Shown here: positions 1 through 64,000 of the stretch, piece after piece | Layout: every line of letters begins with the position of its first letter | How positions within the stretch are numbered: position 1 is the first letter of the stretch | Made by a program: the position numbers and the translations under genes | The notes under the pieces: generated by a model | The model's input: the letters and a program-made list of their open reading frames with translations, nothing else | Told to the model about the DNA's origin: nothing | Database searches by the model: none | Origin: Arthrobacter stackebrandtii | GTDB taxonomy: Bacteria > Actinomycetota > Actinomycetes > Actinomycetales > Micrococcaceae | DNA length: 64,000 nt | Direction: 5' to 3' | Assembly: GCF_017876675.1 (NCBI RefSeq) | Contig: NZ_JAGIOI010000001.1 | Span: 3,472,001 to 3,536,000 of the forward strand

Positions 1-792
1 GATGGCATCAGCCCGGCACGGTTTGCGGCCATGATGTGGGCCCCGGCACTTGTTGCAGCAGTGGTTCCCCTGCTGGTCATCGGACTAGTTTTTCGGACTG
101 ACCTGCACATGCGGTCTGGCAGGAATCCGGCCAGCACTACCCGCCCAGACAGAGTGGGCGGTGTTGGTGACGGCCCGGCCATCGGTGGGAGCGGGGCCGT
201 GTCCGGCCAGCCAGCCCCGGACAACACCTTCCTGGTGGCCAGCTGCGCTGTTCTGGCCATCCTGCTGCTGCTCTTGGTTTCCGGGGTTCCGGTGTGGGTA
301 CCGTCCACGGCAGCCGCTATAGTGTTGACAGCCCTCGTTGCCGTGCGGCGGCGGCAGGCACTGACCATGGTGTTGGTCCCGTGGCCGCTGCTGCTGTTTG
401 CCGCGGGGATGTTCCTGGCCATGGAAGCAGTCCGCAGCCTGGGCGCACCGGTGCTCCTGGGGCAGCTGGCGGGACAGGGCAACGGGCTGTTGGATCTGCT
501 GCGACTGGCAGCCACCGGCGCGGCCGGCGCAAACCTGGTCAACAACCTGCCCGCCTACCTCCTGATCGAACCCGCGGCGGCGACGCCGCACCGGTTGGCA
601 GCCCTGCTTATCGGCGTCAATGCCGGGGCGCTGGTGACACCATGGGCGTCCCTGGCAACACTGCTGTGGCACGACAGGCTCAAGCGCATGAATGTGGTGA
701 TCCGTTGGAAGGGGTATGTGCTGTGCGGGGTTGTGGCAGCTCCGCTGACGGTGGCGGCTGCTGTGCTGGCCTTGGCACTGGAGTCCAGGTGA
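1..792 (+). CDS. ArsB/SLC13-type permease, C-terminal part (5' end outside window)
   Basis: The frame is already open at base 1 (reading DGISPARFAAMMW), so this is the C-terminal part of a longer integral membrane transporter. After one helix there is a hydrophilic Gly/Pro-rich loop (about residues 35-75), then at least five hydrophobic segments. The stretch ANLVNNLPAYLLIEP resembles the Asn-rich signature in the second half of ArsB/NhaD/SLC13 ion transporters. The likely role is export of an anion or cation across the cytoplasmic membrane, but the substrate cannot be read from this part. The nearest downstream gene starts about 310 bases away and no operon is evident. Family assignment is fairly sure; arsenite specificity is not. 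Confidence 0.7.
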   Translation, partial: DGISPARFAAMMWAPALVAAVVPLLVIGLVFRTDLHMRSGRNPASTTRPDRVGGVGDGPAIGGSGAVSGQPAPDNTFLVASCAVLAILLLLLVSGVPVWVPSTAAAIVLTALVAVRRRQALTMVLVPWPLLLFAAGMFLAMEAVRSLGAPVLLGQLAGQGNGLLDLLRLAATGAAGANLVNNLPAYLLIEPAAATPHRLAALLIGVNAGALVTPWASLATLLWHDRLKRMNVVIRWKGYVLCGVVAAPLTVAAAVLALALESR

Positions 793-1102
793 GGCCTGTG
801 GGGGGTGGGTTTCTTGTCGCCATCAAGTTCCCGGCGTCAGGGAAACGATTTGTTGGCGCAGAACGGAACCGCCCACGGCACCTGAGAGCTGCACCGAAAC
901 AACCATGGCGCAGTCAAGAATCCGCAGCGTGGTCGGGATCATGATAAACCTGATGGAAGAATCAGGTAATGTCCCTGCATCATGGCGCCGACGTACCGGC
1001 CAGCTGCCGCCTCTATTCGGGCGAATCAGCGGCCCAGACAGGCCGCCAGTTGTGGGTCCTGAATACTTGTCAATACACCCCTTGTTACGAAAGGCATGCC
1101 CC
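793..1102. other. intergenic, no gene seen
   Basis: An open frame continues upstream of the carbonic anhydrase start, but its predicted residues (905-1102) show no family resemblance and no ribosome binding site. I treat this as leader and promoter region. Confidence 0.5.
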
Positions 1103-1747
1103 ATGACAGAAGAAGCCAACGGAATCGCCCACCCCGGTACCCCGGCCCAGGCGTGGGCCACCCTGATGAAGGGAAACATGCGGTTTGTGGAGAGCATTGC
1201 CTCCCACCCCAACCAGGATGCAGCCCGCCGTGCTTCCTTGACGGACGGTCAGCACCCGTTTGTGACGATCTTTGGTTGCTCGGATTCCCGACTGGCCGCG
1301 GAAATCATCTTTGACATGGGCCTGGGTGACGCCTTTGTGGTCCGCACCGCCGGCCACGTCATTGACAACACCGCGCTGGGCTCGATCGAATTCGGCGAGG
1401 AGTACCTGGACGTGCCGCTCATTGTAGTTCTGGGCCATGACAGCTGCGGTGCCGTCACCGCCACCAAGGGCTCGGTAGAGACCGGCAGCATGCCGGCCGG
1501 GCATGTCCGGGGAATCGTTGAGCTCATCACCCCCTCCGTGCTGGCATCCCTGCGCGCCAACAGCGCCAGCACCGTCAACTCGATGGTCGCCGAACATGTT
1601 AAGCAGACTGCGGTGCGCCTGCTCGAGGAATCACCCATCGTCGCCGCTGCAGTGGCGAGCGGGAAAACCGCCGTGGTGGGGCTTACCTACCACCTCAACG
1701 ACGGCCGGGCGGAACTGGTCCACAGCAGCGGACCCATCTCCATCTGA
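1103..1747 (+). CDS. beta-class carbonic anhydrase
   Basis: This is a cytoplasmic zinc enzyme of 214 residues that interconverts CO2 and bicarbonate. The beta-class zinc ligands are visible: Cys59 with the Asp61/Arg63 dyad in FGCSDSR, and His112 and Cys115 in GHDSCGA. The length fits the family. The open frame extends upstream to 905, but ATG 1103 is chosen because AAGG lies 8 bases before it and the preceding 66 codons look non-coding. Neighbours point away or are unrelated, so it is probably transcribed alone. Confidence 0.93.
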   Translation: MTEEANGIAHPGTPAQAWATLMKGNMRFVESIASHPNQDAARRASLTDGQHPFVTIFGCSDSRLAAEIIFDMGLGDAFVVRTAGHVIDNTALGSIEFGEEYLDVPLIVVLGHDSCGAVTATKGSVETGSMPAGHVRGIVELITPSVLASLRANSASTVNSMVAEHVKQTAVRLLEESPIVAAAVASGKTAVVGLTYHLNDGRAELVHSSGPISI

Positions 1748-1827
1748 ACCGGCCGCCGCCGCGGTATTTGGGCCACCGCGAAAGACGGGATGGTGGCGGT
1801 ACCGGCGGCGGCCGCGGTGCATCTGGC

Positions 1828-3422
1828 CTAAACGACGGTGAAGGTGATGGAGTGCCATCCGGTGGAGCCGTCGGGTTCCGGCGGGGCCTGCCGTTCGTCC
1901 TGGAGCACGCCGGCGCCGTCGTAGGCGCGGACCCGGACAGTGTGGGTGCCGGCCCTGGCCCCGTCCCACTCGTAGGACCACTGGCGCCGGGTGTCAATGG
2001 AGGCTTCTCCGGCCAGGACTGCCGGTTGCCAGGGCCCGCCGTCGAGCTGGATTTCCACCCTCTGGATGCCGCGGCGCTGCGCCCACGCTGTCCCGCCAAT
2101 GCCCACCCGGCCGGCGGGCACGCGCGCCAGTGCCCGGGGCACCTCAACGCGGGAGGCTGTCTTGATGGGCCCGTGGCAGGACCAGCCGCGCGAGGTCCAG
2201 TAGCCCTCCTTGGCCGCGAAGGTGGTCACCTCCAGATCCACCACCCACTTGGTGGCGGAGACGAAACCGTAGAGTCCGGGAACGACCATGCGGACGGGGA
2301 AGCCGTGTTCCAGGGGCAGCGGTTCGCCGTTCATGCCGATGGCCAGGACGGCGTCTCTGCTGTCTTGCAGCACCGGCAGGGGTGTGGAGGCGCTGAAGCC
2401 GTCGATGCTGGTGGAGAGCACCATGTCGGCCCCGGCTGTGGGCTTGGCGCGGGCCAGGACATCCCGCAGCGGATAGCCGAGCCATTTGGCGTTGCCGGCC
2501 AGGTTTCCGCCCACCACGTTCGACACGCAGGTCAGCGTCACATACGTTTCGACCAGCTCGGCGGCGAGAAGTTCGTCAAAGGTCAGGGTGAATTCGTTCT
2601 CCACCAGCCCGTGCACGCGCAGGCTCCAGGCGCGCGGATCCAGCTCGGGGACGACCAGGGCCGTGTCGATCCTGTAGAAATCCGGGTTGGGGGTGACGAA
2701 TGGTCCCACCCCGCGATGGGCGACTGGGCGCCGGCGGGCAGTGCCGGAGCCGGTACCCGCGGGGCCGGGAGCGTGAGCATGTCACGGACCTGGCGGGCCG
2801 TGTTGCGCGCCGTGGACAGGAGGGTGCCGCCCACACCAACGACGACGGCGGCACCGGCCAAAACGGCCGACCTCACCAGAAACGCCCGGCGGCTCGGCTG
2901 CGCCGCAACCGATTCCGCGGACCCGTCGGGGGTGGGTGCCGCGCGGCGTGCTGTAGCGGCGCCGGTGAGGAAACGCAGGGCCGCCAGGCCGGCCGCCGTG
3001 CCGGCCAAAAGAGGCAGAAGGTCTGCCCCGGTGGCGCCGGCCCGGGTGATGACGCAGGCGGCCATGACGATGGCGAAGGCGCCGACCATCCCGGCACCGG
3101 CGGCAAACCGCTTCCGGGCCACCACACCGGCCAGGGCGGAGAGGATAATGGCGGCCGCCGCCGTGGAGAGCAGGAGCACCGTCTTGTCATTGGTGCCGAA
3201 GGTGGCAATGGCAAAGTTCTTCATCCACGCCGGGGTGAAGTCGATGAACGTGGACCCCACGGAGGTCAAGGGGGAAGATGCTGCGCCGAACAATGACGAC
3301 AGCAGCTGCGCCACGGCAAACAATGCCCCGGCCGCGATGACGCCGGCCACCGCCGACATCACCAGCTGCCGACTGCCATCCCTTCTACGGGCTTTGACTG
3401 GCTTCTTGCTGCGTGATTTCAC
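1828..3422 (-). pseudogene. membrane-anchored molybdopterin oxidoreductase (sulfite-oxidase fold), frameshifted
   Basis: Two frames together give one protein. The N-terminal part (frame ending near 2712) has four to five membrane helices and then a Tat-like SRRAFLVRS segment. The C-terminal part is an Oxidored_molyb domain with the probable Mo-binding Cys in TLTCVSN, NAKWLGYPLRDVL, and a Mo-co dimerisation domain. The break is at the C run 2709-2712; one extra C would restore IAGVGPFVTPNPDFY. GTG 3422 is chosen as start because GAGGAG lies 6 bases upstream; ATG 3461 is an alternative. It follows the fas1-sigK-rskA cluster on the same strand. Loss of function or a sequencing error are both possible. 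The substrate is unknown. Confidence 0.8.
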
Positions 3423-3549
3423 CACTGGCTCCTCGGACGGGACGTGGCCGCCCACGTTCATGCGGGCGGCGCTTCTTGCCAGTACTTCGGAGCCGGAGGG
3501 ATGTCCGGATTGGCAAAGATTTCCTGCCGCCCTGTGTCCCAGGGCGAGG

Positions 3550-4347
3550 CTAAATGGGCTGGAGCAATATCGGCGTGGTGGTCGGCTGGGGCGAGCCACC
3601 GGCAGGCTCCACCGTGATGCCAATGTGTGTGGCACCGTCCAGGGGCCCCTGCAGGACCTGGACGCTTGTTGCGGAGTCGGAAACTTTCATCAGTCCCGCC
3701 GCCACCGCACCCTTGGCGGTGATGAACCACAGCTCGTACGCCTTTCCGGCGGGAGCGGGCGGCATGTCCTTGACCAGGACGGCAGCCTGGTTGGCCTGCC
3801 CCGAGGAGGCCACGGTCACCACGGTTCCGGCACCCACCTTGGCGGTGGAAATTTTCGCGTCCGGCGCTCCCATGATCGCCAGCATGGCCGACTGCTGCGC
3901 GTGTTCGGCGGCCAGCCGCTGCTCCGTCCCTTGTTGCCCGGCGCCGTGGCCAACCGCCCAGCCGCCCACCCCGGCTCCGGCGAAGATCAGCAGGGCGGCA
4001 GCGGCCGCCAAGGCCGACACCCACCGGCGGCGCGGCGCCCCGGGAAGCCGGAGACGCGCCGTCGTGCCCTGCTGGGAGGCCCGTGCGGTGCTGAGGTCCC
4101 GGACCACGGCGGAGGGCGACAGCTGGCGGGTGTTGCGGATGGCGGCCATGACAGAGTCCTTCAACTCCGGGGGAGGTGCTTCGGCCGGTGTGCCGTAGGC
4201 GAGCAGCGCTGCGGTTTCGCTGAGGCTGCGCACCTCCTCGAGGGTCTGCGCGTCAGTCAGGGCGTGGCGTTCAAAGGCGGTCTGCTCGGCGTCGGTGACG
4301 GCGTTGAGTGCGTAGGCGCCGGTCAGCAGATGCAGTTGTTGTTCCAT
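3550..4347 (-). CDS. rskA: RskA-family anti-sigma factor
   Basis: This 265-residue single-pass membrane protein has a cytosolic N-terminal anti-sigma domain (MEQQLHLLTGAYALNAVTD onward, the usual RskA opening). One transmembrane helix follows at about 115-140 after PRRRW, then an extracytoplasmic RskA C-terminal domain (APAGKAYELWFI). It is expected to hold the adjacent SigK-like factor inactive until cleaved by regulated proteolysis. Its ATG overlaps the sigma gene stop codon (TAATG), so translation is coupled. The open frame extends upstream to 4782, but that part is a shadow of the sigma gene. Family call is confident; the inducing signal is unknown. Confidence 0.9.
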   Translation of the reverse strand: MEQQLHLLTGAYALNAVTDAEQTAFERHALTDAQTLEEVRSLSETAALLAYGTPAEAPPPELKDSVMAAIRNTRQLSPSAVVRDLSTARASQQGTTARLRLPGAPRRRWVSALAAAAALLIFAGAGVGGWAVGHGAGQQGTEQRLAAEHAQQSAMLAIMGAPDAKISTAKVGAGTVVTVASSGQANQAAVLVKDMPPAPAGKAYELWFITAKGAVAAGLMKVSDSATSVQVLQGPLDGATHIGITVEPAGGSPQPTTTPILLQPI

Positions 4348-4957
4348 TACGCCACCCCCAACCTGTCTCGAAGTCTGATCATGCCATCGCGAATTCTTGT
4401 CTTGGCGGTACCCACCGGTATGTCCAGCAGCTGCGCCACTTCCTGGTGGGTGTAGCCGCCGTAGTAGGCCAGGCGGATGGCCTCCTGCTGGGGGGTCGTC
4501 AAGGTGTCCAGGGCCTTGCGGACGCGTTCGGCGTCCATGGTGGTTTCCACGGTGTCCGCGACGTCGTCGTAACTTTCCTGGTACTCCTTGATGCCTGGCG
4601 CAGGTCGCGGTCCCTGCTGGCCTGGCTGGCCCGCACACGGTCCACAGCCCGGCGGTGGGCGATGACCAGAATCCAGGCCATCGCCTTCCCGCGGTCCGCA
4701 TCAAAACGGGCCGCCTGCGTCCAAATGTCCAGAAAGACTTCCTGGGTGACCTCCTGGCTTTGGGCCGGGTCTCGAACCACACGGCGCACCAGGCCGAACA
4801 CCCGGGGTGCCACGGCGTCGTAGAGTTCAGCGAAAGCCGCCTCGTCGCCGAGGGCGACGAGGCGGATCAACTCTTCGTGCGTGGGCGGAGCCAAGGGCTC
4901 CACGGACCGCAACCAGGGCAGTCGCATGCCTTCTACTCTCTCATGACCGCTGCCCAT
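4347..4957 (-). pseudogene. sigK: SigK-like ECF sigma factor, frameshifted
   Basis: Region 2 is clear in the first frame (ELYDAVAPRVFGLVRRVV; EVTQEVFLDIWTQAARFD). Region 4 is clear in a second frame (LTTPQQEAIRLAYYGGYTH; LLDIPVGTAKTRIRDGMIR). The frames meet near 4594-4595, where one added C/G restores RQGIKEYQESYDDVADTVE, so the gene is either newly broken or mis-sequenced. ATG 4957 is preceded by AAGGA at 8 bases. It is coupled to rskA and sits 60 bases after the fasciclin gene on the same strand. By analogy with mycobacterial SigK/RskA, it probably drives its own operon and the fasciclin lipoprotein. Confidence 0.85.
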
Positions 4958-5016
4958 GGTGCCGTTCCTTGAGGTCCGTGTTGCCGTCGGGTTGCTTTCG
5001 ATGACGTCCTGGCTGG

Positions 5017-5688
5017 TTACTTCTTGGCCGGGGGCATCAGGACGGTGTCGATGAGGTAGACGGTCGCGTTCGCCGTCTTGACCCCGCCACAGATGACCTT
5101 GGCATCGTTGACCATCATGTTGTCCCCGCTCCCGGTGACCTTCACGGTGGCGCCTTCAGCCGTGGCGTGCTCGCCGTCGATCTGGCTCGGTGAGAGCTGC
5201 CCGGGAACCACATGGTAGGTCAGGATGGAGGTCAGCATCTTCGAATCGGTCTTCAAACCGTCAATTGTGGCTGTCGGGATCTTGGCAAAGGCATCGTCAA
5301 CGGGGGCGAAGACGGTGAACTCGCCCGAGTTCAGGGTGTCCACCAGGTTCACGTCCTTGTTCAGCTTCCCGGAAACGGCCGCCGTCAGCGTCTTCAGCAG
5401 CGGGTTGTTCGACGCCGCCGTGGCAACCGGATCTGCCGCCATGCCGCCCACCGATCCGGCACCGGACGGGACGGCTGCAGCATAGGCGGCGCAGCCCGGT
5501 CCGACCAGGTCCCCGGCAGCAGCCATCGGCGTTGTGGCCGCGGGGGCGGGGGTGGACATGGGGGCCTGCGAGGTTGTGGGAGAGGTGGTGGTGCCGCTGC
5601 AGGAGGTCAGCCCCAGGGCGGCAACGGCGAGCAGTCCCATGCCCAGGCTGAGACTCTTGCGGGTGGTGGACGTCTTGGTTGCATTCAT
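5017..5688 (-). CDS. fasciclin (FAS1) domain lipoprotein
   Basis: This is a secreted lipoprotein of 223 residues. It has a signal peptide with a lipobox ending LGLTSC, a Ser/Thr/Pro-rich linker to about residue 60, then one FAS1 domain with the H1 and H2 boxes ([22 protein letters not shown]). ATG 5688 is chosen because GGAGAA lies 6 bases upstream and the signal peptide starts there; the longer frame to 5937 is not needed. It resembles mycobacterial MPT70/MPT83, which are controlled by SigK/RskA, and here sigK and rskA follow directly. It likely acts in adhesion or as a cell-surface binding module. The exact ligand is unknown. Confidence 0.88.
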
Positions 5689-5840
5689 GATGGTTCTCCA
5701 TGCCTTGAAAACGGAGGGTTTCCGCTTGCTTCCCTGCCGCTGCCTTGGCTGGCGAGATGCCTGATGCTGCGGGGCGGTGCGGGCTGTCAGGTAGTACTTC
5801 GGAACATCACCGCCGCGGGATTGGGCTAATTCCGAGAATT

Positions 5841-7069
5841 TCAAATCCCGGCTTGGCCGTGGATGCTGACAGACTTGGGACACGCCTGAATGCGGGTAAC
5901 CCGCCGACGCCTGTACTGTTGGGGTGCCGTTGGGCAAGGGGAGCTGAGCCCAAATAGGCCTAACTTGAACCGGCTACCAAGAGCCGCAGTTCTTTGGTCT
6001 AGTCGAAACTGTTTTGCCATCCCCATTCCGCCAATTTCGGGGCCGCGGGTGTGGGGTGGCTGGTATGCGGTTTGTCTGTCGGTGGCCCAGTCAGAGAGGA
6101 ATCCTTCGCGGACGAGATGGTCGGTGAGTTGGGCGAGACGGTACTCTGGGTCTGCTTCAAGAGCGCGTTGGAAGCATTGGTAAGCCTTGCTGCCGTGGCC
6201 TTCCCACCACTGGATGATGCCCAAGCTCGTCAGTACGGGTGCGGCGTCACTACCGTCCGTACGCAAGTGCAGCTGAAACAGCACGTCGGAGGCACGGTCG
6301 ACGCGCTGCCAATGTGGGCTCTGTTTGGTTTGTCCCAGGAGCAGATCCTGCATGCTTTCGTCGATGCCGGGAATGTCGGCAAGGAGCCGGTCGCGGACAG
6401 TGATGAATTTAAGGTTGGCGATAAGCTCGGCCGCCTCATCATCGGTAGGTTCGCCGCCGCCGTCGAGCATCTTGTCCCAAAGCACCCTTGCTCGGCTGAT
6501 TGCAGCCTCCGGATTCATGGCTTCGATCCTGAAACAATGTCTCAGGACCTCGGTATTGAGGTTTGGTCGAGCCACGAGGGGTATACGGAATCCAGGGACG
6601 CATCGATGCTCGACCCGCGAAAGACAAGTTCCGCATTGAGCTGACTATTCATGACCTGATCCAACGGGTAAATCACTCCGGCAGGAGTGCCGATGTGCAA
6701 GTAGTTGGTGAATGTTGTTTCGCCAATGAGCCAGCCGTCCCGGACGATCACGCCCTGTTGGCTGAGCCAGCCGGTCAGTTCCTCCAATGCGCTCTCATGT
6801 TGACGCCGTTCATTCGAAGTCCAGGATGCGTGGGTGAAGATGCCGAACACGACGCCGGTGGCGTCACGGTCTGTGCCGACGTATCGCACTATCTGGTCGA
6901 CGAATTGGTCCCTATCAGCACTGGGGGCGGGAAGATTAACCCTCAGTGTGGCGCCCATGCGGCGGTCGTCCAGGACGATGCAGACCAGGCTTTCCTGGGG
7001 CCAGAAACCCAGGGTGTGTCCCATGAGTGCGATGAAGTCGTCAGGGGTCTTGATACTGAGCTTTTCCAT
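5841..7069 (-). pseudogene. DUF4192-domain protein, frameshifted (chromosomal copy)
   Basis: The N-terminal half (from ATG 7069, GGAGG 5 bases upstream) has the DUF4192 opening with IALMGHTLGFWPQESLVCI. The C-terminal half in another frame (below 6575) has AISRARVLWDKMLDGG and LLADIPGIDESMQDLLLG. The complete paralogue at 35408-36430 matches both halves in order. It also shows that the frames should join near 6587, where one missing C/G would explain the break. The tail after TDRQTAYQ is longer than in the paralogue and probably spurious. The function of DUF4192 is unknown; it is common in actinobacteria. Confidence 0.75.
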
Positions 7070-7167
7070 GATGCCTCCGCGTGCCGGTACCGCCGGCTGA
7101 TGCCGACTGCACCTATTCATGGCTGGCGGCAACGAAACTACATGACCGCGAGCAGACGGTGGCTGTG

Positions 7168-7440
7168 TCAGTGTCCTTGGAGAAGTTGTTCGGCCTTGTT
7201 GACGAGGACGCGGTCGCGGGGGAGCAGCGTCATGCCTCGCTGCTGGCAGTCTCGGATCTCGATGACCCGGCGGTGGAGGTGTGCCGTTGTGTGGTTGGCG
7301 ACCGGGTAGGGGCTTGGGGTTCGCTGGTTCCGCCGGAGTATGCGGTGAGGGTGGTGACGCCGAAGGGGTCGTAGTGGTAGGCGAAGGATTCGTAGGCTGC
7401 TGAGGGCACAGAACCGGCTGGACTGGCTCTTGCCAGCTTC
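7168..7440 (-). pseudogene. degenerate fragment, RHS-like motif
   Basis: On the minus strand a short frame reads AYESFAYHYDPFGVTTLT, reminiscent of RHS/YD repeats. One missing C in CCCC would join it to a second stretch ending VNKAEQLLQGH before a stop. The upstream part runs into the decayed transposase at 7450. I regard it as a truncated gene end; its family is not certain. Confidence 0.25.
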
Positions 7441-7449
7441 GGAGGGCAG

Positions 7450-9459
7450 GGGCTGGTGCGCTGCGGGCGCGCCCTGCTCTATCGCTACGAGGAGGGTGAC
7501 ACGGGGACGCGGAACTTGGCGATCGTCGCGTTGACGGATGACGGATGCCGGTATCCGGGTCGATGAGGTTGCTGCGGTGGTCGGGCTGACGGCGACCTAT
7601 GTCTCGATGCTGCGGGGCCGGGCCCGCGCCCAGGGCTCGGCCGGGTTGGTGCGCCGTCGCGCGCGCCCGCCCAAGCTTACCGACCGGCAGGTCGCGAAGG
7701 TGCGGGTGTGGGCCGGTGAAGGGATGACACAGCGGGCGATCACCGACAGGCTCGGGGTGGCCCAGTCGGGAATCAGCGACCTGCTCGCACGGCGGGGTCC
7801 GACACCGGTGCAGCAAGAACACCTGCCCGAACCCGGCATCACCGCCCCGGCCAGGAGAATGCAGTGCACGATACGGGTGCGGCCGGGGAGGCATCCATCC
7901 CCGGTGAGGAGCCCGCACCAGCTGCCGGCCGCGTTGGCCCGCATCGGCTCGGGCACGGCATTGTCCCGGTTTGCGGGGGCGATGCTACTGCATGCGATCC
8001 TGGACCGGGTCGGGATCGAGAGGATCTTCGCCACCCTGGCCGGCGCGACGCTATGACAACTTGGCGGAGCTCACCACCGCGGTGCTCGGCTTCGCCCTCG
8101 GCACGGGGACCATTGAATGGTTCAAGCACCTTCGCCCGGCCGAGCTCGGCCCGGTGGCCGGGGTTCAGATGGTCCTGGAGCTGGCGACCCTGCGCCCCCG
8201 CCTGACCGCCCTGGCCGATGGGTCCGACCCGCTAAAGGTGCAGCAGGCCTTGGCCCCCGGGATGCTCGCCTTCGACCCGGCCGACGGTCCGGTCTACTAT
8301 GTCGATGACCACTTCGTGCCCTACGCCCGAGCGAAGCCGGTGGCGAAAGGCTGGAACACCAAGCGCCGCCACGCCGGCCCGGGCCGCGATGACACGGTCC
8401 TGGTCGATGCCCGGGCCGGGCGGTCGTCTTCGGCTCAGGGAACCGACGTCCGTGGCCTCCAACTTGCCCGGCGTGCTCACCCGGCTGCGGGAGGTGATCG
8501 GTGCGGGCGCGACGATCCTGCTCGGCTCTGACCGCCGCGGGGCCTTTCCCATCGCCTATGCTGCCTGCCGGGACGCCGGTGCCGACTGGATCAGCTGCCG
8601 CCGCGCCCCATTGGTCGAAACGACCGCCACCCCGGCAACCTCCACCACCGTGCGCAACGGCAAAGCGATCAGCGTCGAGCTCGCTGATGAGACCGTGGCG
8701 ATCAAGGGCTACGGTGAGGCCTGACAACTGACATTGTTCGAACACGGCGTCCAGGTGCTGCAGGTCCTCACCAGCGAAACCAACGGCACCGGCGCGGACC
8801 TGCTGTGTTGGTTGCGGTCCCGCTGGCAGATCGAGAACATGTTCAAATACGCTGCCGAGCACAACGGCATCGACGCCCTCGCCGACTACGGAATGGACAT
8901 CGCCGCCGAAACCCGCAAAGTCGCCAACCCCGCCCGCGTCGCGGCACGCAGTGCCGTCAAAACCGCTGAAACCTCGTTGGCTGATGCCGAACGGTCCCTT
9001 GCACAACTCCTGGCCAGCAACGGCACTCCGAAGCAGATGAATGCCGCCCTACCCGGCATCCACCGCACCATCGAAAAAGCCACTCAGGAAGTGACCGCTG
9101 CCAAGAAAGCCCTCAAGCCCATCCCCGCCAAGATCCCCGCGAACGCGTTGAACCCCGACGCGAAACTCGCCCGCCCCCACCCTCAACGGCGGAGCATGCA
9201 AATGGTGCTGCGGCTGCTGGCCTTCAACGCCGAAGCCTGGCTCGCCGACCGCCTCAACACCTACCTGAACGACCCGGACGAATACCGGGCCATCACCCGC
9301 CACCTGCTCCACCAAGGCGGATCCATCAATTACGGGGCCCGCCAGATCACCGTCACCCTTGACCGGCCCGACAGCCCCCGCATAGACCGCGCCTTCAACT
9401 ACTCACCGAGGAACTCAACAACACACCCACCCGAATCCCCTGCGACCGACGCGCTCTGA
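7450..9459 (+). pseudogene. decayed large DDE transposase, relative of the copies at 20242 and 29932
   Basis: Pieces in several frames correspond in order to the ~750-residue transposases further along. They are a helix-turn-helix region (VDEVAAVVGLT; ITDRLGVAQSGISDLLARR), the first Asp in YYVDDHFVPY, the second in LGSDRRGAFP, the Glu in RSRWQIENMFKYAAEHNG, and a C-terminal helical region. There are at least three frame breaks: near 7535 (a small duplication), near 8050 and near 8425. In-frame stops also occur, for example TGA at 8722. The terminal inverted repeats of the intact copies were not found here. It is inactive and its divergence suggests an old insertion. Confidence 0.7.
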
Positions 9460-9595
9460 AATACCAAGTCGCACAAGCTCAGACTTCAACAATTAACGAG
9501 TGCCTGCTCCAGGACGTCTGAGACTGACGATGGCAAGGCATCCTCTGGATTGCTCTGCCCACGGAATGGCAACCCTTGTCCGGGACCAGAAATCC

Positions 9596-11042
9596 GGCTC
9601 TTCAGATTTGAGGGTGTAGTTTTGGTCTGAATCCGCCGGATTCCAGCAATGCCCGGGCGACATAGTTGGTGAGATTGCGGAAGCCGAGGGCAGATCCGCG
9701 GAGGTGTTCCAAACGGCCATTGATCGCTTCAGTTGGGCCATTGGAGGTTCTTGGGTGGTCGAAGTATGCGAGGATGTCGGCTGCCCTGCGTTTGAGTGTT
9801 CCGCCCATCTTTTTCAACTCTTTCAGCGCGGCCGGAACGCCGGTACTGAGGGAGTCAATGAGTGCCTGCATGAGCTTCTTGCCCTGGACCGGGTCTTTCT
9901 CCCGGTAGGCGGAGATCATGCGTTGATATGCGCCCCATGTTGCTTCGACCTCGACATGCTTCTCGTCGGCGAAGAGGTCAATGATGCGTTGCTGTTGCTT
10001 CTCGGTCAGCAGCCCGTCCCCGGTATGTAGCGTCAGCCGGGCTTTGTAGAGTGGGTCTCCGGCCCGTCCACGGTGTCCGCACGTGTCCTGCTGTACCCGG
10101 CGCCGGCAGTCATCGAGCGCGTCCCCGGCAAGACGGACTACGTGGAACGGGTCCATGACCGCAACAGCTTCGGGGAGCTCTTCGGCGGTGGCACTTTTGA
10201 AGCCGGAGAACCCGTCCATGGCCACGACTTCCACCCCGTCCCGCCACTGCTGCGGGCGAGCCTGTAACCATGTAGCGAAGACCTGTTTGGAGCGGCCCTC
10301 GACCATGTCCAACAGCCGGGAAGGGCCCGTCTTGTCACGGGCCGGGGTGAGGTCGATGATGACGGTGACGTACTTGTCCCCGCGCCTGGTGTGGCGCCAG
10401 ACATGCTCGTCAACACCGATGATCTTGACCCCGTCGAAGCGGGTGGGGTCATTGATCAGGACCCGTCGCCCTTCGGCCAACACGGCCTTGTTCGCGGTAT
10501 TCCAAGACACGCCCAGCCCCTCGGCGACACGGGCAACAGTGAGGTGCTGACAAACAATGCCTTCAAGCGCCCACACCAGGCCGCGTCGGGAGAGCTTTGA
10601 CCGTGGCTCAGCGGCTTCAGCGGTGTCTTGCCTCCAGACATGACCGCACTCGGTGCACTTGTAGCGGCGGATCCGCACGAGCAAAGTCGTTGGTCGCCAG
10701 CCGAAGGGTTCATGGCCGAGTTCCCGCGTCACGGTGTCCCTCGGAATACCTTGGCTCCCGCACTTGTGGCACCACTCGTCCGTAGAAGCCACCTGGCAGG
10801 CAATCACGGCACGATCCGGGGCAAGGAACTGTCCGGTCGCTTGCAAACCAAGGCCGTCAAGACGGCAGAAAGTAGTCAGGTCAGGGCATTGGAAGGTAGC
10901 GTTAAACACGAGGGCCTTGCTGTAGAAAACGAGATCTAGACAATCTGATTCTCTACCAAGGCCCTCACCTATCCCGAACCAACTTCCCCGCCCCGGCTCT
11001 CACGCGCACCAACCCCGACTACACCCTGCATTCGGAAGAGCC
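9596..11042. mobile_element. ISL3-family insertion sequence
   Basis: The 1447-bp element is bounded by imperfect inverted repeats of about 25 bp (left GGCTCTTCAGATTTGAGGG; right end reads GGCTCTTCCGAATGCAGGG on the other strand). It encloses one transposase. Flanking octamers AGAAATCC and TGAAATTC agree at six of eight positions, a possible worn target duplication. It sits just outside the left end of the tRNA-Arg integrated element. Confidence 0.8.
9602..10909 (-). CDS. ISL3-family transposase
   Basis: The 435-residue transposase has an N-terminal zinc-binding region (CHKC at about residue 48, then RRYKCTECGHVWRQD), a helix-turn-helix (VARVAEGLGVSWNTANKAV) and a DDE catalytic domain. The catalytic residues are likely in IGVDEHVWR, VAMDGFSGF and the Glu in TSNGPTEAINGRLE. 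Length and motif order fit ISL3 elements. It starts at GTG 10909 and appears intact. Confidence 0.92.
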   Translation of the reverse strand: MFNATFQCPDLTTFCRLDGLGLQATGQFLAPDRAVIACQVASTDEWCHKCGSQGIPRDTVTRELGHEPFGWRPTTLLVRIRRYKCTECGHVWRQDTAEAAEPRSKLSRRGLVWALEGIVCQHLTVARVAEGLGVSWNTANKAVLAEGRRVLINDPTRFDGVKIIGVDEHVWRHTRRGDKYVTVIIDLTPARDKTGPSRLLDMVEGRSKQVFATWLQARPQQWRDGVEVVAMDGFSGFKSATAEELPEAVAVMDPFHVVRLAGDALDDCRRRVQQDTCGHRGRAGDPLYKARLTLHTGDGLLTEKQQQRIIDLFADEKHVEVEATWGAYQRMISAYREKDPVQGKKLMQALIDSLSTGVPAALKELKKMGGTLKRRAADILAYFDHPRTSNGPTEAINGRLEHLRGSALGFRNLTNYVARALLESGGFRPKLHPQI

Positions 11043-11101
11043 TGAAATTCTGCTGAATTAGATGAGTAAAAGATGACCTGGGCCGTTTTTGGCCTTAATC
11101 G

Positions 11102-11136
11102 CCCCTGACCTGCGGATCATATCCGCAGGTCAGGGC
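11102..11136 (-). terminator. hairpin downstream of the displaced tRNA-Arg 3' end
   Basis: An inverted repeat with 13-bp arms (CCCTGACCTGCGG ... CCGCAGGTCAGGG) lies just beyond the tRNA 3'-end remnant. A related hairpin occurs next to the intact tRNA at 42694-42725. It probably terminated tRNA-Arg transcription before the element inserted. Confidence 0.5.
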
Positions 11137-11139
11137 CAC

Positions 11140-11181
11140 TTTTTGGTGCCCCGGGCGGGAATTGAACCCACGACCAAGAGA
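11140..11181 (-). repeat. left attachment site (attL): 42-bp copy of the tRNA-Arg 3' half
   Basis: These 42 bases are identical to 42730-42771, which form the 3' part of the intact tRNA-Arg gene from the anticodon stem through CCA. An isolated tRNA 3' end with no 5' half is the usual mark of tyrosine-recombinase integration into a tRNA gene. Imperfect similarity to the right end continues leftward to about 11064. Confidence 0.85.
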
Positions 11182-11597
11182 GTCTCCCCGTCAGGATTTT
11201 AGTGGGCCTGGATACTTGCCATAATCTGCGTGTTTCCGGGCAAATTCGACGTTTCCGAAGGCCCGGGCATGTCGTGACTTGCCGTAGTTTCTGGTCGAAA
11301 AGGGGGAGTAAAAGGGGAGTGGATGCTTTTCGCTCCCGGTACTCTTTTGGCTTGGGCGCCCAAGACCGAAATAACAGGCTTGCTGCAGCTTGCTATGGAG
11401 AAGCGTTTGCCCTCAACTTCTCTCACCATTTTACGCCTCAGGCGTGGATCCAGTGGATGCCCTTTCTTCGACATTGCGAAACGCCCGTCGAGGCTGCTCG
11501 CGGGCGATCTAGTGGTATTTGTTGGACCAGATTGGCGGTTCGCTACCGGATGGGAACAGTAGCCGGACTCACGGTTCGTGACCTTTTACCTTGTGGC
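11182..11597. other. no gene seen
   Basis: This is 416 bases just inside the left attachment site. Only short frames without family resemblance or a ribosome binding site are present. The region may hold integrase arm sites, but no clear iterated motif was recognised. Confidence 0.4.
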
Positions 11598-12164
11598 TTA
11601 GGGTTTCTGGCGGCCGGACCAGAATTCCATCAGCAGCTTTTGTCCCTGTTGCTCTGATATTTTGGAGATCTCGTTCTGGCTGAGATTGAGTTGCTCGCGG
11701 AGGGCAGCCTGAAGCCAATCCGGCAGAGAAGACTCCTGTGTGGGTTCCGCGGCGGCTTCAACGGATTCATAGAGACGACCCATTTGGGTAATGACGTCCT
11801 TGAGCGGTTGGAGTTTGGGGTCATCGCCTATTCGTGCGACGCGGGCCTTGAGCTCCTCGTAGACTTCGCTGTCGGATCGGACGCCCACGGCCCATACTTC
11901 GGAGATATCAAGGACCGGCGTGCCGTCGGTGTCCTCGGTGACTCGCCAGACAATGCGCCAATGCCGGTCTCCCACCACCAGTTTGCGGAATCCGATCAAG
12001 GCGCCCAGCAGAGGCTCGCCGGCATTTGGCGACCGCTCCAGGAGCAGCATCTTCTTGAATACCGTACGGACAGCGTGGGGGTCTTTTTTGCCGAGTCGGT
12101 GAAGGTCGGCAACGGCATCCTCAGTGAGTCGAACCACGCAAACGCGCTTCAGATGCGAGGTCAC
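11598..12164 (-). CDS. RelE/ParE-like toxin with C-terminal extension
   Basis: The first ~95 residues look like a RelE/ParE-fold toxin: LTEDAVADLHRLGKKDPHAV, then LLLERSPNAGEPL, GFRKLVVGDRHWRIVWRV and the DISEVWAVGVRSDSEVYEEL end. The remaining ~90 residues are a charged helical extension (DVITQMGRLYESVEAAAEP onward) not usual for the family, whose members are about 90-100 residues. It starts at GTG, overlapping the antitoxin stop by four bases (GTGA), so the pair is co-translated. RelE-type toxins cleave ribosome-bound mRNA and ParE types poison gyrase; which applies here cannot be told. Confidence 0.75.
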   Translation of the reverse strand: MTSHLKRVCVVRLTEDAVADLHRLGKKDPHAVRTVFKKMLLLERSPNAGEPLLGALIGFRKLVVGDRHWRIVWRVTEDTDGTPVLDISEVWAVGVRSDSEVYEELKARVARIGDDPKLQPLKDVITQMGRLYESVEAAAEPTQESSLPDWLQAALREQLNLSQNEISKISEQQGQKLLMEFWSGRQKP

Positions 12165-12469
12165 GCTCGTCCTGCAGAGATGTCGGCAGCAATCTCAGCT
12201 TCCAGCTCAGCACGAGTGAAACCGAAGAATTCCATGGCCTGATCTAGGTCGGTGCGGACCCCAGAGTCGGTTGCGAAACGGGCCATGACGAGCGCCGCAT
12301 CGCGAAGAGTGTCACGATCACGCCTCAGGCCGGCGATTTCCTCAGCGGAAACAACTTCGGCAACGACCCGGCCATGGCGGGACAGGGGAACATCGTTTCC
12401 GGCTTCAGCCGAAGCAACGAGCGAGGAAAGGCCGGCACGGGATGCTTCTGTGATGGTCATGGTGGTCAT
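12161..12469 (-). CDS. Phd/YefM-like antitoxin
   Basis: The 102-residue protein opens with MTTMTITEASRAGLSSLV and continues EAGNDVPLSRHGRVVAEVVS, the DNA-binding dimer fold of Phd/YefM antitoxins. An acidic helical C-terminus that should bind the toxin follows. ATG 12469 is chosen over the upstream TTG because the -10 element lies only six bases before it, giving a leaderless message. It precedes and overlaps the toxin gene, the normal order, and should repress its own promoter. Confidence 0.8.
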   Translation of the reverse strand: MTTMTITEASRAGLSSLVASAEAGNDVPLSRHGRVVAEVVSAEEIAGLRRDRDTLRDAALVMARFATDSGVRTDLDQAMEFFGFTRAELEAEIAADISAGRA

Positions 12470-12475
12470 ACGCAA

Positions 12476-12504
12476 ACTATACAGATTTCTTTGTAGATTC
12501 TCAA
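12476..12504 (-). promoter_or_regulatory. promoter of the toxin-antitoxin operon, leaderless
   Basis: Reading the minus strand, TTGAGA (12504-12499) and TATAGT (12481-12476) are separated by 17 bases, close to the housekeeping consensus. The antitoxin ATG lies six bases beyond the -10, so transcription probably starts at or next to the A of ATG. A loose dyad between the two boxes (CTACAAAG / CTATACAG) could be the autoregulatory operator. Confidence 0.55.
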
Positions 12505-12678
12505 TGGGTCGCTTGCAACCGTAACTGGAGTGTGGTTAGCGTCGATCGGGAATGGCTTTCATTCGATGTGCAAGTTTGCCGAACTGACCGATGGATCACT
12601 GTGGACCACAACGGCTTTGACGTCTCGCATGGGCAACCTATATCGGTCATAATTCTTGAGCGCTGCTACGGTTTGGGC

Positions 12679-13359
12679 ATGACTCACGACCCCGTCGATG
12701 ACACCGTTCTCAATTTCGATGACACCCTGTTCGGGATTCGTCCAAACCCTAGCTACAGAGATTTGATGCGAATCGACAAGTTCGTTGAAGATCTGGGCTA
12801 CCGGATGCCGATGCTGGACCGGGGCTACTCCCTCGAAGAGGTGAAAGAGAAGTTGCGCACAGAGGGTCCCAGCGCTTTCTTGAATCTGATGTGGGTTCAG
12901 GAAGATATTTCTCCGAAGGCACCGCCTAACGAGGCTTGGATGTTCGTGGCCAAGCGGCTGGCAAAGCTTGGTCCATCGAATGACTTGATCATTATTGACC
13001 CGTATCTGTTCCCGAAGACGCCTAGCCTGGGGGTAGAAGGTTACGCGAAATACCTTGCAGAGCTGATTTCACCTGTACTTACGCCGGTGGCAACAGTTAC
13101 GTCCGTAGTCAATAAGGTGACGAGCGAGGACGTCATGAAAGCTGTGCAAGCAGAATTGGCCGTACTCAAGCCAGGTGTGTCGTGGTCGGTCAAAAAGACG
13201 GAACACTTCCATGACCGTTTCTGGATCACGGATCGGTCAAAGGGGGTCGTGGTGGGCGCATCCCTGAACGGCCTTGGCTCTCGTGTCTTCTTTATCGATG
13301 CCCTGAAGGCTGCCGACGTAGGGTCAGTTGTAGGTGAGCTCAGAGCTCTAGGACTCTAG
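12679..13359 (+). CDS. PLD-like protein, possible defence effector
   Basis: I do not recognise a named family with certainty. The C-terminal half has IIIDPYLFPKTPS, KKTEHFHDRFWI and VVVGASLNGLGSRVFFID. The last two resemble the His-x-Asp-Arg-x-Trp and G-Ser-Leu-Asn-Gly motifs of phospholipase-D-like domains in uncharacterised bacterial proteins. The open frame reaches back to 12532, but the first 49 codons look unlike protein. ATG 12679 follows a possible promoter (TTGACG at 12617, TATATC at 12639). It is divergent from the toxin-antitoxin operon. A nuclease or phosphodiesterase role is inference only. Confidence 0.55.
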   Translation: MTHDPVDDTVLNFDDTLFGIRPNPSYRDLMRIDKFVEDLGYRMPMLDRGYSLEEVKEKLRTEGPSAFLNLMWVQEDISPKAPPNEAWMFVAKRLAKLGPSNDLIIIDPYLFPKTPSLGVEGYAKYLAELISPVLTPVATVTSVVNKVTSEDVMKAVQAELAVLKPGVSWSVKKTEHFHDRFWITDRSKGVVVGASLNGLGSRVFFIDALKAADVGSVVGELRALGL

Positions 13360-13516
13360 GAATAAGCCTGCAGCAACCGTGGCCATCTTGCTGCACTCGT
13401 GTTGGAGGCCCAGCGTACGTGCCAGCAGTTGTCGCCATAGCCCAATGCTTCGCTGACCTGGATGCCGGTGAACATGAGCAGGCCAAACCGGGTTCCCTTG
13501 CGACCGACGATTCGGC
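13356..13516 (-). pseudogene. tyrosine recombinase fragment cut off by IS701-type insertion
   Basis: The minus-strand frame contains GTRFGLLMFTGIQVSEALGY, which resembles the box around the catalytic Arg of tyrosine recombinases (LLLxTGLRxSEAL). The Arg is replaced by Gln here. The fragment is interrupted by the insertion at 13521. It is probably a relic of an earlier integrase. Confidence 0.35.
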
Positions 13517-13520
13517 CTAA

Positions 13521-14927
13521 TACTACAGTCGCGTTTATTTTTGTCCGTGTCGGCGGTTTAATCGGACTTTGGCCCGGAATCCTGTTAATCATGATGGGTG
13601 AGCGATGATATTTGGGTGGCAGAGATACAGGAATGGGCTGATGGCCTGGAGGAAATCCGTGAGTTGATCGGGGATCAGTTTGCGCGTACTGAGCCGCGGA
13701 ATAACGCGGTTAGTTACATTCGGGGGCTGCTTTCGGATGAGGAGCGGAAGAACTCTTGGACGCTGTCCGAGCGCGCTGGGCAGGGCACGCCGGATGGGAT
13801 GCAGCGGCTACTCTCGACGACCGATTGGGACCCGGATAAGGTCCGTGATGCTTTGTTCGGCTACGTGAAAAAGCACCTCGGTGATCCAGAAGGCATTTTG
13901 GCGATTGATGAGACCGGTTTCCTGAAAAAGGGGACGGCTTCTGCCGGGGTGGCCCGCCAGTACTCGGGCACCGCCGGGAGGGTGGAAAACTGCCAGATCG
14001 GGGTGTTCCTGAGCTACGCTTCACCGGCGGGGCGCACGTTCCTGGATCGGGAGCTTTACCTGCCCAAGGCCTGGATCGAGGACGAGGCCCGGTGCAAGCG
14101 CGCTGGCATCCCGGAAGAGCGGGAAATGGCCACCAAGCCGGTGCTGGCCGGGGACATGATTGAACGTGCCCTGGACGCTGGAATCCAGGCCGAATGGACC
14201 ACCGGGGACGCCGTCTACGGCCAACACACAGGGCTGCGCCGCCGACTCGAGGCCCGGGGCATGCACTACGTCATGGCGGTACCTATGAACCAACACGCCA
14301 TCGCCCGGGCGCGTGGTTCAGTGGGCGGGGACGGCCGTGCCGATGAGCTCTTCGCTGCCCTAGACAGGCGTGCCTGGCGCACCCGAACCGCCGGGACCGG
14401 GACCAAGGGTGAACGGCTCTACGCCTGGGCCAGGATCCGCATTAACGGCCCTGCCGAAACCGGCGAGCATTGGCTGCTGGCCCGCCGCTCCCTGAAAGAC
14501 CCGACCGACCTGGCGTACTTCATTTGCCACACCCCCGAGAACGTCACCTTGATCGAGCTGGCCCGAGTCGCCGGGGCCCGCTGGGCCATCGAGGAAACCT
14601 TCCAAACCTCCAAGGGCGAAACTGGACTCGATCACTACCAGGTGCGCCAATACACCGGCTGGTACAGGCACATCACCCTCTCCATGTTCGCCCACGCATT
14701 CCTGAGCGTCATCCGCTCTAAAAAGGGGGCCCGCACCCAGGCTCCGAGCACTTGGTAAGACTCTCCCTGCCAGAAATCAGGCACCTCATCACCCGCATCA
14801 TCTGGCATCGGGAACCGGACCCACACCACGTGATCCGCTGGTCACTTTGGCGACGACGACACCAATACCGCGCCCAACAATGCCACTACAAAGCCCGCGG
14901 CCACACCCCACAAACGCGACTGTAGTA
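13521..14927. mobile_element. IS701-family insertion sequence
   Basis: The ends are perfect 16-bp inverted repeats, TACTACAGTCGCGTTT and its complement at 14912-14927. They are flanked by CTAA on both sides (13517-13520 and 14928-14931), matching the four-base YTAR duplication known for this family. The 1407-bp length and single transposase fit. Confidence 0.9.
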
Positions 14928-14938
14928 CTAAGCTCGAC
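13598..14938 (+). pseudogene. IS701-family transposase with C-terminal frameshift
   Basis: The main frame gives 386 residues with the typical opening (EIRELIGDQFARTEPRNNAV), LLSDEERKNSWTLSE, the first catalytic Asp in LAIDETGFLKKG, RQYSGTAGR, the second Asp in WTTGDAVYGQ and the Glu in RWAIEETFQTSKGE. It stops at 14758. The family C-terminus then continues in another frame, from EHLVRLSLPEIRHLI to its stop just inside the right terminal repeat. One missing C at 14744-14745 would explain the break. Whether the shortened protein works is unknown. Confidence 0.82.
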
Positions 14939-15386
14939 AGGAGAATAGCCGCATATTCTGACCCAGCCCAGCCCAGCCCAGCCCAGCCCAGCCCGCTGCG
15001 CGCAAGGTGCAGTTAGTCCGTAGTAGAGGGCAGATCCAGCCGGAAATATCTAGCCTGCTCGCGAGCTGTGGATATTGGATCATCAGTCACACTGCTCTTA
15101 CCTGACCCATAGACACCAGAAATCCCCCAAATACACCAAGTCACCGTCGACAACCAGCGTTTCAAGTGCGACCGCGGTTGATTTCATCGCGGCAGTCCCG
15201 CTGGTCGGCCCACGCATGGTTTTGACTCACGTGGTCATGAAGAGCTGTACGTCGCCCAGCACGCCCCATTATTCGACGGAGCGTGCCCTGTGCAGGCCAA
15301 TTTCATGCGCCATCGCCACTTCCCGTTATGGCTCAGCCCTAGAGGTGAAACCTCTCGCACTGTTGAAGTTGAGATCATCTCTGCTG
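14932..15386. other. no gene seen
   Basis: This is 455 bases between the IS701 element and the next minus-strand gene. It contains a short tandem repeat (see 14964) and only weak short frames. Confidence 0.4.
14964..14993. repeat. tandem CAGCC repeat, six units
   Basis: Six perfect copies of the pentamer CAGCC lie in the non-coding stretch right of the IS701 element. This is a likely slippage-prone site; no function is visible. Confidence 0.8.
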
Positions 15387-16214
15387 CTAGCGGTCATTCC
15401 TTGCCAGCGCGGGGTCTTGGGCTAGAGCTACCAGTCCTTCGGCGTAGTCTTGGGCCGCCAGGCACATGGCCTTCAGTCGGTTGTCCAGTGATCCCCAAGG
15501 CCGGCACGGGCGCCCAGTCGTTGGATGGGGTACTTGTTCGATTTCCAGTACGTCTAGGTCAAATTCGAAGTCCAGATCGAGTATCTCTGGAGTCAATTCC
15601 GATTGTCCAATCTTAGTAAAGGTGACTACGATGCTGTCGTCTTTGAGCGGTCCCGTGTTCACTATGAGGTCGCGGATGATTGTCTTGTCGTAGGTTCCTT
15701 TCACCTTTTCCGGCCACATCGCGAGTTCGTGCGGGACCCGGTGTCGGTCAATGCGCGCAAGATCGTGGAGGATCCGAAGACAGTTCCACTCGGGACTGTC
15801 GGCTTGGAAAGGTTGAATCCGGTGGAGGGACTCGATGAGATGCGGCGAAAGGTGTTTCAATCGTTTGGCATTGGCAGCCCATTCTTTGGGTGTGAGTGCA
15901 ATTGGCCACTGGAGTTGCGTCCCATTTGGCGGTGGGTTCTCTCCCGAATCGATGATCGCCACAGCGTAGAGGCAGTTGTCCAATCCGGCGCGCAGGTTGT
16001 GTAATGCTTCGCCAAGGAGGATGGGCAGGTCGTCGGGTAAAGGCTCTTGTCGCTCAACTCGAATCTTCCCTAGGCCTTGCGAATCGATACTGACCTGAAT
16101 TTTCGATGGTCGACGTTTAACGTAGTCATCCAAAACTACTGCAAATTCATTGATATTGTCGTGGGCGCGACGGATTCGTGCGCGCGCCATTGCAAGCTCA
16201 CGTATTGCCTTCAA
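15387..16214 (-). CDS. conserved-looking hypothetical protein
   Basis: I do not recognise this 275-residue protein. It has no membrane helices or signal peptide. It contains ILLGEALHNLRAGLDNCLYA, a helical segment seen in uncharacterised bacterial proteins, and a charged, Asp/Glu-rich stretch near residue 225 (ILDLDFEFDLDVLEIEQV). The upstream start has a weak GAGAGA ribosome site. It lies alone on the minus strand between the IS701 element and the STAND gene, so a cargo role in the element is likely but undefined. Confidence 0.6.
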   Translation of the reverse strand: MKAIRELAMARARIRRAHDNINEFAVVLDDYVKRRPSKIQVSIDSQGLGKIRVERQEPLPDDLPILLGEALHNLRAGLDNCLYAVAIIDSGENPPPNGTQLQWPIALTPKEWAANAKRLKHLSPHLIESLHRIQPFQADSPEWNCLRILHDLARIDRHRVPHELAMWPEKVKGTYDKTIIRDLIVNTGPLKDDSIVVTFTKIGQSELTPEILDLDFEFDLDVLEIEQVPHPTTGRPCRPWGSLDNRLKAMCLAAQDYAEGLVALAQDPALARNDR

Positions 16215-16893
16215 GAATCTCTCCTACTGGCTAGGTTCGATCGCTATGTCCACCTTTAGGAGGCGTGTATCCAACGCGCCCGAATATTATTTAGAGGCCG
16301 GGCTGGCGCCTCCAATTTCCTATGTTGGTGCTCATGGCACCGTCTCCGGACGGCTCCTGCCTGCTTAGCCGCTCTACTCCCGCGCTAGGACAGCGATCCA
16401 TGATGATATTAGGCCAGACTGCGCCGTGACTTACTATCCTTCGTCATTGATTGGTGACGAGGGCAAACATAGTCCGGTGACGGAAGACCGTCTCTCCTGA
16501 GATCTGGAGGAGCCGGAGGAGGCCTTCTCCTCCGGACAACAGACCTTCGCCGTCCGGCGAGGCTCAAATCGTGGCACCACGACAGAACCTGTTGGCGCAA
16601 GCCAGTCGTAATACGTCACTCGGCGACCATAATATTACGAAAACTGGTCGCGTCGTCGATGATCTTGGGCGACCAGCCGGGTAGGTTGGGAAGAGGGTTA
16701 AGCCATGCTCCCAAAGGCGTTACGCAATACAAAAGGTTATGAGCTCAACTGTTCAGTGTCGGAGCAACGGGGACGGCGGATGCATAGAAGATCCGCGCTT
16801 GCAGCACGTACGGCAATCCCTAGCCAACGATGAAGTTCCTTGCTTGACTAATCGATTTTCTAGGCAAAGTATCTAGTTCGAAGGATATATACA
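16215..16893. other. long A+T-richer intergenic region upstream of the STAND gene
   Basis: This is 679 bases with only short, unconvincing frames. Its right end holds the likely promoter and ribosome site of the next gene. The rest may be remnant DNA or an untranslated regulator; no RNA family was recognised. Confidence 0.4.
16844..16872 (+). promoter_or_regulatory. candidate promoter of the STAND gene
   Basis: TTGACT at 16844 is a near-consensus -35. Seventeen bases further is AAGTAT, a weak -10. GAAGGA at 16880 lies 8 bases before ATG 16894. The -10 is poor, so the gene may be weakly or conditionally expressed. Confidence 0.35.
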
Positions 16894-19359
16894 ATGGCCG
16901 TCAACGTAGGCGTAATTCACGAAGTCAGAATGAGTCGTGCCCGCCTGTATATACTAATTGATTCCTTCGAGCAAGATATGAGATTTGCGATCGAAGCCCA
17001 TCTTTTAGATCACATGGACGAGGAGGCTGTTTTTACCTCGAAAGAGCTGGAAGCGATGAGGTCTAAGCAAGCTCAAGACGAGTCCGGTCAAGATGCAGGA
17101 ATTGTGCACTACCTTGATTTGAGTCCTAGTTACGATATTTTACTCCGACACAAGGAACTGCTCCCAACCGACCTCGCTACAGATCTCAAACTGTCGGCTT
17201 CAATTATTTCTCAACTCGTTCCTATTCGACATAGAGTAATGCATGGACGGCCTCTGAATATTAATGACCAAGCGACAACTGTCACACTACTTTCTCCTTT
17301 TACGGGGCAATTTTGGACAAACACCCACTACATAATCAACAAACTGCGTCAAGATCCCAGCTGGGAGCCCGTATTCGAAAGAACATTGTCTCCCCAGGAG
17401 CGCACGCTCCATAACCTTCCAGAGGCAGACTACGATGAAACTTCATTCATCGGAAGAAAAGTTGAATCCGCATGGTTACTTGCTGCTCTTCGTAAGCGTC
17501 GCAATCCGATAATAACGATTACCGGCGAAGGTGGAATCGGCAAAACAGCTCTCACGCTCGATGTTGCTTACAGGCTCGTTGATAGCGACGAGAATCCATA
17601 TGAAGCCATACTATGGGTATCTCTGAAAACAGAAAAGCTGACAGCCTCCGGAGTTGAACTCCTGAGAGATGCCGTTAGGGGAATTGATGACACCATTCAA
17701 TACCTCGGGCAGACATTGACCAACGATTTCTCTGGAAGCGCTACGGAACTTGCCGATGCACTTGAAGGAATTGAGTGTCTGATAATTATTGATAATTTGG
17801 AATCCGCTAATGGCGATGAAATCGTACAACTTTACGATATTCTGCCAGACTCTGTAACTTTCCTTTTTACGAGTAGGGTAGGCATCGGACAGCTTGAGCG
17901 GCGATACGCATTGCCAGCTCTGAATGATTCTGAAGCGGTACTATTGCTCCGCAAGTTTGCATCCGCCCACGGTCAGCACAAACTTACCAAACTAAAACAG
18001 GCAGATGCGCTGGAGGTGGTTAATTCCCTTCGGTGCAGCCCATTAGCGATTAGATGGTACGTGCTCGCAGCAGCTTCAGGGGCCATCCCGACTGACGTTT
18101 TAAAAAATCAACAGGAGCTTCTCAATTTCTGTGTTCAAAACGTGCATGAAGGACTCTCTGAAAACTCCAAAGCTGTACTAAACGTCCTGCGAGCGTTAGA
18201 TCGCAGGATTGGATTTGATGAATTTGCTGTGCTTACTGACCTGTCAATTGACGACCTTCGGATGGTAACTCAGGAACTTACGAGGGGTTCCTTAGTCTCA
18301 GTTGAATCGATTACGGCTGGCCAGCCTGGAAGCAAACTTGCATTGACGCCGACAGCAAGACTGTATCTGAAGAAACCTGACCACTCGGGCACCTTTATTG
18401 CGGAAGTTCTCCGTCGAGAGCGTCAATACAAAACGATGCTCGAAGCCAGCTTGTCGACTACCAAGTCCGTTGATCCCCGAATCATTAATCCGCGAAGCGA
18501 ATCAGACAGCCCTGCAGTTTTCATGTTGCAACGCGCCCTCAAAATGGCCTATACGGGAAATGCGGAAAAGGCGGAAGAGTTGGTAGGCCGAGCACGCACT
18601 TTCAACCCAGATTTCTCAGAGGTGCATAGGGTCTCCGGTGATATCCAGTCTAGATTTGCAAGATACGAGTCCGCTGTTTCGGATTATCAAACCGCCCTAT
18701 CCTTTGCATCGACGGACGCAGCTATTGTTATTGCAAGCTACCAGTTGGCCAGTGTATTCGGATATCGATTGCACATTGCCAACGTCGCTCTACCTCACGC
18801 CGAACGCGCATTCGAATTAGCTCCGAATCTAGACACAACTACTTTATATGGGAAGATATTGGTTTGGACCGGCGATTTTGAAGCAGGTCATCTGCGATTG
18901 CGGGAGGCCCTGAGTGGGGCCACAGGTCGTGATCGGTTGATGATCGGCACGGCGCTGGCCAATGCATATTCCCGCTGGGGTGAATCTTTCATGAAGACGC
19001 ATTCATATGCCGATGCGTTCGCTAAATCTACCGAAGGCCTTCTTTCGGGATGGGAGCTAACCAATTACGGTAAAGCGGATCAGAAACTCTCCGCTGCTTT
19101 GGCTGAATGTTGCATTGTTGCCCTTCGAGCGCTCGAGCATGATTCGAGTTTGCACGGCGACACAACTGATGGACATCTTTCCAAAATTGCAAGTTTTCTT
19201 GTGCAGAGTTCGAAACTTATTCCGACAAAGAAGAGAGAGTTGATATTTGCAACGCTCAATAATGTCCTCATTGAAATGGATAACTCAACACCGGTCTATG
19301 CCGAACTTTATGCTGGATACTTGGCCGTCAATATGGGTAAATCCATCCCGGCGCCCTAG
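16894..19359 (+). CDS. STAND NTPase: HEPN-like, NB-ARC and TPR domains
   Basis: The 821-residue protein has three parts. Residues 1-150 are helical with RHRVMH at 112-117, an Arg-x4-His motif like that of HEPN ribonucleases. Residues ~185-430 are an NB-ARC/STAND NTPase, with FIGR near 190, Walker A GEGGIGKT at 211-218, Walker B LIIIDN at 296-301 and FLFTSR near 322. Residues ~535-790 form TPR-like helical repeats that would be the sensor. This layout matches STAND immune ATPases, where ligand binding to repeats triggers oligomerisation and activates an N-terminal effector. Here the effector would be RNA cleavage causing abortive infection. The base composition is A+T-rich compared with neighbours, indicating transfer. 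The antiviral role is inferred. Confidence 0.8.
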   Translation: MAVNVGVIHEVRMSRARLYILIDSFEQDMRFAIEAHLLDHMDEEAVFTSKELEAMRSKQAQDESGQDAGIVHYLDLSPSYDILLRHKELLPTDLATDLKLSASIISQLVPIRHRVMHGRPLNINDQATTVTLLSPFTGQFWTNTHYIINKLRQDPSWEPVFERTLSPQERTLHNLPEADYDETSFIGRKVESAWLLAALRKRRNPIITITGEGGIGKTALTLDVAYRLVDSDENPYEAILWVSLKTEKLTASGVELLRDAVRGIDDTIQYLGQTLTNDFSGSATELADALEGIECLIIIDNLESANGDEIVQLYDILPDSVTFLFTSRVGIGQLERRYALPALNDSEAVLLLRKFASAHGQHKLTKLKQADALEVVNSLRCSPLAIRWYVLAAASGAIPTDVLKNQQELLNFCVQNVHEGLSENSKAVLNVLRALDRRIGFDEFAVLTDLSIDDLRMVTQELTRGSLVSVESITAGQPGSKLALTPTARLYLKKPDHSGTFIAEVLRRERQYKTMLEASLSTTKSVDPRIINPRSESDSPAVFMLQRALKMAYTGNAEKAEELVGRARTFNPDFSEVHRVSGDIQSRFARYESAVSDYQTALSFASTDAAIVIASYQLASVFGYRLHIANVALPHAERAFELAPNLDTTTLYGKILVWTGDFEAGHLRLREALSGATGRDRLMIGTALANAYSRWGESFMKTHSYADAFAKSTEGLLSGWELTNYGKADQKLSAALAECCIVALRALEHDSSLHGDTTDGHLSKIASFLVQSSKLIPTKKRELIFATLNNVLIEMDNSTPVYAELYAGYLAVNMGKSIPAP

Positions 19360-19439
19360 AGAGTTTTGCTCTCGGCAGGAGCGGCGGCCGTTCCTGGCCT
19401 AAACGTTAGCCTATTAGACTGCGAGATGGCGCGGCAGGG

Positions 19440-20101
19440 TCAGGTAGCCTGATCCTCTTCTTTCTTCCTCTCTTCACCGAACGCTTGCAGCACCTCCGTG
19501 TTGTCCGGCACCTCGTGCGTTTTCTGCACATAGTGCTTGCTGGTGATTTTTTCATTTGAGTGGCCCAGCTGGGCTGTAGCGGCGGCGATGCCCTGGGTGT
19601 TGGCGAGGATTGTGCCGACTGACTTGCGGAATGTGTGCGGGGTGACCCAGTCGTAGCCCAATGATTCTCGGCATTCACGCCATTGCTTGCGGAAGCCGTT
19701 CGGGTCGCGGATGGTCAGGACTGTTGACGGGAAGACTAGGCCAAGGTCGTTTTGGAGCACGGTGTTGGCTTGGCGCCGGCGCATCATTTCCACGGCAAAT
19801 GTCGGCAGGAAGTACCTTTGCCGAGAGTTCGAACTCTTTGGATGGTCCTGGATTCTCAAGCCGTGCGCACCTTTGACCTTGATGACGGTCCCGTTGATCG
19901 TCACCGTCGGCTTCTCCGCTTCGAGGTCCACATCGGTCCAACTAATCGCAAGGGCTTCGCCGATACGGGCACCGGTGGCCAACATGATGTCCACGACGTC
20001 GAGGATGTCCTTCTCATGCAGCCCGTTGGGGCGCCCGGTCGGCTGCTGCCACGCATACACGCCCTTGCGCAATGCGATGACTTCCTCCAGGGTCAGGGCT
20101 C
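19440..20101 (-). pseudogene. tyrosine integrase, C-terminal catalytic part (split by insertion sequence)
   Basis: This holds the catalytic domain of a phage-type integrase: Arg in ATGARIGEALAISW, His-x-x-Arg in TPHTFRKS, the second His in LGHSN, and the nucleophile Tyr in ITSKHYVQKT. It continues the frame of 22527-23067; the join would read VRALTLEEV across the insertion. Without the N-terminal part and a start it is unlikely to be made. It probably catalysed insertion of this element into tRNA-Arg. Confidence 0.88.
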
Positions 20102-22526
20102 CAGGCCTCCGGACATGGTCAGTGCGCGGTTTTTGTAGTTTGTTGAATTGCCGCGGTTCTTACTGCGGCTGAGGCTGTTAATTTCACGCCTGTTGTGAGA
20201 TAATAAAGGCGTGATGATTTCTTGTGTGGGTGGGTGAAACAATGGTTTCAATGACTACCCAAACCGCCCTTCCCGTACTTCCGGACCTTGGCGCTGTGCT
20301 CATGGGCGAGCGTGCGGCCCTGCTGGAAAACGCCTCTGGTGGCAAGGTCTTCATTAACGGGCAGCTGGCCTATGTGTGGGGTGCGGGCCAGGACGGTCTG
20401 CGCCGGTTGGCGGCCTCTCAACTGGTCGATACCGGTGCCGCCCAGGTCAACGAGGTCGCCGCAGCTTTCGGCGTCAACACGGAGTCGTTGCGGCGCTGGC
20501 GCAAGTCCCTTGAAGGCACTGGCCTGATGGGCCTGGCACCGGTAAAGAAGGGACCCAAACGCCCCTCCCTGCTCACGGAAGCCAAAGCAGCAGAAATTCG
20601 TGCTATTCGTGCCGGCGGTTTGAGCCTGCGGGCCACCGCTGAAGCGACGGGGGTTTCCACCGACACGGTCCGGCGCGCCATGGCCATGACCACCACGGCA
20701 GAAGCACCGACCACTGATGCTGCCCACGATTCTCTGGTACCCCTTGAAGCAGCGGGGCAGCGTGCACTGCCGCTCTTACCAGCCCCGGTGGCCCGCGATG
20801 CCGAGCGGGCCGCTGCCGGCCTGCTCGAGGCTGCAGCGCCTTTGTTTGCCCCGGCCGCCAACGTTCGCCACGCCGGCTTGTTCCTGGCCTTCCCCGCACT
20901 GGAATCCACCGGTCTGATCAGCTGTGCGAAAGAGGTGTACGGGGCGTTGCCGAATGGTTTCTACGGCCTCGAGACCGTCCTGATTGATAGCGTGCTGCGA
21001 GCACTGGCCGGGGAATCTAGGGCTGAGGGCGCGACGCGCTTTGACCCGGGTGAGCTCGGGCGGGTGTTGGGGTTGGATCGGGCCCCGGAAGTAAAAACCA
21101 TCCGCCGCCGGATCAGCCAACTCGCCGAAACCGGCAAGGCCGGGGAACTGATTGCCGCCCTGGCCAAACACCATCTGACAGGCACCGGGCCTGGCGGGGA
21201 GGACCTGGCTGCGGTGCTTTATGTTGACGGGCACGTGCGCGCCTATCAAGGCACGAAAAAGATTGGGAAGATCTACTCCACGAGGCTCAAGTTCCCAGTC
21301 CCGGCGACCGAAGAAACCTGGGTCACCGACGCCCATGGTTCACCGGTCTTCGTTGTCATGGCCGCACCCGGCGCGTCCCTGGCCGCCGAACTGCGCGACC
21401 TCCTGCCCGAGCTGCGCACAGCCGTTGGGGATGACCGGCGCGTGTTGGTCGGCTTCGACCGCGGCGGCTGGTCACCGGCATTGTTCAAGCACATGGACTC
21501 AGCCGGTTTTGATGTGTTGACCTGGCGCAAAGGCGTTACGGAGGACATCAGCGAAGATCTCTTCACAGAGGTCACGCACACCGACGACCACGGGCAGAGA
21601 CGCAAATGGTCGGTGGCGGACACGCTCGTTGATCTGCCCCTGGCAACGACCAAGACCAGCGGTGAAGTCTTCACGATCCGGCAGATCAGCAGGGTCGTGG
21701 GCACCACCGGTGACGGGAGCAGGCAAATCCATATCCTCACCACCGACCGGACCATGAGTGCCGGGGAGGTTGTGTATCGCATGGGCAATAGGTGGAGGCA
21801 GGAAAATCAGTTCCGCTACGCCCGGATGCACTTCGATCTTGACTCCCACGATTCCTACACCAGCACCGGTGACGATGAGGAGCGGATGGTGCCGAACCCT
21901 GCCAAGGCCAAGGCGTACCAAAAAGTCGTTGCCGCCCGGAATGCTCATGCCGAGGCCGCTGCGATCGCCGAGACGAACCTGATGGCGCTGAAAACCCCGG
22001 CAGAAGGCTCCACGGAACTGGCTGTCACGGTCACCAGCGCCATGCACAACCAGGCCATGGCACCGCTCTGGGAAGCAGAAACGGCGCTGATCGCGGCCGA
22101 GAAGGCTCACAAAGCCATTCCGGCAAAACTCCGTCTCGGGGAACTGAACCCGGGCCAGCAAGTCCTGGATACCGAGGTCAAGCTCATCCATACCGGCATC
22201 CGCATGGCCGCCTACAACACCGCGATGACCATCGCCCGCGAGATCCGCACCAACACCGGCTACCGGCGCGCCAGCCAGGAAGCCCACGCCCTCATGCGTC
22301 AGATATTCAACCAGCCCGGCGACATCGACACCACCAAGCCCGGCCTCCTCACCATCACCCTGGACCCGCTACCCACCAAGGCCAAAACCGCGGCCGCCGC
22401 CCAACTATGCGAGCACCTAAACAGCGCCGAAACTCGCTACCCCAGCACCGAGCTCATCCTGCGCTACAAAATCAAGAACACCACCTAGCACCCCACAGCA
22501 ATTACCTCACCATGACCGGAGCCCTG
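20102..22526. mobile_element. 2.4-kb insertion sequence inside the integrase gene
   Basis: Terminal inverted repeats CAGGCCTCCGGACATGGTCA (left) and CAGGGCTCCGGTCATGGTGA (right, read inward) bound a single large transposase. The same ends occur on the second copy at 29795-32211. The flanks GGCTC and GGCCC could be a five-base target duplication with one change. Removing the element restores an uninterrupted integrase reading frame. Confidence 0.85.
20242..22488 (+). CDS. large DDE transposase
   Basis: This is about 748 residues from ATG 20242. Two helix-turn-helix segments lie at the N-terminus (VNEVAAAFGVNTESLRRWRK; LRATAEATGVSTDTVRRAM), followed by an Ala-rich linker. The catalytic core has likely acidic residues in YVDGHVRAY (~334), GFDRGGWSP (~411) and RWRQENQFRYARM (~526), and a long helical C-terminus follows. 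I cannot assign an IS family with confidence. It is closely similar to the protein at 29932, most strongly over the central and C-terminal parts, and distantly to the decayed one at 7450. It appears intact and is probably functional. Confidence 0.85.
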   Translation: MVSMTTQTALPVLPDLGAVLMGERAALLENASGGKVFINGQLAYVWGAGQDGLRRLAASQLVDTGAAQVNEVAAAFGVNTESLRRWRKSLEGTGLMGLAPVKKGPKRPSLLTEAKAAEIRAIRAGGLSLRATAEATGVSTDTVRRAMAMTTTAEAPTTDAAHDSLVPLEAAGQRALPLLPAPVARDAERAAAGLLEAAAPLFAPAANVRHAGLFLAFPALESTGLISCAKEVYGALPNGFYGLETVLIDSVLRALAGESRAEGATRFDPGELGRVLGLDRAPEVKTIRRRISQLAETGKAGELIAALAKHHLTGTGPGGEDLAAVLYVDGHVRAYQGTKKIGKIYSTRLKFPVPATEETWVTDAHGSPVFVVMAAPGASLAAELRDLLPELRTAVGDDRRVLVGFDRGGWSPALFKHMDSAGFDVLTWRKGVTEDISEDLFTEVTHTDDHGQRRKWSVADTLVDLPLATTKTSGEVFTIRQISRVVGTTGDGSRQIHILTTDRTMSAGEVVYRMGNRWRQENQFRYARMHFDLDSHDSYTSTGDDEERMVPNPAKAKAYQKVVAARNAHAEAAAIAETNLMALKTPAEGSTELAVTVTSAMHNQAMAPLWEAETALIAAEKAHKAIPAKLRLGELNPGQQVLDTEVKLIHTGIRMAAYNTAMTIAREIRTNTGYRRASQEAHALMRQIFNQPGDIDTTKPGLLTITLDPLPTKAKTAAAAQLCEHLNSAETRYPSTELILRYKIKNTT

Positions 22527-23067
22527 GGGCCCGGACTTCCTTGGTGACGATGGGGATCCTGGCAACCTCCCGCAGCGGGTTGGCGCTGATGGCGCCGTGC
22601 CGTGTGGCGAGGCTGAGCATCCCGGACAGGATGGTCTTGCACATCTTCGCCGTCGTGGCGCCGCTTTTGGTCCGGGTCGTCTTGAGGAACCTGTCGAGGG
22701 AGTTGACGTTGGCTTCCCTGATGGTCAGTTCGCCGGTGCCGGGCAGGATGTAGGTGTCCAGGAGCTCCCGATACCTTTTGCTCGTGTTGGCGGCCCTGCC
22801 GAGGTCTTCAAACTCCGCCCACCAGATCTTTGAAAGCTCCCGCAGCTGCATCTCCGGCCTGATCTCATCTTCATTGACCGGGACCAGCAGCGTGAGCTTG
22901 TGAATGAGGGCCGCCTCGGCCTTTGGCCCGGTCGGCCCCCACGCTTCGTAGCGGCGGACGACGCCGTCGAAGGACCGGAACTTGGCGCGGGCACGCCAAA
23001 TTTTCGGCTTGAGTTGCATGCGGGTGACCTTGCCCCACATGCCCAGCGGCAGGCGTGCTCTAGGCAA
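22527..23067 (-). pseudogene. tyrosine integrase, N-terminal part (split by insertion sequence)
   Basis: This is the arm-binding and SAM-like core-binding region of the integrase (WGPTGPKAEAALIHKL; YRELLDTYILPGTGELTIRE; KMCKTILSGMLSLATRHGAI). It reads into the insertion element and stops at once. The start overlaps the end of the excisionase-like gene; TTG 23067 and ATG 23040 are both possible. With the piece at 19440-20101 it forms a complete integrase of normal length. Confidence 0.85.
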
Positions 23068-23281
23068 GGTGGTCTTCCGTCGTTGCGAGCCATTCGTTCA
23101 GGTCGGTGCGGCTGATGCGCAGGTGACGGCCAATCCTGTGGGCCCGCGGGCCGGCGTGCTTGGTGCGCCACTGATAGAACGTCTGCTCGGGGATCTGCAG
23201 TTCCCGGCAGATGTCCTTCGGGCTCAACCATTCCTCCCTGATCGGTGCCGTGGACGGGGCGGGGCTAGTTTGCTCACTCAT
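23060..23281 (-). CDS. xis: excisionase-like helix-turn-helix protein
   Basis: The 73-residue protein is of the MerR/excisionase type: WLSPKDICRELQIPEQTFYQ followed by GPRAHRIGRHLRISRTDLNE, the winged-helix DNA-binding pattern. A strong AAGGAGA site lies 7 bases before ATG 23281. It overlaps the integrase start, the usual xis-int arrangement. It should bend attachment-site DNA and favour excision, but its integrase partner is broken here. Confidence 0.85.
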   Translation of the reverse strand: MSEQTSPAPSTAPIREEWLSPKDICRELQIPEQTFYQWRTKHAGPRAHRIGRHLRISRTDLNEWLATTEDHLA

Positions 23282-23624
23282 GGGATTCTCCTTTTCAACT
23301 TGGCCTTACACCTATCCATGGTGAAAAAGCACCAGAACTACATGACCACCGTTGCCATATCGGAAGAACGACGGCGGTCACCTCACCCAATACCGTGGCG
23401 GGGCAAAGCAGTTCGGCCACTTGTCGCGCTTGATGTCGCAGACGAGAACGCGGTGCCACGCCAGCCACGGCCGGCGTGGCAGTCTCCTACGAACGCGGAG
23501 ACTCCACCGGGCCCGTGGCCGGCCACCAAGCAATCAGGACCACACTGAAAATCGATGTTTCAGAAGTGAGGCACGCCTCCCGGCTGGGCACATCAGCCGG
23601 GGTTAGGAAAGGCAGGAAAAGAAA
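23282..23624. other. intergenic, no gene seen
   Basis: This stretch holds the divergent control region between the excisionase-like gene and the ssb relic. It includes a 13-base motif (23311-23323) that also occurs before the zinc-ribbon gene at 29769-29781. Confidence 0.4.
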
Positions 23625-23968
23625 ATGGCACCAGAATCCCAGTCAGCATCAACGGCAACCTCGTCGCCGATCCGGAACTCTGTTATGGGGGATCAGCAAT
23701 CGCTCACGCGAAACTACGCGTCGCCGTCAGCCAGGGCTTCCCGGCAGCCGGCGGCATCTGGCGCGACGGCATCCCCGTCTTCCACAGCGTCTCTGCCTTC
23801 AGGAGGCTGGCCGAAACGTAGCACCATCCATGAAGAAGGGAGATCCAGGTCCTACGAGAAGGACTGCGCCAAGCTCGAAGCCCGCCACATCATCGCCGAA
23901 GTCGTCTGCCCAGACCTCAGATTCGGGACAACGTCATACGAGCGGACACCCAAACCAATCCGGATAGT
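23625..23968 (+). pseudogene. single-stranded DNA-binding protein relic
   Basis: Three frames together resemble an actinobacterial SSB: VSINGNLVADPELCYGG and AHAKLRVAVSQGFPAAGG in one, RNVAPSMKKGDP in the second, and SYEKDCAKLEARHIIAEVV with DLRFGTTSYERTP in the third. The first break fits a missing C near 23638. A deletion removes roughly five codons in the middle, so the gene is truly broken. A good AGGAAA ribosome site precedes ATG 23625. Plasmids and ICEs often carry their own SSB. Confidence 0.7.
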
Positions 23969-24545
23969 CACCATGGGAAGCCAGGACCATGTCCAAACCG
24001 AGCCGCGGTTGACAAATAGTTCGGGGTGGGCGCCGACAATGCCAGCCACACCTCCATTGGCGGGAGGCACCAGCCCCAACGGACTGCAAATGTGATTCCG
24101 AAACGGGAAGTGGTGATTCGACTGACAGCAGCCAGAAAGAATATGCGTCGTCAACGTTAGCCGCCGCTACGGGCGGCGGACTCTTGGTGCATCGCAATAC
24201 GGGAGTAGCTGGCCGCCTGCTTCAAGGATTGTTCTGAAGTGTCTTGTATGTAACCGCGGATGCTCTGATTCAGCCAGCGAGTTCCGAGACATAGTTACGA
24301 GAATTGCTGGTCGCGGACGAACTCGCACGACTCAGCGAAAATTCGATTACTCTGCCGCCGTAACGACAGCCGGCTTGATGAGGCGACTCTATCCCTAGGG
24401 TTGAAAGACGACATGAGCAACCACCGGCTGAACCCTACTAACGCGGCTGCTCCGCAGCTAATTGTTCGCTATGGTCGTTGCAGGAACGATCAGGCTATGG
24501 CAGTGTCAAAAGTCTGAACAAGATGCTCGAGCAAGGTGGGTCGGT
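23969..24545. other. no gene seen
   Basis: This is 577 bases of mixed composition. Frames here are short and give no recognisable protein. Confidence 0.4.
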
Positions 24546-24761
24546 ATGAGTTCTAAGGTGGTCATGACGTACTCAGATGGGGATCGAGAGGAGCTCGATG
24601 AGTTCTTCGAGACAGAGAGCGAAGCCGAGGAGTTTGGGTTAGAGCAAGTTAGCAACTTCTACTCCGGCGGTGAAGTTCTCCATTTGTCGAATCCAGGTGA
24701 TTACCCGGCGCCCCGTGAAGAAGTAGAGGCAGACTACGAGGTGTTCGAATTCGAGGACTAA
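24546..24761 (+). CDS. small acidic protein
   Basis: The protein is 71 residues and very rich in Asp and Glu, especially in two clusters (REELDEFFETESEAEEFG; EEVEADYEVFEFED). There is no signal peptide or membrane helix. ATG 24546 is chosen over the longer frame from 24462 because AAGGTGGG lies just upstream and the protein character begins there. The function is not recognised. Strong acidity could suggest a DNA-mimic or binding partner, but that is speculation. Confidence 0.5.
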   Translation: MSSKVVMTYSDGDREELDEFFETESEAEEFGLEQVSNFYSGGEVLHLSNPGDYPAPREEVEADYEVFEFED

Positions 24762-24958
24762 TTCTGTCGAAGACATACCCAGCCCTTCCCCACAGGAGCC
24801 GAGCGGCGGGCATGGCGGCATTTCTGCGTGCCCTTCCACTTCTATTACAAGCTAATCGACGACCCGTACCGCCACGCACGCTAATATGACATTTAGCGGC
24901 GCCGTGCCGAGACGTACGAGGCCCTTCGCGAGGTCAAGGGCCAGGGGAGGTTCATTTC

Positions 24959-25141
24959 GTGGCAAAGAACAAGCTGGATGGGGTCACCTTCAACAAGCTG
25001 ATGGATGAGTTTGGTGAGGATGCCGCAGTGGAGACACTCAACGATGTCAACGAGGGGAAGATACGCGCTGAGACGATCGAGAAGTACCTCTACACAGACG
25101 AGACAAAGGAAGCTTACGCGGAGCGCCTACGCAACGAATAG
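24959..25141 (+). CDS. small soluble protein of unknown function
   Basis: The protein has 60 residues (MAKNKLDGVTFNKLMDEFGE onward) and is helical and charged with no cysteine. It starts at GTG with GGGGAGG 8 bases upstream, a very good ribosome site. It overlaps the last 95 bases of the minus-strand membrane protein gene, so one of the two annotations may be wrong at its end. No family is recognised. Confidence 0.5.
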   Translation: MAKNKLDGVTFNKLMDEFGEDAAVETLNDVNEGKIRAETIEKYLYTDETKEAYAERLRNE

Positions 25142-25616
25142 CGTCTAGTTGCTTGATTGCGGGTGTGCCGATGTAGCCGAGTACCGCATTGCCTCCACGA
25201 GACGCGGACGTAGCGATGAGTTCGTCCGGGACGGCTTCCATCCATGCCCGTTGAACGTATCCGAATTTCTCCCAGCGGATGGTAATCCATGTACCTGTGG
25301 GGTCCAATGAGTGGATGTCCAGAACAGTGATTTCGGTAGTGACGCCGAGCTGGCTCTTGACGGTGGAGAAGTGTTCCCATTGTTGAACGGCGTGGGTGAT
25401 CCACGCGTTGAAACGGCGGATTTTTGTGAACCAGATGGCTGCTGCAATGCTGGCCAACATGACAGCGGCAGCCACCAAAACCCAACCGACTAAGGCGGGC
25501 GCCTGCTGGGCCAGGAACAGCCGAATGGCGGTGGCGAGGAAGACACAGCTGATCGCGGTGAGAGTGACTGCCCAGCCGGAGGAGGTCTGGGGTTTGACCA
25601 TCGGATTCGTTCGCAT
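25047..25616 (-). CDS. small membrane protein in the relaxase operon
   Basis: The protein has 189 residues with two membrane helices at about 15-35 and 42-62, and a cytosolic C-terminal domain. It begins 27 bases after the relaxase stop on the same strand, with GAGG upstream of its ATG, and is likely co-transcribed. The final ~35 residues overlap a plus-strand small gene and look less ordered. A role in mobilisation is inferred from position only. Confidence 0.55.
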   Translation of the reverse strand: MRTNPMVKPQTSSGWAVTLTAISCVFLATAIRLFLAQQAPALVGWVLVAAAVMLASIAAAIWFTKIRRFNAWITHAVQQWEHFSTVKSQLGVTTEITVLDIHSLDPTGTWITIRWEKFGYVQRAWMEAVPDELIATSASRGGNAVLGYIGTPAIKQLDAIRCVGAPRKLPLSRLCRGTSRSSQRVSSPR

Positions 25617-25643
25617 GACTCAACCTCTGCCTCTGCTCTGCTT

Positions 25644-28600
25644 TTACAGCGAGGGGCCGACAACGGGGGCTGGTGAATGGATGCCGGCCACAGGTTCGGG
25701 CGCCCGCGTTGCAGCCTGGTTGTTGGGCCGCATGGCGGTGATGCGGGCCTCGAGCCGGGCGCGCTGGTAGGAGTGGTCCCATTCCGTCGCGCTGGGTGCT
25801 GCCCCGAGGGGCAGCGCGGGGTTGTCGATGTCCCAGCGGTCGCGGAAGCCGGCGATGTCCCGCACGAGGGATTTCCACGCCTCGTCACTGGCTTGCAGGC
25901 CGGTTTGTGCGCGCAGGGGACCCATCCATGGTTCTTCGTTGGCGAAGGCGTGGACGGCCACCGCGGCCAGCCGCTGGGTGATCCGCTGTTGAACGTCGTC
26001 GAGCAGTTCACGGAGGTCTTCCCGGTCCGTCGGCACTGACACCGGCGCCATCGTGAGTGATGATGTGGCGGGGAACCGTCGTTGGATGGCTTGCAGGCGG
26101 GAGTTCACGACGGCGGCAACGTCGCGGGCGCCGACTGTTGGCTCCAGCCCGCCGGCCAGGGCATGTTCCGCGACGGGCCGGTTGGTGGTTGCGGTGCGTC
26201 TCCAGGCGGCGACCATGGCGCCCCAGGAGGGAGACGCCTGCATCTCAGGTACAAGGGCGGGGGAGTGGGTGTTGATGAGGTGGGTGACGTCGTCGGATGC
26301 AGCGATTTGGGCCAGGTAGTCGTGCTCGGCGAGCAGGCGGGAGAGAGAGTTGGCCTGGTTGCGCTGTTCCTCGCGGACCTCGTGGGCGGTGTGCTCGGCA
26401 CCCTCAGTGGAGAGAATGCCTCCGAGGATTTCCCGCCCGTCCGGCAAAGAGGATGGGTCCACGCCGTGGTGGTCGCGGGGGTCGGGTTCACTGATGTAGG
26501 CGTGATTGCCGGCCTTCCCGCGGGTCATGGAGACGTAGAAGAGCTCCCGGGTGAGCCTGCCTTCGCTGACCAGGGTGTGGCCGGTGTCCACGGTGATGCC
26601 CTGGGAGCGGTGGGCCGTCGTGGCGTAGCCGAGTTCCACGGACTCGGCGAGATATCTGGTACCCAGGAGAATGCTTGCGCCGTTGTCCTGGCGGATCCCT
26701 GCGATGGAGCCATCCGGGTTGGGAGAGCCAAACACTGTGATGAGGGTGCCGTTGCGGATGAAGTCGCCGGTCTCATCCAGGAGGCGGCGGTCATTGCGCC
26801 GGGCCAGGACGGTGTCGCCGCTCCCCGCGTGGAGCCCGTCGCTGAGGTCCACGGTGGCCTCCGCATCTACGGCGCCTGTGCCGACGCGGTCGGCCTGGGC
26901 ACGTTCATTGAGCATGGCCACGGTGTCATTGTCCGGGGCGATCAGGATCGAAGTCTTCCCGGTGCGGATGTCGGCGTCCCAGCAGTTGTAGGCGTCATCG
27001 ACCATGGCGTCGTAGGTGCCGCTGCTGACGCGTTCATGGGCCGTGTACTCGGTGATGACATTGATGTCGCCTGTGCGCAGTTTCAGGGAGGCGCTGCGTT
27101 CCCATTCGTTGGTGAAGCGCCAGACCGTGCTGAGCCGTTCTGCGCAGCCTGTGCGGTCCAGCCAGCCCAGGACTCCGCCGGCGTCGATGGAGTCCAGCTG
27201 TGCCGGGTCGCCGACCAGCAGGAGCTTGGCCCCGGCACCCGTGGCCTGGTCCAGAAGGGCGGCGAGCTGGTAGGTGGAGACCATGGACGCCTCGTCGATG
27301 ATGACCAGCTGGTTGGGCCGGAACTGCCACTGTGCCTGGGTCGCTGTGAGGGCGCTCATGCGCTGCGCAAGGCGCTCCAATACCTTCCTCGCCTGAGTGT
27401 CCTGTCGTGGGGATTGACAGGCTGCCTGGTACCTTTCTGCGGTTTCCATGTACTGTTCTGCCCTGATGGCTGCGCCCGGTCCGGTGGATTCGTAGAGCCA
27501 CTTGCTCACGTTGTCCGTGGCCAGTCCGAGCTCATGGCCCAGGACGTCGGCCGAGGCCGCGGCGGGGGCCAGTCCCACCACGGTCCCGGCACCGAAGCAG
27601 TCTTCCCAGAGGGCCTTGACGGCGCTCATCGTGGTGGTCTTGCCCGTCCCGGCAGGGCCGACGACGGCGTCCAGCCGCTTCCCGCTGGCAAGCACAGTCT
27701 CGGCAGTCCTGCGTTGTTCGTCCTGCAAGTACTCGCCACGGGTGCTGCGGAACTCTTGCAGAGCGTCCTGGACGGTCGTGTGCTCGAGGTGTGGGCCGGC
27801 GTCGTGCGTGTGGGCGTTCATGATGGCTTCCTCGTTCGCCAGGGTGGAGACGTCGGTGAACAGGTGGGCGCTGTCCAGGTCAAAGACGCTGCGCCCGTGG
27901 AGCACCAAGTCGGGGGATGTGGTGGTGGGGATGCCGTAGCGGAACTCGTTGAGTGCGACGGACTGGGTCTCGGCGGAGGTGGCGATGGCGTCCATGAGGC
28001 GGATCCGGTCATCAGGCGTGGCGCAGCGGATTTCCAGGCACACCCGTTCTGCCTCGGCGATCAGGTTCCAGCGGTTCCAGGTGGCGCGGCGCCTGGCTAC
28101 CAGGTCCTTGACCAGCCCGGCAGTGCTTTCAATCCAGGCAGTATCCGTGTCGGCGGTGGCGATCGGGTGGGTGCGGGAGCGGTTGATGGTCGCCGCCAGC
28201 ACCGCCTCGGGGTCGAAGCCCTTGGCCTGGGCCCGGTCGCGCCACTGGCGGGTGCGGATGTTCAGGGGGACGACGTCGTGGTTCTTAGCGGTGCGAGTGG
28301 AGAGGGTTGCCTGTTGCCGGAGTTTGAGCTTGACGGCGTTGCTGGGTTCCCTCCCGTGGGTTTCGGACCAGTCGTGGATGAGCCTGTCTGCCTCGATGTC
28401 GATCAGCCGGGACCTGCTGGAGAACTCGCGGATGAGTGCATCGTCCACGCCGGAGAGTTCGAAACTGTAATTGTGGACGGCGCTGGTGGGCGTGCGGACT
28501 TCGGCCTCGGTTCCCAGATCCCGGCCGAGCTGGTCATAAAGCAGCCCGTTGTAGTGTTCGCTGGCAGCCACAGTCGCCTTGTAGAGGGTGCGTGAGTCAA

Positions 28601-29222
28601 GGGTGGTCCAGACACCGTCGCTGACGCGTTGGGCGCGGTTGGCGATGACGACGTGGGTGTGAAGCTGCGGGTCTCCGGAGCGGGACTCCCAGTGGTCGAA
28701 CGCGGCCGCGATGGCGCCGTGGACGCCGACGTGGGCGACGCCGCCGTGTCCGGCGCGGGTGTGGATGGCGGAGGTCTCCAGCCAGGCGAGGGTGGCTTCC
28801 AGTGCCGCGTGGTGGGCTGCCATGACCTTGTCCTTGTACTCGTCGCTTCCCAGGGCCCAGAGCACGGAGACGGACTTGGGCACGCTGAAGGTCAGGTCGA
28901 AGCCGGCCACGGCAGCCCGGCGCACGGATTGGCCGTTGGCGCCGGTGACGGTGGAGGCCTGATTGGGTGTGCGGCCCAGGGATGTTCCCGTGGTGGGGTG
29001 TTCACCTCGCTCGAAGAGGGCTTTTGCGGCAGCGTCGGTGACGGTGTCGTGGGGAGTCATGCCGATGCCGGGCAGTCCTGCGCCGAGCCATTGCCTGGGC
29101 GGGTTGCTGGCGGCGGTGTAGTAACTGGTGAGGTCTCGGGTTTCGACGTCGGCATGGCTGGTGGTCTTCAGCAGGTATGAGACGCCGGCCTCGGTGGAGA
29201 GGCGGGCTATGGAGACGGTCAT
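25644..29222 (-). CDS. MobF-family conjugative relaxase/helicase
   Basis: The 1192-residue TrwC/TraA-like protein has an N-terminal relaxase domain with the Tyr pair in LTSYYTA and the His triad region LHTHVVIANRA near 187. A helicase domain follows, with Walker A GPAGTGKTTT near 521, IIDEASMV, LLVGDPAQLDSID and the late motif GYATTAHRSQGITVD. It nicks DNA at oriT, stays covalently attached and unwinds the strand for transfer. It overlaps the upstream zinc-ribbon gene by four bases. The gene is complete. An oriT should lie nearby, perhaps in 29770-29795 or beyond the insertion sequence, but I cannot identify it. Confidence 0.93.
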   Translation of the reverse strand: MTVSIARLSTEAGVSYLLKTTSHADVETRDLTSYYTAASNPPRQWLGAGLPGIGMTPHDTVTDAAAKALFERGEHPTTGTSLGRTPNQASTVTGANGQSVRRAAVAGFDLTFSVPKSVSVLWALGSDEYKDKVMAAHHAALEATLAWLETSAIHTRAGHGGVAHVGVHGAIAAAFDHWESRSGDPQLHTHVVIANRAQRVSDGVWTTLDSRTLYKATVAASEHYNGLLYDQLGRDLGTEAEVRTPTSAVHNYSFELSGVDDALIREFSSRSRLIDIEADRLIHDWSETHGREPSNAVKLKLRQQATLSTRTAKNHDVVPLNIRTRQWRDRAQAKGFDPEAVLAATINRSRTHPIATADTDTAWIESTAGLVKDLVARRRATWNRWNLIAEAERVCLEIRCATPDDRIRLMDAIATSAETQSVALNEFRYGIPTTTSPDLVLHGRSVFDLDSAHLFTDVSTLANEEAIMNAHTHDAGPHLEHTTVQDALQEFRSTRGEYLQDEQRRTAETVLASGKRLDAVVGPAGTGKTTTMSAVKALWEDCFGAGTVVGLAPAAASADVLGHELGLATDNVSKWLYESTGPGAAIRAEQYMETAERYQAACQSPRQDTQARKVLERLAQRMSALTATQAQWQFRPNQLVIIDEASMVSTYQLAALLDQATGAGAKLLLVGDPAQLDSIDAGGVLGWLDRTGCAERLSTVWRFTNEWERSASLKLRTGDINVITEYTAHERVSSGTYDAMVDDAYNCWDADIRTGKTSILIAPDNDTVAMLNERAQADRVGTGAVDAEATVDLSDGLHAGSGDTVLARRNDRRLLDETGDFIRNGTLITVFGSPNPDGSIAGIRQDNGASILLGTRYLAESVELGYATTAHRSQGITVDTGHTLVSEGRLTRELFYVSMTRGKAGNHAYISEPDPRDHHGVDPSSLPDGREILGGILSTEGAEHTAHEVREEQRNQANSLSRLLAEHDYLAQIAASDDVTHLINTHSPALVPEMQASPSWGAMVAAWRRTATTNRPVAEHALAGGLEPTVGARDVAAVVNSRLQAIQRRFPATSSLTMAPVSVPTDREDLRELLDDVQQRITQRLAAVAVHAFANEEPWMGPLRAQTGLQASDEAWKSLVRDIAGFRDRWDIDNPALPLGAAPSATEWDHSYQRARLEARITAMRPNNQAATRAPEPVAGIHSPAPVVGPSL

Positions 29223-29767
29223 GACCTGCCCATTTCCGTGTTCCAGCCGCGGCGTGCAAAGATCGCCGCCGACGTCCTATCGAGCCGCGTGTTCGCGGCC
29301 CGATTCAAAACCAAGACCCGGGCAGCGAGTTCCTGCAGGTCCTTGACGGCCTGCTGTTCGCTGAGCTCACGCTGCTTATTCTCGTACCGCAAGTGCCGCA
29401 TCGAACGTTGCAGTGCGTCGGCCTCCGACTGTGCTCGGGACGCTGCCTGGGCGCGTTGGTTGAGCTTTTCGTAGGCGGTGGCCAGCTTGTCTTCAAAGGA
29501 CCGTGTCACGGTGGCAAGCTTGCGTCGCTCCGTGAGTTGGAGGTTTCGGATGGTCGCCTCATAGAGTGCGGTGAGCGCCGCCAACGACTCCTGAGTGTTG
29601 GCCTTGGACTGGCCAGCTTGGCCGGTCATCCGCAGCTCTTCATCCTGGAGGCTCCGCCGGTACTTTCGTTGCCGCTGGCGGTGGGCACACGCCGGCCGGC
29701 AGAAGAGCTGCCGGGGGCTGGCGGGTGTGAACGGGGTGTTGCATTCGGGGCATGTTCGCGTAGTCAT
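29219..29767 (-). CDS. zinc-ribbon plus coiled-coil protein, relaxase partner
   Basis: The 182-residue protein starts MTTRTCPECNTPFTPASP, with a second Cys pair in LFCRPACAHRQRQRKYRR, together a zinc ribbon followed by a basic stretch. A long coiled coil follows to about residue 150. ATG 29767 is preferred; the frame to 29809 runs into the insertion sequence. It overlaps the relaxase gene by four bases (ATGA), suggesting a joint complex, possibly an oriT-binding accessory protein. This role is inferred from position and the Zn/basic region. Confidence 0.65.
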   Translation of the reverse strand: MTTRTCPECNTPFTPASPRQLFCRPACAHRQRQRKYRRSLQDEELRMTGQAGQSKANTQESLAALTALYEATIRNLQLTERRKLATVTRSFEDKLATAYEKLNQRAQAASRAQSEADALQRSMRHLRYENKQRELSEQQAVKDLQELAARVLVLNRAANTRLDRTSAAIFARRGWNTEMGRS

Positions 29768-29794
29768 ACCTATCCATGGTGATTCAGCCGGTTT

Positions 29795-32211
29795 CAGGGC
29801 TCCGGTCATGGTCGGGGACAGGCATTTGAAGTTCGTTGATTTTCAGGGGTTTTGAGTGGCTGAAGGGCTGTTAATTTTGCCCGCGATACGATAAAATAGA
29901 GTTAGTGTTTTGTCGTCAATCGAGGGGTGAAATGATGGTTTTTATGACTGCTCAACTTCCCCTGCCTGTGACGATGGATCCTGTTGCCGTGTCGGTGGGC
30001 CTGGCGGTGTCCCTGGTGGAGAACGATCGTGGCGGGGAAGTCTATATTCGCGGGCAACTGTGTGACGTGTGGGACGCCGAAGACGCTGCTGCACGTCGCT
30101 GGGCGGCAGTGAAATTGGTGCGTTTGGGTGCGGCTTCGCAGGAGCAGGTCGCGGCAGCTTTCGGAGTTTCCTCGGTGGCGGTGTGGAAATGGGTCCAGCG
30201 GGCGGCCGTCGGTGGCATTGCTGCGTTGGTGTCGGAAAAGAAGGGCCCGAAGAAGGCTTCCCGACTTAGTGACACTGTCATCGCCCGGATCGTGGAACTG
30301 CGCAGCACTGGCCTGTCCCAGCAGGCTGTCGGCGACATGGTTGGCGTCTCGGAATTCAGTGTCCGCCGCGCCCTGAAAATCGCTGCCGAACAAACTGCCA
30401 CAGAAACAGCAGCCCTCGAGCCAGAACCCCTGGAACCAGCACCAGCACCACAGCCTGAGCTGCCGCTCTTTCCAGCCCCGGCACCCCGCACTGCTGAGCG
30501 TGCCGCCGCCGGCCTGCTCGAGGCTGCAGCGCCTTTGTTTGCCCCGGCCGCCCATGTTCGCTATGCCGGACTGTTTCTGGCGTTCCCCGCACTGGAAACC
30601 ACCGGACTACTCGCCTGCGCTAGGCAAGTGTACGGGGCGTTGCCGAATGGTTTCTACGGCCTGGAAACGATACTGATTGATAGTGTGCTGCGGGCACTAG
30701 CTGGGGAAGCCCGGGCCGAGGGCGCGACCCGCTTTGACCCGGAGGAACTTGGGCGGGTGTTGGGGTTGGATCGGGCCCCGGAAGTAAAAACCATCCGCCG
30801 CCGGATCAGCCAACTTGCCGAAACGGGCAAAGCCGGGGAACTGATCGCTGCCCTCGCCAAACACCACTTGTCAGGTACCGGTTCCGGTGGTGAGGACCTG
30901 GCGGCGATTCTTTATGTTGATGGGCATGTGCGCGCCTACCAGGGCACGAAGAAGATCGGGAAGATCTACTCCACACGGTTGAAGTTCCCGGTTCCGGCGA
31001 CCGAGGAAACCTGGGTCACCGACGCGCACGGTGCCCCTGTCTTTGTCGTCATGGCCGCGCCCGGTGCGTCCCTGGCCGCCGAACTCCGCGACCTCCTGCC
31101 GGAACTGCGCACCACGGTCGGGGACGAGCGGCGGGTGCTGGTCGGCTTCGACCGCGGAGGATGGTCCCCCGCCTTGTTCAAGCACATGGATGCGGCTGGT
31201 TTTGATGTGCTGACTTGGCGCAAAGGCACCACCAAAGACATCGAAGAAAAGTTGTTCGCCCAGGTGTCCTACACCGACGAACACGGTGAAGAGAAGACTT
31301 GGTCGGTTGCTGACACGGTCGTTGACCTGCCCCTGAACACCACGAAGAAGACCGGTGAAGTCTTCAGTATCCGCCAGATTAGCCGGATCGTGGGCACCAC
31401 CGGTGGTGGCACGAGGCAAATTCATATCCTCACCACTGACCGGACCATGAGCGCTGGGGAGGTCGTGTATCGGATGGGGAATCGGTGGCGGCAGGAAAAC
31501 CAGTTCCGCTACGCGCGCATGCACTTCGCCCTCGACTCACACGACTCCTACACCAGCACCGATGACAACGAGGACCGTTTGGTGCCGGAACCGGCGAAGG
31601 CCCGCGCCTACCAAAAAGTTGTCGCCGCCCGGCGCCACCACGCAGAAGCAGCAGCCATAGCTGATCTGAACCTGTTGGCATTGAAAACCCCGACCGAGGG
31701 CACCGATGAAATCACGGTGACCAGTGCCATGCACAACCACGTCATGGCACCAGTATGGGAAGCAGAAAGTGCTTTGGTTGCTGCTGAGAATGTACATCAA
31801 AGCATTCCGGCGAAGATCCGCCTCGGTGACCTGAACCCGGGCCAACAAGTCCTGGATATCGAGGTGAAACTGATCCACACCGGGATCCGGATGGCCGCCT
31901 ACAACACGGCGATGACGATCGCCAGAGAGATCCGTACCAACACTGGCTACCGGCGCGCGAACCAGGAAGCCCACGCCCTCATGCGTCAGATGTTCAATCA
32001 GCCCGGTGACGTGAATACCACCGACCCCGGCCATCTCACCATCACTCTGGACCCGCTACCGACCAAGGCCAAAACTGCGGCCGCCGCTCAGCTGTGCGAG
32101 CACCTCACCGCCACCGAAACCCGCTACCCCGGCACCAATCTCATCCTCAAATACGCCATCAAAACCAAGGCCTCGGCTCTCATCAAATAAATCGTGATGT
32201 CAGGAGCCCTG
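29795..32211. mobile_element. 2.4-kb insertion sequence, second copy
   Basis: The ends CAGGGCTCCGGTCATGGTCG (left) and CAGGGCTCCTGACATCACGA (right, read inward) match those of the copy at 20102. An exact five-base target duplication GGTTT flanks it (29790-29794 and 32212-32216). It landed 28 bases upstream of the zinc-ribbon gene, probably separating that operon from its promoter. Confidence 0.88.
29932..32190 (+). CDS. large DDE transposase, second copy
   Basis: This is about 752 residues and the same architecture as the protein at 20242: helix-turn-helix (QEQVAAAFGVSSVAVWKWVQ), a Glu/Pro-rich linker, YVDGHVRAY, GFDRGGWSP and RWRQENQFRYARM. The central and C-terminal parts are nearly identical to the first copy, while the first ~190 residues differ considerably. 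So these are two related elements and not a recent duplication. It is intact. Confidence 0.85.
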   Translation: MMVFMTAQLPLPVTMDPVAVSVGLAVSLVENDRGGEVYIRGQLCDVWDAEDAAARRWAAVKLVRLGAASQEQVAAAFGVSSVAVWKWVQRAAVGGIAALVSEKKGPKKASRLSDTVIARIVELRSTGLSQQAVGDMVGVSEFSVRRALKIAAEQTATETAALEPEPLEPAPAPQPELPLFPAPAPRTAERAAAGLLEAAAPLFAPAAHVRYAGLFLAFPALETTGLLACARQVYGALPNGFYGLETILIDSVLRALAGEARAEGATRFDPEELGRVLGLDRAPEVKTIRRRISQLAETGKAGELIAALAKHHLSGTGSGGEDLAAILYVDGHVRAYQGTKKIGKIYSTRLKFPVPATEETWVTDAHGAPVFVVMAAPGASLAAELRDLLPELRTTVGDERRVLVGFDRGGWSPALFKHMDAAGFDVLTWRKGTTKDIEEKLFAQVSYTDEHGEEKTWSVADTVVDLPLNTTKKTGEVFSIRQISRIVGTTGGGTRQIHILTTDRTMSAGEVVYRMGNRWRQENQFRYARMHFALDSHDSYTSTDDNEDRLVPEPAKARAYQKVVAARRHHAEAAAIADLNLLALKTPTEGTDEITVTSAMHNHVMAPVWEAESALVAAENVHQSIPAKIRLGDLNPGQQVLDIEVKLIHTGIRMAAYNTAMTIAREIRTNTGYRRANQEAHALMRQMFNQPGDVNTTDPGHLTITLDPLPTKAKTAAAAQLCEHLTATETRYPGTNLILKYAIKTKASALIK

Positions 32212-32405
32212 GGTTTACACCATGACCAAACGTCACATTGGCGTCACGCGGCCGTGACGGGCACCGCTTCGGTGCCAAAGGTGTGAAGGGCTTTTTGGTA
32301 GCGGAAACTACGCGGTAGTTGGGGGTACTTTTGCCATGGGAATTGGTCGTGGTGGGATCTGGCTGCGGTGGTGGGTTGGGGAGCTATCGGTGGGTTGGTG
32401 GGGGC

Positions 32406-32562
32406 GCAGGGGAGTGCCGCATGAGGTTTTCATGCGGCACTGGATCTCCAAGCTGGAGCGTGATTAGTGGATCGCTTGCTTGAGTCGCTCGATTTTGGTG
32501 GGGTTGAATCCTGACCATTGGTGGTGATCGCTGACCACGACGACGGGGGCCTGGGAGGTACG
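32406..32562 (-). repeat. truncated duplicate of the nrdH 3' end
   Basis: The minus strand reads QAPVVVVSDHHQWSGFNP to a stop at 32464, then a hairpin, closely matching the end of the nrdH-like gene and its downstream region at 35065-35220. The similarity stops within ten bases of the OLD gene stop codon. With the copy at 35065 it brackets the OLD gene. Confidence 0.8.
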
Positions 32563-32570
32563 AAATCAGC

Positions 32571-34688
32571 TCAAGTAGTTGCGGGAACACTGTCCTGATA
32601 GATATTTGAGAAGATCCCTCTCAGCTCCTTCGTGACGTTCTCCGCATCATCACCGTGCACGTTCGTGAAGAGATCCAGGGATGTCGTATCGGCACAGAAT
32701 CGGATGGCAGTAGAGACTTTGTCGCTGCTCGCGGAGGTTCCACAGTAGGCCTCGAGATCACCACGTCGCAGTACGTACGTGCCCTCGCATGCGAGGGAAG
32801 ATACGACCTCATCGATCGCTTCTTTGATAGCGTCTGATGGCGGGTTCTTCAACAGTTCAAGCTTTGCGTCGCCGTGGCCGGTTTCAAACAGTTCGGTCAA
32901 GACTTCCTCGATACCCTGAGCAGAAGATTCTGTCTTATCGTCCCGCCATGTGGAGAGGTGTTGCTGAGCTACGATCCAGAGTTCCCGCGCAGATCGACTC
33001 TTGGCAATCGCCTTTGACTTCTTCCCGTTCGGCTCGCTGGGTCCCGTGATGCACTCTGAGACCAATTCCATAAGTTTCGCATGAGCGTCTTTGATCATCT
33101 GAGTAGATGTGAGTTGTGAGAAGCCGTTCGATAGTGCGTCGAGGTCCGTAATGACATGGATGGGGATGTCAAAGTAGCCAAAGAAGCGGCGGTATCGGGT
33201 GATATTCCCTTTGCCTTCAATTTTCACGAACATGATGTTTCGTTCCACGTCGTCCCACTTATCCGACAACAGCTTTGCTAGGTGCGGATACACAAAAGTA
33301 TCGCTGTCCCCTTCCACGAGAACGACCCTCTGCGCAAAGAAGGCAGCTTCGTTGTTCTCGTGCCTGACTACTTGATATTCATCTCTAAGGCTCATCTCGA
33401 GATCGACTGGCTGCGCTGTAACACCTTGAGCTGTCTTATACAGTCGTGTGAACCCCTTCGTCCCAGGTTGAAAGAAACCGGGCGAGTGGGTTGTCACCAG
33501 TACCTGGTGGTCTTGAGAGAACGACATCAGCGCGTTCATGAGCTGTCGTTGCGCGCGCGGATGGAGATAAAGCTCCGGCTCTTCGAATAGCAGCAGGTAC
33601 GAGCGCTTCGATTTCGGCCGCTCTTCCGTCTCACCTGATTCAGGAACTTCGCTTAGCCCAGTGTCCTTCATATTCGTGTAAGCCCGCAGCAGGGCGAATA
33701 GGACAGTGCGCTTGAGGCCGTCCCCCTTGGTGGCGACACTTCCCACATGTCCATCGTCAACTAAGAGATCCGCGCTTGCGAGAAGCATCGGTAGCGTCGG
33801 CGCCGGGATATCCATGCGAATCTTCACGCCAGGAAAGCTCAACGTAACGTAGTCCTCGATAATAGACTCGATGCGTTTAACCGCCGGGAGGCGTTTATCT
33901 GATGGATCACCGTGCTCGTCGAGTTGTCGGCTTAGCTTCTGGTGGACCTTCTTAAACTCTTTGTCGATGTCGTCGAACTGTCCCTGGACTTCGTCGAAGA
34001 GCATTCCTAGCAGCTTTGCGAAGGCAGAGGTGCCGGTGGATTTGGCCTCGACAGATGCATCTTTAACGGCTTCGATGTAAATTACTGAGGGAAAAAGTGG
34101 TTTTACAGCCGCTGCGATACCTGTTGGGAACGGTGCCGGCTGTTCCTCACATTTATCGTTAGGCACATCACTGATCAGTTTCTGCCAAGCATTGACAACG
34201 TCAGCCTTGGAGGGCTTGCTGGACAAGAGTGGTTCCAGCTCCGGCTTGAGCTCAATCGCGGCGTTTCGAAGCCCAACTCCAGTTGTCCCCTTGGTGGCCT
34301 CGTTTAGGACTTCGATGTCCCAGCCTGAGTCGATGGGTACCAGCTTGAGGTATTTGGACTCTGGCCTACCATTCGGTTCCTGCGTACGAACAATCTTGAG
34401 CGTCCCATCCGTGATGATTCCCGCAACTTTCGCGCGGTGCGTTTCGCCGACTCGTTGCAGATCGGTGTCGGTAATGCCAGTGAGATGCAGAGTTACTGTG
34501 ACCGGCAAGCTCTTCTCTTTGAAGTCGCTGGCTTCAATTTTTCTGTCCTCGAGAGCGAACTGAACCGCATGAAGTATCGACGATTTGCCCGCATTGTTCT
34601 CTCCAATCAAGCATCCGAGCTGCGTTAGAGGCACCTCTGTCGATACGTGCGCTCGAAAATTTTCAACTCTTACGTAAGTTACTTTCAT
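32571..34688 (-). CDS. OLD-family ATP-dependent endonuclease
   Basis: The 705-residue protein has an ABC/SMC-type ATPase followed by a Toprim nuclease domain. Walker A is GENNAGKS at 29-36. The signature and Walker B region includes LLLFEEPELYLHPRAQRQLM near 365-385, with LVTTHSP following. The Toprim motifs are LVEGDSD near 457 and VITDLDAL near 512. ATG 34688 has AAGGAA 6 bases upstream. No UvrD-like helicase (GajB) or other partner follows, so this is a stand-alone OLD protein. Relatives such as P2 Old and GajA act in phage exclusion by cutting DNA. It lies between two copies of the nrdH 3' end. Confidence 0.85.
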   Translation of the reverse strand: MKVTYVRVENFRAHVSTEVPLTQLGCLIGENNAGKSSILHAVQFALEDRKIEASDFKEKSLPVTVTLHLTGITDTDLQRVGETHRAKVAGIITDGTLKIVRTQEPNGRPESKYLKLVPIDSGWDIEVLNEATKGTTGVGLRNAAIELKPELEPLLSSKPSKADVVNAWQKLISDVPNDKCEEQPAPFPTGIAAAVKPLFPSVIYIEAVKDASVEAKSTGTSAFAKLLGMLFDEVQGQFDDIDKEFKKVHQKLSRQLDEHGDPSDKRLPAVKRIESIIEDYVTLSFPGVKIRMDIPAPTLPMLLASADLLVDDGHVGSVATKGDGLKRTVLFALLRAYTNMKDTGLSEVPESGETEERPKSKRSYLLLFEEPELYLHPRAQRQLMNALMSFSQDHQVLVTTHSPGFFQPGTKGFTRLYKTAQGVTAQPVDLEMSLRDEYQVVRHENNEAAFFAQRVVLVEGDSDTFVYPHLAKLLSDKWDDVERNIMFVKIEGKGNITRYRRFFGYFDIPIHVITDLDALSNGFSQLTSTQMIKDAHAKLMELVSECITGPSEPNGKKSKAIAKSRSARELWIVAQQHLSTWRDDKTESSAQGIEEVLTELFETGHGDAKLELLKNPPSDAIKEAIDEVVSSLACEGTYVLRRGDLEAYCGTSASSDKVSTAIRFCADTTSLDLFTNVHGDDAENVTKELRGIFSNIYQDSVPATT

Positions 34689-35064
34689 TGGTGTTCCTTA
34701 TTTTGAGGTCAGGGGCGATCGTCAGCTATTGCTCTTGCCTGGGCGAACAGAACCGTCTGAGGTCGGTGAAAATGCCCATGGCAGTGCAAGGGAAACCAAG
34801 ACTTGACTTACCGAAGCAGGCACGGCTCGATTCAAGAACTCGGTCACGTGTCAAAGTCTTGCACGAGGGTACGACATCACTATCCAACTTATAACGATGA
34901 GGATTTCTAGGCCGTGGTCATCATGTATACCGGGGACTCGCAATATGGATGAACTTGAATGCAGCATGCGTGAAGGATTTTTGGTTGGGGCAGCGGCATC
35001 GTCGGTTGGCGGTGAATTTGCTGAGGGACGAGTCTTGCTGGGATCCGGCTGCAATGGTGGTGGA
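34689..35064. other. intergenic region before the OLD gene, no gene seen
   Basis: These 376 bases contain the promoter side of the OLD gene. No protein-coding frame of note is seen. Confidence 0.4.
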
Positions 35065-35220
35065 GCAGGGGAGTGCCGCATGAGGTTTCATGCGGCACTG
35101 GATCTCCTGCTGGAGGGTGATTATTGGATCGCGAGCTTGAGTCGCTCGATTTCGGTGGGGTTGAATCCTGACCAGTGGTGGTGGTCGTTCACGACGACGA
35201 TCGGGGCTTGTGAGTAGCCG
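35065..35220 (-). repeat. nrdH 3' end and downstream hairpin (second copy of the repeat)
   Basis: The match to 32406-32562 covers the last ~32 codons of nrdH and the following stem-loop with 11-bp arms (GTGCCGCATGA ... TCATGCGGCAC at 35072-35096). The hairpin lacks a clear T run but may end the message or protect its 3' end. Confidence 0.75.
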
Positions 35221-35357
35221 AGGTCCTGGACGTACTCCAGGGCAGCCGCATTGATGGTCAGGTCGACGACGTCGTAGGGGATGCCAGCATGGTCCAGGCT
35301 GCGGCAGGTGAACTTGCATTGCTGGCAGCCTGGCTTGCTGTAGACCGTGACGTTCAT
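35121..35357 (-). CDS. nrdH: NrdH-like glutaredoxin
   Basis: The 78-residue thioredoxin-fold redoxin has the active site CQQC at 11-14 in VYSKPGCQQCKFT, the cis-Pro region QAPIVVV, and the NrdH-type end WSGFNPTEIERL. It reduces class Ib ribonucleotide reductase or other thiol enzymes. GAGGTGAGGG precedes ATG 35357. No nrdI, nrdE or nrdF is nearby. It follows a DUF4192 gene on the same strand with about 50 bases between, so the two may be co-expressed. Confidence 0.88.
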   Translation of the reverse strand: MNVTVYSKPGCQQCKFTCRSLDHAGIPYDVVDLTINAAALEYVQDLGYSQAPIVVVNDHHHWSGFNPTEIERLKLAIQ

Positions 35358-35407
35358 TTCCCTCACCTCACTCTCCGATTCTTCTGGTGATGAATCGCCG
35401 GTGCTTG

Positions 35408-36430
35408 TTAGTGCTGGTTCCGATATGCGGTGTTCTTGTGTTGTGCCCAGCCGGAGACGACGCCGGCACCGAGCATCTGGTCCAGCAGCCTGGCCAGGTG
35501 GTAGTCCGGGGCGAACGTCAGGGCGACGTGCATGTAGTTCGCAGCGGCCGTTCCCCGGCCTTTCCACCAGCAGATGTGTCCGAGCATCGTCAACGGCGCT
35601 GCCGCGTGGGCCGGAGATGCGATGCTGAGCAGCTGCCGCAGTAGCTTTTCGGAGCTGTCGATCCGGTCCCATTGCGGGGCTTCGTCCGTGGTGCCAAAGA
35701 GTGTGGCGGCCATGGGTTCGTTGATGCCGGGCATGTCGGCCAGGATCTGGTCCCTGAGCCCGACGTGCTGCAGCCCGGCCAGGACCTCGGCCAGCTGGTC
35801 GTGGGTGGGGTCGGCGCCGTGGTCGATGAGTTCCATCCAGAGCCGGTATGCCGCGTCAAGGCACTTGGACGGGTTGGTGGCCATGTTCTGTAGGGCTGCT
35901 TCGATGGCTTCGTGGTCGACGGCGGTGAACAACTCGGGGATGGTAGGTGCATCGTTTGGTGCGACGGCGCTGCCTTGGTAGACCAGCTCGGCGTTCAGGA
36001 GGCAGGATTCAATGGCGGCCAGCGGGGTTTCCTTGCCACATGAGGCTGGGTTGGTGCCGTCGTAGGTGGCGAAGGATTCGGGGCCGACGATCCACACGTC
36101 GTGGACGAGCAGCCCAGCAGCGGTGAGGTGTCGCTTGAGTCCTTGAACCATGGCGGCGAAGGGCTTTTGGTGTCCCTGGTCCCAGGGTTGGTGGGTGAAC
36201 AGGGCGATGAGGACGGCGGTGGCGTCGTGGTCGAAGCCGATAGCGTGGGCGACGCGCTCGGCGTAGCTCTGGCCGACGTCGTCAGTGCTGGGCAGGTTGA
36301 CGCGGAGGGTGGGGCCCAGTGTCCTGCCGTCGAGGGCGAGGCAGACGAGGCTTTCCTGGGGCCAGTAGCCGAGGCTGTGGCCCATGTAGCTGATGGTGTC
36401 GGCCGGGCTGCTGATTCTGATCAGTTTCAT
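35408..36430 (-). CDS. DUF4192-domain protein (element copy)
   Basis: The 340-residue protein has SYMGHSLGYWPQESLVCLAL and VRLWMELIDHG-type helical segments, then DQILADMPGINEPMAATLFG and a TPR-like end (AAANYMHVALTFAPDYHLAR). ATG 36430 is chosen because GAGGAG lies 9 bases upstream. It is a complete paralogue of the frameshifted chromosomal copy at 5841-7069. The function of the family is unknown. Its position directly before nrdH may hint at a redox or DNA-precursor link, which is weak inference. Confidence 0.8.
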   Translation of the reverse strand: MKLIRISSPADTISYMGHSLGYWPQESLVCLALDGRTLGPTLRVNLPSTDDVGQSYAERVAHAIGFDHDATAVLIALFTHQPWDQGHQKPFAAMVQGLKRHLTAAGLLVHDVWIVGPESFATYDGTNPASCGKETPLAAIESCLLNAELVYQGSAVAPNDAPTIPELFTAVDHEAIEAALQNMATNPSKCLDAAYRLWMELIDHGADPTHDQLAEVLAGLQHVGLRDQILADMPGINEPMAATLFGTTDEAPQWDRIDSSEKLLRQLLSIASPAHAAAPLTMLGHICWWKGRGTAAANYMHVALTFAPDYHLARLLDQMLGAGVVSGWAQHKNTAYRNQH

Positions 36431-37056
36431 TGTCCTGCTCCTCTTCGGTGATCGGTGGCTGCTTGTTCGCGGCCGCCTGCTCTGTTGGTGCCTTCTGGTA
36501 AGAGGAATCACCGCTGGGTTTTAGGGGCCGGAGGGCAACTTGGGGTACCGGGCACGGGGCAAAAATTGTTTCGAGGAAATAAGCGACGCAGGAGCGCCGA
36601 GGAAGAATTTTTGGAGGAGTGACCGGCGCGCAGCGCCCTGGTTGCGTGGAGGACCCGCCCAGCGATGATGGGGTACCAGAAGGCACAACGTGGTTTGGCA
36701 TGTGCACATAGAGATCCATCGCCCGGTGTGATTGTTCCGACTGACCGGTCGTTGCGCCGTTGGGCTACTACCGTGGATTGCCGTTCTCGCCTTCATACCT
36801 GTTCATGGTGCTGGCGAGCCTCTACGAGGCGACCGGGCGTCACTACTCAATCGTGAGGATCAGCAATCTTAGACGAAGGCGTGTCAAACTCGGTTTTTCG
36901 GAGCTAGCGCTTCTTTGTGGCAATACAGACTGGTAGCTTCAGGGTCTGCGGTGGCCGTTGTCGGAGCGACTACCTTACGTAGAGCCGACAATGAGCGTTG
37001 GAGCGAGTGGATTGGCCGATGGAGGCGCCGCTCTGTGAACGTGAAACAATGGGAAA
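36431..37056. other. no convincing gene
   Basis: These 626 bases lie between divergent genes. A 91-codon minus-strand frame begins at 36796, next to a copy of the 13-base motif shared with 29769. Its residues look non-globular and run into the DUF4192 leader. I leave it unannotated. Confidence 0.4.
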
Positions 37057-37509
37057 ATGTGGACAGATCAAAATGGCATCATGGGCGTTGGCTACGAGGG
37101 AACAGATGTGGAGGCGTTTCTGCAAGGACTTGTGACGTGGGACGTGAAGGTGTTGGTCGATGTTCGACTGAACGCCATTTCGCGTAAAAAGGGATTCTCT
37201 AAGCGCGCCTTGACTGAAAATCTGAGCGGCGTAGGCATAGAGTATCTACACCTCCCAGCGCTGGGTAATCCTAAAGAGAACAGAGAGGGGTTTGCGTCAC
37301 CAGAAGCTTCGGAGTCAAACCCTTCACATGCTAGGTACAAGGAATTACTGCGTTCTGAGCCGGCCGAAGATGCTCTGGCGCGATTGACTGAACTCGCTCT
37401 GCAGAAGCGCATTGTTGTTCTGTGCTTTGAGGCCGCGGAGAGGTGCTGTCATCGCCGGTTCATCTTGGAAGCGGTCAAACTTCGAATTGATGAATTGGCT
37501 ATGGCTTAG
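37057..37509 (+). CDS. DUF488-family protein
   Basis: The 150-residue protein has the DUF488 pattern: GVGYEGTDVEAFLQGL, VLVDVRLNAISRKKGFSKR, GIEYLHLPALGNP and a C-terminal CFEAAERCCHRRFILE with conserved Cys and His-Arg. ATG 37057 and ATG 37081 are both possible; the family usually begins close to the GYEG motif. It converges on, and overlaps by four bases, the minus-strand gene at 37506. DUF488 proteins are uncharacterised, with proposed nucleic-acid-related roles. Confidence 0.78.
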   Translation: MWTDQNGIMGVGYEGTDVEAFLQGLVTWDVKVLVDVRLNAISRKKGFSKRALTENLSGVGIEYLHLPALGNPKENREGFASPEASESNPSHARYKELLRSEPAEDALARLTELALQKRIVVLCFEAAERCCHRRFILEAVKLRIDELAMA

Positions 37510-38342
37510 AACAGCGTGTCAGAGGGCTTGGAGTGTTGTGGAGGCCAAAATACTCCAATAACCATGAAGCTACCAGGATTCTGGTGTTGGTTTCCAATGA
37601 AAAAGTGGACGTCCCGATCACTGCCGCACATGTCGTCATAGAACTTGCGCTTGAGTTGGTCTGCGACACTCCCTGACTTACCGTCACGCCACTTGAGTCC
37701 TGCCGCTCCGACTTCCCAGTCGATCAGTGATTGGGAGTGGCCACTGCATGCGCGGTCCTGGCACCGATACTCGTACTGAAGACGGTATGGGGCCGCGCGC
37801 AAAGCATCCTTTTCATTCTGGAAAAGATCAGGCGCTGCGGCCATTGCGGCGGCAGCGGCAATTGTCCGATCAAATGCTGGGTTGGTAGTCACGATCACAC
37901 CTGAGACGTCTGCCGGCTTGATGAGGGCGAGAGATCTAGAGTTCTGTCCTACCTTGGCTGCCCTTTCCCTAATCTCACATGTCGTAAATTCGCCCGCTAA
38001 GTCATGAACTAGTTCCCACCGATCATGCCACTTCCTTGATGTATCAATAGTGGATCCCAACTTAAGAGAACCGAGGTCGGGCTGCCAGCTCTCTGGCCGC
38101 CTGTCTGTAGTTCCTTTTTTCGCCCGAAGTGTCACATGTTGGTATTTTTTAAACTGCATATGGGGTTCCAGATCACGGAAACCAACTGGGAAGAGCCGGA
38201 CGAGCTCATTCTTTTGTGTATCGGTTCGCACGCCGGCGACGCAGACAGACTCACCATATTTATTGCTAATAGCCGGGTAGGCCTTTACGGTGACGACCAT
38301 TTCAATAGTCTGCCATCCTCCAGCAAAGTCGGTTTGTGTCAT
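37506..38342 (-). CDS. zinc-motif protein paired with DUF488
   Basis: The 278-residue protein has a conserved-looking N-terminal half (VVTVKAYPAISNKYGESVC; ELVRLFPVGFRDLE; FKKYQHVTL) and a Cys-rich motif YRCQDRACSGHSQSLIDWEV that could bind zinc. It ends with a FVIG-type beta segment (HFFIGNQHQNPGSFMVIGVF). Proteins of this type often neighbour DUF488 genes. Here the two are convergent. ATG 38342 follows AGGAAG; ATG 38363 is an alternative. It lies 68 bases downstream of the restriction enzyme on the same strand. The function is unknown; nucleic-acid binding is a guess. Confidence 0.6.
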   Translation of the reverse strand: MTQTDFAGGWQTIEMVVTVKAYPAISNKYGESVCVAGVRTDTQKNELVRLFPVGFRDLEPHMQFKKYQHVTLRAKKGTTDRRPESWQPDLGSLKLGSTIDTSRKWHDRWELVHDLAGEFTTCEIRERAAKVGQNSRSLALIKPADVSGVIVTTNPAFDRTIAAAAAMAAAPDLFQNEKDALRAAPYRLQYEYRCQDRACSGHSQSLIDWEVGAAGLKWRDGKSGSVADQLKRKFYDDMCGSDRDVHFFIGNQHQNPGSFMVIGVFWPPQHSKPSDTLF

Positions 38343-38409
38343 TATCTTCCTTTTGGTTCCCATGTGATTCTTGAAAGGTTAATGAAAGCATAGATTAGCG
38401 TCGCCTGGT

Positions 38410-41340
38410 CTACCTTGGTTTGGCAATTTCTAACGTTGTCGGCATGTTCACCCGATGGGAACTGATAATTGCGCGTTTCTCGCCAGGGGCCTGTGCCAAT
38501 TCTGGCTGTTCAGCGAGTTCTAGATTCAGCGCCAGCAGCTGGGTCAATATTTCGTCCCCTGATGAGAAGTGATAGGCCTTCAATACTGCTTTGTCTAAGG
38601 TCGTATGAAGGGTTTGTAGCTGGTTCCTTCCCGGAACGCTTAGATCGTCGTACTGCGAGGCTAGAGACTCACCATTAGCCAATGCTTCACTGCGCAGGTC
38701 AAGTACCTCCGCCATGGCCTGGGAGATGGCTGCCACATCAGCAGGCGTGGGTGACGGGGGAAAAGGAAAGCAATCCCATACGGTTGTTGATGTGTAGCGA
38801 GGGTCGCCCTTCATACTCGAGCACCTAGCTTCAATCCATTTTCTGTGGATCGATGACGACAGGATGCCCAGCGAGTAGTCATCGTCCAAAGCAAATACAG
38901 TCAGAGCATCGCTGGGGCGGATTCGTGAGTCAACAAATTCGAATACTGCGGGTCGATTGACGGTAGTCACTCGGGATGTGGCTATATATCGTTCAATTCC
39001 CGCGAGGGCAACAAGCATTTCTCGCCTTCGATAGCCCAGCTGCCACCATGTCTGGAGGAAACCTGCATGGTGATTGTTGACTTTTGCCTGTGGATTGCTC
39101 AGGAGAGCCGATTCGTTCTTCTCGGCTTGCTCGTCAGCCTTCGCCTGGCGAATACCCAGCACCATCTCTTTCAGGTGGGCATAGGCAGCAGGGTACTTTG
39201 TTCGGGCAGTTCGCAGATCAGATTCAGGAATGTCAATAACCCAACGATCAACTTCAGTTTTGTTCAGCATCTCCCGCCCGCCAAGAAATGGGTGTACTAC
39301 GTCTCCACTACCGTCGTTTTTATCTAGCAACTCCTGCATCTGCAGCCGATTCAACACAAAGCCCTTTTCAACTTTCGTTACGCCTGGAGTTTGCCCTTGG
39401 AAGCACCTTTGGGGTAGTTGGTTGAATTTCAGGGATTTAGCTGTGCGTACATCAACGTTTGGAGAAAGGGATGTTGGTATTTTTGCCAGAACCAATCGAC
39501 CTTCACCGTTATTGACCCAAAGAATTTTCTCCGCAGGAGCGGGGTGTGAATCATCAGTCTTCATCCAGTTGATGATTGAAACAAAGACGTTAGCTTCGCC
39601 TGACCACGGCTTCGAGGAAACAGCGTTGGTAATAACGCCGCCGTTATCTTCGATGTAATCTAGGGAAACCAATCTGGATTCATTCTGGCGAATCGAGTTA
39701 GTAGCAACTAACCCCGCACGAGCTCCCGGCGCGATATGGTCGTGGGCTAAAGGAAACCAGTATGAGACAAAGTCGCTGACGCCGCCAATTTGTGGGAACT
39801 CGGCGGCAAGACGCTGTGTGTATCCGACCCCGAGTTCTTCGACCATCTTTCGGCGGCCTAGAAACGGCGGATTTCCAATCACAACATCCACCCGTGGCCA
39901 TTTACTAAAGAGTGAGTCGGCCTGAGTGATACTCGCATCTAGATTGTCCAAGGGAAGGACAGTTGCGGTATCGTTCAATTCGTCCGCCGCGAGTTTTTTT
40001 GCGAGCATCATCGTAATTTTGGCCATTTCAACCGCAAACCCATTGATATCCATTCCAAAGAAATGGTCAGTGGTCACGTAGCTAAACGAGGCTTGGGCCG
40101 CCGTATTTGAGTTCCGGCGCTTGTCCGCTATTAGCGCGTGCACTTCTGCTTCGAGGCGTCTCATTTCTCTGTAAGCCACGTAGAGAAAGTTTCCCGATCC
40201 ACAAGCGGGATCCAAAACGCGGAAGTTCATCATCTCAGGGAGTAATTTCTCCAACGCGACAATGCCGCCTGCTCCACGTTCCTGGGCTTCTTCAATTCGC
40301 TGTCGCCATGGATTAACTATGGTGGGCAGGACGACCTGAGCGATATCAGCTTGGCTCGTATAGTGGGCGCCGGCTGCATGGCGTTCGCCCTTGTCCATGG
40401 ATTGCTCGAAAATCGTGCCGAAGATTTCGGGGCGCACAAACGCCCAGTTTGTTGAGACAGCCTTCCACAGCATTAAGAGCTCCGGTTGAGAAATTTCGAG
40501 GGGCACAATGTTGGCGAAAAGACCGCCGTTGAAGTAGGGCACTTCTTTAAAACGTCCGCCTGCTGTAAGCCCTGTTGTATTCATTTCCCTGAAGAGTCCA
40601 AAGAGCAGGTCGTAAGCTCTTGCTGAAGGATGCGGATCCGCTAGGCTGTCCTTGACAGCAGCCCGGAACATGTGGGTCGGGAGAAGATGGACATCCTCAG
40701 CAAACATCGCCATGACACACTGCAGTACGAACCGCTGAGCCACCGATCTTTCGATTCCTCGAGACACCATGGATCGGAATACTGACGAGACGTCTGCCGC
40801 GGCCTCGCGGGTGACAGCGACTAGGTCATTCTCGAAGACAGGGTCAGTCGCTTCCGGGAGTAGAAAGGTGAGGGCCTCCCACCTGTCTGCCAAATTGTCT
40901 AATGACACGCGATCGACGGGCTCGTCCAACTGAGAGTCAAAGTCGTAGATCCAGAATTCATCGAAGTTGCACAGCACCACATAGCGGGGGCGATCGGGGA
41001 CTGCTGCTATCCAGTAGTCAAATGCCTGACGATAGTGGCGTTTGAGATCGGTGTTGGCTTTTTTCATTTCGATGAGGCATCGCTTTTTCCAAAGCAGGTC
41101 AGCGAATCCTGTGGTCTTCTTACCGCCGGTCGACCGCCTCAGTCGAGCCTCAAGCGTTGCGCCTGCTTGATTAATTCCATCATGACCGAAAGCTTGGAAT
41201 AGGCGCTCCAAGAACACCTGCGCTTCGCCCTTCTCATCACCAGAAAGGTACGTCTTTCGATAGACGGCGAGATCCGCAAGCGCAGATCGGATCCTTGCGC
41301 TTTCTGGATTCACTCGGGTTTGATCAGTGCGTGTGTCTGT
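38410..41340 (-). CDS. type IIL (MmeI-like) restriction-modification enzyme
   Basis: This is about 976 residues in one chain. The N-terminal nuclease region has Asp and Glu-x-Lys in FADLLWKKRCLIEMKKAN near 73-90. A helical spacer follows. The N6-adenine methyltransferase core has DPACGSGNFLYVAY near 374 and the catalytic NPPF near 488, and a target-recognition and C-terminal helical region follows. Size and motif order fit MmeI-type enzymes that both cut and protect, with methylation of one strand. ATG 41340 is preferred (GGGGG upstream); ATG 41373 is possible. No separate methylase or specificity gene is present. The recognition site cannot be predicted. Confidence 0.82.
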   Translation of the reverse strand, partial: TDTRTDQTRVNPESARIRSALADLAVYRKTYLSGDEKGEAQVFLERLFQAFGHDGINQAGATLEARLRRSTGGKKTTGFADLLWKKRCLIEMKKANTDLKRHYRQAFDYWIAAVPDRPRYVVLCNFDEFWIYDFDSQLDEPVDRVSLDNLADRWEALTFLLPEATDPVFENDLVAVTREAAADVSSVFRSMVSRGIERSVAQRFVLQCVMAMFAEDVHLLPTHMFRAAVKDSLADPHPSARAYDLLFGLFREMNTTGLTAGGRFKEVPYFNGGLFANIVPLEISQPELLMLWKAVSTNWAFVRPEIFGTIFEQSMDKGERHAAGAHYTSQADIAQVVLPTIVNPWRQRIEEAQERGAGGIVALEKLLPEMMNFRVLDPACGSGNFLYVAYREMRRLEAEVHALIADKRRNSNTAAQASFSYVTTDHFFGMDINGFAVEMAKITMMLAKKLAADELNDTATVLPLDNLDASITQADSLFSKWPRVDVVIGNPPFLGRRKMVEELGVGYTQRLAAEFPQIGGVSDFVSYWFPLAHDHIAPGARAGLVATNSIRQNESRLVSLDYIEDNGGVITNAVSSKPWSGEANVFVSIINWMKTDDSHPAPAEKILWVNNGEGRLVLAKIPTSLSPNVDVRTAKSLKFNQLPQRCFQGQTPGVTKVEKGFVLNRLQMQELLDKNDGSGDVVHPFLGGREMLNKTEVDRWVIDIPESDLRTARTKYPAAYAHLKEMVLGIRQAKADEQAEKNESALLSNPQAKVNNHHAGFLQTWWQLGYRRREMLVALAGIERYIATSRVTTVNRPAVFEFVDSRIRPSDALTVFALDDDYSLGILSSSIHRKWIEARCSSMKGDPRYTSTTVWDCFPFPPSPTPADVAAISQAMAEVLDLRSEALANGESLASQYDDLSVPGRNQLQTLHTTLDKAVLKAYHFSSGDEILTQLLALNLELAEQPELAQAPGEKRAIISSHRVNMPTTLEIAKPR

Positions 41341-41373
41341 CATAGCTGCCCCCACTAGTGTTCGAATACTCAT

Positions 41374-42574
41374 TGAACTCTATCGGAATGCATGAACGTC
41401 GGACGGATGTTGCGGCATGACGCTGCAATCTGTCGTCAGCGGCGGTAGTGGTGGTGGCCTGTTTGTCGTCCACAGTTTGGGTGGTTTCTCATAGAGTGTG
41501 TTTTGAGGAGGTCCGAACCTGAGCCTTGCCGGGTGCGACATCATATTTTTGGGCATCAAGACACCATGGGGCATGAGGCCATCCGTGTCGGTTGATCGGG
41601 CCCAACTGTGCATATTGTCATGCAGAGTTCTCAATCGTTTCTTCATGCTTATCGTTGAGACTGGAATGAGTCAAGTGCGTCTGGGCCGGTGTTTTGGGCA
41701 GCCTGTGGGCAGGTGGGCATGGCAATTGGTGAAGCAGTTCTTGCGATTCAACTGGATGTCCGGGCCGCTGGGAATCATTCGAGCTGGGCCGTTCTGTCCG
41801 GTTCGTCCCAGACAGCCGGTCAGTGGTTGCCCGTGCAGGCGACGACTGAGCGGCCGAGATTATCGACCTTGATTGATGGGGTCATTACTACGGGAGTAGG
41901 GCGGGGCTACAGTCGCTGGGGCCTGGGTAGTGGTCTTGAACGCCGACGATCTCATTAAGCCATCAGTCAGGGTGGGGTTGAATTCAGACTTACGATTTCA
42001 GTGAGGTGTCTGATGCGGAGCCGCATGTGTCGGCCAGGGACCATAGGCTTTACTGGCTTTTTGTTCCGTTGTCATGCCACGCCTGGTCGTATGTCTCAAG
42101 CTGGGAGAGTCAGATTGGCCTCACTGGAATCGTTAGGGGAACGGAGATGCTTAGGTGGACCCATCCCGGTGTCATGAAAATCATCGCGACCCGGGATGCA
42201 GGCGCCACCGAGCAGACGGCGTCCGACTGCGCCACATATTGTCACGGATTTGAAGCCATGTGACGGCTGCTGCCTCAGGGCGTTCAACTGATTGTCGACG
42301 GCGCCGAAAGTTAAGATTTGGACGGCTTCATGGCTAGGTTTGCGGCACGATTATGGGAACCGTCGGGCATTCACAAAGTGTCGGGTGCCTCAAGAGGTAG
42401 CCAGACTTTTGGGTGCCATTGAATTAGACGCAGTGCTGGTGAGTTTGAGGCGGCGTCCGGATGCTCACGGAGACCGTGGACAAGCGGGATCTGGGGCTGG
42501 TGCCCTGGCGTAGGCAAATGGTGCTGATGCGTGCAGTGCTTGTGACAGTCGATGAAAATGGATGAGCGTTCACT
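41374..42574. other. long stretch without a convincing gene near the right end of the element
   Basis: These 1.2 kb contain several overlapping short frames on both strands, none with family features or good ribosome sites. This is probably remnant cargo. Confidence 0.4.
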
Positions 42575-42667
42575 CAAAAACGTGAGCAGAAATCGAGCCT
42601 ATTTCCGCCCAAAATCAAGCCAAAAACGTGACCAACTTTTCGTTCAAAAACGTGAGTAAAACGTGAC
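42575..42667. repeat. iterated CAAAAACGTGA motif next to the right attachment site
   Basis: Three exact copies of CAAAAACGTGA start at 42575, 42621 and 42645, and a shortened copy (AAAACGTGA) at 42658. They lie within 160 bases of the attR core. This spacing and position fit arm-type binding sites for an integrase or excisionase, or a mobilisation-related iteron. Confidence 0.6.
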
Positions 42668-42729
42668 TTGGGCTGTTTTTGGCCTTAAGCGGCTCTGACC
42701 TGCGGAACATAACCGCAGGTCAGAGGCGT

Positions 42730-42771
42730 TTTTTGGTGCCCCGGGCGGGAATTGAACCCACGACCAAGAGA
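42730..42771 (-). repeat. right attachment site (attR), inside tRNA-Arg
   Basis: This is identical over 42 bases to 11140-11181. The repeat covers the tRNA from the 3' side of the anticodon stem to CCA plus four bases, so integration restored a complete tRNA here. Confidence 0.85.
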
Positions 42772-42809
42772 TTAGAAGGCTCCTGCTCTATCCGCTGAGC
42801 TACCGAGGC
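42734..42809 (-). tRNA. tRNA-Arg (anticodon UCU)
   Basis: The 76-base gene includes an encoded CCA. The acceptor arms GCCTCGG and CCGGGGC pair with one G-U. The D arm is GCTC/GAGC, the T loop is GTTCAAT, and the anticodon loop is CTTCTAA. The anticodon stem is imperfect near the loop (C31-U39). It is the target of the integrated element. Confidence 0.9.
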
Positions 42810-42992
42810 GTGGCCCAACCAGGGGCCGCATCTAAATTATCAGGTTTCTTGGGCAATCTCTTCCTCCACAGGCAGGGCCAGGGCACCAGCTGTCCACATT
42901 CGCGAGATTCCCTCTGGTGGCGGCTTAGGGGAAGCCGTTTGCTGGAAGTACGTGAATTTCGCCTCAATGGCGGTCCATCGAAAGGCAATGCA

Positions 42993-43607
42993 ATGGCAAA
43001 TCTCATCACCCTCAGGGGCTTCGTCTGCTCACCCGTTGAAACGCGCATCATGGCCAACGGCCTGGTTGTCGGCAACTTTCGCATGGGGTCCAACATCCGC
43101 AAGCTCGATCCCGGCAGCGGCCTGTGGGTGGATGGTCCCACAAACTGGTTCCGGGTCAACATGTTCCGGTCACTGGCCACGAACGCCGTCCTCAGCATCA
43201 GCAAGGGCGACCGGATCCTCGTCTCGGGCAAGCTTAAGATCACCAACTTCACGCGGAAGGACGGGAATCCGGGCATGGGTGTCGAAATCGACGCAGACAG
43301 CATCGGCCTCGACCTGCAGTTCGGCACCGCCACATACCACCGCGGCACCGGGGTACGTCTTGCGGGCCAGGGCAATTCCCCGGCCGACGGCGGACCCGCC
43401 GCGGAGGGCAGCACGCCCCTTTCGCTGGTGTCGGACAACAGCGAGCCGCCGGACTTCGCCCGGGAATCTGAAGGTGAAGCGTCTGACGGCCAAGACGAAG
43501 CCGGCCGTGATGACGACGGGCAGGAGGCCGACGGCGACGAGCTTGGCGATGGGGAGGCCGTGGACACGGAAACGGGCGAGATTGCAAGCAGCACAGCCGT
43601 CTTCTAA
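42993..43607 (+). CDS. ssb: single-stranded DNA-binding protein
   Basis: The 204-residue protein has an N-terminal OB fold (ITLRGFVCSPVETRIMANG; RVNMFRSLATNA; GDRILVSGKLKI) and DLQFGTATYHR. A long acidic, disordered C-terminal tail follows (GRDDDGQEADGDELGDGEA). ATG 42993 with AAAGG upstream is chosen; the frame from 42810 includes tRNA flank. It differs from the main replicative SSB in lacking the typical DDxPF tip, so it may be a second SSB or an SSB-like protein. It lies just outside the element. Confidence 0.8.
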   Translation: MANLITLRGFVCSPVETRIMANGLVVGNFRMGSNIRKLDPGSGLWVDGPTNWFRVNMFRSLATNAVLSISKGDRILVSGKLKITNFTRKDGNPGMGVEIDADSIGLDLQFGTATYHRGTGVRLAGQGNSPADGGPAAEGSTPLSLVSDNSEPPDFARESEGEASDGQDEAGRDDDGQEADGDELGDGEAVDTETGEIASSTAVF

Positions 43608-43661
43608 CCGGACGCTGCGGCGAGGGGCTGACATCCGGACACGGCATGGCAGAATGGCGGG

Positions 43662-44168
43662 GTGACTTTGGACATGTTGACACTCCGCCACCGGCCCGCA
43701 AACCCACGAATGCGTGTGCGTTCCGGATTTGTAGCGCTCGCGCTCTCCGGGGCCATTGCCTTGGGCGGCTGCTCGCTGCTGCCATCAACCAGCCAAGGAA
43801 ACGGGGACGCACCGGCGGCCAGCCAATCCGGCACCACGCATCCTCCGGCACCAGCCTCGGAGGCGCCCCCGACCCCGGCGCAAGAATTGTCCGTCAAGGT
43901 CAAGGAGTCACTGGGAAGTCTCGCTGCGGGCACCAAGTCGCCCAGCCGTGACCAGATGAAGGCGGCCATGGTTGCCGCCGGTGCCAACCCGGATACTGTC
44001 GAAGTTTCCGTGGACATCACGCCCACCGGCCTGGCCGTGGACGCGATGGAAGCAGCTGACGCCCTCGAAGGGCAGTGCGTTGTGGGCCAGGTCCGTGACG
44101 GCCAGGCGTCCGTCACTGTGCTCCCGGTTCTCGCATCAGGGCGCTGTTTCGTGGGCGACGTCCACTAA
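43662..44168 (+). CDS. small secreted lipoprotein
   Basis: The 168-residue protein has a signal peptide and lipobox (ALSGAIALGGC), a Pro/Ala/Ser-rich linker, and a compact domain with two late cysteines (EGQCVVGQV; SGRCFVGDV) that could form a disulfide. It resembles the actinobacterial DUF6993 group, which I state with reservation. It starts at GTG 43662 or ATG 43674. The function is unknown. Confidence 0.7.
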   Translation: MTLDMLTLRHRPANPRMRVRSGFVALALSGAIALGGCSLLPSTSQGNGDAPAASQSGTTHPPAPASEAPPTPAQELSVKVKESLGSLAAGTKSPSRDQMKAAMVAAGANPDTVEVSVDITPTGLAVDAMEAADALEGQCVVGQVRDGQASVTVLPVLASGRCFVGDVH

Positions 44169-44260
44169 CTTCCTGCCCGTTAAGTCAGTTTAAGTCAGTG
44201 TTGCTCACAAAGCGGGTGGCAAATGTGAGATATGCGCCTGCACCCACTAACCTTGGGGGT

Positions 44261-45943
44261 ATGGCGGAATTTATTTATACGATGTCCAATGCCCGCAAGG
44301 CTGTTGGCGAAAAACTCATTCTTGACAACGTAAGCATGTCTTTTTACCCCGGTGCCAAGATTGGCGTCGTCGGTCCCAATGGTGCCGGTAAGTCCACCAT
44401 TTTGAAGATCATGGCCGGTCTGGACACCCCCTCCAACGGTGAGGCTCGCCTGAGCCCCGGCTACACTGTGGGCATTTTGCTCCAGGAGCCGCCGCTGAAC
44501 GAGGAAAAGACCGTTCTGGGCAACGTCCAGGAAGGCGTTGGCGAGATCTACGGCAAGATCCAGCGCTACAACGAAATCTCCGAGGAAATGGCCAGCCCCG
44601 ACGCTGACTTTGACACCCTCCTCGAGGAGATGGGCAAGCTGCAGGAAGCCATCGACGCTGCCGACGCGTGGGACATCGACTCCCAGCTCGAGCAGGCCAT
44701 GGATGCACTCCAGTGCCCGCCGGGCGACTCCGACGTCACGGTCCTCTCCGGTGGCGAGCGCCGCCGCGTTGCCCTGTGCAAGCTTCTTTTGCAGAAGCCG
44801 GACCTGCTGCTCCTCGATGAGCCCACCAACCACTTGGACGCCGAGTCCGTGAACTGGCTGGAACAGCACCTGAAGAACTACGCCGGCGCAGTCCTGGCCG
44901 TCACCCACGATAGGTACTTCCTTGACCACGTGGCCGAGTGGATCGCAGAAGTTGACCGCGGCCACCTGTACCCGTACGAAGGCAACTACTCCACGTACCT
45001 GGAGAAGAAGCGCGCCCGCCTGGAAGTCCAGGGCAAGAAGGACGCCAAGCAGGCCAAGCGCCTCACCGAGGAACTCGAGTGGGTACGCTCCAACGCCAAG
45101 GGCCGCCAGACCAAGTCCAAGGCCCGTCTGGCCCGGTACGAGGAAATGGCTGCCGAAGCAGACCGCACCCGCAAGCTCGACTTCGAAGAGATCCAGATTC
45201 CCCCGGGCCCGCGCCTCGGCGGGATCGTGCTTGAAGCCGAAAACCTCAAGAAGGGCTACGGCGACCGAGTCCTGATCGACGGGCTCTCCTTCACCCTGCC
45301 CCGCAACGGCATCGTTGGCGTCATCGGCCCCAACGGCGTCGGCAAGTCGACCCTCTTCAAGACCATTGTTGGCCTGGAACCGCTCGACGGCGGCAAGCTC
45401 AAGGTGGGCGAGTCGGTCAAGATCTCCTACGCCGACCAGAGCCGTGGCGGTATCGATCCCGACAAGACCCTGTGGGAGGTTGTCTCCGACGGACTCGACT
45501 TCATCCAGGTCGGCCAGGTTGAAATGCCATCCCGCGCCTACGTTGCAGCGTTCGGCTTCAAGGGGCCCGACCAGCAGAAGAAGGCAGGTGTGCTCTCCGG
45601 TGGTGAGCGCAACCGCCTGAACCTGGCGCTGACCCTCAAGCAGGGTGGAAACCTTCTGCTTTTGGATGAGCCCACCAACGACCTCGACGTGGAAACCCTC
45701 AGCAGCCTGGAAAATGCGCTGCTGGAATTCCCCGGCTGTGCCGTTGTGGTTTCGCACGACCGCTGGTTCCTCGACCGGGTGGCCACCCACATCCTGGCCT
45801 ACGAAGGCACCAACGAGAACCCGGCCAACTGGCACTGGTTCGAGGGCAACTTCGACGCCTATGAGGAGAACAAGGTGGAGCGCCTCGGCGTGGACGCAGC
45901 CCGTCCGCACCGCGTTACGCACCGCCGCCTCACGCGCGACTGA
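44261..45943 (+). CDS. ettA: energy-dependent translational throttle protein EttA
   Basis: This ABC-F ATPase of 560 residues has two nucleotide-binding domains (GPNGAGKST and GPNGVGKST; LSGGERRR and LSGGERNR; LLLDEPTNHLD and LLLDEPTNDLD) with no membrane segment. The EttA-type arm and linker lie between them (HLYPYEGNYSTYLEKKRARL). It binds the ribosomal E site and gates entry into elongation according to energy state. ATG 44261 is chosen. A strong terminator follows. Length and motifs are standard. Confidence 0.95.
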   Translation: MAEFIYTMSNARKAVGEKLILDNVSMSFYPGAKIGVVGPNGAGKSTILKIMAGLDTPSNGEARLSPGYTVGILLQEPPLNEEKTVLGNVQEGVGEIYGKIQRYNEISEEMASPDADFDTLLEEMGKLQEAIDAADAWDIDSQLEQAMDALQCPPGDSDVTVLSGGERRRVALCKLLLQKPDLLLLDEPTNHLDAESVNWLEQHLKNYAGAVLAVTHDRYFLDHVAEWIAEVDRGHLYPYEGNYSTYLEKKRARLEVQGKKDAKQAKRLTEELEWVRSNAKGRQTKSKARLARYEEMAAEADRTRKLDFEEIQIPPGPRLGGIVLEAENLKKGYGDRVLIDGLSFTLPRNGIVGVIGPNGVGKSTLFKTIVGLEPLDGGKLKVGESVKISYADQSRGGIDPDKTLWEVVSDGLDFIQVGQVEMPSRAYVAAFGFKGPDQQKKAGVLSGGERNRLNLALTLKQGGNLLLLDEPTNDLDVETLSSLENALLEFPGCAVVVSHDRWFLDRVATHILAYEGTNENPANWHWFEGNFDAYEENKVERLGVDAARPHRVTHRRLTRD

Positions 45944-45966
45944 CCCACCACGGTCCACATATCGAC

Positions 45967-46005
45967 AAAAATGGTCGGTCCCCGTCCCGGAGACCGGCCA
46001 TTTTT
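45967..46005 (+). terminator. intrinsic terminator of ettA
   Basis: The stem AAAAATGGTCGGTC pairs with GAGACCGGCCATTTTT around a short loop, followed by the T run. It separates ettA from the transporter gene, whose ATG follows 17 bases later. Confidence 0.85.
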
Positions 46006-46022
46006 GCGCCTATGCTGGGGAA

Positions 46023-47807
46023 ATGTCAGCGACTCAATCAAAGACCACGATCCACCGCTGGGTATTCTGGCCGGCCGCATCGATCGTCATCGTGTTTGCC
46101 TCCTTCGCCATGATTGCACCCAACACCGCGGAGTCACTCTTCGCCAGCATCCAAGGCGCTATTGTCGGCTACTTCAACTGGTACTACGTGCTTCTGGCCA
46201 CGGCCCTGGTGATCTTCAGCCTTTGGGTTGGGTTCAGCAAATTCGGCGACATCAAGCTCGGCAAGGACGACGATGAACCCGAGTTCTCGCTCGGCTCCTG
46301 GTTCTCCCTGCTTTTCGCCGCCGGCATGGGCATCGGCCTGGTGTTCTACGGCGTCAGCGAACCGCTCAGCCACTACGCCTCACCCAAGCCCGGCGTCACC
46401 GGCAGCCCGGGGGACCTGGCCCAGCAGGCCTTTTCCCAGACGTTCCTGCACTGGGGCGTCCACGCCTGGTCGATTTATGTGGTGATCGGCCTGGCACTGG
46501 CCTACGCCATTCACCGGCGCGGCCGCCCGGTGTCCATCCGCTGGGCCATGGAGCCCCTGCTCGGACAGCGGGTGCGCGGCGGACTGGGCAACTTGATCGA
46601 CGTCATCGCCCTCGTGGGGACCATCTTCGGCGTGGCAACGTCGCTCGGACTCGGCGTGCTGCAGATCAGTGCCGGCCTGGAAAGTGCCGGGCTGATCGAG
46701 TCCTCGATGTTCATCGACCTGGTGATCATCGCCGTCGTCACCTGCTTTGTGCTCTTCTCAGTGCTCTCCGGTGTTGGCAAGGGCATGAAGTGGCTCTCCA
46801 ACACCAACCTGATCCTGGCCGCAGTCTTTGTGGTCTTCCTCCTGGTGGTGGGGCCCACCCAGTTCCTGCTCCGCAACTTTGTGCAGTCCACCGGCAACTA
46901 CCTGCAGGAATTCCTGGGCATGGCCTTCAACGTCAGCGCCTTCTCCGGCGCCGAAGGGGAGGCGTGGCAGTCAACCTGGACCACGTTCTATTGGGGCTGG
47001 TGGATGTCCTGGGCGCCGTTTGTGGGCATCTTCATCGCCAGGATTTCAAAGGGCCGCACCGTGAGGCAGTTCGTGTCCGGGGTGATCCTCGTCCCCACCC
47101 TCGTGACGCTGCTGTGGTTCAGCATCCTGGGCGGGACGGCCATTTACTCCGAGCTCTCCGGGCCCGGCGGCCTCGTGGGCCCCGACGGCACGGTCGACGC
47201 CGCCGGCGCACTGTTTGCCACACTCGACCAGCTTCCCGCAGGCGCCGTGCTGACCATCGGCGCGATCCTGATGATTGTGATCTTCTTCGTCATCTCCGCC
47301 GATTCCGGGGCGCTCGTCATGGGCATGATCGCTACCGGCGGCGACGTCGAACCCAAGAACTGGATCCGCATCTTCTTCACCCTCGCCACCGCGCTCCTGG
47401 CCAGCGCCCTGCTGCTCTCGGGCGGCCTAGAAGCGCTGAAAACGGCGGCCATCATCATCGCACTGCCCTTCAGCGTTGTGCTGATCTTGATCTGCTTCTC
47501 CACCTACATAGCGTTTTCCCGCGAGGTGAGGGCCTATGAAAAAGCCAAGCGCATGGCGTTCGTGGACCACATCGGCGACTTCTACGGCCTCGAGGTCGAC
47601 GGCCCCAACGGCATTCCTCCGCTGGCCAGCCTGCGCCAGCTCACCGCCCGGCTCCGCAGGCAGGTTCCCGCAGCGCGGCGCCCGCGCATGGATCCGTTCG
47701 GCCACCACCCGGGGCAGTCTGGTGCCAACGGCACGCCGGAGTACGACGGCGCCCTGCCGGACCTGGCTGCCCCGCCGCCGGACACACCTGCCGAACCCCA
47801 GCCATAA
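46023..47807 (+). CDS. BCCT-family betaine/choline/carnitine transporter
   Basis: The 594-residue inner-membrane protein has 12 helices and the BCCT signatures GMGIGLVFYGVSEPLSHY and WWMSWAPFVGIFIARISKG. The cytosolic C-terminal tail is about 80 residues and Pro-rich. It takes up a quaternary ammonium osmolyte, probably glycine betaine, with Na+. ATG 46023 is chosen; the frame upstream is a shadow of ettA. The tail could sense osmotic state as in BetP. The exact substrate is not certain. Confidence 0.92.
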   Translation: MSATQSKTTIHRWVFWPAASIVIVFASFAMIAPNTAESLFASIQGAIVGYFNWYYVLLATALVIFSLWVGFSKFGDIKLGKDDDEPEFSLGSWFSLLFAAGMGIGLVFYGVSEPLSHYASPKPGVTGSPGDLAQQAFSQTFLHWGVHAWSIYVVIGLALAYAIHRRGRPVSIRWAMEPLLGQRVRGGLGNLIDVIALVGTIFGVATSLGLGVLQISAGLESAGLIESSMFIDLVIIAVVTCFVLFSVLSGVGKGMKWLSNTNLILAAVFVVFLLVVGPTQFLLRNFVQSTGNYLQEFLGMAFNVSAFSGAEGEAWQSTWTTFYWGWWMSWAPFVGIFIARISKGRTVRQFVSGVILVPTLVTLLWFSILGGTAIYSELSGPGGLVGPDGTVDAAGALFATLDQLPAGAVLTIGAILMIVIFFVISADSGALVMGMIATGGDVEPKNWIRIFFTLATALLASALLLSGGLEALKTAAIIIALPFSVVLILICFSTYIAFSREVRAYEKAKRMAFVDHIGDFYGLEVDGPNGIPPLASLRQLTARLRRQVPAARRPRMDPFGHHPGQSGANGTPEYDGALPDLAAPPPDTPAEPQP

Positions 47808-47858
47808 GACCGGCCAGGCCCGCCCGCAGCCTGTGGGGCAGCGGGCCGGGCCTGCGTC

Positions 47859-48764
47859 CTAGTCCGTCACGGTGCCGTCTGGCACCCGCATCATGCCTTC
47901 CTGGGCGACCGTGGCGACCAATACGCCGTCGCGCGTGAAAAAGCGACCCAGGTTCAGGCCGCGGGCTTCGGAAGCGCTGGGCGATTCCGCAACGTAAAGC
48001 AGCCAGTCGTCAACGGCGAGGGGCCGGTGCCACCACATGGCGTGGTCCAGGCTGGCCACGCTGATCCCGGGCATGGCCCAGCTGATGCCGTGGCGGCGCA
48101 GCGACGGCTCAAGGAGCGTGTAGTCGCTGGCGTAGGCGAGGGCGGCGCGGTGAAGGTTCTGGTCCGAGGGCATGGGGCCCAGGGTCTTGAGCCACACGGC
48201 CTGGTGAGCCACATGCTCGCCCTTGACATCGAAATAGATGTTGGCACCCACATGGCGGATGTCGAAGGGGCGTTCGTAGGCCCAGGCCCGTGCCACCGGG
48301 TGGTCGATTCCGCCCAGCAACTGCGCCGACGTCGGCAGCGTCTCCGGGCCGGGGATGCCCTCCGGCATCTTGTCCTGGTGCTCGATGCCGGTGTCGGGGC
48401 GCTGGAAGGAGGCGATCATGGACAGGATCGGCACGGCGCCCTGGTAGGCGTGGGTGCGCCGGGCGGAGAAGGAGCGGCCGTCGCGCAGCCGCTGGACGCC
48501 GAAGGTCAGGGGCGAGGCGGCGTCGCCGGGGCGCAGGAAATAGCCGTGCATCGAGTGGACCAGGTGGTCCTTTTCCACTGTGCGCGCGGCGGCGACGATG
48601 GACTGTGCCAGCACCTGGCCGCCAAAGAGGCGCGGGCGCGGGGCGTGTTCGTCGCCGAGCCCCACGAAGATGTCTTCATCGGTCTGGGCTCCTCCGGCAT
48701 CGGAAAGTTCCAGGATGCCGAGGAGGGTTTCCATGGGGTCGTTGTGGGGAGGCGTTGGGCTCAT
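47859..48764 (-). CDS. tesB: acyl-CoA thioesterase II
   Basis: The 301-residue double-hotdog enzyme has DEDIFVGLGDEHAPRPRLFGG, the TesB motif RLFGGQVLAQS, DHAMWWHRP near 235 and the C-terminal LNLGRFFTRDGVLVATVAQE. It hydrolyses medium- to long-chain acyl-CoA in the cytoplasm. Length and start are normal. It is divergent from the single-hotdog thioesterase at 48891. Confidence 0.92.
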   Translation of the reverse strand: MSPTPPHNDPMETLLGILELSDAGGAQTDEDIFVGLGDEHAPRPRLFGGQVLAQSIVAAARTVEKDHLVHSMHGYFLRPGDAASPLTFGVQRLRDGRSFSARRTHAYQGAVPILSMIASFQRPDTGIEHQDKMPEGIPGPETLPTSAQLLGGIDHPVARAWAYERPFDIRHVGANIYFDVKGEHVAHQAVWLKTLGPMPSDQNLHRAALAYASDYTLLEPSLRRHGISWAMPGISVASLDHAMWWHRPLAVDDWLLYVAESPSASEARGLNLGRFFTRDGVLVATVAQEGMMRVPDGTVTD

Positions 48765-48890
48765 AACGTGACTCTATGTGTCGGCGGGCGCCCGCGACAA
48801 ATGGCCACTCCGCCGCGGCTGCGGGCTTTTCGGCTGTGACCTTGCGGACATCGATTGGTGGCGCCCCCGTGCCTTTGAGATGATGGGCCC

Positions 48891-49373
48891 ATGGCTCCCG
48901 GCATTCAGATCACGCAGCAAATCCGTTTTGGCGACATCGACTCCTACAACCATGTCAACAACGTGGTGTTCCTGCAGTACCTCGAGGATGCCCGCGTCCA
49001 GCTGACCTACGCCGAACTGCCTGGCGGCGGCAACTTCCAGGACCTCGTGGGAACGGAGCTGTTCACGCTCGTGGGCCGGAACGAGATCGAGTACCTGGCG
49101 CCCATCAGCTTCCGCCCCACCCCTGTTTTCGTCAACATCTGGGTCACCAACGTGGGCGGCTCCAGCTTCGACTTTGGTTACACCGTCACCGAGGCCGACA
49201 CCTCCGTCATTTACGCGCAGGCCGCCACCTCCATGGTCCTGGTCTCACGCACCACGGGACGCCCCGTCCGGCTGACCCCCGCACAGCGCGGGGCGCTCGA
49301 GGCCTGGCGCGGGGAGCCTGTTCCGTTCAAGCGCGGGCCCGCCCGCACCGCCACCACCCAAGGAGCCCGCTGA
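48891..49373 (+). CDS. 4HBT/YbgC-type acyl-CoA thioesterase
   Basis: The 160-residue single-hotdog protein has the catalytic Asp region FGDIDSYNHVNNVVFLQYLE typical of 4-hydroxybenzoyl-CoA thioesterase relatives. It starts ATG 48891. Its stop overlaps the next gene start by one base (TGATG), so the two are coupled. The substrate is unknown. Confidence 0.88.
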   Translation: MAPGIQITQQIRFGDIDSYNHVNNVVFLQYLEDARVQLTYAELPGGGNFQDLVGTELFTLVGRNEIEYLAPISFRPTPVFVNIWVTNVGGSSFDFGYTVTEADTSVIYAQAATSMVLVSRTTGRPVRLTPAQRGALEAWRGEPVPFKRGPARTATTQGAR

Positions 49374-50041
49374 TGTCCACCGCCACGCACACCGAAGAAC
49401 TGGTCCTGGATGATGCAGGCACTGTTGCCGACCTGCGCACCTTTGTGAGCCGTGCCCGCACCGCGGACGACGGCGCCATTCGCCTTCAGGGGGCCGGTCA
49501 CGTCCTCGCGGCGTATGTATGCGTCATGCGCGGGAAGCTTTTGGGCGAAGGCACCCCCACGGTCCTGGGGCTGCGCACCATGGCGCTCGGGACGCCGTCG
49601 GACATTGACGTGACGGTCTCACTGTCGTCGGTGGCGGACCGCCTGGCGCGCATGGGCGGCGACGACCTCCGGCTGCCGATCCCGCCCGTGGCGGTGCACG
49701 AATCGTGGGCCGGCATCGGTGCCCCGCGGGGTGCGTGGGCGGAGCTTGGAACCATGGACACGGACGCGCTCATTGACGTCGCGAAGACCGGCGTGCAGGA
49801 GATCGGGCAGATCATTCCGGTCAACCCCGGGGCCCTGCTGGTCAACAACATCCGCGCTTCCGTCTGGGGCCGGCCCATTGACGGTGCCCCGGGCGCGCTG
49901 CCCGGCGGTGCGGCATTCGCCGGCTATGCGCTGGGCTTCCTGGTGCCGGGGGAGACGGCCTCGGTGTTCAGCTCCCACAACTGGCTGCGCCTGAGCACGG
50001 CGCGCGGCCACATCCTCGTCAAGCCCCAGTCGCTGCTCTAG
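49373..50041 (+). CDS. conserved actinobacterial protein of unknown function
   Basis: The 222-residue soluble protein has no recognisable catalytic motif. It contains GAGHVLAAYVCVMRGKLLGE, SWAGIGAPRGAWAELGTMD and a C-terminal FSSHNWLRLSTARGHILVKP. It is translationally coupled to the thioesterase upstream, suggesting a shared role. The large inverted repeat beyond its stop may end the operon. Confidence 0.7.
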   Translation: MSTATHTEELVLDDAGTVADLRTFVSRARTADDGAIRLQGAGHVLAAYVCVMRGKLLGEGTPTVLGLRTMALGTPSDIDVTVSLSSVADRLARMGGDDLRLPIPPVAVHESWAGIGAPRGAWAELGTMDTDALIDVAKTGVQEIGQIIPVNPGALLVNNIRASVWGRPIDGAPGALPGGAAFAGYALGFLVPGETASVFSSHNWLRLSTARGHILVKPQSLL

Positions 50042-50073
50042 CGGGGCCCGCCAAAAAACACGCTTTCCAAGAA

Positions 50074-50137
50074 AATGAAGCCGGTCCCGCCAAATGATCC
50101 CGATATCTCGGGCTCAGTTGGCGGGACCGGCTTCATT
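50074..50137. terminator. perfect 20-bp inverted repeat with nested palindrome, bidirectional terminator candidate
   Basis: The arms AATGAAGCCGGTCCCGCCAA and its exact complement surround a 24-base loop that contains CCCGATATCTCGGG. It lies between the convergent genes ending at 50041 and 50195. There are A and T tracts at the outer ends. This would stop transcription in both directions, but its perfection is unusual. Confidence 0.7.
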
Positions 50138-50194
50138 GTGCAGGATGGGGTTTGTGCCGGGTGGAGACGGAAGCCGCCCCTCCGGCGTCGAACG

Positions 50195-50788
50195 CTAAAG
50201 CGCCTGGGACGGATCCGACGGCGCGTTGACCAGCGAGTGGGCGGCGCGCTCCATGTAGTCCCACAGGGTGGCGTCGTGCATGGGGGAGAGCTCGGCGGCG
50301 TCAATGCCCTTGCGCATGGCGGCGAGCCAACGGTCGCGGGCTTCCGGGGTGACGGCGAACGGCACGTGCCGCATGCGTAGGCGCGGGTGGCCGCGTTCCT
50401 CCAGGTACGTGCGCGGCCCGCCCCAGTACTGTTCCGTGAACATCAGCATGCGGTGTTCGGCCGGGCCCAGGTCCTCCTCCGCGTACATGGCGCGCAGCAG
50501 CGGATCGGCGGCAATGCCCTGGTAGAACACGTGGATGATCTTCGCGAAGACTTCGTGCCCGCCAACCTGGCCGTAGAACGTATCCGAGTAGTCCACCTCG
50601 TCATCCGGCTTCGGCCCCGACGTGGACGGCTGCGGACGCCCAACACTCACGGGGATCGGCTGGAGCGTGGCCAGCGGCTCGCCAAAGCGCGACGGAATCG
50701 GCACGCCCCCGTCCGCCCCGCCCTCCGCGGCATCGTTGGCCGCCGGACCGTTGGCGAAGGGGGACGTCGGGTTGTACTGGGAACTCAT
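50195..50788 (-). CDS. glbO: group II truncated hemoglobin
   Basis: The 197-residue protein has a globin domain from about residue 68 (TFYGQVGGHEVFAKIIHVFY), YWGGPRTYLEERGHPRLRMRH with the proximal His and the GlbO-type WGGP, and RWLAAMRKGI near the end. The first ~65 residues are a Pro/Gly-rich extension not needed for heme binding. It likely handles O2 or NO in the cytoplasm. It starts ATG 50788. Confidence 0.9.
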   Translation of the reverse strand: MSSQYNPTSPFANGPAANDAAEGGADGGVPIPSRFGEPLATLQPIPVSVGRPQPSTSGPKPDDEVDYSDTFYGQVGGHEVFAKIIHVFYQGIAADPLLRAMYAEEDLGPAEHRMLMFTEQYWGGPRTYLEERGHPRLRMRHVPFAVTPEARDRWLAAMRKGIDAAELSPMHDATLWDYMERAAHSLVNAPSDPSQAL

Positions 50789-50847
50789 GGTGTATCGGGT
50801 GCTTTCTAGTGTTGGGATTCAAGAGTGGGGCGCCGGTGCACGGGGAT

Positions 50848-51627
50848 TCAGCCCGCCGGGGGTTCCGCGCGCTGCGTGTCTGTGCGGGCCTGTTCGCCCG
50901 CCTGGCCGTTGGTGTCCGACGCCGGCCCGGCAGCCACGGCAGGTGCGGCACCGCCCGCGGCGGTCCCGGCAGCGGCAGGCGCGGCCCCGCCGTCGGGCAG
51001 CTCTTCCGCAGGCGGCTGGTAGTGGCCCTTGGACCGGTTGCCCAGGCGCAGGATCTCGCCGTTGCGCAGGTACCAGAGCGTGCCGTCCTCGCCCATGACC
51101 CGGGTGATGCGAAGGCCCACATACTCCACGCTGCCGACGACTTCGCTGGTTTGGATGACGTCGCCGATTCCGTATTGGTCCTCGAGGGTGATGCAGATGC
51201 CCGCCAGGAAGTCTCGGATGAGCTGTTGGCAGCCGAAACCAATGGCGATGCCGAGCACGCCGACGCTGGCGATGAGCGGGGCCACGTTGATGTTGAACGC
51301 CATGAGGACGTAAAAGCCGGTCACGGTCGCCACCACGGCGGTGAGCACCGAGTTCAGCAGCGAGCCGACCGTGCGGGCGCGCTGGACGCGGCGTTCCTGG
51401 TCGAGGGCCCGGACCACGGGGTCGATGTTGCGCAGCATGGGGGCCGCCCAGCGCAGGGAACGGCGTTCCAGGACGGGGCTGTCGGCCTGGACGCGCTTGA
51501 CGACGATGCGGATGGCGTAGTGCAGGACCAGCCAGACGGCCAGCCCCACCGCCAGCACAATGCCGGCGTTGATCAAATCTTCCACAAAGGTGTTCTCGAG
51601 GGCGGTGGTGATGTCGGTTTGTGGCAC
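50848..51627 (-). CDS. MscS-type mechanosensitive channel, short form
   Basis: The 259-residue protein has three membrane helices and the pore-lining and beta-domain motif ASVGVLGIAIGFGCQQLIRD, followed by DQYGIGDVI. After the beta domain it lacks the MscS alpha/beta C-terminal domain; instead it has an Ala/Pro/Gly-rich tail. It should release solutes under membrane tension. It lies downstream of, and on the strand opposite to, the LtrA gene. Confidence 0.85.
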   Translation of the reverse strand: MPQTDITTALENTFVEDLINAGIVLAVGLAVWLVLHYAIRIVVKRVQADSPVLERRSLRWAAPMLRNIDPVVRALDQERRVQRARTVGSLLNSVLTAVVATVTGFYVLMAFNINVAPLIASVGVLGIAIGFGCQQLIRDFLAGICITLEDQYGIGDVIQTSEVVGSVEYVGLRITRVMGEDGTLWYLRNGEILRLGNRSKGHYQPPAEELPDGGAAPAAAGTAAGGAAPAVAAGPASDTNGQAGEQARTDTQRAEPPAG

Positions 51628-51784
51628 TGGAGCTCTAACCCTGGTCCCTTCTCGGTGGCGCGGGTGCTGACCTCTAGCCTAACGCGGGCGGGGCCGGGAG
51701 TTGTTCCCCGAGGCGCGCCGTCCTGCCTCCGGAACGCCTGGGCACCACCGAAACTCAATTGCTGCGGCGCGTAGGATGTTGCGC

Positions 51785-53013
51785 ATGCCGCCATCGAGAC
51801 TGATTCCCATGAAGCCGAGGGACCCGCACGAGCCCGGCCGGGTGTCCAGTTCCCTGGAGCTGTTCTTTGACCTGGTGTTTGCGGTGGCGGTTGCCGTTGC
51901 ATCAGCCCAGCTGCATGATTCCTTCGCCGAGGGGCGCATCTGGGAAGGGCTGGTGTCCTACGCCGTCGTGTTCTTCGGCGTGTGGTGGGCGTGGATGAAC
52001 TTCACCTGGTTCGCCACCTCCTTCGCGGCCGAGGACTGGCTGTACAAGCTGCTCACCATCCTCCAGATGGCCGGGGTGCTGGTGCTGACGGCAGGCATCC
52101 CGCCCGTCTTTGCCGGCAGCAACTTCACCGTGCTGGTGCTCGGCTATGTTGTCATGCGCGTGGCCATGGTGGCGCAGTGGCTTCGGGCCGCCCGGCGGGC
52201 TGGAGGCCGCCGCCGCACCACATTGCGCTACGCCACCGGGATTGCGGTGGTCCAGGTGCTGTGGCTGCTGTGGCTCCTGCTGGAAGGGCCGGCAGCCGCG
52301 GCGGCACTTGTCCTGCTCATTGCCGCTGAGCTGGCCATTCCCGTGGTGGCCGAGCGCACCGGCAACACGCCCTGGCACCCGCACCACATCACGGAACGGT
52401 ATGGGCTGTTTACGCTGATCCTGCTGGGCGGCAGCCTGCTCGGCTCCAGCAACGCCATTATCGCGGCCCTGTCCGACGTCGAGGCGCTGGCCCGCTGGTG
52501 GTGATTGCCGCTGCCGCATTTGTTTCGACGGCGGCGCTGTGGTGGATCTACTTTTGGCCCCCGCATCACGAAGCGATCCGGAGCTTTGGCAGTTCGCTGC
52601 GGTACGGGTACGTCCACTATTTTGTGTTTGCCGCCGCCGGTGCACTGTCGGCGGGAATCGAGGTGGAGATCGATGTGCTGACCGGCCGGGCCGTGCTGGA
52701 CGGCACCGGCGCTTCCTTCACGGTGGCCATTCCCGTGGCCGTTTTTGTGCTGGGCATTTGGTGGATCGCGGTCAAGGACAATGCCGGCCGGCTCGTCAAT
52801 ACGGTGGTTCCGCTCGGTGCGCTGGTGGTCCTGCTGGACCCGGTGATTCCCAACCCGTACAACCTCATCGCCACGGCCGGGGTGCTGGTGCTCATGGTGG
52901 TGGTGCTGGAGCTGCGGCCGCCGGTGGAGCGCCGCACGCCCCTGCGCCGCAAGGTGTCAGGGAACCCCGCCGAGCCACACGGCCGGCCAAATGGCCGGCC
53001 GGCCAAAGGCTAG
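51785..53013 (+). pseudogene. LtrA-family membrane protein (low temperature requirement), frameshifted
   Basis: The first frame has SSLELFFDLVFAVAVAVASA and WWAWMNFTWFATSF, the LtrA opening with multiple helices, and stops at 52504. The second frame continues with VIAAAAFVSTAALWWIYFW and further helices to 53013. One extra C in the run 52491-52493 would give LAPLVVIAAAAF and join them. ATG 51785 has GTAGGA 8 bases upstream. The function of LtrA is poorly known. Sequencing error is as likely as real loss. Confidence 0.82.
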
Positions 53014-53492
53014 TCAACAGTGGGCGTGAGCAGCCCCGGCTCGTGGTGGACGGGGAAGTTCACGCTGCGGGCGATGAAGCACTTCGATGCGGCCTCGGCA
53101 TGCAGCGACAGCGCCAGTTCCTCCATGGCGGGGTCGGCCAGATAAACCTTGGGGTGCAGCGTGGCGGATTCAAACTGGCCCGAACCATCGGGGTTCAAGA
53201 TCAGGGTCCCGGCGGCCGAGTCCTCATACTTGGTCACCACCACGCCGTGGTTGACGGCGACGTGGAGGTAGGAGAGCATGTGGCACTGCGCCAGCGCCGT
53301 CAGCAGCAGCTGCTCCGGGTTCCAGCGTTCCCGGTCGCCGTGGAACGTCCTGTCGGCCGAGCCCAGCAGCTCCGGCAGGCCCTCAGCCGTGACGGTGTGG
53401 TCGCGGCTGTAGGCCCGGTATCCGGACGTCCCCGTGCCCAGGTTGCCCGTCCAGTTGACGTTGATTTCGTAGTGGTGTTCGTTTAGCGCCAT
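53010..53492 (-). CDS. OsmC-family peroxiredoxin-like protein
   Basis: The 160-residue protein has the two OsmC cysteines in LLLTALAQCHMLSYLHVA and HAEAASKCFIARSVNFPV. It reduces organic hydroperoxides in the cytoplasm. ATG 53492 is chosen; the longer frame is a shadow. It converges on and overlaps ltrA by four bases. Confidence 0.9.
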   Translation of the reverse strand: MALNEHHYEINVNWTGNLGTGTSGYRAYSRDHTVTAEGLPELLGSADRTFHGDRERWNPEQLLLTALAQCHMLSYLHVAVNHGVVVTKYEDSAAGTLILNPDGSGQFESATLHPKVYLADPAMEELALSLHAEAASKCFIARSVNFPVHHEPGLLTPTVD

Positions 53493-53639
53493 ACTCCAGC
53501 GTATAGCGGCGGGCCCAGCGGTGAGGACTGCAACGCGGCACGGCCGTTGGGATACCCGGCGGCCGTGGAACGGAACGCCAGCGTGGGCGCCACTTGTTTC
53601 TGCGGCGGCGGCGCCGGGCAGCCGCCGCAGAAACGGCAA

Positions 53640-56189
53640 TCAGGCGTCCGCGGCCTGGGCCTTGAGCGCGCGCACCACGGTGTCGCGGCTCTCCACGAGC
53701 AGGCGGCGCAGGGCCGGAACGTCCTCGCCGAGGTCCGCCAGGAACGCATCCGTGGCGTCCAGCGTGGACTGCTTCACCAGCTGCACCGGGTACAGTCCCG
53801 TGATGATGGTCGACGCCGTCTCGTACGACTTGCTCTCCCACACCTGCCGGATCGCGCCAAAGTACTTCGCCACGTACGGCTCAAGCAGCGCCGTGTCCCA
53901 CACCTTCGTGAAGCCGTCAATGGCTGCGCGCTGCACGGCGTTGGCGCCTTCCCCGAGTTCGACGACGGACGCCCAGGTCCCAGCCTTGCCTTCCGCCGTG
54001 GGGATGGCTGCGTGGGCGGTGGCTGCCGCGAGCTGGCCGTTCTGGGTATTGTCCAAGGCCAGTGCGGCATCGATCACGGACGCCCCGGCGCGGCCGCCGG
54101 CGGCGAGGGAGATGATGAACTCCCAGCGCATGTCGGTGTCCAGGGCCAGCCCGTCCAGGGTGGTTTCCCCGTCCAGGACGGACTGCACCAGGTCCAGCTG
54201 GGCATCAGTCTGGGCGTGCGCAGCGAACGCCTTCACGAACTGCAGCTGGGCGTCGGAGCCGGCGCCGGCACCCTTGGCCAGCTCCCACAGGGAATCCGCG
54301 GCGGCCACGGCCGTGGCCTTCTGATGCTCCGGGGCCACGTAGTACGCCAGGGCGGTGGCCAGCTGGCGCAGCAGCACCATGATGACTGTTGAGTCGCTCT
54401 CATAGCCAATGGTTGCCAGCACAAAGTCCACGTACTCGCGGGCGGGGGTTTCGCCGTCGCGCGCGGCATCCCAGGCGGAGGCCGAGACAAGGGTCCGGGG
54501 GAGGGATTCCTTGAAGTCCTTCAGGTGCGCCTTAGCCGTGGCCAGGGACTGGGCGTCGAGGCGGATTTTGGCGTAGGCGAGGTCATCGTCGTTGAGCAGG
54601 ACGAGGGCGGGGCGCTGCAGGCCCACCAGCTCCGGGACCTCGGTCACGGCACCGTCAACGTCCAGCTCCACGCGGTGGGTGCGGACGAGCTTTCCAGCAT
54701 CTTCGCCCCCGGCGGCCATGTTGTAGAAGCCCACGGCGGCGCGGTGGGGGCGCAGCACCGGGTGCTCGGCCACGGCGGACTGAAGGATCGAGAACGAGGT
54801 GATCACGCCGTCGCCGTCCACCGAAATCTCGGGGGTGAACTTGTTGACCCCCGCCGTCTCCAGCCACTGCTCAGTCCAGGCTGTGAGGTCTCGGCCGCTG
54901 GCGGCCTCAAGCTCCACCATCAAGTCGGGCAGTTCCGTGTTGCCCCAGGCGTGCTTGGCGAAATAGGCGCGCACGCCGGCCATGAACTGTTCCTGGCCCA
55001 CCCAGGCCACGAGCTGGCGCAGCACGGAGGCGCCCTTGGCGTAGGTGATGCCGTCAAAGTTGACCAGCACATCCTCGAGGTCGTTGATCTCGGCCTTGAT
55101 GGGGTGGGTGGAGGGCAGCTGGTCCTGGCGGTAGGCCCAGCTCTTCTCCAGCGAGGAGAAGGTGGTCCAGGAGTCCACGTACTTCGTGTTCTGCGCGGCC
55201 GCCAGGGTGGACATGAATTCCGCGAAGGATTCGTTGAGCCAGAGGTCGTTCCACCAGCGCATGGTCACCAGGTCGCCGAACCACATGTGGGCCAGCTCGT
55301 GCAGGATGGTGATGGCGCGGCGTTCCACCATGGCGTCGGTGACCTTGGACCGGAAAACGTAGCTTTCCAGGAACGTCACGGCGCCCGCGTTTTCCATGGC
55401 ACCGGCGTTGAACTCGGGCACGAAGAGCTGGTCGTACTTGGGGAACGGGTACGGGGTGCCGAACTGCTCCTCGAAGAACTCGAAGCCCTGGCGGGTCAGC
55501 TCAAATACGTTCTCCGCGTCGAGGAACTCCATGAGCGACTTCCGGGCAAACACGCCCAGCGGAATGGTGCGGCCGTCCGAGCTGGTCAGCTCGGAGCGCA
55601 CGCACTCGTAGGGGCCGGCGATGAGCGCGGTGATGTAGCTGGACATCTTCAGGGTGGGTTCAAAGTGCCACACCGCCTTGCCCTCGCCGGCAGCCTCGGG
55701 GGCCGGGGTGGGGGAGTTGGAGATGACGTCCCAGTGGACCGGGGCCAGGACATGGAAGGTGAACGTTGCCTTCTGGTCGGGCTGCTCGAACACGGCAAAC
55801 ATGCGGCGGGAATCCGGCACCTCGAACTGGCTGTACAGGTAGACCTCGCCGTCCACGGGATCCACAAAGCGGTGCAGGCCCTCGCCCGTGTTCATGTAGA
55901 GCGCGTCGGCGTGCACGGTCAGCACGTTTTCGGCGGCGAGGTTCGGCAGCTGGATGCGGACGCCGTCGGACACTTCTGCCGGATCGAGGTCCGTGCCGTT
56001 CAGGGTCACCCGGTGCACCTTGTGTGTCACGGCGTCAATGAACGACGACGAGCCCTCCTTTGCGGTGAAGCTCACCGTGGTGGTTGAGGAGAAGGTTGTG
56101 TCCGAGGTGGTCAGGTCAAGGGCCACGTCATAGTGGCTGACGGTGAGGGTGGATGTGCGCTCGATGGCTTCGGCGCGGGTGAGATTCAT
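53640..56189 (-). CDS. pepN: aminopeptidase N (M1 family), copy 1
   Basis: The zinc metallopeptidase is about 849 residues. It has GAMENAGAVTFLES near 265, the zinc site HELAHMWFGDLVTMRWW and LNESFAEFM, and an ERAP1-like C-terminal domain. It removes N-terminal residues from peptides in the cytoplasm. It starts at ATG 56189 or TTG 56198. It is closely similar over its full length to the next gene, so the pair is a tandem duplication. Copy 1 has its own gap of 190 bases upstream. Confidence 0.95.
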   Translation of the reverse strand: MNLTRAEAIERTSTLTVSHYDVALDLTTSDTTFSSTTTVSFTAKEGSSSFIDAVTHKVHRVTLNGTDLDPAEVSDGVRIQLPNLAAENVLTVHADALYMNTGEGLHRFVDPVDGEVYLYSQFEVPDSRRMFAVFEQPDQKATFTFHVLAPVHWDVISNSPTPAPEAAGEGKAVWHFEPTLKMSSYITALIAGPYECVRSELTSSDGRTIPLGVFARKSLMEFLDAENVFELTRQGFEFFEEQFGTPYPFPKYDQLFVPEFNAGAMENAGAVTFLESYVFRSKVTDAMVERRAITILHELAHMWFGDLVTMRWWNDLWLNESFAEFMSTLAAAQNTKYVDSWTTFSSLEKSWAYRQDQLPSTHPIKAEINDLEDVLVNFDGITYAKGASVLRQLVAWVGQEQFMAGVRAYFAKHAWGNTELPDLMVELEAASGRDLTAWTEQWLETAGVNKFTPEISVDGDGVITSFSILQSAVAEHPVLRPHRAAVGFYNMAAGGEDAGKLVRTHRVELDVDGAVTEVPELVGLQRPALVLLNDDDLAYAKIRLDAQSLATAKAHLKDFKESLPRTLVSASAWDAARDGETPAREYVDFVLATIGYESDSTVIMVLLRQLATALAYYVAPEHQKATAVAAADSLWELAKGAGAGSDAQLQFVKAFAAHAQTDAQLDLVQSVLDGETTLDGLALDTDMRWEFIISLAAGGRAGASVIDAALALDNTQNGQLAAATAHAAIPTAEGKAGTWASVVELGEGANAVQRAAIDGFTKVWDTALLEPYVAKYFGAIRQVWESKSYETASTIITGLYPVQLVKQSTLDATDAFLADLGEDVPALRRLLVESRDTVVRALKAQAADA

Positions 56190-56378
56190 GCCAGGCAAGG
56201 GGTACCTACGATTCCGTGGTGGGATGGGGTCGCGGCGGGCGCGACGGCCGGTGTTGCAAACATCATACTTTTAGTTCCGCCGTGCCCCTGCGAATAGGGA
56301 CGGCGTTTGCGCAGATGGGACGGCGGCAGGCCACCGTCCCATGTGTGCAAACAGCGTCCCTTTTGGCGGGGCGGCTGT

Positions 56379-58952
56379 TTAGGCGTCTGCGGTGCGGGCC
56401 CGCAGGGCGCGAACCACGCCGTCGCGGTTTTCCAGGATCAGGCGGCGCAGGGCGGGGTGGTCTGCGCCGAGCCGGGCCAGGAAGGTATCTGCCGCGTCAA
56501 TCGTGGACTGGGCCACGATGTGTGAGGGAAACAGGCCAACGATGACCTTGGAGCTGGTCTCGTAGCCCTTTTCCTCCCAGAGTTCCTGAATGGCGCCAAA
56601 ATAGGTGGCCACGTACGGCTCCAGCAAGGAGGTGTTCCAGACCCGGTTGAAGCCGGTGATGGCGGCGCGGGCGGCTGCATTGGCCAGGTCCCCGCGCACC
56701 ACCACGGATTCCCACGTGGCAGCCTTGGCATCCGCCGTCGGGATGGCGGCCTTCGCTTCGGTGGCCAATAGTGTGCCGTTCTGGGTGCTGTCCCTCTCCA
56801 GTTCGGCATCGACGGCGGAGGCGTCGATGGCGCCTCCGGCGGCCAGCGAGACCAGCAGGTCCCAGCGCAGGTCCTGGTTGATGGCCAGCCCGTCCAGGGT
56901 GCGGGACCCGTCCAGCAGGGCCGCCGCCGTGGCCAGCTGTCCGGGCGACTGGGCAAACGTGGCGAAGGCCTTCAGGAACTGCAGCTGGGCGTCGGAACCG
57001 GCCCCGGCAGCGGACGCCAGTTCCCACAGGCGGTCCGCAGTGGCAACGCCTGCGGCAGCCTTGGCGTCCGCGGCGACATAGAACTGGATGGTCGTGGCGA
57101 GCTGGCGCAGCAGGCCGGAAATGACGCTCGATTCACTCTCAGTGGCAACGTTGTTCAGGACCAGGTCCACGAAGCCGCGGGCGGGGGTTTCGCCGTCGCG
57201 CATGGCATCCCAGGCGGCCGAGGCGACGAGGGTGCGCGGCAGCGAATCCTTGATGTCCTTCAGGTGTGCCGTTGCCGTGGCGAGCGAGTGGGCGTCTAGG
57301 CGGATTTTGGCGTAGGCGAGGTCGTCGTCGTTGAGCAGGATGAGTGCGGGTCGCTGCAGTCCCACCAGCTCCGGGACCTCGGTCACGGCACCGTCAACGT
57401 CCAGCTCGATGCGGTGGGTGCGGACCAGTTTGCCCGCGTCTTCGCCCCCGGCGGCCAGGTTGTAGAAGCCCACGGCGGCGCGGTGGGGTCGCAGCACAGG
57501 GTGCTCGGCCACGGCGGTCTGGAGGATCGAGAACGAGGTGATGGCGCCGTCGTCATCCACCTCAACAGCGGGCGTGAAGGTGTTCACGCCGGCCGTCTCC
57601 AACCACTTTTCCGTCCAGGCGGTGAGGTCTCGGCCGCTGGCGGCCTCAAGCTCCACCATCAAGTCGGGCAGCTCGGTGTTGCCCCAGGCGTGCTTGGCAA
57701 AGTAGCTGCGGATGCCCGCCATGAACTCCTCCTGGCCCACCCAGGCCACGAGCTGGCGCAGCACGGAGGCGCCCTTGCCGTAGGTGATGGCGTCGAAGTT
57801 GACCAGCACGTCCTCAAGGTCTGTGATGTTGGCCGTGACGGGGTGCGTGGACGGAAGCTGGTCGGCCCGGTAGGCGTTGACCTTCTGGCCCAGGGCAAAG
57901 GAGGTCCAGCTGCCGGTGTAGCGCGTGTTTTCCACCGCGGCCAGGGCTGACATGAAGGTGGCGAAGGATTCATTGAGCCAGAGGTCGTTCCACCAGCGCA
58001 TCGTGACGAGGTCGCCGAACCACATGTGGGCCAGCTCGTGCAGCACCGTCATGGCGCGGGCTTCCACCATGGAGGCGGTGGGTTTGGTGCGGAACACGTA
58101 GCTTTCCAAGAATGTCACGGCGCCGGCGTTTTCCATGGCGCCGGCGTTGAATTCGGGCACGAAGAGCTGGTCGTACTTGGGGAACGGGTAGGGCACGCCA
58201 AACTGCGCCTCGTAGAACTCGAAGCCCTGGCGGGTGACCTCGAAGACGTCCTCAGCGTTCATGAACTCCATGAGCGACTTCCGCGCAAACACGCCCAGCG
58301 GGATGGTGCGGCCGTCCGAGCTGGTCAGCTCGCTGCGCACGCTCGCGTAGGGGCCGGCGATGAGCGCGGTGATGTAGCTGGACATTCTCAGCGTGGGTTC
58401 AAAGTGCCAGGTGGCGGTTCCGTCAGCGGCGGCTTCCGGGGCGGGAGTGGGGGAATTGGAGATGACGTCCCAGTGGGCGGGTGCGGTCACGTGGAAGGTG
58501 AAGGTGGCCTTCTGGTCCGGTTGCTCGAACACGGCAAACATGCGGCGCGAATCCGGAACCTCAAACTGCGTGTACAGGTACACCTCCCCGTCCACGGGGT
58601 CAACGAAGCGGTGCAGGCCCTCGCCCGTGTTCATGAAGTACGAGTCGGCCTCGACCCGCAGCTCGTTCTCGGCGGCGAGGTCCGGCAGCTGGATGCGGAC
58701 GCCGTCGGACACCGCGGCAGGGTCAAGTTCCACGCCGTTGAGCGTCACCCGGTGCACCTTGTGTGTCACGGCGTCAATGAACGACGACGAACCCTCCCTT
58801 GCGCTGAAGGTCACCGTGGTGGTGCTTGAGAAGGTCTTCTCGGAGGTGGTCAGGTCCAGGGCCACGTCATAGTGGCTGACGGTGAGTGTTGCGGAGCGCT
58901 CGACGGCTTCGGCGCGGGTCAGGTTCAATCCAGGCAAGATCAGGTCTTTCAC
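56379..58952 (-). CDS. pepN: aminopeptidase N (M1 family), copy 2
   Basis: The 857-residue protein has the same motifs as copy 1 (GAMENAGAVTFLES; HELAHMWFGDLVTMRWW; LNESFATFM). Both catalytic sites are intact. Differences cluster in the C-terminal helical domain and around residues 335-360, which may shift peptide preference. It starts at ATG 58952 and has a few extra N-terminal residues compared with copy 1. Confidence 0.95.
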   Translation of the reverse strand: MKDLILPGLNLTRAEAVERSATLTVSHYDVALDLTTSEKTFSSTTTVTFSAREGSSSFIDAVTHKVHRVTLNGVELDPAAVSDGVRIQLPDLAAENELRVEADSYFMNTGEGLHRFVDPVDGEVYLYTQFEVPDSRRMFAVFEQPDQKATFTFHVTAPAHWDVISNSPTPAPEAAADGTATWHFEPTLRMSSYITALIAGPYASVRSELTSSDGRTIPLGVFARKSLMEFMNAEDVFEVTRQGFEFYEAQFGVPYPFPKYDQLFVPEFNAGAMENAGAVTFLESYVFRTKPTASMVEARAMTVLHELAHMWFGDLVTMRWWNDLWLNESFATFMSALAAVENTRYTGSWTSFALGQKVNAYRADQLPSTHPVTANITDLEDVLVNFDAITYGKGASVLRQLVAWVGQEEFMAGIRSYFAKHAWGNTELPDLMVELEAASGRDLTAWTEKWLETAGVNTFTPAVEVDDDGAITSFSILQTAVAEHPVLRPHRAAVGFYNLAAGGEDAGKLVRTHRIELDVDGAVTEVPELVGLQRPALILLNDDDLAYAKIRLDAHSLATATAHLKDIKDSLPRTLVASAAWDAMRDGETPARGFVDLVLNNVATESESSVISGLLRQLATTIQFYVAADAKAAAGVATADRLWELASAAGAGSDAQLQFLKAFATFAQSPGQLATAAALLDGSRTLDGLAINQDLRWDLLVSLAAGGAIDASAVDAELERDSTQNGTLLATEAKAAIPTADAKAATWESVVVRGDLANAAARAAITGFNRVWNTSLLEPYVATYFGAIQELWEEKGYETSSKVIVGLFPSHIVAQSTIDAADTFLARLGADHPALRRLILENRDGVVRALRARTADA

Positions 58953-59131
58953 TAGGCGGGTGCGCAGCCACGTTGGTGCGTACCGGTGGGGAAAAGTGGT
59001 GCGCGGGACCCGTTGCAGGTCCGGCGCCGTTCCTACGTTACGCCGCGGCCCGGACCGGGGGAACTTGCCCCGCGGTGGGAACTGCGAAAGGGTTGAAAAA
59101 AGTAAACGGATGAATGGTTGCGGGGAATTTT

Positions 59132-60169
59132 ATGGTGGACCAGGTGCGCGGAACTGCTGCGGAGAAGGCCTACAACAAGTGGTGGCTGGCCGGGATGCTG
59201 GGCGGGCTGCTCCTGCTGAGCCTGTTCGCCTCGGCCTGGATGTTTGCGGTGGCGGACCGCCTGCCGGAGCCGCTGGCCGTCCACTGGAACTCCAAAAATG
59301 AAGTGGACAATTGGGCCTCCCTGTGGAGTATCGCCGCCACCAACGTCCCGCTGTCCCTGGGCGCCGGCGGCCTCCTGGTGGTCCTGGCCGTGGTGTCGCG
59401 GGGCCAGAGTACGCTGATTGCCCGGATCGGCGCGGGGTTTGGTGTGGCCTTTGGGGCGGCCATGTCAGCGCTGATGGTTGCCGTCGTGGCCGGCCAGGTT
59501 GACCTTGCAGACACCTCCCAGGCGGAGATCTCCGGACCCGTGATCGCCGCAGGACTGGGTGTGGCGGCCGTACTGGCCGCCCTGGTGATGTGGCTGTACC
59601 GGCCCGGCGACATTGACCGGACCCCCGATCCGGCGGTGCTCGCTGCCAATGAGGCCGCCGGCGCTCCGGTGCTCGCCGCAGCTGCCGCTGCCAAGGCGGC
59701 CAACGGGGAAAGCCTGCGGATCAAGGTGACCATGGGCGGCTGGTCCTGGGCATTCGCCCTGGGCCTTGCAGCTGTGGTGGGTGTGAGCATGTACTTCATT
59801 TTCCCGCTGCTTGGCCTGCTGGCGGGACTGGCGGTTGGTGCCATCACTTGGGTCTTTTGCAGCGGCACCGTTGAGATTGGCCCCGGGGGCCACAAGGTGC
59901 TGGCGGGAGGATTCTGGCGGCTCATGCCGCTGGAGTGGAAGGAGGTCCGTGCGGCCTCCGTGGAGGACATCAAGGCCATGGACTATGGCGGCTGGGGATA
60001 CCGCATGACCGGAGGCTCGGTGGGCTTCGTCATGGGAGGCGGCGCCGCCCTGGTCATGGAGGCGGGGTTCCACCAGAAGTTTGTGGTGTCCATGCCGGAT
60101 CCGGACACCGCCGCAGAAGCTGCCGCCCTCGTCAACGCCTATATCCGTGCAGGGAAGGTGGAAAATTAA
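59132..60169 (+). CDS. DUF1648-domain membrane protein
   Basis: The 345-residue membrane protein has a short cytosolic start, several helices, and the DUF1648 feature PLAVHWNSKNEVDNWAS in an outside loop near residue 50. It has a C-terminal soluble part ending in a PH-like fold. ATG 59132 follows GGGGA; ATG 59114 is the alternative. The next gene starts four bases after its stop with similar layout. The function is unknown, possibly envelope-related. Confidence 0.75.
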   Translation: MVDQVRGTAAEKAYNKWWLAGMLGGLLLLSLFASAWMFAVADRLPEPLAVHWNSKNEVDNWASLWSIAATNVPLSLGAGGLLVVLAVVSRGQSTLIARIGAGFGVAFGAAMSALMVAVVAGQVDLADTSQAEISGPVIAAGLGVAAVLAALVMWLYRPGDIDRTPDPAVLAANEAAGAPVLAAAAAAKAANGESLRIKVTMGGWSWAFALGLAAVVGVSMYFIFPLLGLLAGLAVGAITWVFCSGTVEIGPGGHKVLAGGFWRLMPLEWKEVRAASVEDIKAMDYGGWGYRMTGGSVGFVMGGGAALVMEAGFHQKFVVSMPDPDTAAEAAALVNAYIRAGKVEN

Positions 60170-60173
60170 CACC

Positions 60174-61169
60174 ATGGCACCCGATGGAAGCCACGACACC
60201 GGCACCGAACGTCACATTGACGCCCGGGCGCTGCGCTTTGCCCTGATTTTCCCCGCCCTGCTCGCCGTTGCCCTGGTGGCCGGCGGGCTGCTCGTGGGCA
60301 GCCGGCTTCCGCACGGCGTCCTGCTTCCATGGGGCGGTGGGGCGCTGGCGCTGCCATCCTTCCTGGCCGTGGGTGCCGGCACAATCATTGTGCTCGGCGC
60401 AGGGATCGGGTGCTTTGGTGCCAGGACCACGCTCCCGCGCACGCTGCGCCGTGTGCTGCTGGGCGTGGCCATGGCCCTGCAGCTTGCGGCCTGCACACTT
60501 TTTGCCGCGGCACTTCTGGGCCAGGCCGGCCAGGGCGAACTGCCGGCCGTGCGGGTTGACGGCTACGTCATGCTCATGGGCTCCGGACTCGCCGGTGCCA
60601 TGGGCATAGTGCTGGCGCTGACGTTCAAGCCCGACGAGCAATGGACCTCCTCCGACGATGCCGCCCTGGCCCGGATGCTGGAGGAGGAGGCGGACCCCGC
60701 AGCCGCCAATGACCAGCTGGCTTACTTCGTGCGGCCCCGCGGCTCGGTCATCATGATGCTGCTGCTGGCCGCCGTGCTGCCGGGGTCCCTGCTGGCCCTG
60801 CTCTCGCCGTGGATCCTGCTGGGGCTGGTCGTCGCCGCCCTGGCTGCCATCGCCCTCCTCTCGGCCACCGTGCAGGTGGACCGCCGCCAGCTCACGGTAA
60901 AGATCCTGGGCCTCATCCCGGCGCTCGTTGTCCCCTGCCAGGAAGTGGCCGCCGCCGTGTCCCTGGACATCGCCGCCGGGGACTACGGCGGGGTCGGCCT
61001 GCGCAGGCACAGCGGAAACGCAAGCTTCCTCGCCCGCTCAGGAGCCGCCGTCGTGCTTCGCCTGGAGGACGGCGGCAAGGCCGTGGTGGGTGCGCCCGAC
61101 CTTGACCTGGCCGACGAATTGTCGCAAATCCTCAACCGCAGGGCCGGCAAAACGCCGCAGCAGCGCTGA
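60174..61169 (+). CDS. membrane protein paired with DUF1648 protein
   Basis: The 331-residue protein has about six helices and a C-terminal domain like that of its upstream neighbour (AAAVSLDIAAGDYGGVGLRR), suggesting an old duplication with loss of the DUF1648 segment. ATG 60174 is chosen, four bases after the preceding stop, so the two are an operon. The function is unknown. Confidence 0.7.
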   Translation: MAPDGSHDTGTERHIDARALRFALIFPALLAVALVAGGLLVGSRLPHGVLLPWGGGALALPSFLAVGAGTIIVLGAGIGCFGARTTLPRTLRRVLLGVAMALQLAACTLFAAALLGQAGQGELPAVRVDGYVMLMGSGLAGAMGIVLALTFKPDEQWTSSDDAALARMLEEEADPAAANDQLAYFVRPRGSVIMMLLLAAVLPGSLLALLSPWILLGLVVAALAAIALLSATVQVDRRQLTVKILGLIPALVVPCQEVAAAVSLDIAAGDYGGVGLRRHSGNASFLARSGAAVVLRLEDGGKAVVGAPDLDLADELSQILNRRAGKTPQQR

Positions 61170-61241
61170 CGCGGGCGCCGGCGCCCGCCGCGGTGGGTAG
61201 GCTTGACGCAGCACAAACCACTTTTGACGTAAGGAATTTTC

Positions 61242-61715
61242 ATGCGCGTTCACATCGCAACCGACCACGCCGGCATGGAGCTCAGCGCCCACCTCATCAC
61301 GGCGCTCGCCGCCAAGGGCTACGAGATGGTCGACCACGGCCCCAAGGAGTACGACGCCGAGGACGACTACCCCTCGTTCTGCATCAACGCGGCGCTGGCC
61401 GTGGCGGCTGACCAGGCCGCCGGCGTGGACGCGCTGGGCATTGTGCTGGGCGGCTCCGGCAACGGCGAGCAGATCGCGGCGAACAAGGTCAAGGGCGTGC
61501 GCGCGGCACTGGCCTGGAACTTGTCGACCGCCACGCTGGCCCGCGAGCACAACGACGCCAACGTCGTGGCCGTGGGCGGGCGCCAGCACAGCGTTGAGGA
61601 GGCCACGGAGATCATCGAGGCCTTCCTGGCCGAGCCGTTCAGCAACGCCGAACGCCACGTGCGCCGCATCGGCAAGATCGCCGCATACGAAACCACGGGC
61701 GACATCGTCGAATAA
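61242..61715 (+). CDS. rpiB: ribose-5-phosphate isomerase B
   Basis: The 157-residue enzyme interconverts ribulose- and ribose-5-phosphate in the pentose phosphate pathway. It has IATDHAG near the N-terminus and LGGSGNGEQIAANKVKGVRA. The Glu in SGNGEQ is the catalytic base of the actinobacterial type, where the E. coli enzyme has Cys. The length is normal. The glycosylase gene follows about 100 bases later on the same strand, as is usual in this group. Confidence 0.95.
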   Translation: MRVHIATDHAGMELSAHLITALAAKGYEMVDHGPKEYDAEDDYPSFCINAALAVAADQAAGVDALGIVLGGSGNGEQIAANKVKGVRAALAWNLSTATLAREHNDANVVAVGGRQHSVEEATEIIEAFLAEPFSNAERHVRRIGKIAAYETTGDIVE

Positions 61716-61811
61716 CTTGCACCTGTTGATGGGCGGCCCGCGACTGTGCGGCCCGCCCATCGTTGCTTTTGCGCGGGCCGTCCCCCGGCCCGGACCGATG
61801 AGGAGGCCATG

Positions 61812-62801
61812 ATGCCCGAGGGGCATTCCGTCCACCGCCTGGCGCGGCAGTTCAATGATGTATTCGGCGGCGCATCTTTGGCGGTGTCCAGCCCGCAGGG
61901 GAAGTTTGCCGCCGGTGCGGCCCTGGTTGACGGCATTGTCCTGGAGCGCGCCGAGGCCCACGGCAAGCAAATGTTCCTGTACTTTTCGCAAGACCATGTG
62001 ATGCGGGTGCATCTGGGCCTGTACGGGGCCTGGGACTTTGGCGGCGACTCCACGTTCACGGGCGCCTCCAGCATCGGTGCGCCCCGGCGCATCGGCGAGC
62101 AGGAAGTCGCCGCGGACACTGGACTTGGCGGGGGAGGGGGCGGGGACTACACGGGCCCGCCGGAACCCAAGGGGGCCGTCCGCGTCCGGCTGGTGTCGGC
62201 GCACGGCTGGGCCGACCTGCGCGGTCCCACGGCCTGCGAGGTCATCACCCCGGACGAGGCCGCCGCCGTGCGCCGCAAGCTGGGGCCGGACCCGTTGAAC
62301 AACGCCCCCGGCGATGCTGAGGAGTTTTCGCGCCGCATCCGCAAAAGCTCAACGTCCATAGCACTGGCGCTCATGAAACAGGACGTGCTGGCCGGCGTGG
62401 GCAACGTATATCGCGCAGAGGTCCTGTTCCGCCTGGGGCTGGACCCCATGCTGCCGGGGCGGAGCCTGCAGGCCGAAGAAGCTGCGGCCCTGTGGGGCGA
62501 CATTGCCCGCACCATGGCCGACGGTGTCCGCGACGGCCGGATCATCACGACCGAGCTGGCCGACCGGTCCTCCGGGATTGGGGCGGAGGTGGGCCACGCG
62601 CTGGCACCTGCCGGCCAGCCTGAAACGGGGGACGCTGCGGGTGGTCGGTGCCGGACAGCCAACAAGGACGTGCCAGTCGAAGACGCCCATTATGTCTACA
62701 AGCGCGAAGGCCTCCCGTGCCGGCACTGCGGCACAGAGGTGGCCATGAAGGACCTGGGCGGACGCAAACTTTACTGGTGTCCCAGCTGCCAGGGGGACTG
62801 A
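61812..62801 (+). CDS. nei: Fpg/Nei-family DNA glycosylase
   Basis: The 329-residue enzyme begins MPEGH, where Pro2 is the catalytic nucleophile and Glu3 the second residue, so ATG 61812 is the start and not ATG 61809. It has the helix-two-turn-helix ALMKQDVLAGVGNVYRAEVL and the zinc finger CRHCGTEVAMKDLGGRKLYW followed by CPSC. It removes oxidised bases and nicks abasic sites. AGGAGG lies close upstream. Confidence 0.93.
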   Translation: MPEGHSVHRLARQFNDVFGGASLAVSSPQGKFAAGAALVDGIVLERAEAHGKQMFLYFSQDHVMRVHLGLYGAWDFGGDSTFTGASSIGAPRRIGEQEVAADTGLGGGGGGDYTGPPEPKGAVRVRLVSAHGWADLRGPTACEVITPDEAAAVRRKLGPDPLNNAPGDAEEFSRRIRKSSTSIALALMKQDVLAGVGNVYRAEVLFRLGLDPMLPGRSLQAEEAAALWGDIARTMADGVRDGRIITTELADRSSGIGAEVGHALAPAGQPETGDAAGGRCRTANKDVPVEDAHYVYKREGLPCRHCGTEVAMKDLGGRKLYWCPSCQGD

Positions 62802-62955
62802 CCCGGTTTCCTGCCTGGGAGGCGCCTGCAACGCGGCGCCGTGCGTGGCACGGAGGCCCTGCGGCCGGATCGGAGGCCGATTTGCAGGACCGGCAAACTC
62901 GTTGATAGTGTTACGGAGTTGTTCCGGCGAAAGCCCGCAACAAGCCCCAAAATAC

Positions 62956-63029
62956 GGGGGCGTAGCTTAATGGTAAAGCCTCAGTCTTCCAAACTGATTA
63001 CGCGGGTTCGATTCCCGTCGCCCCCTCCA
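62956..63029 (+). tRNA. tRNA-Gly (anticodon UCC)
   Basis: The 74-base gene includes encoded CCA. The acceptor is GGGGGCG with CGCCCCC. The anticodon arm is CAGTC-TTCCAAA-CTGAT with one wobble, and the T arm is CGGGTTCGATTCCCG. Confidence 0.95.
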
Positions 63030-63074
63030 AATGCAAGAGATCCCCGGTCACAAGGCCGGGGATCTCTTGCATTT
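63029..63074 (+). terminator. strong hairpin after tRNA-Gly
   Basis: A 19-bp perfect stem (AAATGCAAGAGATCCCCGG with its complement) follows directly after the tRNA and ends in ATTT. It is a likely intrinsic terminator. Confidence 0.85.
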
Positions 63075-63452
63075 AAGGTATCGCCTGCCGTCTCTGGCGC
63101 ACCACCGAGTCCGGGCCACGTTGGCTGTGCGGGAGTCGCGGCGCCTCCGCTGCGCCACAACGGAGGCTGCGCAGCTGAGGCGCCGCCGCGTGGGCACAGC
63201 CAAGGCCGCCCCGTTCAAACGCGCCGCCGCGGGGTCCCATCAGCGCCAGTTTTGGACGTGCACGGGCCTCCCGGGGCGCCCAAGGCGAGCCGTCCGCCGT
63301 CGTGCCTGGACAACGGGGAAAGGCGGCGTGAGGGAAATCTGGCGGGCGGGCCGGAGGATCGTCGCCGGCCGCTGCGGCAATGCCCCCAGTGGATCCCCAG
63401 CGGCGCGATTGTGCATCTGCGAAGGTTTGCCCGTAGACTGTTGCGGGCACTA
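63075..63452. other. intergenic, no gene seen
   Basis: This G+C-rich stretch lies between the two tRNA genes. Frames on both strands are open by composition but show no family character or start signals. Confidence 0.5.
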
Positions 63453-63525
63453 CGGGGCGTAGCGTAGTGGCTAGCGCGCCTGCTTTGGGAGCAGGAGACC
63501 GCAGGTTCGAGTCCTGTCGCCCCGA
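63453..63525 (+). tRNA. tRNA-Pro (anticodon UGG)
   Basis: The 73-base gene has no encoded CCA. The acceptor is CGGGGCG with CGCCCCG. The anticodon arm is CCTGC-TTTGGGA-GCAGG, and the T arm is GCAGGTTCGAGTCCTGT. It stands in its normal place before tig. Confidence 0.95.
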
Positions 63526-63614
63526 CTTCAGCATTATTCGGTTCACGTTGGTCAGTGACTGCCCATGTGCTGGGGCCTAATAATCCATCAACAGACCATC
63601 AGGAGTACCACGCT

Positions 63615-64000
63615 GTGAAGAGCGCTGTCGAAAACCTCACACCCACTCGGGTAAAGCTCGATGTTGAGGTTTCCTTTGAGGAATTGAAGCCCAGCATCAC
63701 TGAGGCTTACAAGACAATTGCCACACAGGTGCAGGTGCCTGGCTTCCGCAAGGGCAAGGTCCCCAACAAGCTGATCGATCAGCGCGTTGGCCGCGGCTAC
63801 GTCCTGGAAACGGCAATCAACTCCGGCCTCAACGGCTGGTACCAGGAAGCCGTCATCGAGAACAAGCTCATCCCGCTGAGCCGTCCCGAGGTTGAAATCA
63901 CCGAGGTTCCCGACCCCACCGCCACTGACGGCGTCGTGAAGTTCCAGGTTGAACTGGACATCCGCCCCGAGATCGAGCTGCCCGACTACGAAGGCCTCGA
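63615..64000 (+). CDS. tig: trigger factor, N-terminal part (3' end outside window)
   Basis: The start is GTG 63615 with AGGAG 9 bases upstream. The frame reads VKSAVENLTPTRVKLDVEVS and has the ribosome-binding signature GFRKGKVP. It is a ribosome-bound chaperone and prolyl isomerase that meets nascent chains. It runs off the window after 128 codons without a stop. Confidence 0.95.
   Translation, partial: MKSAVENLTPTRVKLDVEVSFEELKPSITEAYKTIATQVQVPGFRKGKVPNKLIDQRVGRGYVLETAINSGLNGWYQEAVIENKLIPLSRPEVEITEVPDPTATDGVVKFQVELDIRPEIELPDYEGL

Follow-up and report, generated by a model that had tools for sequence, protein, structure and literature searches.

The window, a 64,000-nt stretch of the Arthrobacter stackebrandtii genome, contains an element of ~32 kb bounded by tRNA-Arg repeats, within which an OLD-family nuclease gene sits between two copies of an nrdH-like gene (Table 1). 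The element may be integrative and conjugative: it has the tRNA-Arg end repeats, a relaxase and a best integrase match in two pieces (22528-23067 and 19479-20111). A transposase gene (20224-22488) lies between these pieces, and the integrase may be broken. On the far side of DUF4192 (37057-41373), the element also carries an MmeI-like type IIG restriction enzyme, adjoined by the candidate defence pair PDC-M19A/B (one with DUF488).

Table 1 Features of the OLD locus and its element, in window positions
Feature	Position	Strand	Basis or remark
119-bp repeat of tRNA-Arg 3' end, probable left element end	11063..11181		89% identical to 42653-42771
TrwC/MobF-type relaxase	25644..29222	-	Pfam TrwC 1.1e-77
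orf199, conserved small gene before relaxase	29219..29809	-	tblastn in relatives; without Pfam match
Transposase gene (Transposase_29), between left repeat and orf199	29905..32190	+	Pfam 7.7e-50
Left repeat copy: truncated nrdH 3' end from ~codon 48, hairpin (32414-32440), spacer	32267..32557	-	alignments; low edge fixed by query used
OLD-family gene, 705 aa, AAA ATPase + TOPRIM	32571..34688	-	PADLOC Old 4.5e-90
Right repeat copy: nrdH 3' end, hairpin (35073-35098), spacer	34954..35214	-	outer edge approximate
Intact nrdH-like gene, 78 aa	35121..35357	-	Pfam Glutaredoxin 1.9e-13
Codons 52-53 of nrdH	35199..35204	-	codon count; unoccupied in window, Tn554-like site in G002, G003, G209
DUF4192 gene, nrdH partner in module	35408..36511	-	Pfam 2.3e-36
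119-bp repeat overlapping tRNA-Arg (42734-42809), probable right element end	42653..42771		repeat match

The OLD protein combines an N-terminal ATPase (Pfam AAA_15, 7.6e-33) with a C-terminal OLD-like_TOPRIM domain (3.2e-17), and no NCBIfam model reaches its cutoff against it. Directly downstream, there is no UvrD-like helicase gene; the nrdH tail follows, and then the opposite-strand transposase gene. By its domains and the missing helicase gene, OLD is predicted to be a class 1 OLD family nuclease, resembling in both respects the class 1 enzymes in the accessible text of PMC7049728. The protein appears to be an ordinary member of this known family without unusual traits; its presumed role is phage defence by a nuclease that needs no partner gene. 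At 52.9%, the GC content of its gene is below that of the relaxase (67.0%) and of the whole window (61.8%), as would be expected of foreign cargo. Outside its own genome, five relatives were found at 1e-40 among 395 family genomes, and none of the four loci read from these five has an nrdH within 1.5 kb. Eight relatives lie on plasmids, and within the genus, besides OLD itself, there are only partial matches of 25-32% identity.

Upstream of OLD, the intact nrdH-like ORF scores 85.4 bits against NCBIfam TIGR02194, just below the cutoff of 85.75, and is followed by a hairpin with a perfect 11-bp stem. Beyond OLD lies a second nrdH 3' end with its own hairpin (32391-32557, minus strand), separated from the OLD stop codon by 13 nt. 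The two copies share a 106-nt block of 87% identity, and a local alignment of 32346-32557 with 35001-35214 scores 125, whereas none of 50 single-base shuffles exceeded 26. The preliminary description had placed an intact nrdH upstream of OLD, as we find, and a copy of its 3' end and hairpin near the OLD stop, which is likewise present, although not "within ten bases". It had described the copy as the gene end plus its hairpin; the repeat in fact extends beyond the hairpin and takes in part of the spacer. Compared with a second copy elsewhere in the same genome, the right-copy spacer is similar as far as ~34954 (68% over 109 nt, E 6.5e-10); when the spacers of the two window copies are compared directly, the similarity is marginal, with a score of 66 against a maximum of 65 in 100 shuffles. 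We did not accept similarity of the right copy past ~34954, where an alignment to 34718 scored 105 (best of 100 shuffles 68) and BLAST ended after ~107 nt. A weak nrdH match (residues 23-78) across the OLD end was taken as overextension. Of the two copies, the left one adjoins the sequence that in relatives lies ahead of orf199 and the relaxase; in the window, the transposase gene lies between this copy and orf199.

To place this arrangement, we compared it with related genomes. A DNA match to the nrdH region occurs in 17 of 23 genus genomes, some of them weak. Among the stronger matches and in three additional genomes of the family (G116, G132 and G238), we counted loci where nrdH or an nrdH tail lies ahead of the orf199-relaxase pair, which gave 19 loci in 17 genomes, related rather than independent. 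Matches weaker than ~1e-11 were not taken in, with the exception of one in G002, and five other module loci with orf199-relaxase out of reach were excluded (the additional copy in the same genome, the first G003 locus, G001, G116 and G009 contig 42). The interval between nrdH and the relaxase operon is short (228-269 nt) at 7 of the 19 loci, which we regard as empty sites; these include G011, whose nrdH is fused to DUF4192 by deletion. At the remaining 12 it is occupied, spanning 1603-4161 nt in eight relatives and 5315 nt in the window, transposase included. In G002, G014 contig 13 and G019, also occupied, the cargo lies directly against the nrdH tail; for G014 contig 13 and G019, the part of the upstream sequence that was read contains no nrdH 5' half. 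The same gene order in all relatives, without empty sites, had been named as contrary to an insertion, and the seven short loci show that this is not the case.

The cargo at this hotspot is only partly defence. OLD occupies it in the window, a HEPN-RES gene (without PADLOC match) in G008, SRA-HNH with NucS-like/PDC-S11 in G015 contig 83, and a type III R-M-like cluster in G019. Elsewhere it consists of a phosphorylase-like gene (G017), a gene for an FAD-binding protein (G015 contig 6), sugar-metabolism-like genes judged by eye (G014 contig 13), a Tn554-like transposon (G002) or, at four loci, a DNA polymerase III alpha-like gene (second G003 locus, G006, G009 contig 28 and G022). This last gene encodes ~1076 aa (L112, 10216-13446) and is 89-96% identical among relatives (G003, L052, L055 and L057). 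The search for empty or otherwise loaded nrdH sites, proposed with the preliminary description, thus found both, whereas an intact nrdH accompanied by a second tail occurs at only 2 of the 12 occupied loci, the window and G008, where HEPN-RES lies between them. In both, the intact nrdH is on the far side of the cargo; G003 has an intact nrdH beyond its first module. The DUF4192-nrdH modules of G003 stand in tandem and enclose cargo, and G019 has two DUF4192 genes.

We then examined the kinship of the two nrdH copies. The tail of the right copy is 94.6% identical to that of G015 contig 6 and likewise to that of a second DUF4192-nrdH module in the same genome, whereas the left tail is closest to G001 (89.7%) and the two window tails are 87.1% identical to each other. 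In a tail tree of 148 columns, in which one of 22 inner branches is well supported and 17 are open, the left copy pairs with G001 (97/85) inside a weakly supported group that includes the right copy. The two window copies are thus not sisters, each being nearer to a copy of another genome. These affinities bear on the possibility that nrdH was duplicated in tandem on the spot and that most of one copy was then lost. G003 does have tandem modules; nevertheless, because each window copy has a nearer relative in another genome than in its window partner, we consider this origin very improbable.

The second own module (C1:1015652), which adjoins an integrase gene, is 87.6% identical to that of the window over 1.7 kb. 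Relative to it, the intact nrdH is 86.9% identical in its 5' part and 92.4% in its 3' part, and both halves have the same nearest relative, G015 contig 6. The DUF4192 gene has yet other nearest relatives, so the module is a mosaic. At L004 (7960-9884) and L111 (10150-12072), the nrdH spacer leads to a small excisionase-like ORF (by eye) and an integrase that replace orf199-relaxase, so modules seem to be exchanged at the nrdH spacer.

In two relatives, nrdH is split at codon 53, by a 5.5-kb insert in G002 and a 25-kb insert in G003. Both inserts hold genes for two tyrosine recombinases, named tnpA (short) and tnpB (long) in this analysis, as well as a small third gene; Pfam identifies Phage_integrase in two of the ORFs and DUF6262 in the third. 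We call these elements Tn554-like on the strength of gene order and of the description in the accessible text of PMC3414803, rather than direct comparison with Tn554 proteins; the Tn554-named NCBIfam models gave no match to the transposon proteins. The long recombinase of G003 reads as two pieces, and the G209 contigs hold just part of the array. The motif GTTATCTGA is present at all seven transposon ends read, and the transposon end adds codons V and I and an in-frame stop in each of the three split nrdH genes with a readable 5' half. The G002 and G003 elements are oppositely oriented and therefore represent separate insertions. Two further copies, one in G002 and one in G209, occupy the same codon in divergent nrdH genes.

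Among elements whose short recombinase is at least 61% identical, all four readable cases (L040 and L140 in G002, L041-L042 in G003 and L142 in G209) lie at ~codon 53 of nrdH, in both orientations; a fifth, on G209 contig 136 (77%), runs to the contig edge. Codon ~53 of nrdH is thus a fixed target of Tn554-like elements in G002, G003 and G209. Relatives at most 48% identical lack nrdH at all six loci and at the three plasmids opened of 47 records. The short recombinase occurs at 1e-60 in 9 of 395 family genomes; among 376 order genomes none was found at 1e-80, a draw made without the known carriers and hence uninformative.

The truncated nrdH copies on the relaxase side begin at this codon or up to ~50 bp from it. 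In the query numbering used for the tails, where codon 52 starts at 162 and codon 53 at 165, they start at 152 beside OLD, 163 in G002, 165 in G003 and 171 in G008, which puts the break 13 bp from codon 53 on the OLD side and 6 bp on the RES side (G008). The other tails start at 180 in G019 (15 bp), 195 in G014 (30 bp) and ~115 in G011 (~50 bp), the first two being diverged and imprecise; in G014, a tnpC-like fragment abuts the nrdH tail. For breaks placed uniformly along nrdH, the chance that those of OLD and RES both fall within 13 bp is 0.012, a test framed after seeing the data that takes these two tails and excludes the looser ones (G019, G014 and G011). The OLD-side copy also keeps ~10 nt upstream of codon 52, which would not be left behind if the known transposon had simply split the gene. 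Beside OLD (32001-35400), we found no exact GTTATCTGA motif, no convincing near match and no recombinase remnant, and the window's ORF list contains no recombinase between the two repeats. Judging by these positions, OLD may mark an old site-specific break in nrdH.

We interpret OLD as a passenger at the joint of two element lineages, with nrdH broken at or beside the transposon site, and assign this reading a probability of about one half. OLD would be carried along in the hotspot between nrdH and the relaxase, inside an integrated element of conjugative type. The relaxase-side nrdH would have been broken near codons 48-53, at or beside the Tn554-like target and perhaps by a recombinase, its tail remaining joined to the native spacer. 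The intact nrdH would be part of a further DUF4192-nrdH module, diverged and derived from another element lineage, and recombination between elements would have brought in this module, restoring a whole nrdH with OLD at the joint. The different nearest relatives of the two window copies point to such a joint, and the simplest account of the locus is that two lineages meet in a cargo hotspot where OLD marks the seam. The closeness of the OLD and G008 breaks to codon 53 suggests that a site-specific break came first. The short and occupied loci, the tandem modules of G003, the codon-53 insertions, the G014 fragment and the GC content of OLD also favour a break followed by a joint; counting against it are the missing transposon end and recombinase remnant, the ~10 nt kept, the post hoc nature of the chance estimate and the weak tree.

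The joint could also have formed without any site-specific step in nrdH, OLD lying where illegitimate or short-homology recombination fused the two lineages. The differing affinities of the copies, the similarity reaching into the spacer, the composite modules of G003 and G019 and the missing transposon end all fit this course; it leaves the proximity of the OLD-side and RES-side breaks to the transposon's target codon unexplained, and we regard it as the less probable route. An insertion of OLD itself is unlikely. Here a recombinase acting in trans would have inserted a small OLD cassette, the incoming 3' end restoring nrdH and displacing the native end to 32391-32557. This mobile defence cassette, as the preliminary description had it, accords with the arrangement and the empty sites, with the left copy adjoining native sequence, with similarity that starts ~10 nt ahead of codon 52, which a shared recombination core could explain, and with the like layout of G008 around other cargo. 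Against it stand the missing recombinase between the repeats, the similarity past the gene end, the different nearest relatives of the two copies, the missing transposon end beside OLD, and the lack of nrdH near the OLD relatives read (0/4). Nor is there a switch of relative at the supposed crossover, notwithstanding the rise in identity to the own module. The idea that nrdH, not a tRNA, serves as the insertion site is borne out for the Tn554-like transposon (4/4) and not for an OLD cassette.

Beyond the break-and-joint reading, codon 53 of nrdH might be a general docking site in actinobacterial conjugative elements, used by Tn554-like transposons and, via the same or a related recombinase, by OLD, RES and restriction cargo, with a second nrdH module, acquired by recombination, restoring the gene. 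We consider this generalization doubtful; if it were true, the element would pay no price for gathering defence cargo.

Hotspots of integrative and conjugative elements hold variable, partly defence cargo between conserved backbone genes, and have empty sites. The nrdH hotspot shares these properties; unlike such hotspots in general, it has a backbone gene that is repeatedly truncated at its edge. It offers a concrete case of defence genes accumulating in conjugative elements, where one backbone gene has been broken repeatedly and recurs intact next door.

Actinobacterial Tn554-related transposons on chromosomes and plasmids comprise genes for two tyrosine recombinases, a short and a long one, together with a third, small gene; possible attB sites are discussed, and the accessible text names no target for the actinobacterial elements (PMC3414803). 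The G002 and G003 elements share this gene set, and here the insertion site is known, at ~codon 53 of nrdH in both orientations, so that a target gene is now given for a group of these transposons. In contrast to the elements in that text, the OLD unit has no transposon genes. Tn552-II / Tn553, as presented in the accessible part of PMC12486829, is a Tn554-like element carrying a copy resembling its target gene. The window is similar in its broken target gene, its similar second gene nearby and a possible replacement; that second copy lies inside the transposon in Tn552-II / Tn553, whereas here it lies in the DUF4192-nrdH module, with no transposon beside OLD. Our search, which mostly left subscription papers outside its reach, found no literature linking nrdH to Tn554 or to integration sites. 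DUF4192 occurs on Arthrobacter plasmids, according to the accessible text of PMC10494377. Elsewhere on the window element, a gene without PADLOC match (16894-19359) encodes an 821-aa protein with weak NB-ARC/AAA matches (STAND-like).
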